A stretch of 52,360 nt of DNA, taken from positions 1 to 52,360 of the forward strand of contig JAFUWZ010000016.1 in the NCBI GenBank assembly GCA_017471045.1. The letters run 5' to 3'. Shown here in pieces: positions 1 to 52,360 of this stretch. This DNA comes from Bacteroidales bacterium. GTDB taxonomy: Bacteria > Bacteroidota > Bacteroidia > Bacteroidales > UBA932. Numbering within the stretch: the stretch's first letter is position 1; every line of letters starts with the position of its first letter. Both the position numbers and the translations under genes were made by a program. The notes below the pieces were generated by a model. It made no database searches and was not told where the DNA came from. It was given only the letters and a program-made list of their open reading frames with translations.

Positions 1-88
1 CTGCCGTTCTTTGGAAGCCCGACGTCAAGGATGACGCCGGGCTTCTTCGTATCCGGACCTGTACGGTCCGGATACCAAAGCACGGCAG
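1..88. other. Multi-branched inverted-repeat element
   Basis: Nested inverted repeats cover the first 88 bases. An outer arm pairs 1-7 (CTGCCGT) with 82-88 (ACGGCAG), and 10-14 (TTTGG) pairs with 75-79. Inside are two hairpins: 14-27 with 32-45 (13 of 14 pairs, 4-base loop) and a perfect 11-bp stem, 49-59 with 65-75, around a 5-base loop. The fold resembles a three-way junction or a REP/MITE-like palindromic unit. No poly-T run follows, so it is not a classical terminator. The window edge may cut the element. Pairing is seen directly; function is unknown. Confidence 0.45.
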
Positions 89-108
89 CTGCCTGAGGCC
101 ACCATTGA

Positions 109-128
109 TTGGGGAGGGAACTCCCCAA
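109..128 (-). terminator. Hairpin downstream of the GH31 gene
   Basis: A perfect 8-bp stem, TTGGGGAG (109-116) with CTCCCCAA (121-128), closes a four-base loop. It lies about 57 bases beyond the stop of the leftward GH31 gene, where a terminator would be expected. A second GC-rich hairpin (180-185 with 190-195) overlaps that stop codon. Neither has a strong T-run, so the terminator role is inferred from position and stem stability. Confidence 0.35.
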
Positions 129-184
129 ACCCCTCCGGTCGCTGCGCTCCGATGTCTGAAAAACGAAAGAGAACGGCTGCCGGC

Positions 185-2239
185 CTATCGGCCGGGCTGT
201 CCGGAGGGGATGCGGATGGTCTTGCCGGAGGTGTATTGCTTGGATTGGAAGCGGATCCGCGCCCGTTTGGCATCCCAGTGGATCTGATTCTCCTTCAACT
301 GGGCCGGATAGCCTCCGTCATCCTCATAGACGGCGGTCGGGCGCGGATCGTCTCCGTAAACCCGGAAATCCAGGATCCGGCTGTCGGGATCTTCCGTGCT
401 GAGGGTCGCATGGGCCAGCGGCAGGATCGCACCCTCCTTGACGTAGAGGGGCATCCGGTCCAGGGGGAACGACAAGGTCAGCGCCTGGCCGCCCTCGATC
501 CGCTCACCCGTGAAGAAGTCATACCAGGTTCCTGCGGGGAAGTAGATTGTCTTCGTGCCCTTGCTTGTCGCCGTGAGCGGGGCGACCATCAGTTCGTCTC
601 CCATCATGTACTGTCCGGCGATGTCCTTCACGGCGGCCGTTTCGTCCGGGAAGTCCATGACCAAAGCCCGGAAAGGAGGGATCCCCGTCTCATGGTATTT
701 GACGAAGGCGGCGTGCAGATAAGGGATCAATGTCATCCTGAATTCCAGCCACTTCCGGCACGCGTCGGTCATTTCGGGGCTGCCGGGATCCACGATATGC
801 CGCTTGCTTTTCTCGCGGTTCATCTGCTTCCAGGGCGGCATCTGCAGGTACCATGCGTTGACCATCGCCAGGGGGGAGCACATCACCGCCTGGAAGCGTC
901 GCAGGAAGTCTTCTTCACCGTTGGCGTCCCTCACTTCCGGCGTCCAGAGCAAGCCGCAGAAGCCGCTCTGTGCCACGGCATTGATAAATACCTGGCTGTC
1001 GTAGAGGTCGCTGTACAGGACGCAGGGAAGCGGAGCGGCCATCGCGCCGGAGCTCCGGACGAGGTGATAGCCGCGCACGCCGCGCTCCCGGTAGAGCTCG
1101 TCGATGGTCTGCTGGATGGCCAGGCCGAACAGGCTGTGCATCTGTTCGCCGTCGGCGCCGGAAGGGAATGAGGCGATCTCGGGGAAGCACCAGTTGCCGG
1201 TGAAGTCGGAGTTGTCACACTCATCCAGTTTGAAGCCGGACACGCCGATCCCGGTCGTGGCTTGCGCATGCCAGCCCTTGAAGATTTCCCGGGCCTCGGG
1301 CAGGGTCAGGTCCGGGACCAGCCCGTTCCAGACGCGGTAGTCTCCGGAGTAGGGTTTCAGCGCATCGTGGATGGGGGCGCTGGGATGGACATAGGCGTGC
1401 ATCCACAGGTTGGTCCGGATCCCCTGCTCGCGCAGCGTTCCGATCATCGCCGCCGGATCCGGGAACGTGCCCCGCCATACGTAAGAACAGGAATAGGAGG
1501 CCGTCTGCCAGTGCGGCTCCAGGCCGATCACGTCGCAGGGGAGCCGGTTGGCGCGGAAATCCTCGGCCAGGGCGAGGATCTGTTCCTGGGTGAAGTCCGT
1601 CTCTCCCCGGTACCAGAATCCCAGCCCCCAGCGCGGGACCAGCGTTCCGCCTCCGGCGAAGAGATTGTATCGGGCGACGGCTTCTTTCATCGTGGGACCG
1701 GCAAAGACATAGACGTCCACCCCTTCGCTTCTCGGGATCTCAACCTTCACCGCGTCGGAGGCCGCTCCCTCGGGCCGCTTGCTTCCGAGATAGAAGGTCA
1801 TGTACCGGGCGTTGTCGATCAGGACTCCATAACCGGCCGAACTGACGTAGAACGGGACGGGCGCGTGGGAGTCGCCCGTGTCCACGCGCGGGTCGGCGTT
1901 GACGCGGAGCATCTTCTTCTTGCCGCGCTGCTGGAAGGACTGCAGCTGGAGTCCCAGGCCGTAGAGCAGTTCGTCGTTTTTCAGGGGAAGGGTCAGCAGG
2001 ACGCCCCGCCGCCCGAATTCCGCCTGGGGGATCACCGGACAGGCTCCGTCGCTTCCCAGGGCCGCGATCGCCTCCTGCCGGGGTGGCGCGTCATGGATGG
2101 ATACGGGGGTGATGCTATCGGGCGTGCCGAAAGTAAACTTCCAGATGCCCGGAAGGATCTCCGTCCCGCCGGGAGTTTGTGCGGCCAGACCGGAGATGGC
2201 GATCCACATCAGGGCTGCCAGGGTTAGTAATTTCTTCAT
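185..2239 (-). CDS. Secreted glycoside hydrolase family 31 (alpha-glucosidase/alpha-xylosidase-like)
   Basis: A 684-residue protein with an N-terminal signal peptide (MKKLLTLAALMW..GLAAQ), so probably periplasmic or surface-exposed. The architecture is GH31: an N-terminal beta-sandwich (about 25-200), a TIM barrel (about 205-530) starting near PRWGLGFWYRGE, and C-terminal beta domains with the typical YFPAGTWYDFFTGERI segment near 570. The segment GFKLDECDN places the predicted catalytic nucleophile at Asp339. A later SDLYDSQ segment is a candidate for the acid/base. GH31 enzymes release alpha-linked glucose or xylose from oligosaccharides; the substrate cannot be read from sequence. The gene stands alone, divergent from the gene at 2421, with a TATCTTTG box upstream. 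Family assignment is firm and specificity open. Confidence 0.88.
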   Translation of the reverse strand: MKKLLTLAALMWIAISGLAAQTPGGTEILPGIWKFTFGTPDSITPVSIHDAPPRQEAIAALGSDGACPVIPQAEFGRRGVLLTLPLKNDELLYGLGLQLQSFQQRGKKKMLRVNADPRVDTGDSHAPVPFYVSSAGYGVLIDNARYMTFYLGSKRPEGAASDAVKVEIPRSEGVDVYVFAGPTMKEAVARYNLFAGGGTLVPRWGLGFWYRGETDFTQEQILALAEDFRANRLPCDVIGLEPHWQTASYSCSYVWRGTFPDPAAMIGTLREQGIRTNLWMHAYVHPSAPIHDALKPYSGDYRVWNGLVPDLTLPEAREIFKGWHAQATTGIGVSGFKLDECDNSDFTGNWCFPEIASFPSGADGEQMHSLFGLAIQQTIDELYRERGVRGYHLVRSSGAMAAPLPCVLYSDLYDSQVFINAVAQSGFCGLLWTPEVRDANGEEDFLRRFQAVMCSPLAMVNAWYLQMPPWKQMNREKSKRHIVDPGSPEMTDACRKWLEFRMTLIPYLHAAFVKYHETGIPPFRALVMDFPDETAAVKDIAGQYMMGDELMVAPLTATSKGTKTIYFPAGTWYDFFTGERIEGGQALTLSFPLDRMPLYVKEGAILPLAHATLSTEDPDSRILDFRVYGDDPRPTAVYEDDGGYPAQLKENQIHWDAKRARIRFQSKQYTSGKTIRIPSGQPGR

Positions 2240-2267
2240 TTCGGATCAGAACTTGAAAATGCGAAAC

Positions 2268-2275
2268 CAAAGATA
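2268..2275 (-). promoter_or_regulatory. -7 promoter box of the GH31 gene
   Basis: Read leftwards this is TATCTTTG, matching the Bacteroidetes -7 consensus TAnnTTTG, 28 bases upstream of the GH31 start at 2239. No TTTG -33 element is seen at the usual 19-21 base distance. Confidence 0.5.
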
Positions 2276-2342
2276 AGACAATAAATCCACATTATCGAGC
2301 CGGGTGCGTTTCGTATTTTTAGGGAAAAATGGGCTTATTGGA

Positions 2343-2382
2343 GGAAAATGGCTACATTTGAAAAGGAAAATGGTTACATTTG
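2343..2382 (+). promoter_or_regulatory. Tandem 18-bp repeat carrying two -7 boxes
   Basis: GGAAAATGGCTACATTTG (2343-2360) is repeated as GGAAAATGGTTACATTTG (2365-2382), 17 of 18 identical with a 22-base period. Each copy ends in TACATTTG, a perfect TAnnTTTG -7 box (2353-2360 and 2375-2382). It lies just upstream of the gene at 2421, which leads the ATP synthase operon, so it probably provides overlapping start sites for that operon. The period of 22 places the two starts on nearly the same helix face. Confidence 0.55.
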
Positions 2383-2420
2383 CTTAACTTGAACAAAGTG
2401 TCATCTAATCGCATGAGGCC

Positions 2421-5388
<2,968 letters not shown>

Positions 5389-5407
5389 CGGGAAAAACGC
5401 TTGGGCC

Positions 5408-5647
5408 ATGCGGATCGAACTGAAAGTACTCTCTCCCGAACGGGAACTGCTCTCCTGCCAGGTGGAGCAGGTGGAACTGCCCGGCATGCTCGGGCGTTTC
5501 GTGGTGCAGGAGAACCATGCGCCCATCCTTTCCGCCCTGTCGGCTGGCGTAATCCGCTACCGGATCGACGGGACGGACCGGGATCTGCCCGTCTCCTCCG
5601 GATTCGTCAAGGTAAAAGACAATGTCGTGACAGCATGCGTGGAATGA
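5408..5647 (+). CDS. atpC: ATP synthase F1 subunit epsilon (short form)
   Basis: A 79-residue protein, MRIELKVLSPER... It contains the beta-sandwich domain with the diagnostic LPGMLGRFVVQENHAPILSAL segment, which matches the conserved 'G..G..GVL..HAP' region of epsilon. The C-terminal two-helix inhibitory domain is absent, as is usual in this phylum. An open frame extends upstream into atpD, but the ATG at 5408 gives the proper N-terminus. Its TGA stop (5645-5647) overlaps the ATG of atpB, implying translational coupling. Confidence 0.93.
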   Translation: MRIELKVLSPERELLSCQVEQVELPGMLGRFVVQENHAPILSALSAGVIRYRIDGTDRDLPVSSGFVKVKDNVVTACVE

Positions 5648-6708
5648 TGAAGTGTTGGCAACTGATCGGATTGGGGCTGCTCTTGCTGCTGCTTCCGCTC
5701 TCCCTCGGAGCGCAGGAAACCCCGGACGACGAGGTGGACCTGGATATCCAGGAGTACCTTTTCGGCCATGTGGGCGACGCCTATGAGTGGCACATCACGA
5801 CCGTGAACGGCCACCCCGTCAGCATTCCGCTGCCGGTCATCGTACGCAGCCGGACCACGGGCTGGCACTGTTTCAGCTCCCGCCATCTGGAGGAGGGAAG
5901 CTACGAAGGTTTCTTCATCTCCACTTCTGAGAAATATGACGGCAAGATCGTGGAGCGGGACGCTTCCGGCGCGGAGGTGCGTCCCCTGGACCTCTCCATC
6001 ACCAAGAATGTCCTGGGCCTGATGGTCAACAGCCTGGTGCTGGTGCTCCTGATCCTGCTGGCGGCCCGCTGGTACCGGCGTCATGATGCCGTGGAGGAAG
6101 CCCCCAAGGGCTTTGCAGGCCTGGTGGAGATGCTGGTCACCATGGTCGAGGACGACATCATCAAGGAGTGCGTCGGCAAGGACTACAAGCGCTACTCGCC
6201 CTACCTGCTGACTGCTTTCTTTTTCATCTTCATCAACAACCTGATGGGGATCGTACCCATCTTCCCGGGCGGGGCCAACGTCACGGGCAACATCGCGGTC
6301 ACCCTCGTGCTGGCCGTCTGCACCTTCCTGGCCGTCAATCTTTTCGGCAACAAGCATTACTGGAAGGACATCCTCTGGCCCGACGTGCCGACCTGGCTCA
6401 AGGTCCCTGTCCCGCTGATGCCCGTGATCGAGATCATCGGCATGTTCACCAAGCCTTTCTCGCTGATGGTCCGGCTCTTTGCCAATATCCTGGCGGGCCA
6501 TTGCATGATCCTGGGCGTGATCGCGGTGATCTTCCTGACCGCCAATATGAGCGTGGGACTCAACGCCGGCATGGGCGTCGTGGCCATCCTGCTGGGCGTG
6601 TTCATGGATTTATTGGAACTGCTCGTGGCCTTCATCCAGGCCTACGTATTTACGATGCTCTCGGCCGTCTTTATCGGGATGTCGCGCCAGGAGCCGGAAA
6701 CCGAATAA
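5644..6708 (+). CDS. atpB: ATP synthase Fo subunit a with N-terminal secreted extension
   Basis: About 354 residues. It begins with a signal-like segment (WQLIGLGLLLLLLPLSLGAQ) and an extracytoplasmic domain of about 110 residues, then the multi-helix a subunit. The motif PFSLMVRLFANILAGH contains the essential stator arginine that faces the c-ring. The N-terminal extension is normal in Bacteroidetes AtpB. ATGs at 5644 and 5647 are both possible; 5644 overlaps the atpC stop as ATGA. A longer upstream open frame out of phase with atpC is not credible as protein. Confidence 0.94.
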   Translation: MMKCWQLIGLGLLLLLLPLSLGAQETPDDEVDLDIQEYLFGHVGDAYEWHITTVNGHPVSIPLPVIVRSRTTGWHCFSSRHLEEGSYEGFFISTSEKYDGKIVERDASGAEVRPLDLSITKNVLGLMVNSLVLVLLILLAARWYRRHDAVEEAPKGFAGLVEMLVTMVEDDIIKECVGKDYKRYSPYLLTAFFFIFINNLMGIVPIFPGGANVTGNIAVTLVLAVCTFLAVNLFGNKHYWKDILWPDVPTWLKVPVPLMPVIEIIGMFTKPFSLMVRLFANILAGHCMILGVIAVIFLTANMSVGLNAGMGVVAILLGVFMDLLELLVAFIQAYVFTMLSAVFIGMSRQEPETE

Positions 6709-6733
6709 TTCATAAACTTAAAATCTTGATATT

Positions 6734-6982
6734 ATGTTACTCTTTACGATTCTTCAGGCTGTCGCCGGTGCGGCGCTCGGAAAAGTTGGTGCCGCCCTCG
6801 GTGCGGGTATCGCCGCGCTCGCGGCCGCATTCGGTATCGGCAAGATCGGCAAGGCCGCCCTTGAAGCGGGCGCCCGCCAGCCCGAGCAGGCCAGCCACTA
6901 TCGCCTGACCGCCATCATCGTGGCTGCCCTGGTCGAGGGCGCCTGCCTGTTTGCCATTGTGGTCTGTCTGATCGCGAAGTAA
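6734..6982 (+). CDS. atpE: ATP synthase Fo subunit c
   Basis: An 82-residue proteolipid with two transmembrane helices joined by the polar loop ARQPE, the contact with F1. The ion-binding carboxylate is the Glu in VAALVEGACLF of helix 2. The helix-1 position that holds the Na+-ligand Gln in sodium-type rings (GQG before ARQPE) is Ile in this protein (FGIGKIGKAA), and Glu is followed by Gly rather than Ser/Thr. Proton coupling is therefore inferred. It lies between atpB and atpF with 25- and 3-base gaps. Confidence 0.96.
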   Translation: MLLFTILQAVAGAALGKVGAALGAGIAALAAAFGIGKIGKAALEAGARQPEQASHYRLTAIIVAALVEGACLFAIVVCLIAK

Positions 6983-6985
6983 GCC

Positions 6986-7489
6986 ATGTCCCTGATCACT
7001 CCTGACTTCGGCCTGCTCGTGTGGATGACGCTGATTTTCGGCATCGTCTTCTTCGTGCTGGCCAAGTGGGGCTTCCCGATGATCACCGGGATGGTGGACC
7101 AGCGCAGCGAGCGGATCAACGCGAGCATCGCCCAGGCGCGGGAGGCCGAGAAGCAGTTCGCCGAAATGGCGGACCGCCAGACTGCCCTGATTGAGGAGAC
7201 CCGCCGCGAGCAGGCGCGGATCCTCAAGGAGGCCGCCGATGCCCGTGACAAACTGGTCGCGGACGCGAAGGAGCAGGCCCGGGAAGAGGCATCCAAACTC
7301 ATCCAGCAGGCCCGTACCCAGATCGCCGCGGAGAAGGAGAGCGCCTTGCGCGACGTCCGGGCCGAGGTCGCGAACCTCTCGGTCGAAGTGGCGGAGAAGG
7401 TGCTCCGCGAAAAGCTCTCCACCGAAGACGCCCAGCTCAAGCTGATCGACAAGCTGGTCGGCGAGATCAACGTCCCGAAGCCGAATTGA
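6986..7489 (+). CDS. atpF: ATP synthase Fo subunit b
   Basis: A 167-residue peripheral-stalk subunit. A single N-terminal membrane helix (about residues 9-28, LLVWMTLIFGIVFFVLAKW) is followed by a long, highly charged Ala-rich coiled coil (about 40-160) with the typical ARE/AEK/EAR periodicity. It dimerises and binds subunit delta, encoded one base downstream. Length and layout are standard. Confidence 0.95.
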   Translation: MSLITPDFGLLVWMTLIFGIVFFVLAKWGFPMITGMVDQRSERINASIAQAREAEKQFAEMADRQTALIEETRREQARILKEAADARDKLVADAKEQAREEASKLIQQARTQIAAEKESALRDVRAEVANLSVEVAEKVLREKLSTEDAQLKLIDKLVGEINVPKPN

Positions 7490-7490
7490 C

Positions 7491-7967
7491 ATGGATACCG
7501 GAGTCATCTCCAGGCGTTATGCCCTGGCCCTGCTGAAGTACGTGGCGGAAACCGGTCGCGGTGAGGAGGTCTATGCCCAGGTCAAGGCCCTGCTCTCCGA
7601 CCCTGATGCGGCGCCCCGTCCCCTCTGCGAGGACCTGGAGCGCTTCGTTTCCCTGCTGATGAAAAATGGCCGGATGCCGTACGTGAAGCTGATCTTCCAC
7701 AGTTTCGTGCGCCTTTATGACGCGCGCAATGGGATCCACGTCGCCCGTCTCAAGACTGCCGTGGACAGTCCGGCCCTGCAGGAAAAACTCCGCGCCTATC
7801 TCAGTGCGCAGATCGGCGGCCGCGTGGAGTTCGAGAGCGAGGTGGACCCTTCGCTGATCGGTGGATTTGTCCTGGAAGTGGATGACAGCCGGCTTGACGC
7901 CAGCGTGTCTCGCCAGTTGGATGACATCCGGCGCCAGTTTATAGAAAAGAACAAACGAATCGTGTAG
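7491..7967 (+). CDS. atpH: ATP synthase F1 subunit delta
   Basis: A 158-residue protein beginning [18 protein letters not shown], the usual delta N-terminus (xxRYAxALxxxA). The C-terminal part contains [23 protein letters not shown], matching the conserved 'IGGFvv.v.d..iD.Sv' strand. It is slightly shorter than typical delta (about 175-180). It links the b stalk to the alpha subunits. One base separates it from atpF and five from atpA. Confidence 0.94.
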
Positions 7968-7972
7968 CACAC

Positions 7973-9550
<1,578 letters not shown>

Positions 9551-9561
9551 ACCCCGACGCT

Positions 9562-10419
9562 ATGGCTTCGCTCAAGGAAATCAAGGGACGGATCCAGTCC
9601 GTCAAGAGTACGCTCAAGATCACCTCCGCGATGAAGATGGTCGCTTCGGCCAAGCTCCACAAGGCGCAGGCGGCGATCGAGGGCATGCTGCCCTACGAGC
9701 AGTCCTTGCAGCGGACGCTGGACGAACTCCTCAAGCATGTCCGCCCCGACGGGCGCTATGCCGATGAACGGCCGCTTGGCCACGTCACCCTGGTCTGCCT
9801 CTCGTCCAACTCTTCGCTCTGCGGCAGCTTCAACGCCAACATCATCCGGGAAGTGCGGGGCCGGATCGCCTCCCTCCGTGCGGAAGGCGTGGAAGAGATT
9901 ACCGTCCTGCCGGTCGGCCGCAAGGTGGCCGAAGCCCTGCGCAAGGACGGATTCCTTGTGTCCTCCGACCATGCGGCGCTCTCCGCCAGGCCCTCCTACG
10001 AGGGCGCTGCCGAGCTGTCCGACCGGCTGGTCGGGGACTTCCTGGAGGGCCGGACTGACCGCGTGGAGATCCTTTACAACCATTTCGTCAGCACGGCGGT
10101 CCTCCGCCCGGTCCGCGAGATCTATCTTCCCCTTGCGGCCGTCCCTTCCGGGGAAGGGGAATCCTTCGACGAGTACATCATCGAGCCGGACAAGGAGGCG
10201 CTGCTCGAAGCCCTGCTCCCCAAGATTCTCAAGCTCAAGATCTACACGGTTCTGCTGGATGCTTCCGCTGCCGAACACGCTGCCCGCACCGTGGCGATGC
10301 AGACGGCTTCCGACAACGCCGAGGACCTGCTCCAGGAACTCTCCCTCGAGTACAACAAGTCCCGTCAGGCCAAGATCACGGCCGAGATCCTCGACCTCGC
10401 CGGCGGGGCGCAGCAATAG
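9562..10419 (+). CDS. atpG: ATP synthase F1 subunit gamma
   Basis: The central rotor shaft, 285 residues. The N-terminal coiled coil LKEIKGRIQSVKSTLKITSAMKMVASAKLHKAQ and the C-terminal helix (LLQELSLEYNKSRQAKITAEILDLAGGA) are the two conserved ends of gamma. The middle Rossmann-like domain carries LSSNSSLCGSFN. It is the last gene of the operon; a strong terminator hairpin starts 20 bases after the stop. Confidence 0.97.
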   Translation: MASLKEIKGRIQSVKSTLKITSAMKMVASAKLHKAQAAIEGMLPYEQSLQRTLDELLKHVRPDGRYADERPLGHVTLVCLSSNSSLCGSFNANIIREVRGRIASLRAEGVEEITVLPVGRKVAEALRKDGFLVSSDHAALSARPSYEGAAELSDRLVGDFLEGRTDRVEILYNHFVSTAVLRPVREIYLPLAAVPSGEGESFDEYIIEPDKEALLEALLPKILKLKIYTVLLDASAAEHAARTVAMQTASDNAEDLLQELSLEYNKSRQAKITAEILDLAGGAQQ

Positions 10420-10438
10420 TTTTCACCAGACCGTAAAA

Positions 10439-10469
10439 AAAGGGGTCGGCACGCAAGGCCGGCCCCTTT
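10439..10469. terminator. Bidirectional terminator between atpG and the left SusC/D operon
   Basis: AAAGGGGTCGGC (10439-10450) pairs with GCCGGCCCCTTT (10458-10469) over 12 positions with one G-U, around a 7-base loop. The A-run on the left and T-run on the right flank the stem, so it can stop transcripts from both sides. It lies between two convergent operons. Confidence 0.85.
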
Positions 10470-10489
10470 CTCAATTATTGTCAGGTTCA

Positions 10490-11125
10490 TTACCAGAGAT
10501 AGTTGTCGCAGAAGTTCATATAGGCTGCCATATCTTCTGGCCAACCGGTTTTCTTCATGCCGACAAAATGAACTGTCTCCTGGGAACCGTCGTCCATGAC
10601 TAGCGTGTAGTCAAACTCCAGGGAATCAGCCTTGTAACCGGAAGCGGTGTTGATGCCGTCGGTAACGACCTTACCACTGATAGAGGCGGATACGGAGTGT
10701 TTTCCACGCCAGGCACCATAAGTCGTATAGGCTCCATAGTTGCCATAAAGGCCTTCGATATAAGGATTCCAGGCTTTGTCCGGTTCTTCGGCGGCGACAT
10801 TGTCCGCTTTGAAAGTCTGCGCTTTGATATCCACGCTGACAGGGAACTGAACGGCGAATAAGCGCTGCCAGTTACGGCCGTAGGTATCCATGTCAATGAC
10901 TGTGACCCAAGCACGGTCTGACTCATCATTCGTCGTGTTGGTGATCTGTACGGCATACACGGACAAGGTGTCCGTCGCATCCGACGGATTGAGCGCGAAT
11001 CCGACAAATTTTCCGTCAATCTGATGGATGGCTGACATCTCAGGTTCTCCAACCTTGTAGGTCTCACAGGAGAACAAGCTGCACAGCATTGCCGCAAAGG
11101 CGAAAAGGGTAACTATTTTTTTCAT
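10490..11125 (-). CDS. Surface lipoprotein, third gene of a SusC/D operon (lipid-binding-like)
   Basis: A 211-residue protein starting MKKIVTLFAFAAMLCSLFSC; the lipobox SLFSC makes Cys20 the likely lipidated residue. The start at 11125 is chosen because the signal peptide begins there; an upstream in-frame ATG would add 11 unsuitable residues. The mature part has the look of the Bacteroidetes 'lipid-binding putative hydrolase' family (PF12888) that often follows SusC/SusD pairs, for example in the opening ETYKVGEPEMSAIHQIDGKFVGFA; this match is from memory and moderate. It lies 17 bases downstream of the SusD-like gene and ends the operon. It probably assists ligand capture at the cell surface. 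Confidence 0.7.
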   Translation of the reverse strand: MKKIVTLFAFAAMLCSLFSCETYKVGEPEMSAIHQIDGKFVGFALNPSDATDTLSVYAVQITNTTNDESDRAWVTVIDMDTYGRNWQRLFAVQFPVSVDIKAQTFKADNVAAEEPDKAWNPYIEGLYGNYGAYTTYGAWRGKHSVSASISGKVVTDGINTASGYKADSLEFDYTLVMDDGSQETVHFVGMKKTGWPEDMAAYMNFCDNYLW

Positions 11126-11142
11126 ATCTGTTGTCTCCTTTT

Positions 11143-12567
11143 TTACTTGTGCCACCACATCTTTACATTCACCTCGACCGGAGTCGGAGAATTGGGGTTG
11201 TAGTCAGCGGAAGTCTTGGAATAAATGAAGCGGACCGGATAACCGGAAGTCAGGACACCGTGGTAGTCGGTGATTGTCTTGCCACGGGTCGGGTAACCGG
11301 TACGGTTGAGATCGAACCAGGACTCGATCGGCATGGAGCGGACATTGGACGCCCACTTCTGGTTGATGATCTGCTCGACCATCGTCTCGACGGGACCCGC
11401 TTCGAAAGCGTACGGACCCGCCAGGAGTGCAGCGACATCCTCAGCCTTGATCACGATGGAACTGTTGGAGGTGACGCGGTCGAAAGCGGCCTCTATGGCA
11501 GCCTCATAGGTTTCCTGCGCCTTGGCAGCATTGTTCAGGCGGGCATAAGCCTCAGCCTGCAGGAAAAGCGCTTCATCTACCGTGCTGAAGAACACGGGAT
11601 CCGTTGCCCCCAAAGCCAGGCGGCTGGTTTCGGTAGGATCACCGACCAGGCCATATTCCGTACCGGCAACGCCGGAAGCGGGATTGTTGTCATAGTAGTA
11701 GCCCAGACGGGGGTCGTTCTTATCCAGCACATTGAAGATGTCGCTGCAGCAACGGATGTTGTTGGTCGTGTTGAGCTGACGGCGGTCACTCTCATACAGC
11801 GGTGAAGACTTGTCGGAGGCATCCGAGAAATTGTCAAAGGCAGCATCCTTCTCCAGGAAGTTGCCCTCGGCAAGCAAGGACTGGATTTTGGACTTGTTGG
11901 CGTCGAAATCCCGCATCAAGACCTTCAAGTAGAGGGTGTTGACAAACTGGAACCAAGCATCGGTATCGCCCTTGAAGATCATGTCGCTGGAGACGGTGGT
12001 ATTGACGATCTCGTCATCGGCAGCCGTCTCGGCATTGATGGAGCGGATGTCTTCGAGGAGACGGACGATCGTGGCTTGGATGTCCTTGCCGGAGTCGAAA
12101 TGAGGGGTCTGGCTGGGAGTGACATAACCTTCGGAATAAGCGACCTCGTCATACAGACTGGTCAACAGGTAGAGACTGTAGGCCAGCGTGGCCTTGGCCT
12201 CCAGGGAGAAATTGGTGGCGTTCTCCGTTTCTTCCGCCTTGTCGATGACCTCGTGGAGGGTCGGGAGTACGCGGGAATAGAAATAAGACCAGGGCCCCGT
12301 GAACGTAGAGTTGGTCACATCGTTGGTCATGATGGTGTAGTACTGGTTGGTCGTGCTGCACTGGACTACGTACTGAGACCAGAAATAGCCGTACAGGGAC
12401 AGGTCATAACCGACCTTGGCGGCCATGTTGAGCTGAGCGGAGGGGAGCAGGAGCTTGATGTCCGCATCAGAGACATAATTCGGATTCGTGTTGATATCCA
12501 GCCACTTCTGGCAACCGGTTGCTACAAGCGCCAGGGAAGCGACGGCAATAATGAAAAATCTTTTCAT
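11143..12567 (-). CDS. SusD/RagB-like nutrient-binding outer-membrane lipoprotein (left operon)
   Basis: A 474-residue protein. The signal ends in the lipobox LVATGC, followed by the sequence QKWLDINTNPNYVSDAD, a hallmark of the SusD-like 2 branch (PF12771). SusD proteins form the lid over the SusC barrel and bind the incoming glycan or peptide at the surface. The start is set by a strong Shine-Dalgarno sequence, AAGGAGG (12575-12581 on the minus strand), 7 bases upstream of the ATG at 12567 and only 1 base from an alternative ATG at 12573. It lies 18 bases after the SusC gene. Confidence 0.92.
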   Translation of the reverse strand: MKRFFIIAVASLALVATGCQKWLDINTNPNYVSDADIKLLLPSAQLNMAAKVGYDLSLYGYFWSQYVVQCSTTNQYYTIMTNDVTNSTFTGPWSYFYSRVLPTLHEVIDKAEETENATNFSLEAKATLAYSLYLLTSLYDEVAYSEGYVTPSQTPHFDSGKDIQATIVRLLEDIRSINAETAADDEIVNTTVSSDMIFKGDTDAWFQFVNTLYLKVLMRDFDANKSKIQSLLAEGNFLEKDAAFDNFSDASDKSSPLYESDRRQLNTTNNIRCCSDIFNVLDKNDPRLGYYYDNNPASGVAGTEYGLVGDPTETSRLALGATDPVFFSTVDEALFLQAEAYARLNNAAKAQETYEAAIEAAFDRVTSNSSIVIKAEDVAALLAGPYAFEAGPVETMVEQIINQKWASNVRSMPIESWFDLNRTGYPTRGKTITDYHGVLTSGYPVRFIYSKTSADYNPNSPTPVEVNVKMWWHK

Positions 12568-12574
12568 GATCATT

Positions 12575-12581
12575 CCTCCTT
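12575..12581 (-). promoter_or_regulatory. Strong Shine-Dalgarno site that decides the SusD start
   Basis: Read leftwards this is AAGGAGG. Strong Shine-Dalgarno sites are uncommon in Bacteroidetes. The spacing favours the ATG at 12567 over that at 12573. Confidence 0.55.
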
Positions 12582-12585
12582 AAAT

Positions 12586-15500
12586 TTAGAAGACCAGCTT
12601 CACATTGGCACCGACCGTGCGGACGGAAGGTGCGGAGTAATACTCACCGTACTGGGAAGTCAGATCGTTACCGTAGTTGGTGTTGTCCGGATCGATCAGG
12701 CCCTGCTTGGGAGTCCACATCAGGAGATTACGTCCGACCAGACCGACAGAGACGGAGGAAAGCCAGCTGACATGCTGGAACCATCTCTCAGGCATGCGGT
12801 AGGTCAGGTTGAGCTCGCGCAGCTTGATGTAGGTCCTGTCGAGGAGTTCCTCGCGGTACTGGACGTAGTTATAGTTGGGATAGTATGCACCGTTGACGTT
12901 GTACTGCGTCGTGACAGGCAGGTTGTTCTCCTTATACCCGCCTCCGTCGACGGCAACGACGGAGTGAGGCCAAACCCAGGGATCACGCAGGTTGTACATC
13001 GTCTCCTCGGCATTGCCGTCGAACAGGACGATACCCTTCGTAGCGGAATACATCAGACCGCCCTTGCGATAGTCAAAGCTGGCACCGAAAGAAAGATTCT
13101 TGTAACGGAGGTTGGTGTTCAGACCCATCGTGAAGTCGGGATCGGCCTTGCCCAGCGTCTCATACTTCGTGTTGTCATAAGTCGGAAGACCTGTCGCAGC
13201 ATTGACGATGGTATAACCGTAGTAAGGGCTGTTCTGGTCCTCGACCGTGTTGATCTTGTAATCTACCCAGGTGGCGATGGACTCGCCGACGATAGACTTA
13301 AGCTGGGGACCGGAGGTCAGGCCATAGATCGAATATTCCGTCACATCGTCCCAAAGGGCTTCCACTTTGTTGACGTTCTTGGAGAAAGTGTAAGCGACAT
13401 CCCACTCGAAGTCCTTGGTCCGGACCGGGACGACACCGACAGTCAGCTCGACACCGCGGTTGCGGATCTTACCGACGTTGCGGACCGCGGAAGTATAACC
13501 GGACTCGGGAGCGAGCGTCGCTTGTACGATTTGATTTTCCGTAATCTTGTCATAAAAAGCGAGGTCGAAGTTCAAGCGGTTGTTGAAGAAGCGGGCATCG
13601 ATACCCAGTTCGGCCTCCGTGGAGATCTCGGGCATAAGGGTCGTGTTAGGGACGCGGGTGCTCCGGATCAGGCCGACATAGCTGTTGAGCGGGAAAGTCA
13701 GGCTTCCGAAGGAGAAAGCACCGGACCCCAGGGTGTAATACGAAGACGTATAATAGGTAGGCGCGTCATTACCGGTCTTTCCGTATCCGCCGCGGAGTTT
13801 GAGGAAACTCAGCACATCATTCTTCATGGCGGGGAAAAGATCCGTCAGGATCACGGAAGCGTTGGCACCCCAATAAAAGAAGGAATTCTTGTCGATCGGG
13901 AGTGTGGAAGACCAGTCATTACGGGCGGAAAGGGTAAGATACACGGCATCTTTCCAGCCGAAGTCGACCTGGCCGTAAGCACCGATCAGACGGCGCATCG
14001 AACGGCTGGCACTGGCCTCCGGGATCGCACCGCTGGTGTTCAGGAGACTGGCCCAGCCATCGACAGCCAGACCGTTGAGCGAACCGCTGAGGCTTTGGGA
14101 AGCACGCTGGTTGGCATTGACACCCGCCACTCCGTGAATGGACCAGTCCTCACCGATCCGGTAGTCGGCATTGAGGAACACGTTGCCGTCCAGCTGGGAA
14201 GAGCGTACCGCATACTGTTCGAAGGTCCCGTTTTCGGGAGAGGCGCCCTCGTCGGCTGCATAGGAGCCGGGATTGAAGGTCCAGAGGTTGTTGAATTCCT
14301 TCTCGATATAGTTGGTCACGTCGAGGCCGCCGCGGGCGATCAGCTGGAGACCCTTGATGATCTGGAGGCCGAACTCGGCATTGCCATAGACACGGTCGTC
14401 GGTATAGTCACCCCAGTTGTTGTCCAGGATCCACCAGGGGTTCTGGGCATACGGGGTATAGAAGTTGTCGGCATTGTTATAGATGTTGTGCCAATCCCGG
14501 AGCTCGGCATAATCCACGTTTACGGGATATTGGAGAATGTCCTGATAAATCGTCGATCCGTTCTGCCCCTGGCCGGTCATTCCGTTGTGGATCTCCTTGC
14601 GGATATAGTTCATCGCATAGTTGAGCCAGGCGAGGCCGTCCTTGATCTTCGTGTTGCCGCGGAAAGAGAAGTTGTGACGCTTGTAGATGTCGCTGTTGCC
14701 GGGCAGGATGCCGTTGGAATAAATGTTTCCATAAGAAACAATGAAGCCTGTGGACTTGCTGCCGCCTTGAAGCGTAACGGTGTTGTTGGTCTCGAAGCCG
14801 GTCGAATAAAAATTCTTCAGCGAATTGGGCTTGTATTCAAACTTGGTGTAAGAAGGATCCGCACCGTTGTACCAAGAGGCACCCGGACGCCACTCTATCT
14901 CACGGCCATCGAGCAAGTTACCCCAGGAGCCATTCTCCGTGGGAGAGTAGTTGACAAAGACGTTGGCACCGTCATAGTCGTAGAACCAGCCTTGTCCGAA
15001 CTTGTTCTGCAACTGAGGAATACGCAGGACACTGCTGGCCTGGACCGATCCGTCGAATGTAACCTTGACGGTCTCGTTCTGCTGGCCGCGCTTGGTGGTG
15101 ATCAGGACGGCGCCGTTGCCGGCACGCGAACCGTAGAGGGCCGTAGCGGACGCGCCCTTCAGGATGGTGATGGACTCGATGTCCTCGGGGTTGATATCCG
15201 CAGCCTGGCTACCGAAGTCGATGGAGTTGTTGAGATCCTGGACACCCATCGTGCCGTTGGACATCGGGATGCCGTCCACGACATAGAGCGGAGAGTTGCT
15301 CGAGAAGGACGAATAACCGCGGACAATCACTTTCTGGGAGGTACCCGTCGCACCGGCCGAGGAAATCTGGACACCGGCGACCTTGCCGGACAAGCCGGAA
15401 AGAGCGTCGGCGGCGTGTCCTTTCGTGATTTCATCCGAACGGACGGTCGTGGAGGCATAGCCGAGGGTCTTTTCCTGGCGGGTCATACCCGTTGCGGTGA

Positions 15501-15813
15501 CCACGACCTCGTCCAGGCCGATGGCGTCTTCTACCATCTGGACATTGATCGTCGGCTTGCCGTCGTAAGTGACAAGGACATCACGCATACCGAAGAAATT
15601 GAACTTGACGGCATCCCCTTCGCGGACGGAGAGGGAATACTCTCCCTTCGCATCCGTGACGGTGCCGACGTTCGTACCCTCGATGTACACGTAAACGCCC
15701 GGGAGCGGCGCTCCCGAAGGATCGGTTACGGTACCGGATACTTGTGTCTGGGCAAATGCGACACCGGCCGCCGCCCACAAGACACTGATCGTAAGTACGA
15801 GTTTCTTGAACAT
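12586..15813 (-). CDS. SusC/RagA-type TonB-dependent outer-membrane transporter (left operon)
   Basis: A 1075-residue protein. In order: signal peptide (MFKKLVLTISVLWAAAGVAFAQ), a carboxypeptidase-regulatory-like domain (about 22-100, VSGTVTDPSGAPLPGVYV), the DEVVVTATG segment, the plug domain (about 110-225, including PLYVVDGIPM and ILKGASATALYGSRAGNGAVLITTK, the SusC signature), then a long beta-barrel. It imports ligand through the outer membrane using TonB energy, with the downstream SusD lid. The start at 15813 fits the signal peptide; an upstream in-frame ATG at 15867 adds 18 unlikely residues. No good -7 box is seen between this start and the left inverted repeat, so it may be silent in the orientation shown. 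Confidence 0.95.
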   Translation of the reverse strand: MFKKLVLTISVLWAAAGVAFAQTQVSGTVTDPSGAPLPGVYVYIEGTNVGTVTDAKGEYSLSVREGDAVKFNFFGMRDVLVTYDGKPTINVQMVEDAIGLDEVVVTATGMTRQEKTLGYASTTVRSDEITKGHAADALSGLSGKVAGVQISSAGATGTSQKVIVRGYSSFSSNSPLYVVDGIPMSNGTMGVQDLNNSIDFGSQAADINPEDIESITILKGASATALYGSRAGNGAVLITTKRGQQNETVKVTFDGSVQASSVLRIPQLQNKFGQGWFYDYDGANVFVNYSPTENGSWGNLLDGREIEWRPGASWYNGADPSYTKFEYKPNSLKNFYSTGFETNNTVTLQGGSKSTGFIVSYGNIYSNGILPGNSDIYKRHNFSFRGNTKIKDGLAWLNYAMNYIRKEIHNGMTGQGQNGSTIYQDILQYPVNVDYAELRDWHNIYNNADNFYTPYAQNPWWILDNNWGDYTDDRVYGNAEFGLQIIKGLQLIARGGLDVTNYIEKEFNNLWTFNPGSYAADEGASPENGTFEQYAVRSSQLDGNVFLNADYRIGEDWSIHGVAGVNANQRASQSLSGSLNGLAVDGWASLLNTSGAIPEASASRSMRRLIGAYGQVDFGWKDAVYLTLSARNDWSSTLPIDKNSFFYWGANASVILTDLFPAMKNDVLSFLKLRGGYGKTGNDAPTYYTSSYYTLGSGAFSFGSLTFPLNSYVGLIRSTRVPNTTLMPEISTEAELGIDARFFNNRLNFDLAFYDKITENQIVQATLAPESGYTSAVRNVGKIRNRGVELTVGVVPVRTKDFEWDVAYTFSKNVNKVEALWDDVTEYSIYGLTSGPQLKSIVGESIATWVDYKINTVEDQNSPYYGYTIVNAATGLPTYDNTKYETLGKADPDFTMGLNTNLRYKNLSFGASFDYRKGGLMYSATKGIVLFDGNAEETMYNLRDPWVWPHSVVAVDGGGYKENNLPVTTQYNVNGAYYPNYNYVQYREELLDRTYIKLRELNLTYRMPERWFQHVSWLSSVSVGLVGRNLLMWTPKQGLIDPDNTNYGNDLTSQYGEYYSAPSVRTVGANVKLVF

Positions 15814-15917
15814 TTTGTAATGAATTAGGTTAATAAAACAGTTTTTTTTCTTGTCCCATTCCGACACAAAAAAACGGTCGTTTATTATTATGTTCCCTGA
15901 TAAAAACAGAAAGCCTT
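15814..15917. other. Left junction between the SusC start and the recombinase gene
   Basis: This short AT-rich gap holds the left inverted repeat (15873-15892). I found no TAnnTTTG box reading leftwards towards SusC. Rightwards there are only 25 bases between the repeat and the recombinase ATG, too few for an internal promoter, so any recombinase promoter must overlap the repeat or lie outside it. Confidence 0.6.
15873..15892 (+). repeat. Left inverted repeat, putative invertase crossover site
   Basis: The first 16 bases, AACGGTCGTTTATTAT, occur exactly as the reverse complement at 16720-16735; allowing one mismatch the match extends to 20 bases (19 of 20). The core AACG-GT-CGTT (15873-15882) is a dyad around an asymmetric GT dinucleotide, as in serine-recombinase sites that are cut with a 2-base stagger. 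It resembles, from memory, the ARACG-NN-CGT type core of Bacteroides Mpi-controlled invertible promoters. Confidence 0.8.
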
Positions 15918-16520
15918 ATGATTTATGCTTACATCCGGGTCAGCACCGAAATGCAGACCTTCGAGGTACAGAAGTACGAGATTGAGAACTATTGTGCGGG
16001 GCACGGCCTGCATGTGGACCAATGGTGCCTGGAGACCGTCTCAGGCACGCGCTCCGTGGAGAAACGGAGCCTGGGAAAGCTGCTCCGGCGGATGCGGGAG
16101 GGGGATCAGCTCCTCTGTACGGAAATCTCCCGCCTGGGGCGCAACATGATGATGGTGATGGCCATCTTGAACACTTGCTCTTCCAAGGGGATCGCCATCC
16201 ACTCGATCAAAGACAATTTTGACTTGTCAGACACCATCAATGCCAAGATCATCGCATTCTGTTTTGCACTGGCGGCGGAAATCGAGCGGAACCTGATCTC
16301 GCAGCGCACGCGCGAAGCCCTGGCGGTCAAGCGCCAGGCCGGCATCCGGCTCGGGCGTCCGCCCGGACGATCGTCCAAGAAAACGCAGTTTCTTCAGCGA
16401 AGGGCCGAAGTCCAGCAATGGTTGGCGTCCGGTTTAAAGATGAAAGACGCCGCGCGGCGTCTTGGGATCCATGAAAATACGCTACGTACCTATCTTACAA
16501 GTACCTCAATAGAAAAATAA
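15918..16520 (+). CDS. mpi: Serine DNA invertase, Mpi/Hin-like
   Basis: A 200-residue small serine recombinase. The catalytic domain begins MIYAYIRVSTEMQT, with the nucleophile Ser at position 9. The LCTEISRLGRNMMMVM segment contains the conserved active-site 'SRLGRN' arginines, and the long helix with FALAAEIERNLISQRTREAL follows. The C-terminal part (about 155-195) is a resolvase-type helix-turn-helix (MKDAARRLGIHENTLRTYL). The size and the RLGRPPG linker match invertases such as Hin, Gin and Bacteroides Mpi. The gene lies inside the inverted repeats at 15873-15892 and 16716-16735, so inversion would flip the gene itself. The family is certain; inversion as its action is inferred from the flanking sites. 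Confidence 0.93.
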   Translation: MIYAYIRVSTEMQTFEVQKYEIENYCAGHGLHVDQWCLETVSGTRSVEKRSLGKLLRRMREGDQLLCTEISRLGRNMMMVMAILNTCSSKGIAIHSIKDNFDLSDTINAKIIAFCFALAAEIERNLISQRTREALAVKRQAGIRLGRPPGRSSKKTQFLQRRAEVQQWLASGLKMKDAARRLGIHENTLRTYLTSTSIEK

Positions 16521-16671
16521 ATTTTTTATTAAAATATTTATGTTTCTATTTGAAAGGATAATTGGTCATAAAATTTCATTTTTTAACCTTTAAGCTCAAA
16601 ACTACAGCTTCTTTTAAAGAAAGACACTCAAAAAATAAGCGCAAGTGTCAATATCTCAGCACGTTTTAAGA

Positions 16672-16703
16672 TTTGCATATTATAAAATTATTTGCAACCT
16701 TTG
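16672..16703 (+). promoter_or_regulatory. Outward promoter inside the invertible segment
   Basis: TTTG at 16672-16675, then 20 bases, then AACCTTTG at 16696-16703. This fits the Bacteroidetes pattern TTTG-N19-21-TAnnTTTG with one mismatch, the first base of the -7 box. Transcription would start near 16710, just inside the right repeat, and read into the SusC gene at 16827. Flipping the segment would point the same promoter at the left SusC gene. Confidence 0.6.
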
Positions 16704-16715
16704 TCAGCAAAGTTG

Positions 16716-16735
16716 CATCATAATAAACGACCGTT
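16716..16735 (-). repeat. Right inverted repeat, putative invertase crossover site
   Basis: The reverse complement of the left repeat, 19 of 20 bases, with 16720-16735 exact. The dyad core AACG-AC-CGTT is at 16726-16735, so its central dinucleotide is in opposite orientation to the left site. This geometry gives inversion rather than deletion. Centre-to-centre distance to the left site is about 853 bases. Confidence 0.8.
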
Positions 16736-16743
16736 AATTGTTT

Positions 16744-16758
16744 CTGCCCTGGGGGCAG
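16744..16758 (+). other. Short GC hairpin in the right SusC leader
   Basis: CTGCCC (16744-16749) pairs with GGGCAG (16753-16758) around TGG, eight bases beyond the right repeat and 68 bases before the SusC ATG. No similar hairpin is seen on the left side. It could affect leader stability or translation; no T-run follows, so it is not a simple terminator. Confidence 0.4.
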
Positions 16759-16826
16759 GATGCGTAAATGTTAGGAATGATAAAGAATTTAACACTTCTT
16801 TTTGTTTAATTTAACCTTTCATGCTT

Positions 16827-19800
16827 ATGAAAAAAGCACAATTGTTCATGGCGTGTTTGCTGATGACGATTTCCGCGGCCGTGTTCGCTCAGAGCGTCAC
16901 GGTCAAGGGTGTGGTTACCGATGCGTCCAATGGTGAGCCGTTGGTCGGTGCCGCCGTCGTCGTCAAAGGAAACGCCACCGCGTATGCGCTGACGGATGCC
17001 GAAGGTGTTTACACCGTTGTCGCCAACACGCAGGATGTCCTTGTGGTCAGCAACATGGGCTACAAGACGCAGGAGGTGCCCGTCAACGGACGCGCCCTGA
17101 TCGGGATCGCCCTCGAACCCGATTCCGAATTCCTCGACGATGTCCTGGTCGTCGCTTATGGTACGGCTTCCAAAGCCGCCTTTACCGGATCTGCGACGCA
17201 GGTCAAGGGTGAAGAGATCGCCAAGGTCTCCAAGGAGTCCGTCGATAAAGGCCTGATCGGCCGTGTCTCCGGTGTCCGTATCGCTTCCGATAACGGTGAC
17301 CCGGGTTCCGCCGGATCGGTCCAGATCCGTGGCGTCGGTTCCATCTCCGCCAGCACCACCCCGTTGTATGTGATCGACGGCGTGATCCTGGATCCCTCCA
17401 CGACCGGTGACATCTCCGCCGGCTACAAGAGTACCGCCATGCTGAACAGCATCAACCCGGACGATATCGAGTCCATGACCGTCCTGAAGGATGCTGCCGC
17501 CGCCTCCCTGTACGGAAGCCGCGCCGCCAACGGTGTCATCATCATCACCACCAAGAAGGGTCAGGTCGGCAAGACCACCATCACCTACACCGGTGAGGCC
17601 GGTATCACCCAGCTGGCCAATTTCAAGGCCTTCGACATCATGGACGGCCCGACCTTCATGCAGTGGGTCGCTGATTCCTATGACGGCTACTATCACGAGT
17701 ATGGCGGAACCGATCTCGGCTATGTCACGGTGGATGACCTGAAAGAGGACGGCTGGTTCTGGGATCCTTCGGGAGAAACCAGTACGAAGTGGCAGCACGA
17801 AGTGTTCCGCAACGCCCTCACGACCAACCATCAGATCGGTATCAGCGGCGGTAACGAGAATACCCAGGTCTACGCCGGTCTCGGTTTCACCAAGAACCAG
17901 GGTATCGTCATCGGTTCGAACTACCAGCGTTTCTCCGGCCGTGTCAATGTGGATCACCGGATCACTCCCTGGCTCAAGGCTTCTGTCCGCCAGATGATTT
18001 CCTTCAATACCACGAACGGTTACAACGACCAAAGCGACCAAGGGCAGGGCTGGGGCAACTCCACGCCGACTTCTTCGATTTTCCAGCAGGATCCGACCGC
18101 TCCGTCGAAGGACGAGGACGGCGGCTGGCTCAATGGAACTTCCTGGTCCGGCGGCGTAGATAACCCTCACCTCGCTTTCGAGGACAATTCCTACGAGTAT
18201 TTCAACACCAACACGACCCGCAGCCTGTCCAACGTGGATGTCACGCTGAACTTCGCGCCCTGGCTCTATCTGACCAACAGCACGGGTTATGACTGGACCG
18301 ACAGCCGCCAGTACATGTGGTGGGGTCCTACTTCCGTGGACGGAGGCTCCTACACGGGCTTGAAGAACGAGTACGATTTCCAGTCCAAGACGCTCAGCAA
18401 CTCCGCTGTCCTGCACTTCAACAAGGACTTCGGCCAGCACAATGTCTCCGCCCTCGCCGGTTATGAGTATTCCGACCACTATGCGGATTATCTCTATGCC
18501 AGCGCCAGCGTTTATTCCCGCGACGACATGACCGCCCTGGATCTGGGTACCCACAGGGGCGTCGGCGGTGCGCAGTACCGCGCCGTGATGAAGAGCTTCC
18601 TCGCGAGTGCCAACTACAACTTCGCCGACAAGTACTATCTGTCCGCTTCGTTCCGTCGGGACGGTTCGTCCCGCCTGAGCGCTGACCACCGCTGGGCCAA
18701 CTTCTGGTCCGTTTCCGCGGCCTGGCGCCTGAGCAAGGAAGGTTTCCTCGAGGGCAATCCGCTCTTCACGGACTTCAAGGTCAAGGCTTCCTATGGTACC
18801 AACGGTAACCTGCCGGGCGGGTACTATCCTTACATGGGCCTCTACAGCCTGGGTGCCAAGTATGCCGACGGTGCCGCCATTTACTGGTCTACGATCGGCA
18901 ATGATGCCCTGACCTGGGAGAAATCCAACAACTTCAACGTCGGTTTCGAATGGAACTTGTACAACCGTGTCATGCTCGGAGTCGAGTATTACAACAAGTA
19001 CACCAGCTCCCTGCTCTTCAGCCGTCCTGCCTCCATCGTATCCGGCTTCAGCGGCTACACCGACAACATCGGCAACCTGTCCAACTCCGGTATCGAACTG
19101 GAGCTGAGCTCCAAGAACATCCAGACCGAGGATTTCTCCTGGACGACGGACTTCAATTTCACCTGGCAGAAGAATGTCATCAAGTCCCTCCCGGATCATG
19201 AGGATGTCGGATACGGCGATGGCAACATGTACCTCCTCCGCGAAGGCGAGTCGATGTACACTTTCTATCTTCCTGTCATGAAGGGTGTCAACCCCGAGAC
19301 CGGTCTTGCCGAGTTCTGGGTGGATCCGGAAGATGAGAGCAAGGGCGTGACCAACTACTATATTGAAGCTGCGCCGACGATCGTCGGCAAAGCGCTGCCG
19401 GACTTCATCGGAGGTATGACCAACACCCTCCAGTGGAAGAACCTCGACCTGTCCTTCCTGATCTCCTATCAGTTTGGCGGCAGCCTCTTCGACTATATGG
19501 AGTACTTCACCGTCAGTGACGGTATGCGCATGGGTTCCTTCAACCAGCTGGCCAAGGCCGCTGACTATTGGACCCCGGAGCATACGGATGCCAAGTGGCC
19601 CCGCGTCATCTATGGCAACCCTTACCGTTCCGACCGCTGGTCCACGCGTCATATCAAGTCCACGGACAACATCCGTCTCCGTGAGGTGACCCTCGGCTAT
19701 ACGATCCCCTTCAAGAAGGTGCTCGAGAGCCTCCGCGTGTATGTTCGCGCTACCAACCCGCTGATGATCTGGTCCGCGACGCCGGATGTCGATCCCGATG

Positions 19801-20339
19801 TCCCGATCAACGGTTACCGCACGGTTGACGTGCCGGTCACCCGTTCCTTCGTCGCCGGTCTGAACTTCACGCTGGGTGCAAAGGCTGTCTCCGCCCCTCG
19901 CGCTGCGGTCACTCCGGAAATCCGGGAGATCGTCCGCGAAGTGGTCAAGGAGAAGGTGGTCGAGAAGCCCGTGGAAAAGGTGGTCGAGAAAGTGGTCTTC
20001 AAGGGTTCCAACTTCGACGGACTCTATGAAGATGACCTGTACTTCCTGATCGGCAAGGCGGATCTCCGTCCGGACGAGGCGTTCAAGCTCGGCCGTATCT
20101 GCCAGATCCTGAAGGACAACCCGGATGCCAAGATCGCCGTCACCGGTTATGCCGACAGCGGAACCGGTAACAACGACATCAACAAGACCCTCTCCGAGCA
20201 GCGTGCCGCTGTCGTGGCCGACATGCTCCAGAAGGCCGGCATTGCCGCCAGCCGTATCACTTCCGCCGCTGCGGGTACCGACAAGGATGCTTCCGCCTCC
20301 CCTGAGTCCAACCGTGTGGCTGTCTGCATCGTTAAATAA
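16827..20339 (+). CDS. SusC/RagA-type TonB-dependent transporter with C-terminal OmpA-like domain (right operon)
   Basis: A 1170-residue protein. In order: signal peptide (MKKAQLFMACLLMTISAAVFAQ), carboxypeptidase-regulatory-like domain (about 23-100), plug (about 105-225, PLYVIDGVILD and VLKDAAAASLYGSRAANGVIIITTKKG), beta-barrel to about residue 1020, then a Val/Lys/Glu-rich linker (about 1031-1058) and an OmpA/MotB-like domain (about 1062-1170). The OmpA part keeps the peptidoglycan-binding Asp (D1110 in YADSGTG) and Arg (R1126 in LSEQRAAVV). SusC proteins normally end with the last barrel strand, so this one is predicted to grip the cell wall. The start at 16827 is preferred over 16821 because of the signal peptide. 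It is the first gene downstream of the outward promoter. Confidence 0.94.
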   Translation: MKKAQLFMACLLMTISAAVFAQSVTVKGVVTDASNGEPLVGAAVVVKGNATAYALTDAEGVYTVVANTQDVLVVSNMGYKTQEVPVNGRALIGIALEPDSEFLDDVLVVAYGTASKAAFTGSATQVKGEEIAKVSKESVDKGLIGRVSGVRIASDNGDPGSAGSVQIRGVGSISASTTPLYVIDGVILDPSTTGDISAGYKSTAMLNSINPDDIESMTVLKDAAAASLYGSRAANGVIIITTKKGQVGKTTITYTGEAGITQLANFKAFDIMDGPTFMQWVADSYDGYYHEYGGTDLGYVTVDDLKEDGWFWDPSGETSTKWQHEVFRNALTTNHQIGISGGNENTQVYAGLGFTKNQGIVIGSNYQRFSGRVNVDHRITPWLKASVRQMISFNTTNGYNDQSDQGQGWGNSTPTSSIFQQDPTAPSKDEDGGWLNGTSWSGGVDNPHLAFEDNSYEYFNTNTTRSLSNVDVTLNFAPWLYLTNSTGYDWTDSRQYMWWGPTSVDGGSYTGLKNEYDFQSKTLSNSAVLHFNKDFGQHNVSALAGYEYSDHYADYLYASASVYSRDDMTALDLGTHRGVGGAQYRAVMKSFLASANYNFADKYYLSASFRRDGSSRLSADHRWANFWSVSAAWRLSKEGFLEGNPLFTDFKVKASYGTNGNLPGGYYPYMGLYSLGAKYADGAAIYWSTIGNDALTWEKSNNFNVGFEWNLYNRVMLGVEYYNKYTSSLLFSRPASIVSGFSGYTDNIGNLSNSGIELELSSKNIQTEDFSWTTDFNFTWQKNVIKSLPDHEDVGYGDGNMYLLREGESMYTFYLPVMKGVNPETGLAEFWVDPEDESKGVTNYYIEAAPTIVGKALPDFIGGMTNTLQWKNLDLSFLISYQFGGSLFDYMEYFTVSDGMRMGSFNQLAKAADYWTPEHTDAKWPRVIYGNPYRSDRWSTRHIKSTDNIRLREVTLGYTIPFKKVLESLRVYVRATNPLMIWSATPDVDPDVPINGYRTVDVPVTRSFVAGLNFTLGAKAVSAPRAAVTPEIREIVREVVKEKVVEKPVEKVVEKVVFKGSNFDGLYEDDLYFLIGKADLRPDEAFKLGRICQILKDNPDAKIAVTGYADSGTGNNDINKTLSEQRAAVVADMLQKAGIAASRITSAAAGTDKDASASPESNRVAVCIVK

Positions 20340-20364
20340 GTAAGACTCTCAGAACATACGAATT

Positions 20365-21750
20365 ATGAAAAAGATATTCTACTCCCTTCTCGCTGCCGCA
20401 GCTTTCTGCGCTTGCCAGAGTCTTGACCAGGTGCCTTCTACTTCCATCCCGGCAGATTCTGCCATCCAGACGGTCCAGGATGTTGCCAATGCCGTCAACG
20501 GCGCGTATTACCGGGCTACCTACGGTGACCAGCTGACGATGGCTTCCGAACTGGCTATCTACGCGGATGAACTGGGCCCTGACTCCAATGTGGATAAAGG
20601 TTCCGGCCAGTTCGCCGAGAAGATCCATAACCGCACTGTTTCCAGCACGGAGTCCTACAGTGCCTATGCCTACTTGTATCAGGCTATCGCCAACATCAAC
20701 AAGACCCTGGAGGTGGCGGCCACCTTTGAGGACCAGTCCGAACTGGCTCCCTACATCGCCGAGCTCTATGGCATGCGCGGCCTGTTCCACTTCCATCTGG
20801 CGACTTTCTTCGCTCAGATCCCGACGTCCGGCAGCAACAACAATCTCGGTATCGTCCTGTCCACGCAAGTCTATCCCATTGACTACAAGGGAGCCCGTGC
20901 TTCCTTGGATGAGACCTACAACCAGATCGTCAAGGATCTGACCACCTGTATCGACAGCAACCAGAACAAGGGTGTCACTCCCGGTCACGTCAACTATTGG
21001 GCGGCGCTTGCCCTCCGGGCCCGTGCCTATCTGTACTGGGGCAAGTATGATCTCGCTCTCGCGGATGCGCGCAACGTGATCGCAAACTCTCCCTACCAGT
21101 TGCTGACGCCCAAGACCTATGTGGATTCCTGGAAGCAGGATGCTGCCAGCGAGACCCTGTTGGAGTACATCCAGGATGATGACTGGAATGCCCAGCGCTA
21201 CAATCCCGGCTACTACACCCATCCGGATGGTTACACCGAGTATCTTGTCACGAAGGATTTCTTCGATTTCATGCAGGAGAACCCGAACGACATCCGTTCC
21301 GAGATGGTTGCCTGGCGCGATACGGAGAACGGCAAGGGTACGTCCGGCTACTTCCCCATGAAGTACACGGGCAAGGCCGGTGCTTCCGTGCCGCTCTATG
21401 CCAACAACATCAAGGTCATCCGTCTCGCGGAGGTCTATCTGATCGCGGCGGAAGCGGCCCTGAAGTCCAGCGGTGCCGCGGCTGCTGTCCCGTACCTCAA
21501 TACGCTTCGCCAGAACCGTATCACCGGTTACGTGGATGTTGACACGACCGATATCGACGACATCATCAACGAGCGCCGCAAGGAGCTCTTCGCCGAGGGG
21601 CAGATCGCGTTTGACTATTGGCGCAACGGCAAGACCGTCGTGAGCGGTGCGTTCACCTGCCCTCCGGGTGACAACCGCAATGTCCTCCCGATTCCGAAAG
21701 AGGAGATTGATTTCTGCGGCAGTGTGCTCCAGCAGAATCCCGGATATTGA
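20365..21750 (+). CDS. SusD/RagB-like outer-membrane lipoprotein (right operon)
   Basis: A 461-residue lipoprotein; the signal MKKIFYSLLAAAAFCAC has its lipobox at Cys17, followed by QSLDQVPSTSIPADSAIQT, the typical SusD/RagB N-terminus. TPR-like helical regions (about 80-250, e.g. YLYQAIANINKTLEVA and ALALRARAYLYWGKYDLALADA) and the C-terminal NERRKELFAEGQIAFDYWR segment are diagnostic. It partners the SusC encoded 25 bases upstream and differs in subfamily from the SusD of the left operon, implying a different ligand. Confidence 0.95.
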   Translation: MKKIFYSLLAAAAFCACQSLDQVPSTSIPADSAIQTVQDVANAVNGAYYRATYGDQLTMASELAIYADELGPDSNVDKGSGQFAEKIHNRTVSSTESYSAYAYLYQAIANINKTLEVAATFEDQSELAPYIAELYGMRGLFHFHLATFFAQIPTSGSNNNLGIVLSTQVYPIDYKGARASLDETYNQIVKDLTTCIDSNQNKGVTPGHVNYWAALALRARAYLYWGKYDLALADARNVIANSPYQLLTPKTYVDSWKQDAASETLLEYIQDDDWNAQRYNPGYYTHPDGYTEYLVTKDFFDFMQENPNDIRSEMVAWRDTENGKGTSGYFPMKYTGKAGASVPLYANNIKVIRLAEVYLIAAEAALKSSGAAAAVPYLNTLRQNRITGYVDVDTTDIDDIINERRKELFAEGQIAFDYWRNGKTVVSGAFTCPPGDNRNVLPIPKEEIDFCGSVLQQNPGY

Positions 21751-21768
21751 TCCGATCTATCATTCAGC

Positions 21769-21800
21769 AAGCAGGCTGGTCCTTCCGGGCCAGCCTGCTT
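21769..21800. terminator. Terminator after the right SusC/D operon
   Basis: A 14-bp stem, 21769-21782 with 21787-21800, with one G-U pair and a TTCC loop, followed by TGTGTTT. It lies 18 bases after the SusD stop and before the convergent S41 gene, so it probably serves both directions. Confidence 0.85.
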
Positions 21801-21830
21801 TGTGTTTATCCGGACAGGTTGAAGTCGTGC

Positions 21831-23357
21831 TTATCTGACTGCGGCAGGACGCTTCTGGATCCTCTTGCCGAACTCGGGACGGCGGACCTGGAGCGGCATC
21901 TTGTCGGGGCCGGGACTGGCGCTGCGGGTAGCCACCGCCGCAATGAGATCCGTCCGTCCGGCCAGTATCAGGGCCTGCTGCAGCATAGGATCGCGCTCGT
22001 CGCCGAAATCGTATCCCAGGTCCGGACGGTCTTCCGCCGCATAATCCGGCTTGAGCCCGTCGGGCATGGCCGGGCAGTTGCCGTTCCGGTCGGCGTAGCG
22101 GCCGATCATCACGTAGAGCCCCCAGTTCTTCACCTCTTTCCGGTAGGCAAACAGGTCGGATCCCAGGTCGTCTTTATAATCATTGTACCATTCTTCGGCG
22201 CCGTACATGATACCGGTGCAGAACTTGCCATGGGACTGACCGCCGATCAGGGTGATGTCCATGTAGGGCATCAGGCCGACCAGGATGCTTTCCGATGCGG
22301 ATGCGGTCCCGGAGTCGATGATGGCGTAGATCTTGTCCAGATCCAGATGTCCGGAGCGGGTATTGCAGGAGGAGGGGATCACTCCGTCCTCCCAGGAGAA
22401 ATCAGTCTTGAAAAAGGTCTTGAGGGCGTCTGAGCCGTATTCCTTGATGAAGAACTGGGTCAAAGCCCCGTTGTAGATCTCCTGCTCGAAGAGCGCACCG
22501 CTGCGGACAGCCTCTTTGGGCGCGAGCATGGAAGCGAGGGCTTCTTCGGTCGTGACATAGCCGCCGCTGTTGTAGCGCAGATCCAGGATCAGTTCGGAGA
22601 TACCGGCCGACTTGAACTCTTCGCAGACGGCCAGGAGCGCATCGATGGAGCGCAGGGTGAAGGCGGTATAGACGAGGTATCCGACTTTCTTGCCGCCGAT
22701 CTGGAAGACGGAATGGTAGACGACCGGATCTTCATACATCGTGACGGCAGTCATGGTTACCTCGCGGTCAGGCTTGCCGGTGTCCGGGTCAAGCAGCCCC
22801 AAGCGGCACTCGGGGCTGTAGAGGAATTGGTCTGTCACCAGTTTATAATAGTTGAGCGTCGTCATTTCCTTATCGTCGATCCGGGCAATGATATCTCCCC
22901 GTTTCAAGCCCGCCTGGGCGGCCGGGCTGCCGGCATAGACGACCGTGATGACCGCCTGGACGGACGAGGCCCCCACCTGCATGAGGGTGATGTCGCAACC
23001 ATACGTCGTGGAGATGCCTTCTACGCTGGATGAGAAAGCCTCGAAATCGTCCGTCATCTCCGTCCAGCGGTCGTAATCCTTGCCGCCCTGCTTGTAGCGG
23101 ATGGCCTGTACCTTCTTGATCGGGTCTGTCGTCTGGTCCCGGCTGAGCCAGCTGCTGAGCTCCGGCGAGATCTCTTCCGTCCATAGATAATAGAGCGACA
23201 TGCAGTTGGCTCCGAAATAGCTGACCCCTGTCCGGGTGCGCTCCAGTTGTTCTTTCTGCCGTTCTTCTTCGGTCTTAACTTTCTCCGTACAGGAGAACAA
23301 GGTGATGGCCAGCAGGCATCCGATGAGGATGTGCAGCCAGGGATTCAGTCGTCTCAT
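21831..23357 (-). CDS. S41 family (C-terminal-processing-like) peptidase lipoprotein
   Basis: A 508-residue protein. The signal MRRLNPWLHILIGCLLAITLFSC ends in a lipobox. A PDZ-like domain (about 155-230, AGSPAAQAGLKRGDIIARID) precedes the protease core. The GTASASES segment (about 351-357) holds the catalytic Ser region, and GGQSHGK supplies the Lys of the Ser-Lys dyad. ELILDLRYNSGGYV is the typical S41 strand. It probably cleaves or remodels periplasmic proteins. The ATG overlaps the TGA of the upstream M3 gene (ATGA, 23354-23357), so they are translationally coupled; a longer upstream frame is not supported. Confidence 0.9.
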   Translation of the reverse strand: MRRLNPWLHILIGCLLAITLFSCTEKVKTEEERQKEQLERTRTGVSYFGANCMSLYYLWTEEISPELSSWLSRDQTTDPIKKVQAIRYKQGGKDYDRWTEMTDDFEAFSSSVEGISTTYGCDITLMQVGASSVQAVITVVYAGSPAAQAGLKRGDIIARIDDKEMTTLNYYKLVTDQFLYSPECRLGLLDPDTGKPDREVTMTAVTMYEDPVVYHSVFQIGGKKVGYLVYTAFTLRSIDALLAVCEEFKSAGISELILDLRYNSGGYVTTEEALASMLAPKEAVRSGALFEQEIYNGALTQFFIKEYGSDALKTFFKTDFSWEDGVIPSSCNTRSGHLDLDKIYAIIDSGTASASESILVGLMPYMDITLIGGQSHGKFCTGIMYGAEEWYNDYKDDLGSDLFAYRKEVKNWGLYVMIGRYADRNGNCPAMPDGLKPDYAAEDRPDLGYDFGDERDPMLQQALILAGRTDLIAAVATRSASPGPDKMPLQVRRPEFGKRIQKRPAAVR

Positions 23358-25399
23358 TGTGGCCTGTTTTCGATAATACCTAATTTGTGCAGCAATGCCT
23401 CGGACTGCGGGTCGTGTCCGCGGAAGCGGCGGTAGAGGACGGCCTCGTCCTCGGTGGAGCCCTTCGACAGGATGTTGTCCCGGAAGGACTCGGCCACTTC
23501 GTGGTTGAAGATGCCTTTTTCCTGAAAGAGCGAGAAGGCGTCTGCTTCGAGCACCTCCGCCCATTTGTACGAATAATATCCGGCACTGTAGCCGCCCGAG
23601 AAGATATGATTGAAGGAAGCTGACAGGCAGCATTCCGGTACGTCGGGCATGACTGCGGTCGGGGCGAGGACGGATTTCTCGAAGCGGCGGGTGTCCTCTT
23701 CCGGCAGGGCGTCCAGGCTATGCCAGGCCATATCCAGGATACCGAACTGGAGCTGGCGCACCTGGCTGTAGGCAGCCAGGAAATTCTTGGCGGCCTCGAC
23801 ACGGGTGATCAGTTCGTCGGGCAGAGGCTCTCCCGTCCGGTAGTGCCGGGCGAACCCGTGGAGGAACTCCGGCTCGTAGGCCCAGTTTTCCATGATCTGG
23901 GAAGGCAGTTCGACGAAGTCGCGGGCCACGTTGGTGCCGGTCTGCGACTCGTAGCGCCCCTGGGCCAGCATCCCGTGCAGGGAATGGCCGAACTCGTGCA
24001 GGAGGGTGGTGAGTTCGTCGTGCGTCAGCAGCGACGGGTTCTGGGCTGTGGGCTTGGTGAAATTGGTCACCAGGCTGATGAAGGGCCGCCGCTCCACGCC
24101 ACCGACGATGCTTTGTCCGCGGAACTCCGTCATCCAGGCACCGCCCCGCTTGCTCTCGCGCGGGAAGAAGTCGGCGTAGAAGAGGGCCAGGTGCTTCCCG
24201 TCCGCATCTTTGACGTCATAGACCTTGACATCCTTGTGGTAGCCCGGGATGTCGTCGCGTTCCTCGAAGCGCAGGCCGTAGAGCCGTCCGGCCAGGCCGA
24301 AGGCGGCATCGATGCAGTCCTCCAGCCGGAAGTAGGGCTTGAGCAGGGCGTCGTTGAGTGCGAAACGGGCCTCTTTGTAGCGCTCCGACCAGTAGCTGAA
24401 ATCCCAGGGCTGCAGGACGGTGTCCTCGAAGCCGTTGTCGCGGGCGTAGGCAAGGATGTCGGCGACTTCCTTTTTCGCGGCGGGCAGCGACGGGGTGAGC
24501 AGTTTGTCAATCAATTGGTTCACGGTGGCGGGATTCTTGGCCATCCGCTCCTCGGTCGCATAGTCGGCGTAGGTCTCGTAGCCCAGGATGCGGGCGATCC
24601 TGGCTCGCAGGTCCACGATTTTACGTACGATCTCCAGGTTGTCGTTGGTCCCGCCCACGGCCTTGGTGTTGTAGGCCATGTACAGCTGCCGCTTGAGCTC
24701 CCGGTCCGTGCTGTATTTCATGAAGGGGGCATAACTGGGATAGGTCAGGTCGAATACCCATCCTTCCAGGCCTTTTCCCCGGGCCGCTTCGGCGGCGGAT
24801 TCGCGGACGAAGTCGGGGAGGCCCGCCAGTTGCGCCTCGTCCTTGAGGTGCAGCGTGTAGGCGTTGGTGGCGGCGAGGACGTGCTTGCCGTATTCCAGTT
24901 CCAGGAGCGAAAGCATTTCCTCGTAGCGGCTGTAGCGCTCCTTGTCGGCGGGGGAGAGGAGCGCACCGCTGCGCTTGAATTCCCGGTAGGTGTCGTCGAG
25001 CAGCTTGTATTGGTCTCCGGCGAGCCCGAGCGTGTCGCGCTGCTCCCAGACGGCCTTGATCCGCAGGAACAGCGGCTCGTTGAGGGAGACGTACATCTCG
25101 TATTCGGTCATCTGCGGGGAGAGGTCCTCGGCGATCTGCTGCAGCTCGTCATCGGTATCGGCTTCCAGCAGGTTGTAGAAGATGCCGGAGACGCGGTCGA
25201 GGGTCTGTCCGGCATTTTCGAGCGCCTCGACCGTATTCTCGAAGGTGGGTGCCTCCGGGTTGGAGACGATCCGGTCGATCTCGGCCTTGGCCTCGGCGAG
25301 AGCCTGCCCGAAGGCGGGCTTGTAGTGCTCGTTGCGGATCTTGTCGAAGGGGGGCGCTCCGTAGGGGAGCGCGGATTCAGTCAGGAGCGGGTTTTTCAT
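23354..25399 (-). CDS. dcp: M3 family oligopeptidase (Dcp-like)
   Basis: A zinc metallopeptidase that removes dipeptides or cuts short peptides. The zinc motif HEFGH is at residues 468-472 counted from the ATG at 25399, within LTTLLHEFGHSLHGMLAQGRY. Length (681) and the opening NPLLTESALPYGAPPFDKI match Bacteroidetes Dcp. Upstream in frame, 25400-25453 reads IKPFTLLAGTVLAVLSC, a perfect lipoprotein signal, but its first codon is ATA, not ATG. The true protein may therefore start at 25453 as a lipoprotein. It lies just downstream of the aldo/keto reductase gene (the ATA-start form would overlap nothing but begin 6 bases after that stop). Confidence 0.92.
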   Translation of the reverse strand: MKNPLLTESALPYGAPPFDKIRNEHYKPAFGQALAEAKAEIDRIVSNPEAPTFENTVEALENAGQTLDRVSGIFYNLLEADTDDELQQIAEDLSPQMTEYEMYVSLNEPLFLRIKAVWEQRDTLGLAGDQYKLLDDTYREFKRSGALLSPADKERYSRYEEMLSLLELEYGKHVLAATNAYTLHLKDEAQLAGLPDFVRESAAEAARGKGLEGWVFDLTYPSYAPFMKYSTDRELKRQLYMAYNTKAVGGTNDNLEIVRKIVDLRARIARILGYETYADYATEERMAKNPATVNQLIDKLLTPSLPAAKKEVADILAYARDNGFEDTVLQPWDFSYWSERYKEARFALNDALLKPYFRLEDCIDAAFGLAGRLYGLRFEERDDIPGYHKDVKVYDVKDADGKHLALFYADFFPRESKRGGAWMTEFRGQSIVGGVERRPFISLVTNFTKPTAQNPSLLTHDELTTLLHEFGHSLHGMLAQGRYESQTGTNVARDFVELPSQIMENWAYEPEFLHGFARHYRTGEPLPDELITRVEAAKNFLAAYSQVRQLQFGILDMAWHSLDALPEEDTRRFEKSVLAPTAVMPDVPECCLSASFNHIFSGGYSAGYYSYKWAEVLEADAFSLFQEKGIFNHEVAESFRDNILSKGSTEDEAVLYRRFRGHDPQSEALLHKLGIIENRPQ

Positions 25400-25458
25400 G
25401 GTGCAAGAAAGGACTGCAAGCACTGTGCCTGCCAGCAGCGTGAACGGCTTTATGACAG

Positions 25459-26802
25459 TCAGAGCGTCCCTCGTTTCAGCTTTTCGACATAGCCGTCGAT
25501 GCGCGCGAGTTCCCGGGGGATGCGGATGTTCTGCGGGCAATGCGGCTGGCACTGGCCGCAAGAGATGCAGTGGTCCGCCTGGCGGATGGTCTCCACGGAC
25601 TTGTCGTAGAGGGCCAGGTAGCGGCGTTTGAGCCGTTTGAAGTCGGACTGCTCCACACTTTCGGCCACGAGGCCGCTGTTGACGGCGTCATTGTAGCTCA
25701 GGAAGATCCCGGGGATATCGATCCCGTAGGGGCAGGGCATGCAGTAGTTGCAGGTCGTGCAGCCGATGAGCGGGAAGTCCCGGATCAGCAGGGCCATCTC
25801 CTCCAGGAAGTCCAGGTCCTCCTGCGTGAGGGGCTTGAAGTGGCAGTAGGTGTCGCAGTTGTCCACCAGGTGCTCCATGTAGGTCATGCCGCTCAGGGCT
25901 GTCAGCACCCGGGGATAGGTCCCGCAGAAGCGGAACGCCCAGGAGGCGATCGTCTTGCCGGGAGCCTTCTCCTTGAGCCGGACCGCGACCGGGTCGGGGA
26001 CGTTGCTGAGGCGCCCGCCGAGCAGCGGCTCCATGATGACGATGGGGATGCCGCGGTCGTCCAGCTCCTTGTAGAGGTAGCTGGCATCGACGTTGCGGCC
26101 CTGGGCATGGTGCCAGTCCACATAGTTCATCTGGATCTGAACGAAGTCCCAGTGATACTGCTCGTGGAGGCTGACCATGTAGTCGAAGCCCTTGACGGGC
26201 CCGTGGAAGGAGAAGCCCAGGTTGCGGATGCGGCCGGCCTCCCGCTCGGCGAGCAGGAAGTCCATCATCCCGTTGTCGATGAAGCGCTGCTTGAACTCCT
26301 CTTCCCCGCTGAGGGAATGGAGGAGGTAGTAGTCCATCGTGTCGGTCTGGAAGGCTTCGAACGAGTGGCGGTACATCGCGAGGGATGCTTCCCGGGTGTG
26401 GTTCGAGAAGTTGGACATCTTGGTGGCGATCATGTATTTCTCGCGCGGATGCCGCAGCAGGGCCTTGGCCGCGGCGGCCTCGCTCTGGCCCTGGAGATAG
26501 ACGGGGGAGGTATCGAAGTAGTTGACGCCGTGCGCGATGGCATAATCGACCAGTTCGTTGACGCTGTCCTGATCGACGAGGTCGCGTCCGTTTTCGTCTT
26601 TCTTCATCTTCCAGCGCATGCAGCCGTAGCCGAGGATGGAGACCCGGTCGCCGCTGTTGGGGTTGGTACGCATCTCCATCGCTTCCGGCCCCGGGTCGGC
26701 GCTCTCTTTCAGGCCGGCGGAAGAGGCGGCTTCCTTGCAGGCGGCTACGCCCAGGGTGGTGGCGCCGGCACCGGCGGCTTTCAGGAATTGTCTTCTATCC
26801 AT
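25459..26802 (-). CDS. Tat-exported aldo/keto reductase with ferredoxin-like C-terminus
   Basis: A 447-residue protein. The N-terminus MDRRQFLKAAGAGATTLGVAAC is a twin-arginine signal, possibly also lipidated at the Cys. The aldo/keto reductase barrel (about 50-330) shows the tetrad elements: Asp and Tyr in NYFDTSPVY, Lys in MIATKMSN and His in YYLLHSLSG. The C-terminal part carries two cysteine clusters, CTTCNYCMPCPYGIDIPG and CISCGQCQPHCP, for [4Fe-4S] centres. It probably performs a periplasmic redox reaction fed by the membrane Fe-S protein encoded upstream, whose 3' end it overlaps by 8 bases. The substrate is unknown. Confidence 0.9.
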   Translation of the reverse strand: MDRRQFLKAAGAGATTLGVAACKEAASSAGLKESADPGPEAMEMRTNPNSGDRVSILGYGCMRWKMKKDENGRDLVDQDSVNELVDYAIAHGVNYFDTSPVYLQGQSEAAAAKALLRHPREKYMIATKMSNFSNHTREASLAMYRHSFEAFQTDTMDYYLLHSLSGEEEFKQRFIDNGMMDFLLAEREAGRIRNLGFSFHGPVKGFDYMVSLHEQYHWDFVQIQMNYVDWHHAQGRNVDASYLYKELDDRGIPIVIMEPLLGGRLSNVPDPVAVRLKEKAPGKTIASWAFRFCGTYPRVLTALSGMTYMEHLVDNCDTYCHFKPLTQEDLDFLEEMALLIRDFPLIGCTTCNYCMPCPYGIDIPGIFLSYNDAVNSGLVAESVEQSDFKRLKRRYLALYDKSVETIRQADHCISCGQCQPHCPQNIRIPRELARIDGYVEKLKRGTL

Positions 26803-28285
26803 GGATGTGTTCTTTTAGTCCGTTGACGTGGATCGCGCTGTAGGGACGCGACGGGCAAAGGTATTCGCAGGCTCCGCAGCCGATGCACTTGGATTCGATC
26901 ACGGTGGGGATCTTCGGCGACTGCCGGTCTTTCGGATCGGTCGGGACCATCTTGATGGCCTCGGCGGGGCAGTGACGGGCGCAGTTGCCGCAGGAGACGC
27001 CGTCCCGGTTCACGACGCAGAGGTCGTAGTCCACGGTGGCTGTGCCGATGTGGATGGCCGTCTTCTCCTCCGGCGTGACCGGCAGGATGGCACCGGCCGG
27101 GCAGACCTCGGAGCATTTTGTGCACTCGGGCCGGCAGTAACCGTTTTCGTAGGAGGACTCGGGCTGCATCAGATGCTGCAAGTCCGTGGAGGGGTGCAGG
27201 ACGCCGTTCGGACAGGTGCTCACGCACAGCTGACAGGCCGTGCAGCGCTCGTAGAAATACTTGAGACTTTGGGCGCCGGCGGGGACGATGCGCTCCGTGC
27301 GCTCGGGCTTTCGCTTGGCTTTGAGAGCGGCCAGACCCCCGTCCAGTTTCTGCTCCTGCGCCCGAACCGTGACGACACTGAGCGCCAGGGCGGAGCCGGT
27401 CAGGAAGGCGCGTTTGGATGAATCCACTTGCAGCGCTTGCTGTGCCTGCTGTGCCTGCTGCGGCGCTTCTTTCCCGTCCTGTCGTACTTCCTTTGCCTGC
27501 GTGAGCTGACGGCCCCGGCTGGCGGATCCCCAGGTATTGCCCAGGCGCATCGCACCGAATTTGCAGTCACTGATGCAGTCGAAGCAATCGACGCAGCGGC
27601 TGTAGTCGATTTTCTTGCCGGCTACGTCGATGCAGGAAGACTTGCACTGCTTCTCGCAGCTTTTGCAGCCGGTACACTTGTCCGTGTCGATCACGGGGCC
27701 GAAGAGCGTGAAACGGGAAAACAGGCCCAGGGTCGTCCCGACGGGGCAGATGGTGTTGCACCAGGTCCGTCCGCCCAGCCAGGCGAGCAGGCCCGTCGCA
27801 ACGAGGGTCACGGCCGCGATGGCGACGACGGCCCATCCTGTTCCGACCGGGTGGAGGACGCTCTGCACGATCCGTCCCCATGCGCTGTACGGGGCCAGCA
27901 AGGCGATGACGACTTGTACGCCGGCGAACAAAGCCGCCACGTAAAGGCACCATACCGTATTACGCAGCCAGTGGGCTTCTTTCTTGTAATGGAAACGGCG
28001 TTTCTTGCCTTTGCGGCGGCTGCTGAGCCAGTTGACGATGTCCTGCCATACGCCCAGCGGGCAGATGACGGAGCAATAGATCCGCCCCATCAGCAGGGCG
28101 AGCACGACCAGCCCGGCAAGTACGGCAATGTTGAGCGCAGTGGCGCTGCCGACCGTCCTCATCACGGCCGGGAGGAACTGGACCTTGGCCATCCAGCCCC
28201 ACCAGCCGGCGCCGATGCCGGCGAGCAGGAGCGTGATCCCTGTGAAAAAGATCGCCGCCAAGGCGATGCGGAGTTTCTTCAACAT
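26795..28285 (-). CDS. Membrane polyferredoxin (NapH-like plus NapG-like fusion)
   Basis: A 496-residue protein. The N-terminal half (about 1-285) has several membrane helices with NapH-type motifs YCSVICPLGVWQD and WCNTICPVGTTLG, then CTGCKSCEKQCKSSCID and CVDCFDCISDC. At about 289-305 a second signal-like stretch, SKRAFLTGSALALSVV, begins a NapG-like ferredoxin part with CTACQLCVSTCPNGV, CTKCSEVCPAGA, CGNCARHCPAEAI and CIGCGACEYLCP clusters. It likely moves electrons from the quinol pool to the Tat-exported aldo/keto reductase. The start MLKKLRIAL at 28285 is chosen over an upstream frame without signal character. It leads a four-gene overlapping run to 21831. Confidence 0.85.
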   Translation of the reverse strand: MLKKLRIALAAIFFTGITLLLAGIGAGWWGWMAKVQFLPAVMRTVGSATALNIAVLAGLVVLALLMGRIYCSVICPLGVWQDIVNWLSSRRKGKKRRFHYKKEAHWLRNTVWCLYVAALFAGVQVVIALLAPYSAWGRIVQSVLHPVGTGWAVVAIAAVTLVATGLLAWLGGRTWCNTICPVGTTLGLFSRFTLFGPVIDTDKCTGCKSCEKQCKSSCIDVAGKKIDYSRCVDCFDCISDCKFGAMRLGNTWGSASRGRQLTQAKEVRQDGKEAPQQAQQAQQALQVDSSKRAFLTGSALALSVVTVRAQEQKLDGGLAALKAKRKPERTERIVPAGAQSLKYFYERCTACQLCVSTCPNGVLHPSTDLQHLMQPESSYENGYCRPECTKCSEVCPAGAILPVTPEEKTAIHIGTATVDYDLCVVNRDGVSCGNCARHCPAEAIKMVPTDPKDRQSPKIPTVIESKCIGCGACEYLCPSRPYSAIHVNGLKEHIHG

Positions 28286-28290
28286 AAGTT

Positions 28291-28298
28291 CAAATATA
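28291..28298 (-). promoter_or_regulatory. -7 box of the polyferredoxin operon
   Basis: Read leftwards this is TATATTTG, a perfect TAnnTTTG box. It ends only 5 bases before the ATG at 28285, so the transcript would be leaderless or nearly so, or the true start is further in. A TTTG lies 16 bases upstream, short of the usual 19-21. Confidence 0.45.
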
Positions 28299-28407
28299 AT
28301 AACCCCGCAAGGTACAAAAAATCTTGAAACCCTGTTTCCTTTTGTGAATGATCTGCTGCGATCACTGCCTGTTTGTGCCCGGCGTCCCGCTTTTCCTCCC
28401 GGATCCG

Positions 28408-29091
28408 CTAGCCGAGAATGACCAGTACCGGGGCGGGGTGGGAAAGGGCGAGGGTGATGCGGTCGGCGGAGGCGCGGTTGAGGGTGGCCTTCCACCAGTT
28501 GTCGAAGCGGACGCCGTCCGTGGGCCATTGGAGTCCTTCGGATCGGATCTGCAGGGAAGGGTCCGGGGTGAAGAGGGAGACCGGGCGCCCTTCCCCGACG
28601 TCCAACGTGGCACTGTCCGAGAGGGCGAGGGCTGTCGTGTAATCGGAAACCAGGTCGAGGGAGATGCCCTGGCCGGAGAGGTCGTACTGCCGTTCGAACT
28701 CCATCAGCAACGCGAGGTTGCCCAGGGTGTGGTCCTCCCGGTAGCCGGTGGCAGCCAGGATGTGGATACTTCCGCCTTCCGCCGGAAGGCCTGCCGGCTC
28801 TCCGGCCGTAGGTCCCGTCCCAAACACTTGTCCCATCACCCAGCGGAAGGCCTTGGTCAGGTCATTGGTCTCTTGGTCGTCGACCCGGACCACCCGGCCC
28901 GGGAAGCGTTTCAGCGCCCGGCCGCAGACCGAGTCCAGGTCGCCGATCACGACGTCCGGCACGATCCCGCGTTTCTCCAGGGTCTGGAGGGCCCCGTCGC
29001 AGCAGACGACGACGTCCGCGCTCCGGAGCAGGTAGCGCGGATATTCCGTGCGGGGGAACTGGCCGTTGCAGACGATGGCGACAGACTTCAT
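28408..29091 (-). CDS. thiN: Thiamine pyrophosphokinase
   Basis: A 227-residue cytoplasmic enzyme making thiamine diphosphate from thiamine and ATP. Diagnostic segments: VVVCCDGALQTLEKRGIVPDVVIGDLDSV near the N-terminus (aspartates binding Mg-ATP), DDQETNDLTKAFRW, and ILAATGYREDHTLGNLALL. It starts 28 bases after the stop of the upstream lptF-fmt frame, so it is probably co-transcribed with it and alaS. No TPP riboswitch-like leader is evident. Confidence 0.93.
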   Translation of the reverse strand: MKSVAIVCNGQFPRTEYPRYLLRSADVVVCCDGALQTLEKRGIVPDVVIGDLDSVCGRALKRFPGRVVRVDDQETNDLTKAFRWVMGQVFGTGPTAGEPAGLPAEGGSIHILAATGYREDHTLGNLALLMEFERQYDLSGQGISLDLVSDYTTALALSDSATLDVGEGRPVSLFTPDPSLQIRSEGLQWPTDGVRFDNWWKATLNRASADRITLALSHPAPVLVILG

Positions 29092-29118
29092 GGGCGTAAG
29101 GAATCCGGTGAAAAGGCT

Positions 29119-31572
29119 TCAGGCTTCGGCCGCAGGGGCGGGCCGGGTCTTTTCTATTTCGGCCTTGGAGCTGCCCGGCGTGCAATGGTACCTTTCGGCG
29201 TCGCGGAAGCCCAGCAGGAATGCGCTCACATTCATCCGTTTCTTGCCGGCGAGCTGCACGCTCTTGAGGCTGAGGGCGCCGTCCGCGGTCCGGACCGCAA
29301 GGTAGCTCTTGCCGTCGGTCAGCACTTGTCCGGGCGCCTCGGGGCCGTCCCAGGCCATCTTCTCAGCGGAGAAGATCTTGAGCTGCACGGGCGCGGAAGA
29401 TCCGTCGGTCAGCTCCGTGTAGGCCGCCGGGTAGGGGCTCAGGCCGCGGACCAGGTTATAGATGTGGCGGGTCGTGTCGTCCCAGTCGATGTGGCAGAGG
29501 GCGCGGGTGAGCTTGGGCGCGGGCCGTAGCACTTCGGAGCCCTGGATGAAACTGCGCTGGACGCGGGTCTCGGCCGTGCCTTCCAGTATACCCCGGACCG
29601 TATCGAGGACCAGGTCGGAACCGATCCCCATCAAGGCGTCGTGGACGTCGCCGGCCGTGTCGGTCTCGGCGATCTTGTGCTCCTCGCGCAGGATGATGCC
29701 GCCTGTGTCGATGTCCTTGTCGATCATGAAGGTCGTGACGCCAGTCATGGATTCGCCGTTGATGACGGCCCAGTTGATCGGCGCGGCGCCCCGGTACTGC
29801 GGCAGCAGGGCGGCGTGGAGGTTGAAGGTACCCAGTTTGGGCATGGTCCAGACCTCTTCCGGCAACATCCTGAAGGCCACGACGACAAAGAGGTCGGCCT
29901 TCCAGGCTTTCAGTTGGGACAGGAATTCGGGATCCTTGAGCCTGAGCGGCTGCAGGACGGGGATGCCGTGCTCCACGGCGTATTTCTTGACGGCGCTCTC
30001 GTTGACGGAGAGGCCCCGGCCGCTCGGCTTGTCAGCCACGGTCACGACGCCGACGACCTTGTAGCCGGCCTGGACCAGCTTGTCCAGCGGGGCGACGGCA
30101 AACTCCGGCGTGCCCATATAGACGATGCGGCTCTTATGGAACAGGTTCATGATCTTTCGTTTGAATTTGCGCCACTGGTTCTTCAGCGTGTCATTGCCGG
30201 ACAGGGAGGCGTCGTTGACGGCCTTCCAGGTCAGGAAAGCACCGATCGGCAGCAGGACGGCCGCAGCGATGAAGGCGCCCTCCGCCCCGGTGATGGCACC
30301 GTCCTTGGCCAGCTTGGCACCGATGGTGTCCACGATGTAGTAGAGGACGAAGAAAAGGACGGATACGATGGCCGGCACGCCCAGGCCGCCCCGGCGGACC
30401 AGGGCGCCGATCGGGGCTCCGATGAAGAACATGATGAAGCAGGCCAGCGCTTCCGCGAATTTGTGCAGGAACTCCAGGTCCGCCCGGCGGAGGTAGAACA
30501 TGTATTCGTACGACTCCCGGTTGAAGGCCATGATCTGCGAGACCATCTGGCTGGCATTGTCGGCCGCGTTGCGGTAGGCATTGCTCTCTGCGCTGATGTC
30601 GTCCCATCGAAGCATGCGTTCGGATCTGTAATCCCGGTCGATCCGGTTGACGAAGGCGGTGTCGAGCTGCTGGTATTTGGACAGGATGCCGTTGCTCATC
30701 AGCTGCTCGAACTGATGTTCGCGGGTATCCCGCTCGATCCGGCGCAGCGAATCCTTCTCCTGCTTGAGCTGCAGGACGTTCATGCATTTGATCTGGTCGC
30801 TGTACTTGGTCGAGTCGGTCTTTTCGAAGGCGTAGTTTTCGAGGGAGATCAGCAGCTCCTGCCGGGCGAAATTGATCTTCTGGAGTTCCAGGGAGGTGTC
30901 CCGGTATTTCATCGAGTTGGTCTCCTGGTAGTTCGTCCCGTTGAAGAGGGTGAAGGTCAGGTACTCCTTGCTGTCCGACATCTTCAGCAGGGCGGAGTCC
31001 GCCAGCATCAGGCCCGTGTTGCCCCGGCCCTTGCTGTGGTCATAGACCATGATGCCGTGCATCATCCCGCTTTTCTCGTCCGTGCTTTCGGTCCGCATGA
31101 CATAGCCCTCGATGCCGTCGTAGAAGGTTCCGGCCGGGATCTTGATCTCTTCCTTGGTCTTGAGGATGTCGTCGTGGAGGGTGTAGATCTTGTTATAGGA
31201 GTAGGGGACGAGATTGTTGGAGGAGAAGAAGGCGCCGACGGTGATCAGGGCGGAAGCCACGATGATGGGCGTCATCACGCGCGTGACGGAGACGCCGGCG
31301 GCCTTGAGGGCTGTCAGCTCGTTGTGCTCGGCCATCTGGCCCATCACCATCATCGAGGACAGGAGGGTGGCCAGCGGCAGGGCGAGCGGCAGGATGAGGA
31401 AGCTGCCCCACATCAGGAACTCCGCCACGACGCGCAGGCTCAGGCCCTTGCCGACGAGTTCGTCGATGTAGAGCCAGAGGGACTGCATCATCAGGATGAA
31501 CAAGACGATGAACAGGATCGCGAAAAACGGTCCTATGAACGACTTGAGGATGTAGCGGTCGATTCTTCTCAT
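29119..31572 (-). CDS. fmt: LptF/LptG-like permease fused in frame to methionyl-tRNA formyltransferase
   Basis: One uninterrupted frame of 817 residues. Residues 1 to about 474 form a YjgP/YjgQ (LptF/G) permease: N-terminal helices (DRYILKSFIGPFFAILFIVLFILMMQ), the ELTALKAAGVS segment that contacts LptB, a periplasmic domain, and C-terminal helices (FFIGAPIGALVRRGGLGVPA). From Met475 (30150) a complete Fmt follows: RIVYMGTPEFAV, the catalytic NLHAALLPQYRGAAPINWA with its Asn and His, and the DKDIDTGG aspartate. No stop codon separates them. Either the two are a fusion protein, or fmt is also translated from its own ATG at 30150 (343 residues). LptF takes LPS from the inner membrane; Fmt formylates initiator tRNA. 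Confidence 0.9.
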   Translation of the reverse strand: MRRIDRYILKSFIGPFFAILFIVLFILMMQSLWLYIDELVGKGLSLRVVAEFLMWGSFLILPLALPLATLLSSMMVMGQMAEHNELTALKAAGVSVTRVMTPIIVASALITVGAFFSSNNLVPYSYNKIYTLHDDILKTKEEIKIPAGTFYDGIEGYVMRTESTDEKSGMMHGIMVYDHSKGRGNTGLMLADSALLKMSDSKEYLTFTLFNGTNYQETNSMKYRDTSLELQKINFARQELLISLENYAFEKTDSTKYSDQIKCMNVLQLKQEKDSLRRIERDTREHQFEQLMSNGILSKYQQLDTAFVNRIDRDYRSERMLRWDDISAESNAYRNAADNASQMVSQIMAFNRESYEYMFYLRRADLEFLHKFAEALACFIMFFIGAPIGALVRRGGLGVPAIVSVLFFVLYYIVDTIGAKLAKDGAITGAEGAFIAAAVLLPIGAFLTWKAVNDASLSGNDTLKNQWRKFKRKIMNLFHKSRIVYMGTPEFAVAPLDKLVQAGYKVVGVVTVADKPSGRGLSVNESAVKKYAVEHGIPVLQPLRLKDPEFLSQLKAWKADLFVVVAFRMLPEEVWTMPKLGTFNLHAALLPQYRGAAPINWAVINGESMTGVTTFMIDKDIDTGGIILREEHKIAETDTAGDVHDALMGIGSDLVLDTVRGILEGTAETRVQRSFIQGSEVLRPAPKLTRALCHIDWDDTTRHIYNLVRGLSPYPAAYTELTDGSSAPVQLKIFSAEKMAWDGPEAPGQVLTDGKSYLAVRTADGALSLKSVQLAGKKRMNVSAFLLGFRDAERYHCTPGSSKAEIEKTRPAPAAEA

Positions 31573-31590
31573 CGTCTCTCCGGGGCGGGG

Positions 31591-34209
31591 TTAACGGGTG
31601 GCGGCCTCCTTGAGCGCTTCGAGGGCGGCGGACAGTCCGGAGACGTCCTTGCCGCCGGCGGAAGCCAGGCCGGGCTGTCCGCCGCCGCCGCCCTGGATGA
31701 ACCGGGCGGCTTCGCGGATGTCCTTGCCGGCGTGCTTGCCTGCGGCGACGAGGTCCTGGGAATACATCAAGAGCAGCTGGGGCTTGCCCTCATGCTCGAA
31801 CGCGGCGATGCAGGCCAGGTTCCGGGCCTGGGCCTGGACGGCCTGGGCGGTGTTGCGCAGCAGGACCGGATCCAGGCTGAGCGTCAGGACGGCGAGCCGG
31901 ATGCCGCCGGTCTCCTGCGCGCTCTCTTCGATCTTGCGCGCCAGCTCGGCGGCTTTCTGCTTGGCCAGCTCTTCCGCCTGCTTTTTATAGGTGGCATTCT
32001 CGGAGATCATCTTCTGGATGGCGCCGGTGAAGTCCGGCACGTTGTTGAAGAAACTCCGGGCCGTCTTGATCGACTCGGCCATCCCGTCCACGAGGGCTTC
32101 GGCCTCTTCGCCGGTCACGGCCTCGATGCGCCGGATGCCGGCCGCGATGGCGGCTTCGCTGACGATGCGGAAGAAGCCGATGTTGCCGGTGGCGGAAACG
32201 TGGCAGCCGCCGCAGAGCTCGATGCTGTCGCCGAACTTGACGACACGCACGACATCGCCGTATTTTTCACCGAACAGGGCCATTGCGCCCATCGCCTTGG
32301 CCTGGTCCATCGTGGCCGTGCGGTTCTCGTCGAGCGGGTTGTTGGCCCGGATCAGGGCGTTGACGCGGTGCTCGACCTGGAGGAGCTGCTCGTCGGAAAG
32401 CTTCTCGAAGTGGGAGAAGTCGAAGCGGAAGTATTTGTCGCAGACATAGGATCCCTTCTGCTCCACGTGGGAGCCCAGGATCTCGCGCAGGGCCTGGTGC
32501 AGCAGGTGCGTGCAGCTGTGGTTGCTCTCGATCTTGCGGCGGCGCGCGGCGTCCGCGACCAGGGTGAAGCTGCCCGTGCAGTCCGAGGGGATGCGCTCGG
32601 CGATGTGGATGGTCAGGTCGTTCTCCTTGACTGTGCCCAGGATGGCGATCTTCTCGCCGTTCTTCGCAAGGATGTAGCCGGTGTCGCCGACCTGGCCGCC
32701 CATCTCACCGTAGAAGGGTGTGCGGTCGAAGACGAGCTGGAGCATCTCCTTGTTTTTCTGCTTGACAGTGCGCTGCTTGAGCAGGACGGCGTCCTCGACG
32801 GTCGTGGTGTCGTAGCCGACAAATTCCACCTCGCCCGGATGGTACTCGATCCAGTCGCCGAACTCGTTGGCGGTGGCGTTGCGGGCGCGCTCCTTCTGCT
32901 TCTGGAGCTCAACGTTGAAGCCGTCCAGGTCGACCGTGAAGCCGTTTTCGGCTGCGATCAGCTGGGTCAGGTCGATGGGGAAACCGTAGGTGTCGTAGAG
33001 TTTGAAGGCGTCCGGGCCGGCGATGCGTTTCGTCTGCCGGGCCTTCTCCATGTATTCGTCCATCAGGCTGATGCCGCGGTCGAGGGTCTTCAGGAAGGCC
33101 ATTTCCTCCTCGCGGATCACGCTCTCGATGAGCTTCTGCTGCGCGACCAGCTCGGGGTAGGCCTCGCCCATGTCGCTCAGCAGCTGGGGGACCAGCCGGC
33201 AGAGGAAGGGCTCGCTGAAGCCGAGGAAGGTGTAGCCGTAGCGGACGGCCCGGCGCAGGATGCGGCGGATGACGTAGCCGGCCTTGACGTTGCCCGGCAG
33301 CTGGCCGTCGGCGATGGAGAAGCTGATCGTGCGGATGTGGTCGGCGATGACGCGCATCGCGACATCCGTGTCGGCGCTCTCATGGTACTTGTGGCCGGAA
33401 AGCTGCTCGATCCGGGTGAGCATCCCGGTGAAGACGTCGGAATCGTAGTTGGAATTCTTGCCCTGGAGCACGGCGCAGAGACGTTCGAAGCCCATGCCGG
33501 TATCGATATTCTTGGCCGGCAGCGGCTCCAGGTGCCCGTCCGCCTTGCGGTTGAACTGCATGAAGACCAGGTTCCAGATCTCGATGACGTGGGGATCGCT
33601 CTGGTTGACCAGGTCCTTGCCGGGGATGCCGCTCGCCGCCTTCTCTTCGGGCGTACGGATGTCAATGTGGATCTCGGAACTCGGGCCGCAGGGACCCGTG
33701 TCGCCCATCTCCCAGAAGTTGTCATGCTTGTTGCCCAGGATGATGCGCTCGGCGGGGAGGTGCTGCAGCCAGGCGTCGCGGGCCTCCGTGTCCATCGGCG
33801 TGCCGTCCTCGGCGCTGCCCTCGAAAACCGTCGCGTAGAGGATCCCGGGATCGATGCCGTACACCTCGGTCAGCAGCTCCCAGGCCCAGTCGATGGCCTC
33901 TTTCTTGAAATAGTCGCCGAAGCTCCAGTTGCCCAGCATCTCGAACATCGTATGGTGGTAGGTGTCGTGGCCCACTTCCTCGAGGTCGTTGTGCTTGCCG
34001 CTGACGCGGAGGCACTTCTGCGCGTCCGTGGCGCGCGGGAATTTCGGGGCGGCGTTGCCCAGGAAGATGTCCTTGAACTGGTTCATGCCGGCGTTGGTAA
34101 ACATGAGCGTGGGGTCGTTCTTGACCACCATCGGTGCGGACGGGACGATCGTGTGTCCTTTGGAAGCGAAGAAATCCAGGAATTTCTGTCTTATTTCTTT
34201 TGATGTCAT
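31591..34209 (-). CDS. alaS: Alanyl-tRNA synthetase
   Basis: An 872-residue enzyme that charges tRNA-Ala. The class II core opens with [19 protein letters not shown] and [15 protein letters not shown]. The editing domain has the zinc ligands HSCTHLLH and CGGCH. The C-terminal segment has [15 protein letters not shown], the DHHA1 region. The start MTSKEIRQ at 34209 is preferred over an in-frame ATG seven codons upstream, which would read MHQLAPT. It heads the operon alaS, lptF-fmt, thiN (gaps of 18 and 27 bases). Confidence 0.97.
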
Positions 34210-34234
34210 AGTCGGTGCAAGTTGATGCAAAATG

Positions 34235-34242
34235 CAAAATTA
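34235..34242 (-). promoter_or_regulatory. -7 box of alaS
   Basis: Read leftwards this is TAATTTTG, matching TAnnTTTG, 25 bases upstream of the alaS start. No -33 TTTG is seen. Confidence 0.5.
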
Positions 34243-34265
34243 GCATAAAAAATATAAAAAAGAGG

Positions 34266-34273
34266 TATATTTG
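34266..34273 (+). promoter_or_regulatory. -7 box of the first M23 peptidase gene
   Basis: TATATTTG, a perfect TAnnTTTG box, 22 bases before the ATG at 34296. It is back-to-back with the alaS box (34235-34242). Confidence 0.55.
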
Positions 34274-34295
34274 CGTTCTACAGTCACGCATTCCG

Positions 34296-35306
34296 ATGTC
34301 CGAACCCAAGAATTTCGACCTCAATCCGGAAACGCTCCTGTACGAGATTTCGTCGGAGCCCCGGCTCAAGCGCTTCGCCCGGTACGGGCTGATCTTCCTG
34401 GTCAGCCTGCTGCTGGCGGTGCTGTATTTCTGGATCTTGTTCGGCGTGCTGGGACTGGATACGCCCAAGACCGCCTGGCTCAAGTCGCAGAACGAGAAGT
34501 GGAGCGCCCGGATGGCCCTGCTCAACCGCGACATGGACCGGCAGGAGGATACCCTCCGCGACCTGGAGATGCGCAACGGCAACGTCTATCGCTCCATTTT
34601 CGGCATGACGCCCCTGACGGCGGGCGTGTTGGGCGGGGAAGCGGAGATGGTCGGCGACTACGGGGTCCTGGATGAGATCGGGCACACCAGCCGGCTGCGG
34701 GAGTCCTACATCCGCCTGGACCGGCTGATGATGCGGACTTACTTGCAGAGCAAATCGTTCGACGAAGTCGCCGCGCTCTCCAAGCGGGCGGGGCAGATGG
34801 CTTCCTGCATCCCGGCGATCCCCCCGATCGACCCGGATCCGCGCCACTTCAACATTTCCAGCCCCTTCGGCGTGCGCACCGACCCGGTGTACGGCGGCGA
34901 GCGCATGCACTCGGGCGTTGATTTCTCCACGAAAAAGGGGACCCCCATCTATGCGACGGGGGACGGCGTGGTCAAGGCCGCCCAGTTCCTGTTCTACGGC
35001 TACGGCAACGTCGTGACCATCGACCACGGTTTCGGCTACGAGACGATGTATGCGCACATGAACGAGGTCTTCGTCGTGGAGGGGATGCAGATCAAGCGGG
35101 GCCAGTGCATCGGGACGGTAGGCCGCTCCGGCAAGGCGACGGGCGACCATGTCCATTACGAAGTGCTGTACCGCGGCACGAAAGTCAATCCGGCCAATTT
35201 CTACGATCTTTCGATGAGCAAGGAAGAGTACGCGGCCATGGTGCAGAAACGGGAAGAAGAGTCTCCGGCGGTGCTCAGGTCGGGATTCCGGGTCAGAACG
35301 AGATAA
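34296..35306 (+). CDS. M23 (LytM) family peptidase, membrane-anchored
   Basis: A 336-residue protein. A short cytoplasmic N-terminus is followed by one membrane helix (about 34-55, YGLIFLVSLLLAVLYFWILFGVL), a coiled-coil stretch (about 68-100), and a C-terminal LytM domain (about 190-310). The zinc ligands are present: HSGVDF and HVHYE, with YAHM between. It either cuts peptidoglycan cross-bridges or, being anchored, works in division or elongation. The start at 34296 follows the -7 box; an upstream in-frame ATG (34215) would lie upstream of that box. A second M23 gene follows after 3 bases. Confidence 0.93.
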   Translation: MSEPKNFDLNPETLLYEISSEPRLKRFARYGLIFLVSLLLAVLYFWILFGVLGLDTPKTAWLKSQNEKWSARMALLNRDMDRQEDTLRDLEMRNGNVYRSIFGMTPLTAGVLGGEAEMVGDYGVLDEIGHTSRLRESYIRLDRLMMRTYLQSKSFDEVAALSKRAGQMASCIPAIPPIDPDPRHFNISSPFGVRTDPVYGGERMHSGVDFSTKKGTPIYATGDGVVKAAQFLFYGYGNVVTIDHGFGYETMYAHMNEVFVVEGMQIKRGQCIGTVGRSGKATGDHVHYEVLYRGTKVNPANFYDLSMSKEEYAAMVQKREEESPAVLRSGFRVRTR

Positions 35307-35309
35307 GCA

Positions 35310-36224
35310 ATGGCAGAAGGCAGGATCCGAAATATCTTCAACCTCCTCGTGGGCGTGGTCAAATACGCCCTCCTTTCCGTGCTGCTGGCAGCGGTGTATT
35401 ATCTGGTTTTCGCTGGTTTCGTCAGTACGGATACCGAGAAGCGTCTTCGGACGGAGAATAAACTGTACGAAAAGATGTATCCCGAGATGCTGGAACAGTC
35501 GGCGCTGGTCTCGGACGTGATCGACAACCTTGAGCTCCGGGACGCCGTCATCTACAAGGACGTCTTCTATGCGTCCGCCCCGAGCCTGGACCCCCTGTCC
35601 GGGACGGATTTCTTCTCCGGGAGCGACACGATCCCGGACCGCAACATTCTGAAATACACGGCCCGGAAGGCGGATGCCCTGCTGGGTGTCACCGGCCGCG
35701 TGGAGGCCGCCTTGCAGGAAGTTGCCGCCCGCATCGGGCGAGACGGCGCCGTCCTGCCGCCGCTGTCGCTGCCGCTGGACGGCGTCTCCTTCGTCCAGGT
35801 CGGCGCCTCGCTCGGAGACAAGATGAATCCCTTCTACAAGGTGAATACGCGGCACAACGGACTGGATATCATCGCCTCGCAGGGCGATCCCGTCCTGGCT
35901 GCTGCCCGGGGGTGCGTCAGCCTCGTCGTACGCTCGTTCAAAGGCGAGGGCAGCGTCGTGGAGATCACCCATGAGGGCGGCTATGTGACCCGGTACTGCC
36001 ATCTGGGCGACATCCTTGTCTCGCAGGGCCAGACGGTCCCGGCGGGCCGGAAGATCGCTACGGTCGGCATCTCCGGCAATTCCTTCGTCCCGCATCTTCA
36101 TTTCGAGGTGATCCGGGACGGGGAATACCAGGATCCCGTCCACCACTTTTTCGCTTCGGTCACGCCGGCCGGGTATGCGAACATGCTGTTCATGTCGGTC
36201 AACACTGGCCAATCAATGGACTAA
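35310..36224 (+). CDS. Second M23 (LytM) family peptidase, membrane-anchored
   Basis: A 304-residue paralogue of the preceding gene. A membrane helix is at about 18-36 (YALLSVLLAAVYYLVFAGF), a helical segment at about 45-80, and a LytM domain at about 160-290 with HNGLDI and HLHFE zinc motifs and YCHLGD between. All metal ligands are present, so it is probably active. The pair probably acts together on the cell wall. Confidence 0.92.
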   Translation: MAEGRIRNIFNLLVGVVKYALLSVLLAAVYYLVFAGFVSTDTEKRLRTENKLYEKMYPEMLEQSALVSDVIDNLELRDAVIYKDVFYASAPSLDPLSGTDFFSGSDTIPDRNILKYTARKADALLGVTGRVEAALQEVAARIGRDGAVLPPLSLPLDGVSFVQVGASLGDKMNPFYKVNTRHNGLDIIASQGDPVLAAARGCVSLVVRSFKGEGSVVEITHEGGYVTRYCHLGDILVSQGQTVPAGRKIATVGISGNSFVPHLHFEVIRDGEYQDPVHHFFASVTPAGYANMLFMSVNTGQSMD

Positions 36225-36235
36225 ACTTCCGCAAG

Positions 36236-36553
36236 ATGGAGAAACTATATTATACGATCAGCGAAACCGCTGAGATGCTGGGGGAAAGCACCTCCCTCAT
36301 CCGCTTCTGGTCCAATTCGTTCCCGAAGTACATCAAGCCCTACCGCAACGCCAAGGGCAACCGTCTTTTCACCGTCGGGGACATCGACACCCTCAGGCAG
36401 ATCCATTACCTGGTCAAGACCAAGGGCCTGACGCTCGAAGGAGCCGCCAGGCAGCTTGCGTCCGACCGCAGCAGCGTGGACAAGCGCGTCCGCGCCCTCG
36501 ACTCGCTCAAGGAAATCCGCGCGCAGCTCGTGGAAGTGCGCAAGTCCCTATGA
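36236..36553 (+). CDS. MerR-family transcriptional regulator (short)
   Basis: A 105-residue protein with a MerR-type winged helix: YYTISETAEMLGESTSLIRFWSNSFPKYIKPYRNAKGNRLFTVGDIDTLRQIHYLVKTKGLTLEGA. It lacks a ligand or metal-binding C-terminal domain and ends in a short coiled coil. Its stop overlaps the NIF3 start (ATGA at 36550-36553). The target is unknown. Confidence 0.9.
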   Translation: MEKLYYTISETAEMLGESTSLIRFWSNSFPKYIKPYRNAKGNRLFTVGDIDTLRQIHYLVKTKGLTLEGAARQLASDRSSVDKRVRALDSLKEIRAQLVEVRKSL

Positions 36554-37353
36554 GAGTCCGGGACGTCACGGCGGCGCTCGAGGCCTTTGCGCCGCTCTCC
36601 CTTCAGGAGAAATGGGACAACAGTGGCCTGAGTGTCGGGTCGCCGGACCAGGAGGTCCATGGCATCCTCCTGGCCCTGGACTGCACCCCGGCGCTGGTCG
36701 ATGAGGCAGCCGCGTGCGGCGCGGACCTCATCGTGACGCACCATCCGCTGATCTTCGGCGGCCTCAGGCAGGTCGCGCCCGAGGACCCCGTGGGCCTGTC
36801 GGTCATCAAGGCTGTCCGCGCCGGCATTGCGGTCTATGCCGCCCATACGACGGCCGACAAAGTCCCCGCCGGCGTGAGCGGGGCGATGGCCCGCCGGCTC
36901 GGCCTGCAGAACCTCTCGGTCCTTGACCCTGAGGGCACCCGTTTCCTGTCCGGCAGCGAACAGGCCGTGGGCCTGGGCATCGTCGGCGACCTGCCCGAGC
37001 CGCTGGACTGTGCGGCGGCGCTCGATCGTGTCAAAGCGGCTTTCGGCCTGCGGCTCGTGCGCTGCTCCCACTTCATCGACGCGCCCATACGCCGGGTGGC
37101 GGTGTGCGGCGGGTCCGGCTCCTCCCTGATCGAGGCCGCCCGGAAGGCGGGCGCCCAGCTGTACCTGTCGGGCGACATCTCCTACCACCATTTCTTCACC
37201 CCGGAGGATTTCGTCCTGATGGATATCGGCCACTTCGAGAGCGAAGTCGAGATTGTGGACATATTATATTCTTTGTTAAAGAAAAATTTTCCTAACTTTG
37301 CAGTTCGCATCAGCAAGACGCTGAGAGACAGTAATCCGATACAATATTTATAG
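36550..37353 (+). CDS. NIF3-like dinuclear metal-centre protein
   Basis: A 267-residue protein of the NIF3/YbgI/YqfO family (possibly GTP cyclohydrolase I type 2-like). Metal-binding motifs: TRPALQEKWDNSG-like opening (LQEKWDNSGLSVG), LIVTHHPLIFGG, AAHTTAD and, near the C-terminus, DISYHHFF with DIGHFESE. In Bacteroidetes it usually precedes the zinc-ribbon gene found next, as it does 7 bases downstream. The precise activity is unsettled. Confidence 0.92.
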   Translation: MRVRDVTAALEAFAPLSLQEKWDNSGLSVGSPDQEVHGILLALDCTPALVDEAAACGADLIVTHHPLIFGGLRQVAPEDPVGLSVIKAVRAGIAVYAAHTTADKVPAGVSGAMARRLGLQNLSVLDPEGTRFLSGSEQAVGLGIVGDLPEPLDCAAALDRVKAAFGLRLVRCSHFIDAPIRRVAVCGGSGSSLIEAARKAGAQLYLSGDISYHHFFTPEDFVLMDIGHFESEVEIVDILYSLLKKNFPNFAVRISKTLRDSNPIQYL

Positions 37354-37360
37354 AACTTAT

Positions 37361-38173
37361 ATGGCGACAACGAAAATCAAGAAAGTCGAAACTCCCATCG
37401 ACGAGCGGGAGACTTTCGTATCCCTCCAGAAGTCCTTCGCCGATTCCGAGGCCAACATCCAGGAGAAGCTCAAGACCCTCTATGCCCTGCAGGAAGCCGA
37501 CAACGAGATCGAGAAGATCGTCCAGCTCCGCGGCGAGCTGCCGGCGGAAGTCGAGGCGCTCGAAGGGGATGTGGCGGCGATCGAAGGCAAGATCGCGCAT
37601 GTCAACGCCCTGATTGAGGAGTATCTCCGCAACATCGACCTGAACAAGCAGAATATCGTCGATTACGACGCCCAGATCGAGAAGTATCGCGAGCAGCTGG
37701 AAAACATCAGCAACAGCCGCGAGTATGACTCCATCAACAAGGAGCTTGAGAACCAGGACCTCCTCCGCCAGATCGCCGTCAAGAACATCGGGGAGACCCG
37801 GATGGCCATTGAGGAGAAGCGGGACCTGCTTGAGGAGCTCGGCCGCCGGCTCGAGATCCGCCAGGAGGACCTCGCCGCCAAGCAGGAGGAGCTCTCCGTC
37901 ATCAAGGACTCCACGGCCGCCGAGGAGGAGAAGCTCCAGGCCCGCCGGGACAGCCTGGCCGCCAAGATCGACGCCCGTACGATGAGCGCCTACACCCGCA
38001 TCCGCCAGAGCGTACACAACCACCTCGCGGTGGTGCCCGTGTTCAACGGCGACTCCTGCGGCGGCTGCTTCAACACCGTCACGCCCCAGCGCCTGATCGA
38101 GATCGCCAGCGGCAGGAAACTGGTCATCTGCGAGCACTGCGGACGCATCATCGTCAATCCGGACGCCGAATAG
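37361..38173 (+). CDS. Coiled-coil zinc-ribbon protein (zf-RING_7/CT398-like)
   Basis: A 270-residue protein: long heptad-rich coiled coil (about 30-205) and a C-terminal four-cysteine ribbon, CGGCFNTVTPQ...CEHCGRII. This family (PF02591) is widely linked with NIF3 genes. It may act as a nucleic-acid binding or scaffold protein. Function is not established. Confidence 0.9.
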   Translation: MATTKIKKVETPIDERETFVSLQKSFADSEANIQEKLKTLYALQEADNEIEKIVQLRGELPAEVEALEGDVAAIEGKIAHVNALIEEYLRNIDLNKQNIVDYDAQIEKYREQLENISNSREYDSINKELENQDLLRQIAVKNIGETRMAIEEKRDLLEELGRRLEIRQEDLAAKQEELSVIKDSTAAEEEKLQARRDSLAAKIDARTMSAYTRIRQSVHNHLAVVPVFNGDSCGGCFNTVTPQRLIEIASGRKLVICEHCGRIIVNPDAE

Positions 38174-38203
38174 GACCGGCCGGAACAGAAACGCATAATC
38201 ATT

Positions 38204-39742
38204 ATGCCTGAAGCCAACCAGAGGACTTCTTCGCGCAAGAAGAACCAGGCCGTTGACTTGGACACCATAGGGCTTGAGATGGGTAACAAACCCCCTCAGG
38301 CTCTTGATGTTGAAGAAGCGGTCCTGGGTGCGATGCTGATCGAGCCCGCTTCCATCGACGAAGCGATGGAGGAGCTTTCGGTATCCTGCTTCTACGACAA
38401 GCGGCACCAGACGATCTTCGAGGCGATGTCCGCCCTGGTCCTGGAGCACACGCCCATCGACATCATCACGGTGAGCCAGAAGCTCAAGGAGAAGGGCACG
38501 CTCGAAGAGGTGGGGGGGTCCGTGTACCTGGCCGGCCTGTCGCAGAAGGTCGGGGCCGCGGCCCACATGGAGTACTACATCAAGATCCTCAAGCAGAAGA
38601 CCATCCAGCGCGACCTGATCACTGCCTCCCACGAGATCCTCAAGAAGTCATACGACGACTCCGTCAAGGTGGACGACCTGATCGACATCGCCCAGACCCG
38701 GGTCTATTCCGCGATCCAGAACAATGTCAAGAAGGAGGTCCAGGATATCGGTTCGATCATCAACGCCGCCATGGACGACATCCAGGAGATGCAGGGTCAG
38801 ACGGGGCTCAACGGCGTCCCGTCCGGATTCCCCTCCATCGACCGGATCACCATGGGCTGGCAGAAGTCGGACCTGATCATCCTGGCGGCCCGTCCCTCGG
38901 TCGGTAAGACGGCTTTCTCGCTCAACCTGGCGCGCAACGCCGCCGTGGACCATCACATGCCGGTCGCCTTCTTCTCCCTGGAGATGTCCGCCATCCAGCT
39001 CGCCAAGCGCCTGATGACCTCCGAGTCCGGGCTGAGCGCCGACAAGATCAAGGGCGGCACCACGCTGGAGAGCTACGAGTGGGAGCAGCTGGAGTATAAG
39101 CTCAAGAACCTGATCAAGGCGCCGCTCTACATCGACGATACGCCCGGCATCCCGGTGATGGAGTTCCGCACCAAGGTCAAGACCCTGGTCAAGAACAAGG
39201 GCGTGCGGCTCATCTTCGTGGATTACCTGCAGCTGATGCAGGGTCCCGCCGAGCTCCGCGGCATGCGTGAGCAGGAGGTGGCCGCCATCTCCCGTACCCT
39301 CAAGGCCACGGCCAAGGAGCTGGATGTCCCGATCATCGCCCTCTCGCAGCTGTCCCGCAACGCGGTGCAGCGCAGCGGCGGCAACGGCAAGCCCGTGCTG
39401 AGCGACCTGCGCGAGTCCGGCTCCATCGAGCAGGATGCGGACATGGTCCTCTTCATTCACCGCCCCGAGTTCCTCGGCATGTCCGAGAATCCCGAGGACA
39501 AGGAGGTCACGCAGATCATCATCGCCAAGCACCGCAACGGCGAGACCGGCGAGATCCCGATGCTCTTCAAGAGCGAGCAGGTCCGCTTCGTCGAGCTTGA
39601 CGATGCGCTGGCCGCCCAGGCGCTCAATATCCCTTCCGGGATGAACCAGGCTCCGCAGGAAGCGGGCGCCTATGACCCCTTCGCCGGGGACGCGCCGTTC
39701 TCCGGCGGCTTTCCCGACGGATTCGGCGCCCAAGGATTTTAG
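38204..39742 (+). CDS. dnaB: Replicative DNA helicase
   Basis: A 512-residue hexameric helicase. The N-terminal primase-interacting domain (PPQALDVEEAVLGAMLIEP) is followed by the RecA-like core with P-loop ARPSVGKT (about 229-236), FSLEMSAIQLAKR, and the H4-type FVDYLQLM and LSQLSRNAVQ motifs. No intein is present. The C-terminal 30 residues are Gly/Pro-rich. Confidence 0.97.
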   Translation: MPEANQRTSSRKKNQAVDLDTIGLEMGNKPPQALDVEEAVLGAMLIEPASIDEAMEELSVSCFYDKRHQTIFEAMSALVLEHTPIDIITVSQKLKEKGTLEEVGGSVYLAGLSQKVGAAAHMEYYIKILKQKTIQRDLITASHEILKKSYDDSVKVDDLIDIAQTRVYSAIQNNVKKEVQDIGSIINAAMDDIQEMQGQTGLNGVPSGFPSIDRITMGWQKSDLIILAARPSVGKTAFSLNLARNAAVDHHMPVAFFSLEMSAIQLAKRLMTSESGLSADKIKGGTTLESYEWEQLEYKLKNLIKAPLYIDDTPGIPVMEFRTKVKTLVKNKGVRLIFVDYLQLMQGPAELRGMREQEVAAISRTLKATAKELDVPIIALSQLSRNAVQRSGGNGKPVLSDLRESGSIEQDADMVLFIHRPEFLGMSENPEDKEVTQIIIAKHRNGETGEIPMLFKSEQVRFVELDDALAAQALNIPSGMNQAPQEAGAYDPFAGDAPFSGGFPDGFGAQGF

Positions 39743-39745
39743 CGT

Positions 39746-40171
39746 ATGGCACACATGGAAACGGTTTCCCATTCCGGGAAGGTCCTCTCGGCCGACCCGC
39801 AGTTCATCGAGGTGGAGATCCTCTCAGAGTCTGCCTGCAGCGCCTGCCACGCAGCCGGATTGTGCGGCCTTTCGGAGGCGGTAGCCAAGAAGGTGACGGT
39901 CCCGACCCCCGTTTCCGAGTTCTATGAGCCCGGAGAAGAGGTTTGGGTGGACCTTCGGGCGTCAATGGGTCACAAGGCCGTCTGGATCGCTTATGCGATA
40001 CCCCTTGTCGTGTTGGTCGCCGTGCTGATGATCCTGCTCCGCTTCGGGGCGGGTGAGCTCGTTGCCGGCCTTGGCGGCATCGCCGCCGTGGCTGTCTATT
40101 ATTTCGGCATCTGGCTCTTTCGCGACCGGCTCCGCGACCAATATGTATTCACGATCAGGAAAAAGAATTAA
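39746..40171 (+). CDS. RseC/MucC-like (SoxR-reducing) membrane protein
   Basis: A 141-residue protein with a cysteine pair motif CSACHAAGLC near residue 31 and two membrane helices (about 73-95 and 100-120). It belongs to the RseC family, which precedes rnfB in many Bacteroidetes, and it lies 14 bases before rnfB in this window. It may help assemble or redox-tune Rnf. An alternative start is the ATG at 39755. Confidence 0.88.
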   Translation: MAHMETVSHSGKVLSADPQFIEVEILSESACSACHAAGLCGLSEAVAKKVTVPTPVSEFYEPGEEVWVDLRASMGHKAVWIAYAIPLVVLVAVLMILLRFGAGELVAGLGGIAAVAVYYFGIWLFRDRLRDQYVFTIRKKN

Positions 40172-40185
40172 ACACGATATTATCC

Positions 40186-41103
40186 ATGACGACAACATTC
40201 TTATGGACCATCGGAATCCTCGCCGGCCTCGGCCTGCTGCTCTCCCTTGTCCTTTTCTTCATCGCGAAGAGGTTCAAGGTAGAGGAAGACCCGCGCATCG
40301 ATGAGGTGGAGGCCGTGATGCCCGGCGCCAACTGCGGCGGCTGCGGCTTTGCCGGCTGCCGTGCGTTTGCGGATTCTGCGGTCAAGGCGCCCAACCTGGA
40401 CAATCATTACTGTCCGGTCGGCGGCGATGAAGTGATGAAGAAAGTGGCCGGGATCCTGGGCTTTGAAGCCCAGGCGAAGGCTCCGATGGTGGCGGTGGTG
40501 CGTTGCAATGGCACTTGCGAGAACCGCCCGACGACCAATATCTACGATGGCGTCCAGTCCTGCAAGGTCAAGGCCGCCCTTTATGCGGGCGACACCGGCT
40601 GTCCTTTTGGCTGCCTGGGCTGCGGCGACTGCGTGAAGGCGTGCCAGTTCGGCGCCTTGTCGATGGATCCCGTGACAGGCCTGCCGGTCGTGGACGAGAG
40701 CAAGTGTACCGCGTGCGGCGCCTGCGTCAAGGCTTGTCCCAAGAGCATCATCGAGCTGCGCAACAAGGGTCCCCGCGGCATGCGCGTCTATGTGTCCTGC
40801 GTCAACAAGGACAAGGGCGCCGTCGCCCGCAAGGCCTGCAAGGCGGCTTGCATCGGCTGCGGCAAATGCGCCAAGGTCTGCGCGCACGAGGCGATCACCG
40901 TTGAAAACAACGTGGCCTACATCGACTTCACGAAGTGCAAGCTCTGCCGCAAGTGCGTGGCCGAGTGCCCGACCGGCGCCATCCACGACGTCAATTTCCC
41001 GAAACCCCTGCCGCCCAAGCAGCCCGCTGCGCCGAAACCGGCCGCGGCCCCGGCTGTCGCTCCGAAGCCTGTCGAAGTAAAAAAGGAGGAAAACAATGGC
41101 TAA
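40186..41103 (+). CDS. rnfB: Rnf complex subunit B
   Basis: A 305-residue ferredoxin-accepting subunit. An N-terminal membrane helix (about 4-25) is followed by the four-Cys domain (GANCGGCGFAGC), then several [4Fe-4S] motifs: CLGCGDCVKAC, CTACGACVKACPKS, CIGCGKCAKVC and CKLCRKCVAECPTG. This is four ferredoxin-type motifs, more than the two in short RsxB forms. It passes electrons from reduced ferredoxin into the complex. It overlaps rnfC by 8 bases. Confidence 0.95.
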   Translation: MTTTFLWTIGILAGLGLLLSLVLFFIAKRFKVEEDPRIDEVEAVMPGANCGGCGFAGCRAFADSAVKAPNLDNHYCPVGGDEVMKKVAGILGFEAQAKAPMVAVVRCNGTCENRPTTNIYDGVQSCKVKAALYAGDTGCPFGCLGCGDCVKACQFGALSMDPVTGLPVVDESKCTACGACVKACPKSIIELRNKGPRGMRVYVSCVNKDKGAVARKACKAACIGCGKCAKVCAHEAITVENNVAYIDFTKCKLCRKCVAECPTGAIHDVNFPKPLPPKQPAAPKPAAAPAVAPKPVEVKKEENNG

Positions 41104-42487
41104 ACTGACTACATTCTCGATCGGCGGTGTCCATCCGGACGACAGCAAGATCGCCCGCGGCTGCGCCATAGAGGTGCTTCCGCTGCCCTCGACCGTCTAT
41201 ATCTCGATGGCCCAGCATCTGGGCGCCCCGGCCAAACCCGTCGTCGCCGTCGGTGACAAGGTCAAGACCGGTACCGTCATCGCCGAGCCTGGCGGTTTCA
41301 TTTCCGCCTTCGTCCATAGTTCCGTGTCCGGTACGGTCAAGTCCATCGGTCCCCGCAAGGACATCGCCGGCAACCCTGTCACCCACGTCGAAATCACCGT
41401 CGAAGGCGACGAGTGGGAGGAGTCCATCGACCGCAGCGACACCCTCGTGACCGCGATTCCGGAGGATCGTGCCGCGATCCTCGACCGGATCAAGGCCTGC
41501 GGCGTCGTGGGCCTGGGCGGTGCGACGTTCCCCACCCACGTCAAACTCAATCCGGCACCGGGCAGCAAGGCTGAGTGCCTGATCCTGAACGGTGCGGAGT
41601 GCGAACCCTACCTGACCAGCGACTACCGCATCATGCTGGAGCGCAGCCGGGAGATCGTCGTCGGTGCCGCCATCATGCAGGCAGTCCTCGGCGGCTGCCG
41701 CTGCGTGATCGGTATCGAGGAAAACAAACCCGAGGCCATCGCCGCGATGGATGCGGCCGTCCTGTCCCTGGGTTATCCCGGGATCGAGGTGCTGCCGCTG
41801 AAGAAGAAATATCCGCAGGGCGGCGAAAAGCAGCTGATCGACGCCGTGATGCACCGCCAGGTGGGATCCGGCGCCCTGCCGATCAGCGTCGGTGCGGTCG
41901 TCCAGAACGTCGCCACGGCCCTGGCCGTCTATGAGGCGGTCCAGAAGAACAAACCCTTGATCACCAACACCCTGACCGTCACGGGCGACTGCCTGCCGGT
42001 CGAGAGACAGCACAACTACCTTTTCCGCATCGGCATGCCCCTTTCCTTCATCGCCGAACAGGCGGGCGGCGTGCCCGAGGCGGCGGCCAAGCTGGTCAGC
42101 GGCGGCCCGATGATGGGCAAGGCCATCGCCAACCTGGACGCCACGACCGTCAAGGGCTCGTCTTCCATCCTTTATCTCTCAGAAGCGGCGACCAAGCGCG
42201 GCAAGGAGAGTTACTGCATCCGCTGCGGACGCTGCGCCGACGCCTGCCCGATGGGCCTGGAACCCTTCCTGCTCCGCCGCCTGTACGTGGCCGGCGATCT
42301 CGAAGGCCTCGAGAAGGAAGCGGTGCAGGATTGCATCGAATGCGGCTGCTGCCTGTACAGCTGCCCGGCCTACATCCCGCTCCTGGACCAGATCCGCATG
42401 GCCAAGGGCCAGGTGATGGGCGTTATCCGCGCACGTGCCGCGGCAGCCAAGGCGGCCGCCGAAGCGGCCAAAGCCGCCAAACAATAG
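41096..42487 (+). CDS. rnfC: Rnf complex subunit C
   Basis: A 463-residue peripheral subunit that binds FMN/NADH and exchanges electrons with NAD+. It has the GGVHPDDSK opening, the Rossmann-like VGLGGATFPTHVKL segment, and two C-terminal [4Fe-4S] motifs, CIRCGRCADACPMGLEP and CIECGCCLYSCPAYIP. The last 30 residues are an Ala/Lys tail. Length is typical. Confidence 0.96.
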   Translation: MAKLTTFSIGGVHPDDSKIARGCAIEVLPLPSTVYISMAQHLGAPAKPVVAVGDKVKTGTVIAEPGGFISAFVHSSVSGTVKSIGPRKDIAGNPVTHVEITVEGDEWEESIDRSDTLVTAIPEDRAAILDRIKACGVVGLGGATFPTHVKLNPAPGSKAECLILNGAECEPYLTSDYRIMLERSREIVVGAAIMQAVLGGCRCVIGIEENKPEAIAAMDAAVLSLGYPGIEVLPLKKKYPQGGEKQLIDAVMHRQVGSGALPISVGAVVQNVATALAVYEAVQKNKPLITNTLTVTGDCLPVERQHNYLFRIGMPLSFIAEQAGGVPEAAAKLVSGGPMMGKAIANLDATTVKGSSSILYLSEAATKRGKESYCIRCGRCADACPMGLEPFLLRRLYVAGDLEGLEKEAVQDCIECGCCLYSCPAYIPLLDQIRMAKGQVMGVIRARAAAAKAAAEAAKAAKQ

Positions 42488-42511
42488 CCGAACTCCAAAA
42501 GCCACTTCAAT

Positions 42512-43474
42512 ATGGATAAACATCTGGTTTCACCCAATCCCCATATCCACGCGGCGGTATCGACCGAGTCCCTGATGCGGGACGTCATCATCGCGCTGCT
42601 GCCGGCGATCATCGTGTCCGTCCTCTTCTATGGCTGGGGCGAGCTGCTGATCCTCGCGGTCAGCGCCCTGTCCTGCGTACTGTTCGAGTGGGCGATCGCC
42701 AAGTTCCTTTTCAAGGATACGGCCCTGTTCTGCTGCCCGGCGGCCCTTGTGACCGGCCTGCTGCTCGCGATGAACCTTCCGGTCTCCACGCCCTGGTGGA
42801 TCGTGGTCCTCGGCGCCCTCTTTGCCATCGGCGTCGTCAAGATGTCCTTCGGAGGCATCGGGCAGAACGTGTTCAATCCGGCCATCGCAGCCCGCGTCTT
42901 CCTGCTGGTCTCGTTCCCGCAGCAGATGACGCACTGGACGGCCCCCGCCGGCTTTATCCACAGCGTGGACGCTTTCTCCGGGGCTACCCTGCTGGGCCAG
43001 GTCCCCGTCCTGGGCGCCCTGGAGGCCGACAAACTGGTGTCCTTGCAGACGCTGCTGTACAACATCGGCGGCTCCGCTGGTGAGATTTCCGCGCTCGCGC
43101 TGCTCGTGGGCTGGGCCTATCTGCTGATCCGCAGGGTGATCAAGCCCTGGATCACGCTCAGCATTTTCGCCACGGTGGCCGTGGTCGCGGGTATCTTCCA
43201 CCTGGCCGATCCGACTCTGTACACCGGTCCGCTCTTCAACCTGCTGACCGGAGGCGTCATCCTCGGCGCCTGCTTCATGGCGACGGACTACGTGACCTCC
43301 CCGATGAGCACCTGGGGCGGGGTCATCTACGGCGTCGGCATCGGCTTCCTGCTGATGATGATCCGCTATTTCGGGTCCTACCCCGAGGGCGTTTCTTTCG
43401 CGATTCTTCTGATGAACATGACCGTGCCCCTGCTCAACCGCTGGTTCCACGGCAAAAAATACGGGAGGGCATAA
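42512..43474 (+). CDS. rnfD: Rnf complex subunit D
   Basis: A 320-residue membrane protein with about ten helices. The motif FSGATLLGQ places the covalent FMN on Thr159. The N-terminus MDKHLVSPNPHIH matches the family. It is the main membrane subunit, homologous to NqrB, and couples electron flow to ion transport. Confidence 0.96.
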   Translation: MDKHLVSPNPHIHAAVSTESLMRDVIIALLPAIIVSVLFYGWGELLILAVSALSCVLFEWAIAKFLFKDTALFCCPAALVTGLLLAMNLPVSTPWWIVVLGALFAIGVVKMSFGGIGQNVFNPAIAARVFLLVSFPQQMTHWTAPAGFIHSVDAFSGATLLGQVPVLGALEADKLVSLQTLLYNIGGSAGEISALALLVGWAYLLIRRVIKPWITLSIFATVAVVAGIFHLADPTLYTGPLFNLLTGGVILGACFMATDYVTSPMSTWGGVIYGVGIGFLLMMIRYFGSYPEGVSFAILLMNMTVPLLNRWFHGKKYGRA

Positions 43475-43477
43475 GCT

Positions 43478-44101
43478 ATGGCTGCACAATCCACTTTGAG
43501 AAACATGGTCCTTTGCCTGACGCTGGTCTGCCTTGTCTGCGCGGCGGTCCTGGGCGGCATGTATGCGCTGACCTACGAGCCCATCCGGAAGGCCAATGAA
43601 AACATCCTGAAGGCTTCTATCGGCGCCGTCCTGCCTGAGGGCGTGGAGATCGGCGCGCTGGAGAGCGTTTCTTCCGACGGGGGGACCTTCGAGTATTATC
43701 CTGCGGTCAAGGACGGTGAGGCCGTTGCCTACGCGGTCAAGTCCACCGCCATCGGTTTCGGCGGCCCGCTGAGCCTGATGGTCGGCGTGCTGAAGGACGG
43801 CACTGTCTTCAATACTTCGGTGCTTTCCTGCACCGAAACGCCCGGTCTCGGCGCCAAGTGCCAGGAGAGCGGTTCCCACTTCCGGACCCAGTTTCAGGGA
43901 TTCGGCGCGGACAAGGTCTTGAAGGTCACCAAGGACGGCGGCGACGTGGATGCGATCACGGCTTCCACGATCACCTCGCGCGCCTATGCGCTGGCGGTGA
44001 GCAACGCCGTTGCGGTAGCGAAATATCTGGCGGGCAGCGCCGAAGCCGTGGATACGGCGAGCGGTGCCTCCGTGCCGGAAGAGAAAAAAGGGGAGGAATA
44101 G
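43478..44101 (+). CDS. rnfG: Rnf complex subunit G
   Basis: A 207-residue protein with one N-terminal membrane helix (about 10-31) and a periplasmic FMN-binding domain. The flavinylation motif reads ITASTIT (residues 160-166) instead of the usual SGAT; the acceptor Thr164 is kept. It shuttles electrons between RnfD and RnfA/E. The C-terminal 20 residues are acidic and probably disordered. Confidence 0.94.
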   Translation: MAAQSTLRNMVLCLTLVCLVCAAVLGGMYALTYEPIRKANENILKASIGAVLPEGVEIGALESVSSDGGTFEYYPAVKDGEAVAYAVKSTAIGFGGPLSLMVGVLKDGTVFNTSVLSCTETPGLGAKCQESGSHFRTQFQGFGADKVLKVTKDGGDVDAITASTITSRAYALAVSNAVAVAKYLAGSAEAVDTASGASVPEEKKGEE

Positions 44102-44104
44102 ACT

Positions 44105-44689
44105 ATGGGTAAGAAAATGTCATTGATCCTGGACGGATTCGTCAAGAACAATCCGACCTTCGTGCTGGTGCTGGGCATGTGTCCGACGCTGGCGACCACC
44201 ACATCGGCCATCAACGGCCTGGAGATGGGCCTGGCGACGCTCTTCGTGCTGGTCCTTTCCAACATCGCCATCTCCCTGCTGGCCCCCATCGTCCCGGACA
44301 AGGTCCACATCCCGGTCTATATCGTGGTGATCGCGACTTTCGTGACGGTCCTGCAGCTTGTGATGCAGGCTTATACGCCCGGGGCCTATACTACGCTGGG
44401 CCTGTTCATCCCCCTGATCGTCGTCAACTGTATCGTCCTCGGCCGCGCCGAGGCGTTCGCCAACAAGAACGGCGTGCTTGACAGCGCACTGGACGGCCTG
44501 GGCGTCGGGTTGGGATTCACCCTCTCGCTGACGGTCATCGGCATCATCCGGGAGATCCTGGGCAGCGGGTCCGTGTTCGGCTGGAAGTTTATCCCGGGTG
44601 ACGGGATCCTTGCTTTCGTGATGGCGCCGGGCGCTTTCCTGGTGCTGGGCTACCTGATGGTTTTGTTCAACAAGTATCTCAAAAAGTAG
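44105..44689 (+). CDS. rnfE: Rnf complex subunit E
   Basis: A 194-residue membrane protein with about six helices. The cysteines in VLGMCPTLA and VVNCIVLG are the conserved pair that, with those of RnfA, hold an intramembrane [2Fe-2S] centre. It pairs with RnfA in opposite topology. Confidence 0.95.
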   Translation: MGKKMSLILDGFVKNNPTFVLVLGMCPTLATTTSAINGLEMGLATLFVLVLSNIAISLLAPIVPDKVHIPVYIVVIATFVTVLQLVMQAYTPGAYTTLGLFIPLIVVNCIVLGRAEAFANKNGVLDSALDGLGVGLGFTLSLTVIGIIREILGSGSVFGWKFIPGDGILAFVMAPGAFLVLGYLMVLFNKYLKK

Positions 44690-44695
44690 CGCCTT

Positions 44696-45295
44696 ATGGA
44701 ATATTTTGCCATTATCATTTCTGCGATATTCGTCAATAACATCCTCCTGGCGCAGTTCCTCGGCATCTGCCCCTTCCTGGGTGTTTCCAACAAGATCAGT
44801 ACGGCGACGGGCATGTCGGGTGCCGTCTGTTTCGTCATCACGCTCGCCACGCTCGTGACCTACCTGATCAACCAGTACCTGCTGGTGCCGTTCGGGCTGG
44901 AGTTCCTGCAGACGATCGCCTTCATCCTGGTGATCGCCTCTCTCGTGCAGATCGTCGAGATCGTGTTGAAGAAGATCAGCCCTTCACTCTATCAGGCCCT
45001 GGGTATCTTCCTGCCCCTGATCACGACCAACTGCGCCGTGCTGGGCGTGGCTATCACCGTGGTGACCAAGGAGTTCACCTTCGGCGGTACCGCCCACATG
45101 CTGAATCTCGGCCAGGCGATGGTCTATGCCCTCGCCACTTCGGTCGGCTACGGCATTGCGATGATCCTTTTCGCCGGCCTGCGCGAACATCTGGCGGGCA
45201 ACGAGGTCCCGAAGCCCTTCCGCGGCCTCCCCATCGCCTTGATCACCGTCAGCATGATGGCGATGGCTTTCCTCGGCTTCTCGGGAATGGTTTGA
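44696..45295 (+). CDS. rnfA: Rnf complex subunit A
   Basis: A 199-residue six-helix membrane protein. FLGICPFLG and TTNCAVLG provide the conserved cysteines for the [2Fe-2S] centre shared with RnfE. It is the last gene of the run from dnaB through rnfBCDGEA. Confidence 0.96.
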   Translation: MEYFAIIISAIFVNNILLAQFLGICPFLGVSNKISTATGMSGAVCFVITLATLVTYLINQYLLVPFGLEFLQTIAFILVIASLVQIVEIVLKKISPSLYQALGIFLPLITTNCAVLGVAITVVTKEFTFGGTAHMLNLGQAMVYALATSVGYGIAMILFAGLREHLAGNEVPKPFRGLPIALITVSMMAMAFLGFSGMV

Positions 45296-45306
45296 GTGGT
45301 GCCGTT

Positions 45307-45331
45307 GTGTGAAATCGCTCGTTTCGCACAC
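45307..45331. terminator. Weak hairpin between convergent rnfA and GATase genes
   Basis: GTGTGAAA (45307-45314) can pair with TTTCGCACAC (45322-45331) with a 2-base bulge. It sits between two convergent genes 44 bases apart. No T-run follows, so the assignment is tentative. Confidence 0.3.
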
Positions 45332-45339
45332 CGTATCCT

Positions 45340-46209
45340 CTATCTCTGGCGGGCTCGGGCGACGAGGTCCTGAAAGATCTTCAGGAAGACCGGGTCGCCG
45401 GCCTGGGCGAAGGCTTCGGGGTGGAACTGCACGGCGAGAATCCGTCGGCCGAGAGGCTTCCCGTACGGGTCCGGGGCGGTCGGGAGGCTCTCGTACGCTT
45501 CCACGACCCCGTCTTCGGCCCAGGCGGTGATAAGCAGGCCCGGAGCCGGGTCCTTGACGGCCTGGTGGTGGAAGGAGTTGACGCCGATCTGCGTCGTGCC
45601 CAGGATGTGGGCGAGACGCGAGCCGGGCTCGATCGTAACGGTCTGGGTGGCGACCGCGGCGGGCTCCGTCTGCCGGTGCCGGAGCCCGGAGGCCGGGATC
45701 TGGGACGGGATGTCCTGCCAGAGCGTGCCGCCCAGCACGACGTTGAGGACCTGTTCGCCCCGGCAGATGGCCAGGATGGGTTTTTCCTGCCTCAGGGCCG
45801 CGCGGATCAGCAAGACGTCGAAAGTGTCGCGCGGGGCGTTGACCTCTCCCAGTCCAGGCAGGGCTTCCTCGCCATAATATCGGGGATCGATATCCTCGCC
45901 GCCGCTCAGGATGACGGCGTCGAGCCGCCGGAGCAGTTCGGAGAGGGTCGTACTGTCCCGCAGGACGGGGATCAGCACAGGGACGCCGCCCGCAAGGCGC
46001 ACGGCATCGCTGTAGGTCGTCTTGAGGGTGGTCATCGTCCCGCTGCCCCCGCAGCTGATACCGATCAGGGGCGCGTCCTGGGCCGGGTGTGCGGCAGATT
46101 TCTGTCCATTCACCCCTATTGTCCTTCCCGGCACATTGGAGGCTGTCCGAACCGTAGCGCAGGCGGTCAGGAGCAGGGTGATTATCAGTAGAAAGAACAA
46201 ACGTTTCAT
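45340..46209 (-). CDS. Class I glutamine-amidotransferase-like lipoprotein (peptidase C26, PuuD-like)
   Basis: A 289-residue protein starting MKRLFFLLIITLLLTAC, a lipoprotein signal. The mature part has the C26 hydrolase triad: Cys in LAICRGEQVLN and His/Glu in VQFHPE, plus VILSGGEDIDPRYYGEE. Cytoplasmic relatives hydrolyse gamma-glutamyl compounds; a lipoprotein form suggests action on extracytoplasmic gamma-glutamyl peptides. The start is set by the signal peptide. Confidence 0.88.
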   Translation of the reverse strand: MKRLFFLLIITLLLTACATVRTASNVPGRTIGVNGQKSAAHPAQDAPLIGISCGGSGTMTTLKTTYSDAVRLAGGVPVLIPVLRDSTTLSELLRRLDAVILSGGEDIDPRYYGEEALPGLGEVNAPRDTFDVLLIRAALRQEKPILAICRGEQVLNVVLGGTLWQDIPSQIPASGLRHRQTEPAAVATQTVTIEPGSRLAHILGTTQIGVNSFHHQAVKDPAPGLLITAWAEDGVVEAYESLPTAPDPYGKPLGRRILAVQFHPEAFAQAGDPVFLKIFQDLVARARQR

Positions 46210-46225
46210 AAAACAACAGTAATGC

Positions 46226-46251
46226 GGGGCAAAACGGGCCACTTTTGCCCC
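46226..46251. terminator. Hairpin between nfnB and the GATase gene
   Basis: A perfect 9-bp stem, GGGGCAAAA (46226-46234) with TTTTGCCCC (46243-46251), around an 8-base loop. It lies 12 bases after the nfnB stop and upstream of the next leftward gene. It may end nfnAB transcripts. Confidence 0.55.
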
Positions 46252-46263
46252 TCAGCATGCGAT

Positions 46264-47670
46264 TTATTGTGCGTTCAGATAGGCGTCGATGGCCTTCGCT
46301 GCCTTGCGGCCGGCGCCCATCGCAAGGATGACTGTCGCGGCACCGCTGACGGCGTCGCCGCCGGCGAAGATGCCCGGGCGCGTGGTCGCGCCGTTCTCGT
46401 CGGCCACCAGGACACCCCGGCGGCCGGTCTCCAGCCCCACGGTAGTCTGGGCGATCAGCGGGTTGGGAGAAGTGCCGAGGGCCATGATGACGGTGTCCGT
46501 CTCGATCTCGAACTCGCTGCCCGGGATCGGGACGGGGGAGCGGCGGCCGCTCTCGTCGGGCTCGCCCAACTCCATCCGGATGCACTTGAGCGCGCGCACC
46601 CAGCCTTTTTCGTCGCCCAGGACCTGGACAGGATTGGTCAGCAGGTCGAAGACGATGCCTTCTTCCTTAGCGTGGTGGACCTCCTCCCGGCGGGCAGGCA
46701 ACTCGTTTTCGGTCCGGCGGTAGACGATGTGGACTTCGGCGCCCAGGCGCAGGGCCGTGCGGGCCGCATCCATCGCCACGTTGCCGCCGCCCACGACGCA
46801 CACTTTCTTGCCGGCGTGGATCGGGGTCAAGTAGTCCTCGCGGAAGGCCTTCATCAGGTTGTTGCGGGTCAGGAACTCGTTGGCCGAGAAGACACCGCAG
46901 AGGTTTTCGCCCGGGATGCCCATAAACTTGGGCAGGCCGGCGCCCGTGCCGACGAAGACGGCCTTGAAGCCTTCCTGGCCCATCAGGGCATCGATGGTGA
47001 CGGTCCGGCCGACGATGACGTCGGTTTCGATCTTGACGCCGAGCCGGGTGACTTCTTCGATCTCATGCTTGAGGACCGTCTCTTTGGGGAGGCGGAACTC
47101 GGGGATGCCGTATTCGAGCACGCCGCCGGCCTTGTGCAGGGCCTCGAAGATGGTGACGTCGTAGCCCCATTTGGCGAGGTCGGATGCGCAGGCGAGGCCG
47201 GCGGGACCGGAACCGATTACCGCTATGCGCTTACCTTTTTGGACTGTTTCTTTGGATTTCTCCGGAACCATTTCTGAATGATTAGCCTTCTGCGCGTGCG
47301 CCCAGTCGGCGACGAAGCGCTCGAGCTTGCCGATGGCCACGGGCTCACTCTTGATGCCGAGCACGCAGCTGCCTTCGCACTGCGTCTCCTGCGGACACAC
47401 GCGGCCGCAGACGGCCGGCAGCGAACTGTCGCGGGCGATGACTTCCGCCGCGGCGGCAAATTCGCCTGCGGCGACCTTGGCTACGAAGCCGGGGATGTCG
47501 ATGCCCACGGGGCAGGCGCCTACGCAGCGCGGGTTCTTGCAATGCAGGCAGCGGGACGCTTCCAGCTGCGCCTCGGACGTATTGTAGCCGTAGCAGACTT
47601 CTTCGAAATTGTGTGCACGGACCTTCGGGTCCTGTTCCCGGACGGGAACGCGGGGTATTCTTTCTGCCAT
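46264..47670 (-). CDS. nfnB: NADPH-binding subunit of NfnAB (GltA-like)
   Basis: A 468-residue flavoprotein similar to glutamate synthase small chain. The N-terminus has two [4Fe-4S] regions (CLHCKNPRCVGACPVG and VCGRVCPQETQCEGSC), then an FAD site (VIGSGPAGLACASDLAKWG) and an NAD(P) site (VCVVGGGNVAMDAARTALR). No large GltB subunit is nearby; the partner 3 bases upstream is an NfnA-like protein, so electron bifurcation between ferredoxin, NADH and NADPH is more likely than glutamate synthesis. Confidence 0.88.
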   Translation of the reverse strand: MAERIPRVPVREQDPKVRAHNFEEVCYGYNTSEAQLEASRCLHCKNPRCVGACPVGIDIPGFVAKVAAGEFAAAAEVIARDSSLPAVCGRVCPQETQCEGSCVLGIKSEPVAIGKLERFVADWAHAQKANHSEMVPEKSKETVQKGKRIAVIGSGPAGLACASDLAKWGYDVTIFEALHKAGGVLEYGIPEFRLPKETVLKHEIEEVTRLGVKIETDVIVGRTVTIDALMGQEGFKAVFVGTGAGLPKFMGIPGENLCGVFSANEFLTRNNLMKAFREDYLTPIHAGKKVCVVGGGNVAMDAARTALRLGAEVHIVYRRTENELPARREEVHHAKEEGIVFDLLTNPVQVLGDEKGWVRALKCIRMELGEPDESGRRSPVPIPGSEFEIETDTVIMALGTSPNPLIAQTTVGLETGRRGVLVADENGATTRPGIFAGGDAVSGAATVILAMGAGRKAAKAIDAYLNAQ

Positions 47671-47673
47671 GGC

Positions 47674-48531
47674 TCAGCTCCTCCCGATTTTACATTCGTG
47701 CCGCTCCATCGTCTCTCTTTCCTCCGCCATATACTGTCTCTGGCGGCGCATCGCTTCGTCGAAATCGACTTCGTAGCCGTCGAACTCCGGTCCGTCCACG
47801 CAGGCGAAGCGCGTCTTGCCGCCCACGCTGACGCGGCAGGCGCCGCACATGCCCGTCCCGTCCACCATCAGGGTGTTGAGGCTGACGGTGCAGGGGAGGC
47901 TGAGCTTCTTGCACGTGAGAGTGGTGAATTTCATCATGATCATCGGGCCGATGGCGACGGCCTGGGTGTAGGTCCGGCCTTCGGCGACGAGCTTTTCCAG
48001 CAGGGCGGTGACCATTCCGTGGAAGCCTTCGCTGCCGTCGTCGGTGCAGATGTGCAGCGCGTCGCAGACGTCCGTCATTTCCTCCTTGTAGATCAGCAGA
48101 TCCCGGGTTTTGGCGCCGATGATGACCTCCACGGGTACGCCGTGCTCATGGAGCCACTGGGCCTGCGGATAGACCGGTGCGGTGCCCACGCCGCCCGCGA
48201 TGAAGATGAAACGCTCTTTGCGAAGCTCTTCCAGGGGTTTGGCCACAAACTCGGAAGCCTGTCCGAGCGGACCGACGACGTCCCGGAAACGCTCTCCGGG
48301 TTCCTTGGCGATGATGTCGGCGGTCGAAGCACCGATCTTCTGGGTAACGATGGTGACGGAACCCCGGGCGGGGTCGTAGGCGCTGATCGTGAGCGGGATG
48401 CGCTCACCTTTCTCGTCCGGCAGGACGATCAGGAACTGTCCCGGAGCGGCCGCCCGGGCCAGCCGGGGGGCCTCCACCTCCATCCGGCAGATGGTCGGGG
48501 TCAGCATCTCTTTCTTGAGGATAGGGTACAT
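47674..48531 (-). CDS. nfnA: Ferredoxin/NAD subunit of NfnAB (sulfide-dehydrogenase-like)
   Basis: A 285-residue FAD/NAD-binding reductase (HydG/PyrK type). It has an FAD segment (GERIPLTISAYD), an NAD segment (FIAGGVGTAPVYPQA) and a C-terminal [2Fe-2S] motif with CGACRVSVGG and CVDGPEF. Together with NfnB it would interconvert NADPH, NADH and reduced ferredoxin, the electron donor for Rnf. An alternative reading is sulfide dehydrogenase. Confidence 0.88.
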   Translation of the reverse strand: MYPILKKEMLTPTICRMEVEAPRLARAAAPGQFLIVLPDEKGERIPLTISAYDPARGSVTIVTQKIGASTADIIAKEPGERFRDVVGPLGQASEFVAKPLEELRKERFIFIAGGVGTAPVYPQAQWLHEHGVPVEVIIGAKTRDLLIYKEEMTDVCDALHICTDDGSEGFHGMVTALLEKLVAEGRTYTQAVAIGPMIMMKFTTLTCKKLSLPCTVSLNTLMVDGTGMCGACRVSVGGKTRFACVDGPEFDGYEVDFDEAMRRQRQYMAEERETMERHECKIGRS

Positions 48532-48557
48532 AGACGGTACAGATGGGTTAAGCGGGT

Positions 48558-48565
48558 CAAAGATA
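48558..48565 (-). promoter_or_regulatory. -7 box of nfnAB
   Basis: Read leftwards this is TATCTTTG, matching TAnnTTTG, 26 bases upstream of the nfnA start. Confidence 0.5.
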
Positions 48566-48761
48566 CGTTTTTTTCCATAACATTGTCCCTGTATCCAGAC
48601 GCTTGTCCCATGAAGTTCCCCGCCAAGTCGGGGGTCCGCGCCCGGGCCGTCCTGTCCATCCTGTGCCTTTCCTGTCCCGGGACGGGGAGACAGAAAGGCT
48701 CTTTAGTCTGATTTTTGGAAAAATAACGGAGAATAAAGTGCTTTTTATGTGAATAATCCAT

Positions 48762-48769
48762 ATATTTGT
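48762..48769 (+). promoter_or_regulatory. -7 box of the Gfo/Idh/MocA gene
   Basis: TATATTTG, a perfect TAnnTTTG box, 59 bases before the ATG at 48829. Confidence 0.55.
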
Positions 48770-48828
48770 TAGGATAGGGTGACAGAACCCGGAAATGTGT
48801 AGAATTTATTCAACAAAACTCCAGCAAT

Positions 48829-50259
48829 ATGATTTCCAGAAGAGACTTTCTCAAGACGGCAGGCGCCTCTGCGGCGGCCTTGGCTGTCAACCCCTTGGGT
48901 GCGCTTGAAGCGTCCGCCAAAAATCGCAAGGAGGCCGTCGGGGCCAGCGAAAAGATCAATGTCGCCTCCATCGGCATCGGCTATCGTGGCAATGAAGACG
49001 CCCGCCACGTCCTTGAGACGGGGATGGTCAATGTCGTCGCCTTGTGCGATGTCAACATGGGCGCCCCCCACACGCAGCAGATCATCGGGATGTGCCCCGG
49101 TGTACCCCAGTATAAGGATTTCCGGAAGATGTTTGACGAGATGGCCGGCAAGATCGACGCCGTCATCGTCGGCACCCCGGATTTCTCCCACTTCCCGATT
49201 ACGATGCGCGCGATCAAGGAAGGCATCCACGTCTATACCGAGAAGCCTCTGAGCCGTACCTTCCACGAGAACCAGCTGCTGATCGACGCGGCCCGGAAGT
49301 ATCCCCACGTGGTCACCCAGATGGGCAACCAGGGCCACTCCGGCCCCAACTACTTCCAGTTCAAGGCTTGGGTCGAGGCCGGCATCATCAAGGATGTCAC
49401 CCACATCACGGCCCACATGAACGGCGCCCGTCGCTGGCATGGCTTTGACGTCAACATCAAGAAGTTCCCCGATGCCGATCCGATGCCCGAAAACATGGAT
49501 TGGGATGTCTGGCAGATGCAGACGATGTACCACGACTACAGCAAGAAGTTCGACGAAGGCAACTGGCGCTGCTGGTACGATTTCGGCATGGGTGCGCTCG
49601 GTGACTGGGGTGCCCACATCTTCGACACATGCCACGAGTTCCTCGAGCTCGGCCTGCCCTACGAGGTCGGCATGCTCAAGTGCGAAGGCCACAACGACTA
49701 TTTCTTCCCGATGGCTTCCACCATCCAGTTCAAGTTCCCGCGCCGCGGCAACAAGCCGGCTTGTGACATGACCTGGTATGACGGTGTGGGCAACATGCCT
49801 GAACTCCCCGTCGGCTTCGGCAAGAGCCAGGCGTCCGACGTCCCGACGGTCAACGGACAGGCCTATGTCCCGACCAAGCTCAATCCGGGCAAGGAGATCT
49901 ACACCAACGACCTGATCTTCAAGGGCGGTTCCCACTCCGCTACGCTGGAGGTCATCCCTGAGGGCCTGCACAAGGAGATGGATGCCAAGGGGCTGCTCCC
50001 GCATGTCCCCGAGGACTACCACTACAACCACTACATCAACTTCTTCAACGCGATCAAGGGCACGGAGACGGCCCATTCCCGCTTCGAAGTTTCCGGCCCC
50101 CTGTGCCAGGTCATGAACCTGGGCGTCATCGCCCAGCGGCTCAACACCACCTTCCACTTCGACCGCGCCACCTGCGAGATCACGGACAATACGTTTGCGA
50201 ACTCCCTGCTGACCGGCATCCCGCCGCGTCAGGGCTGGGAAGAGTATTATACCGTCTGA
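48829..50259 (+). CDS. Tat-exported Gfo/Idh/MocA family oxidoreductase
   Basis: A 476-residue protein. MISRRDFLKTAGASAAALAV is a twin-arginine signal, so the folded, cofactor-loaded enzyme is exported. The nucleotide-binding domain follows (INVASIGIGYRGN, VVALCDVN), with the TEKPLSRTFHEN segment that carries the conserved EKP lysine. It probably oxidises or reduces a sugar ring carbon using tightly held NAD(P). The neighbour encodes DUF1080 domains, of the 3-keto-glycoside hydrolase family, so the pair may use a keto-sugar route to split glycosides. Confidence 0.92.
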   Translation: MISRRDFLKTAGASAAALAVNPLGALEASAKNRKEAVGASEKINVASIGIGYRGNEDARHVLETGMVNVVALCDVNMGAPHTQQIIGMCPGVPQYKDFRKMFDEMAGKIDAVIVGTPDFSHFPITMRAIKEGIHVYTEKPLSRTFHENQLLIDAARKYPHVVTQMGNQGHSGPNYFQFKAWVEAGIIKDVTHITAHMNGARRWHGFDVNIKKFPDADPMPENMDWDVWQMQTMYHDYSKKFDEGNWRCWYDFGMGALGDWGAHIFDTCHEFLELGLPYEVGMLKCEGHNDYFFPMASTIQFKFPRRGNKPACDMTWYDGVGNMPELPVGFGKSQASDVPTVNGQAYVPTKLNPGKEIYTNDLIFKGGSHSATLEVIPEGLHKEMDAKGLLPHVPEDYHYNHYINFFNAIKGTETAHSRFEVSGPLCQVMNLGVIAQRLNTTFHFDRATCEITDNTFANSLLTGIPPRQGWEEYYTV

Positions 50260-50263
50260 GCGT

Positions 50264-52291
50264 ATGAAGAAACTATTGCTTGGGGCGTCCCTGCTGGTCC
50301 TGACGCTGACGGGCTGCGGCCCGAAATGGACTTCCCTCTTCAACGGCAAGGATCTCACCGGCTGGCACCAGGCCGTCGGTGAGGCCACCTACGCCGTAGA
50401 GAACGGCTGCATTACCGGGACGACGACCGTCTCGGGCGGTCCCAATTCCTTCCTGGTCACGGATGCGACTTATGGCGATTTCATCCTGGAGTTCGAGTTC
50501 AAGATGGAGGAAGGCGCCGGCAACAGCGGCCTGCAGTTCCGCAGCTTCTTCAACGAGCAGCGCGGCCGTGTGATGGGTTACCAGTACGAGTTCGATCCCA
50601 AGACCGACCGCCGTTTCACCGGCGGCATCTACCACGAGGGCGTCGAGTGGATTTACCGTCCGACTTTCAACGAAGCCGGCCGCGACGCCTATTATCCCGG
50701 ACAATGGAACAAAGGCCGCATCGAGGCGGTCGGCGACCAGCTCCGGACCTTTGTCAACGGTGTGGAGACGGCGAATATCCTGGTCGATATCTACGATGAC
50801 GGCTTCTTCGGCCTCCAGGTCCATGCGACGCGGGACTCCTCGACCTTCGGCAAGAAGGTCTGGTGGCGCAAACTCCGCATCTTGACCGGGGATCTCGACA
50901 AGTATCTGACGCCCGCCAATCCGGACGTCCACCAGGTCAACTGGATCCCCAACACCCTGACGGAGCAGCAGAAAGCCGAAGGCTGGAAGCTCCTCTTCGA
51001 CGGCAAGACCTCCGATGGCTGGCGCAGCGCACGCGGGCCCGAGTTCCCGGTCGAGGGCTGGACCGTCGGTGACGGGATGATGTGCGTCTGGGAGAACGGC
51101 GGCGCCGAGTCCACCCATGGCGGTGACATCATCACCGTGGACCAGTATGAGAATTTCTGGCTCTCGGTCGATTTCAAACTGACCAAGGGTGCCAACAGCG
51201 GCATCAAGTACTTCGTGCGTCCCGACCTCTACAACGTGGTCGAGGCTTCCGCCATCGGCTGCGAGTTCCAACTGCTTGATGACAAGAATCATCCGGACGC
51301 CCATCTTGGTGTCAATGGCAACCGTACCCTGGGTTCTCTGTACGATCTGATCAAGGCCGACAAGAGCGATGCCTGGTACAACCCCGGCCAGTGGAACACG
51401 GCCTGGGTCAAGGTCGAGGGCGACCATGTGGAGCATTGGCTCAACGGCGTCAAAGTCCTTGAATATGAGCGTAACAACCAGCTGTTCAACGCGCTGGTCC
51501 AGTACAGCAAGTATAAGAACTGGGAGAATTTCGGCAACCATCGCAAGGGCCACATCCTCCTGCAGGAGCATGGCAACGAGGTATTCTTCCGTAACGTGAT
51601 GATTAAGGAGTTCCCGGCTTCCGAGCCGGTGGAGAAGCCCGTGGCGAAGCTTTCCGAGAAGGACCTGACCGAGGGCTGGACGATGCTCTTCGACGGCACG
51701 AGCCTCGAAGGCTGGCGCAGCGTCGCGGAAGACAAGCTGCCCGGGCAAGGCTGGGCGATCGAGGACGGTGTCCTTGTCGCCAATCCGGTGCCCGGCGAGC
51801 GTGGCGGCGACCTGATGACGGCCAAGGCCTATGGGGACTTCCTGTTCTCTGCCGAGTTCAAACTCACGGAAGGGGCCAACAGCGGCATCAAGTATTTCAT
51901 CAATCCCGGTGTCTTCAAGGATCCTTCCATCGGCTGCGAATTCCAGGTGCTGGATGACGCGAAGCATCCGGATGCGAAGCTCGGTGTCGCAGGCAACCGG
52001 ACCGCCGGCTCGCTATACGACCTGATCCAGGCCGACAAGGCCGGGGCGGACTTCCGGCTCTATGACTGGAATACGGCGCTGATCAAGGTGCAGGGCAACC
52101 ATGTCGAGCATTGGCTCAACGGCGTGAAGGTCGTGGAATACGACCGCAACAGCCAGGAGTTCGATGCCCTGGTGAAGTACAGCAAGTTCCGCAAATGCGA
52201 GGGCTTCGGCAACTTCCCGACCGGCCACATCCTGCTCCAGGACCACAAGGACAAGGTGTATTACCGCAACATCCGCATCAAGGAGCTGTAA
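50264..52291 (+). CDS. Lipoprotein with three DUF1080 (3-keto-disaccharide hydrolase-like) domains
   Basis: A 675-residue lipoprotein; the signal MKKLLLGASLLVLTLTGC has its lipobox at Cys18. Three concanavalin-like DUF1080 repeats follow: about 20-210 (WTSLFNGKDLTGWHQ), about 231-455 (WKLLFDGKTSDGWRS) and about 462-675 (WTMLFDGTSLEGWRS). Repeats 2 and 3 are the most alike, sharing GANSGIKYF, GCEFQ(L/V)LDD and the VEHWLNGVKV segment. Family members eliminate or hydrolyse the glycosidic bond of 3-keto sugars. It starts 4 bases after the oxidoreductase gene and appears complete. Confidence 0.9.
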   Translation: MKKLLLGASLLVLTLTGCGPKWTSLFNGKDLTGWHQAVGEATYAVENGCITGTTTVSGGPNSFLVTDATYGDFILEFEFKMEEGAGNSGLQFRSFFNEQRGRVMGYQYEFDPKTDRRFTGGIYHEGVEWIYRPTFNEAGRDAYYPGQWNKGRIEAVGDQLRTFVNGVETANILVDIYDDGFFGLQVHATRDSSTFGKKVWWRKLRILTGDLDKYLTPANPDVHQVNWIPNTLTEQQKAEGWKLLFDGKTSDGWRSARGPEFPVEGWTVGDGMMCVWENGGAESTHGGDIITVDQYENFWLSVDFKLTKGANSGIKYFVRPDLYNVVEASAIGCEFQLLDDKNHPDAHLGVNGNRTLGSLYDLIKADKSDAWYNPGQWNTAWVKVEGDHVEHWLNGVKVLEYERNNQLFNALVQYSKYKNWENFGNHRKGHILLQEHGNEVFFRNVMIKEFPASEPVEKPVAKLSEKDLTEGWTMLFDGTSLEGWRSVAEDKLPGQGWAIEDGVLVANPVPGERGGDLMTAKAYGDFLFSAEFKLTEGANSGIKYFINPGVFKDPSIGCEFQVLDDAKHPDAKLGVAGNRTAGSLYDLIQADKAGADFRLYDWNTALIKVQGNHVEHWLNGVKVVEYDRNSQEFDALVKYSKFRKCEGFGNFPTGHILLQDHKDKVYYRNIRIKEL

Positions 52292-52360
52292 CGCTCCTTA
52301 TACGCGCCGGGCGCCGCTGCATTTTCGGAAACAGAAATGAACCCTGTCGGGGAATGTTTC
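52292..52360. other. Window end, no feature seen
   Basis: Sixty-nine bases after the DUF1080 stop. No convincing terminator or gene start is visible before the window ends. Confidence 0.5.

Follow-up and report, generated by a model that had tools for sequence, protein, structure and literature searches.

A probable Hin-like switch with its own Mpi-type invertase between two divergent SusCD operons in an uncultured Bacteroidales genus

The window analyzed here, a stretch of 52,360 nt from a Bacteroidales bacterium, very probably contains a Hin-like either-or switch in which a dedicated Mpi-type invertase chooses between two SusCD operons. What was observed directly is the recombination sites, the invertase gene, the placement of the promoter, the conservation of these parts and, in other species, opposite orientations of the segment where the chromosomal place is orthologous. 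The components of the switch and its two flanking operons are as follows.

10490..11158, minus strand: third gene of operon A, Lipid_bd (PF12888)
11143..12573, minus strand: SusD_A (SusD-like_2, by Pfam)
12586..15813, minus strand: SusC_A, TonB-dependent receptor, with the start placed at ATG 15813 by comparison with the related locus L053
15814..15871, minus strand: SusC_A leader outside the site, with no recognizable promoter (43 of 58 nt scanned)
15872..15883, plus strand: left recombination site, core AAACG-GT-CGTTT, overlapping the repeat arm 15873-15892, with the putative crossover at GT 15877-15878
15878..16730, no strand: predicted invertible segment, about 853 bp from site center to site center
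15918..16520, plus strand: serine invertase of 200 aa, in a SusC-linked clade beside the Mpi family (PF00239, NF009949 and tree)
16672..16703, plus strand: promoter in the segment, facing SusC_B, TTTG-N20-AACCTTTG, 21 nt before the right core
16725..16736, minus strand: right recombination site, minus-strand core TAACG-GT-CGTTT, overlapping the repeat arm 16716-16735, with the putative crossover at 16730-16731
16737..16820, plus strand: SusC_B leader outside the site, with no recognizable promoter
16821..20339, plus strand: SusC_B, TonB-dependent receptor with a C-terminal OmpA-like domain
20365..21750, plus strand: SusD_B

In the proposed mechanism, the invertase (15918-16520) would pair the two sites in inverted alignment, exchange strands at the central GT dinucleotide and thereby flip the 853-bp segment, its own gene included. 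In the sequenced orientation the promoter would read through the right site into SusC_B-SusD_B, and in the inverted orientation through the left site into SusC_A-SusD_A-Lipid_bd. Any one cell would have one operon on and the other off, since neither leader outside the sites has a recognizable promoter, and both states would be heritable and reversible. We infer from sequence comparison that the window's own enzyme catalyzes this flipping; transcription would then follow orientation, with the two operons expressed exclusively of each other.

The gene between the repeats had been described as a serine recombinase in an initial annotation made from the window alone, and its product indeed matches the Resolvase domain (Pfam PF00239) at 1.1e-33. 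The best solved structure is that of the DNA-invertase 4m6f (1.3e-17), which we take to be Gin of phage Mu. The catalytic domain is in place, with an IRVS motif whose Ser9, presumably the catalytic serine, aligns to 4m6f and to gamma-delta resolvase. The closer description of the enzyme as Mpi/Hin-like was right in kind, but the protein scores 256.3 bits against the Mpi model (NCBIfam NF009949), below the cut-off of 272. The other members of its clade that were scanned score similarly (L053 256.6, L056 259.6, L088 261.0 and L099 251.9), such that none of the five tested passes, and six tested relatives outside the clade do pass, at 290.8-343.1 bits. Because the window's enzyme falls under the cut-off, we place it in a sister clade to Mpi and not in the Mpi equivalog itself.

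A relative of the invertase (E ≤1e-40) was found in 125 of 400 genomes sampled from the genus. We fetched 80 such loci, leaving out partial matches (54-58% identity) in at least G009, G065 and G200. In a tree of 109 sequences, the window's protein, 62 of the fetched relatives and the fragment L115 form one clade with support of 100/100. L115 is a gene fragment near which a SusC gene was looked for and not found, and it is excluded from the 63 members counted here. An outward SusC gene lies within 2.5 kb on both sides of the invertase in 45 of the 63 (two-sided loci number 42 by an ORF rule and 45 by a tblastn rule). In eight others a contig end takes the place of one of the two SusC genes, seven have a single SusC, one lacks a SusC on one side and reaches a contig end on the other, and two lack it on both. 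Ten members are thus without an outward SusC in this range on at least one side where no contig end is recorded as the cause. In L061 and L063 the outward SusC lies farther off, at 4.6-5.3 kb, and in L064 and L105 the contig on the SusC-less side is only 1.7-2.3 kb long.

Among 393 genomes sampled from the order, no relative from another genus fell inside this clade, which on that sample appears to belong to a single genus. The genus also has invertase relatives outside the clade (L114 and L117-L132), with no SusC or SusD match in the fetched stretches; the three of them that were scanned all score above the Mpi cut-off. Among viral contigs, eight stretches matched the search pattern, none of them encoding a relative of the invertase. 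The two-SusC layout as such is not unique to the genus. In L255 (G509), from another family and with 45% identity, the invertase relative likewise lies between two outward SusC genes, a case found among the 28 loci checked in the order search (27 from other genera and L252 from this one, with flanks of up to 1.5 kb). L255 gave only a weak shared GGTCGTTAA, short of a clear site pair, and its 9/10 promoter match is on the opposite side; it is perhaps a separate origin of the layout.

Around the window's invertase, the two SusC/RagA genes point away on each side, as had been annotated, with TIGR04056 matches of 633 and 783 bits, and each is followed by a SusD family gene. A start of SusC_A at GTG 15867, given in the ORF list, was set aside; ATG 15813 is the most likely start and matches that of L053. 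The OmpA-like domain of SusC_B (residues ~1074-1162) is unique among the 102 SusC proteins collected around switches. To the left, beyond operon A, lie ATP-synthase genes. In L103 (G330), where the invertase adjoins an atpG homologue and the only SusC is on the right, the switch may exist in a one-operon form at the same chromosomal place as in the window. To the right of SusD_B are minus-strand genes with S41 and M3 peptidase domains. Forward ORFs at 21747-34203 (right of 21750) were rejected as genes because they are probably antisense frames, the Pfam domains being on the minus strand; three of these ORFs have 93-99% identity to L053 at four-fold sites. The minus-strand genes of this stretch encode the S41 and M3 peptidases, an aldo/keto reductase, ferredoxin domains, LptF/formyltransferase and alanyl-tRNA synthetase.

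The inverted repeats at 15873-15892 and 16716-16735 proved to be as first described, with arms of 20 nt that match at 19 of 20 positions (95% complementary) and 823 nt between them, and the 16 exact positions reported are an unbroken run of 16 matches. The segment, estimated at about 850 bp center to center, measures 853. This 19/20 is the best inverted 20-mer match between the two intergenic stretches, and 150 mononucleotide shuffles gave a mean of 13.7 and a maximum of 16. With up to three mismatches, the repeat 20-mer occurs at these two places only in the 2.62-Mb assembly (96% complete). A search of the same assembly with the 16-nt core and up to two mismatches returned the local pair and one extra place (L270), which was rejected as a third site because it is inside coding frames and lacks an inverted partner in the 1.3 kb examined.

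Allowing one free position and one mismatch, the 20-mer pattern was present in 2 of 200 genus genomes, the window's own and G164, indicating that the letters of the repeat vary while the form of the site is kept. In relatives the general form is AAACG-NN-CGTTT. Paired AAACGNNCGTTT sites were found on both sides in 37 of the 42 two-sided loci, the window included (0.85 in shuffles), with sites chosen by the AAACGNNCGTTT motif alone at no more than 2 of 10 positions mismatched; the strict site test failed on one side in the other five. The central dinucleotide is identical within the locus in all 37 (GT/GT in the window) and differs among loci (AG, GG, GT, TC and GA, none palindromic). When sites were paired across loci in 20,000 permutations, dinucleotide matches averaged 9.3 and reached 22 at most, a contrast that does not amount to a formal probability because the loci are related and thus non-independent. 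An inverted pair of dyad half-sites with an identical, non-palindromic central dinucleotide is the arrangement characteristic of serine DNA invertases, and the matched dinucleotide provides a testable site rule. The initial annotation looked to relatives for conservation of the repeats, and relatives have indeed kept the site, the invertase and a single outward promoter as a set. The site motif agrees with two repeats given in passages of PMC8375218, ARACGTTCGTN for Mpi and GTTCGTTTAA for B. intestinalis.

Short inverted repeats that bracket a recombinase gene might instead be the terminal repeats of a small transposable element with the recombinase as its mover, and the family does include transposon resolvases. 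We consider such an element extremely improbable. The paired repeats are present as a single copy in the genome, the 15 bases outside each arm contain no target duplication, and the chromosomal positions are common to several species. Moreover, the outward promoter is conserved and the repeats have the form ARACGTTCGTN given for Mpi (excerpts of PMC8375218).

Promoter elements were located at the right end of the segment, within its final 60 nt. The sequence TTTG at 16672-16675, which we take to be the -33 upstream element of a Bacteroidetes promoter, is separated by a 20-nt spacer from the -7 element AACCTTTG at 16696-16703. The -7 consensus of Bacteroides is TAnnTTTG, as given in passages of PMC4747536 and PMC3090145. 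We scored 40 of the 42 two-sided loci for such promoters, dropping L098 and L104, which are without a matching called site pair. In the 80 nt before the right site, 29 loci, including the window, have a promoter with at least 9 of 10 consensus positions (2.2 in shuffles), and 11 score below that. No locus of the 40 has one at the left segment end (shuffles 0.8), on the inward strand (0.4) or in the 105 nt upstream of the invertase (1.0), and a consensus promoter for the invertase within 400 nt was found in two, which is the chance level (2.0). In the two leaders outside the sites, promoters of this quality are found in 2 and 1 of the 40 loci (0.9 expected for each). From these counts, the sole recognizable promoter seems to lie within the segment and to be aimed at one operon at a time. 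The invertase start is 34 nt beyond the left core (15872-15917). Since it always faces the leader of the operon that is not being served, transcription of the invertase may come from there.

Within a locus the two leaders are similar in sequence. In the 33 of 40 loci covered by this comparison, their mean score was 36.3 vs. 18.3 between loci, and in 21 of the 33 no right leader scored higher than the one from the same locus (1 expected). This likeness suggests joint evolution or conversion of the leaders.

With a single promoter per segment, the system might be an ON/OFF switch of one operon only, the other having its own promoter or being unexpressed, and some relatives do lack a SusC on one side, L103 beside the atpG homologue being an example. 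This seems improbable to us, because promoters in the leaders are barely above chance, the leaders within a locus are alike, as if both receive the same transcript start, and both operons are kept in 45 of the 63 clade members. A choice between two operons thus remains the preferred reading.

The opposite orientation was sought in related genomes and was found at orthologous chromosomal places, which supports the earlier proposal that one segment carrying its own invertase selects between two uptake systems. These comparisons are between species, with one genome per species and assemblies rather than reads, and are confined to loci with fetched flanks. An arm was considered shared when three frames matched at 55% identity or more; some frames may be antisense, so that an arm may represent two genes or fewer. 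At a first location, with an arm pair common to 12 species, segment orientation is split 6:6, with L087, L096, L098, L099, L100 and L116 in one orientation and L070, L077, L085, L088, L090 and L092 in the other. One arm there is to the left in five loci and to the right in five, and the opposite arm is to the left in five and to the right in four; in the seven species with both arms assigned, the orientation calls are consistent. A second location is split 3:3 (arm left in L084, L089 and L093, right in L071, L082 and L095). The arm on the atp side is split 2:2, lying to the left in the window and in L053 and to the right in L102 and L104, and its ATP-synthase homologues were confirmed. We also infer that the segment flips within the population of the window strain.

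In two pairs, L071/L084 and L084/L095, about 19 kb match in several pieces up to the site and the segment is reversed. The shared SusC leader abuts the promoter in L095 and the invertase start in L084. Identity at four-fold sites between L071 and L084 is 56% for SusC, 41% for SusD and 46% and 67% for later genes, with flanks mostly at 38-50%. Between L084 and L095 (sense frames) it is 51% for SusC and 41% for SusD, with flanks at 20-54%. Both pairs have the appearance of flips in vertically inherited loci, and any excess in SusC is slight. Contig ends within 500 nt of the invertase gene were found in 9 of 62 loci, the window left out (1.7 expected), and in a small control of relatives without SusC they were found in 2 of 17 (0.8 expected). 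Such an excess would be expected of a sample containing both orientations, and breakage of contigs at repeated leaders is another possible cause.

Orientation is not the only thing that varies. A common arm was found for 98 pairs of loci, on opposite sides in 56 and on the same side in 42, and in 21 of the 98 a SusC with 60% identity or more is common to both loci as well. In eight of these 21 both arm and SusC are on opposite sides and in seven both are on the same side, indicating that the operon stays with its arm while the orientation of the segment varies. The other six are discordant, three with the same arm side and opposite SusC sides and three with the reverse. In these the operon changed sides, and thus a simple flip of the segment does not account for every opposite orientation. 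When all SusC proteins were compared against each other, some close pairs occupied the same side of the invertase and others opposite sides, and their partners often differed.

Breakpoints were examined in 11 of 17 compared pairs, picked for having their related SusC genes on opposite sides. In five of the 11 (the window/L053, L089/L093, L084/L095, L055/L064 and L060/L095) the SusC alignment stops no more than 23 nt from a site, and in three it stops 35-56 nt away. It ends 171 nt inside the segment in L104/L107 and 213 nt short of the site in L056/L094, and in L071/L084 no site was called for L071. The sequence left of the switch in L064 (G068) matches a stretch of L055 (G379) that is ~10-12 kb from its switch, and the opposite side is collinear too, which would reflect a duplication near the switch or a larger rearrangement.

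The window and its nearest relative, L053, are one of the six discordant pairs and do not differ by a simple segment flip alone. Relative to both flanks, which are in the same places in the two loci, the segment is oriented alike, but operon A is found on the opposite side. DNA identity between the two is 81% and 79% in the flanks, 89% in operon A (on opposite sides) and 72% in the segment. At four-fold sites, SusC_A is 75% and SusD_A 78% identical, the Lipid_bd gene that moved with them 58%, and the left and right flanks (sense frames) 52-68% and 49-60%, respectively. A clearer case is L082/L084, in which the operon has 63-80% identity at four-fold sites vs. 32-47% in flanking genes. For L089/L093 the corresponding values are 61% for SusC, 85% for SusD, 27-64% for neighbors and 33% for the third gene. 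RpoB, which was located in 21 of 30 genomes, though not in G164, served as a yardstick. Among the 11 pairs listed, SusC identity exceeded that of RpoB in L089/L093 only (95.8 vs. 95.0), in a crude comparison that took the longest frame of each locus and that by itself adds no support for operon transfer. Taken across these sequence comparisons, SusCD operons have likely been exchanged between species. This exchange and the promoter are additions to what the initial annotation had described.

Movement of whole operons to the other side, as in the six of 21 informative pairs, could also be produced by homologous recombination between inverted SusC genes or leaders. If this process, or another recombinase, made the inversions in general, the invertase gene would be a passenger. 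Some homology for such events exists. The window's divergent SusC genes share an inverted stretch of 114 nt at 75%, and inverted SusC homology extends over 412 nt in L006 (G140) and over 327 and 70 nt in L022 (G147). Nonetheless, we judge this explanation of the inversions very unlikely. Homologous recombination gives no reason for dinucleotides that match within all 37 loci and vary between them, which fits a serine recombinase with a 2-bp overlap. Moreover, the homology in the window is merely 75% over 114 nt, and the invertase is retained in the segment throughout the clade. Inversion by the resident invertase is the reading we retain.

It is possible, and we propose it only tentatively, that the genus as a whole has a two-slot platform in which invertase, promoter and sites are fixed and SusCD operons are exchanged between species and between slots. 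This reading includes a few fixed chromosomal places and exchange boundaries at crossover sites and leaders. If it is true, species would draw on a genus-wide pool of uptake operons that are switched on a fast scale and replaced on a slow one, with a likeness to the cassette systems of antigenic variation. In L106 (G293) the two flanking SusC proteins are 86% identical to each other, which would fit duplication of one operon to fill both slots.

The operons are short. We ran Pfam on 20 proteins from relatives whose genes come after SusD, most of them third in the operon. One matched a zinc metallopeptidase, one an Ig-like domain, one an acetyltransferase and five a Calx-beta-like domain (two of them above the gathering score). 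Two had weak DUF4843-like matches, one of these also being among the five Calx-beta-like proteins. None of the 20 matched a carbohydrate-active enzyme family and 11 were without any Pfam match. As to what the alternatives serve, we can only guess at uptake of peptides or other substrates, or at evasion of SusC-using phages. Because the two states are fixed alternatives, the switch could be used to ask what SusCD switching is for, diet or evasion of phages and immunity, and it is a compact natural toggle built from Bacteroidetes promoters.

In the Hin/fljBA switch of Salmonella, a serine invertase gene and an outward promoter lie inside a segment bounded by inverted sites. Hin-type switches also have a recombination enhancer bound by Fis and repress a distant alternative gene. 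The system described here is of the Hin type in having a serine invertase gene, one outward promoter, a similar segment size and inverted sites. It differs in that Hin serves one operon together with the repressor of a distant gene, whereas here two flanking operons would be served in turn, and in that the cargo is nutrient uptake rather than flagellin. Excerpts of PMC5903667 also describe Hin as a recombinase encoded inside its own segment.

Mpi (FinA) of Bacteroides fragilis is presented in passages of PMC4747536 as the master enzyme for 13 regions, and Mpi and the capsule promoters of this species are treated in parts of PMC8375218, PMC4747536, PMC3090145 and PMC5903667. Mpi belongs to the nearest named serine-invertase family, and the systems share the AAACG-NN-CGT repeat form and a TAnnTTTG promoter inside the segment. 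In contrast to Mpi, the window's enzyme has paired sites only around itself in a sequence search of one assembly, and all five members tested of its SusC-linked clade are under the Mpi cut-off.

Another inversion enzyme of Bacteroides fragilis, Tsr0667, is a tyrosine recombinase. Its SusC/SusD shufflon inversions involve three gene clusters, together with nine other regions, according to passages of PMC4747536. Both systems vary SusC/SusD outer-membrane proteins by DNA inversion, but here this would involve one serine invertase, one segment and two operons. SusCD orthologs are also listed among inverted loci in excerpts of a review (PMC12632263), and invertible DNA near SusC/SusD or TonB-dependent genes is described for gut metagenomes and defined communities in PMC10939037 and PMC11892184. 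Unlike those regions, as far as main-text passages of the two papers describe them, the switch in the window has its own serine invertase between divergent SusCD operons. Among the titles listed and the passages available, we did not find a self-encoded serine invertase in this position. What those sources already establish, in the parts available, is phase variation of SusC/SusD in Bacteroides by flipped promoters and shufflons; what the present comparison adds is a dedicated invertase clade tied to a choice between two operons, in dozens of species of one uncultured genus.
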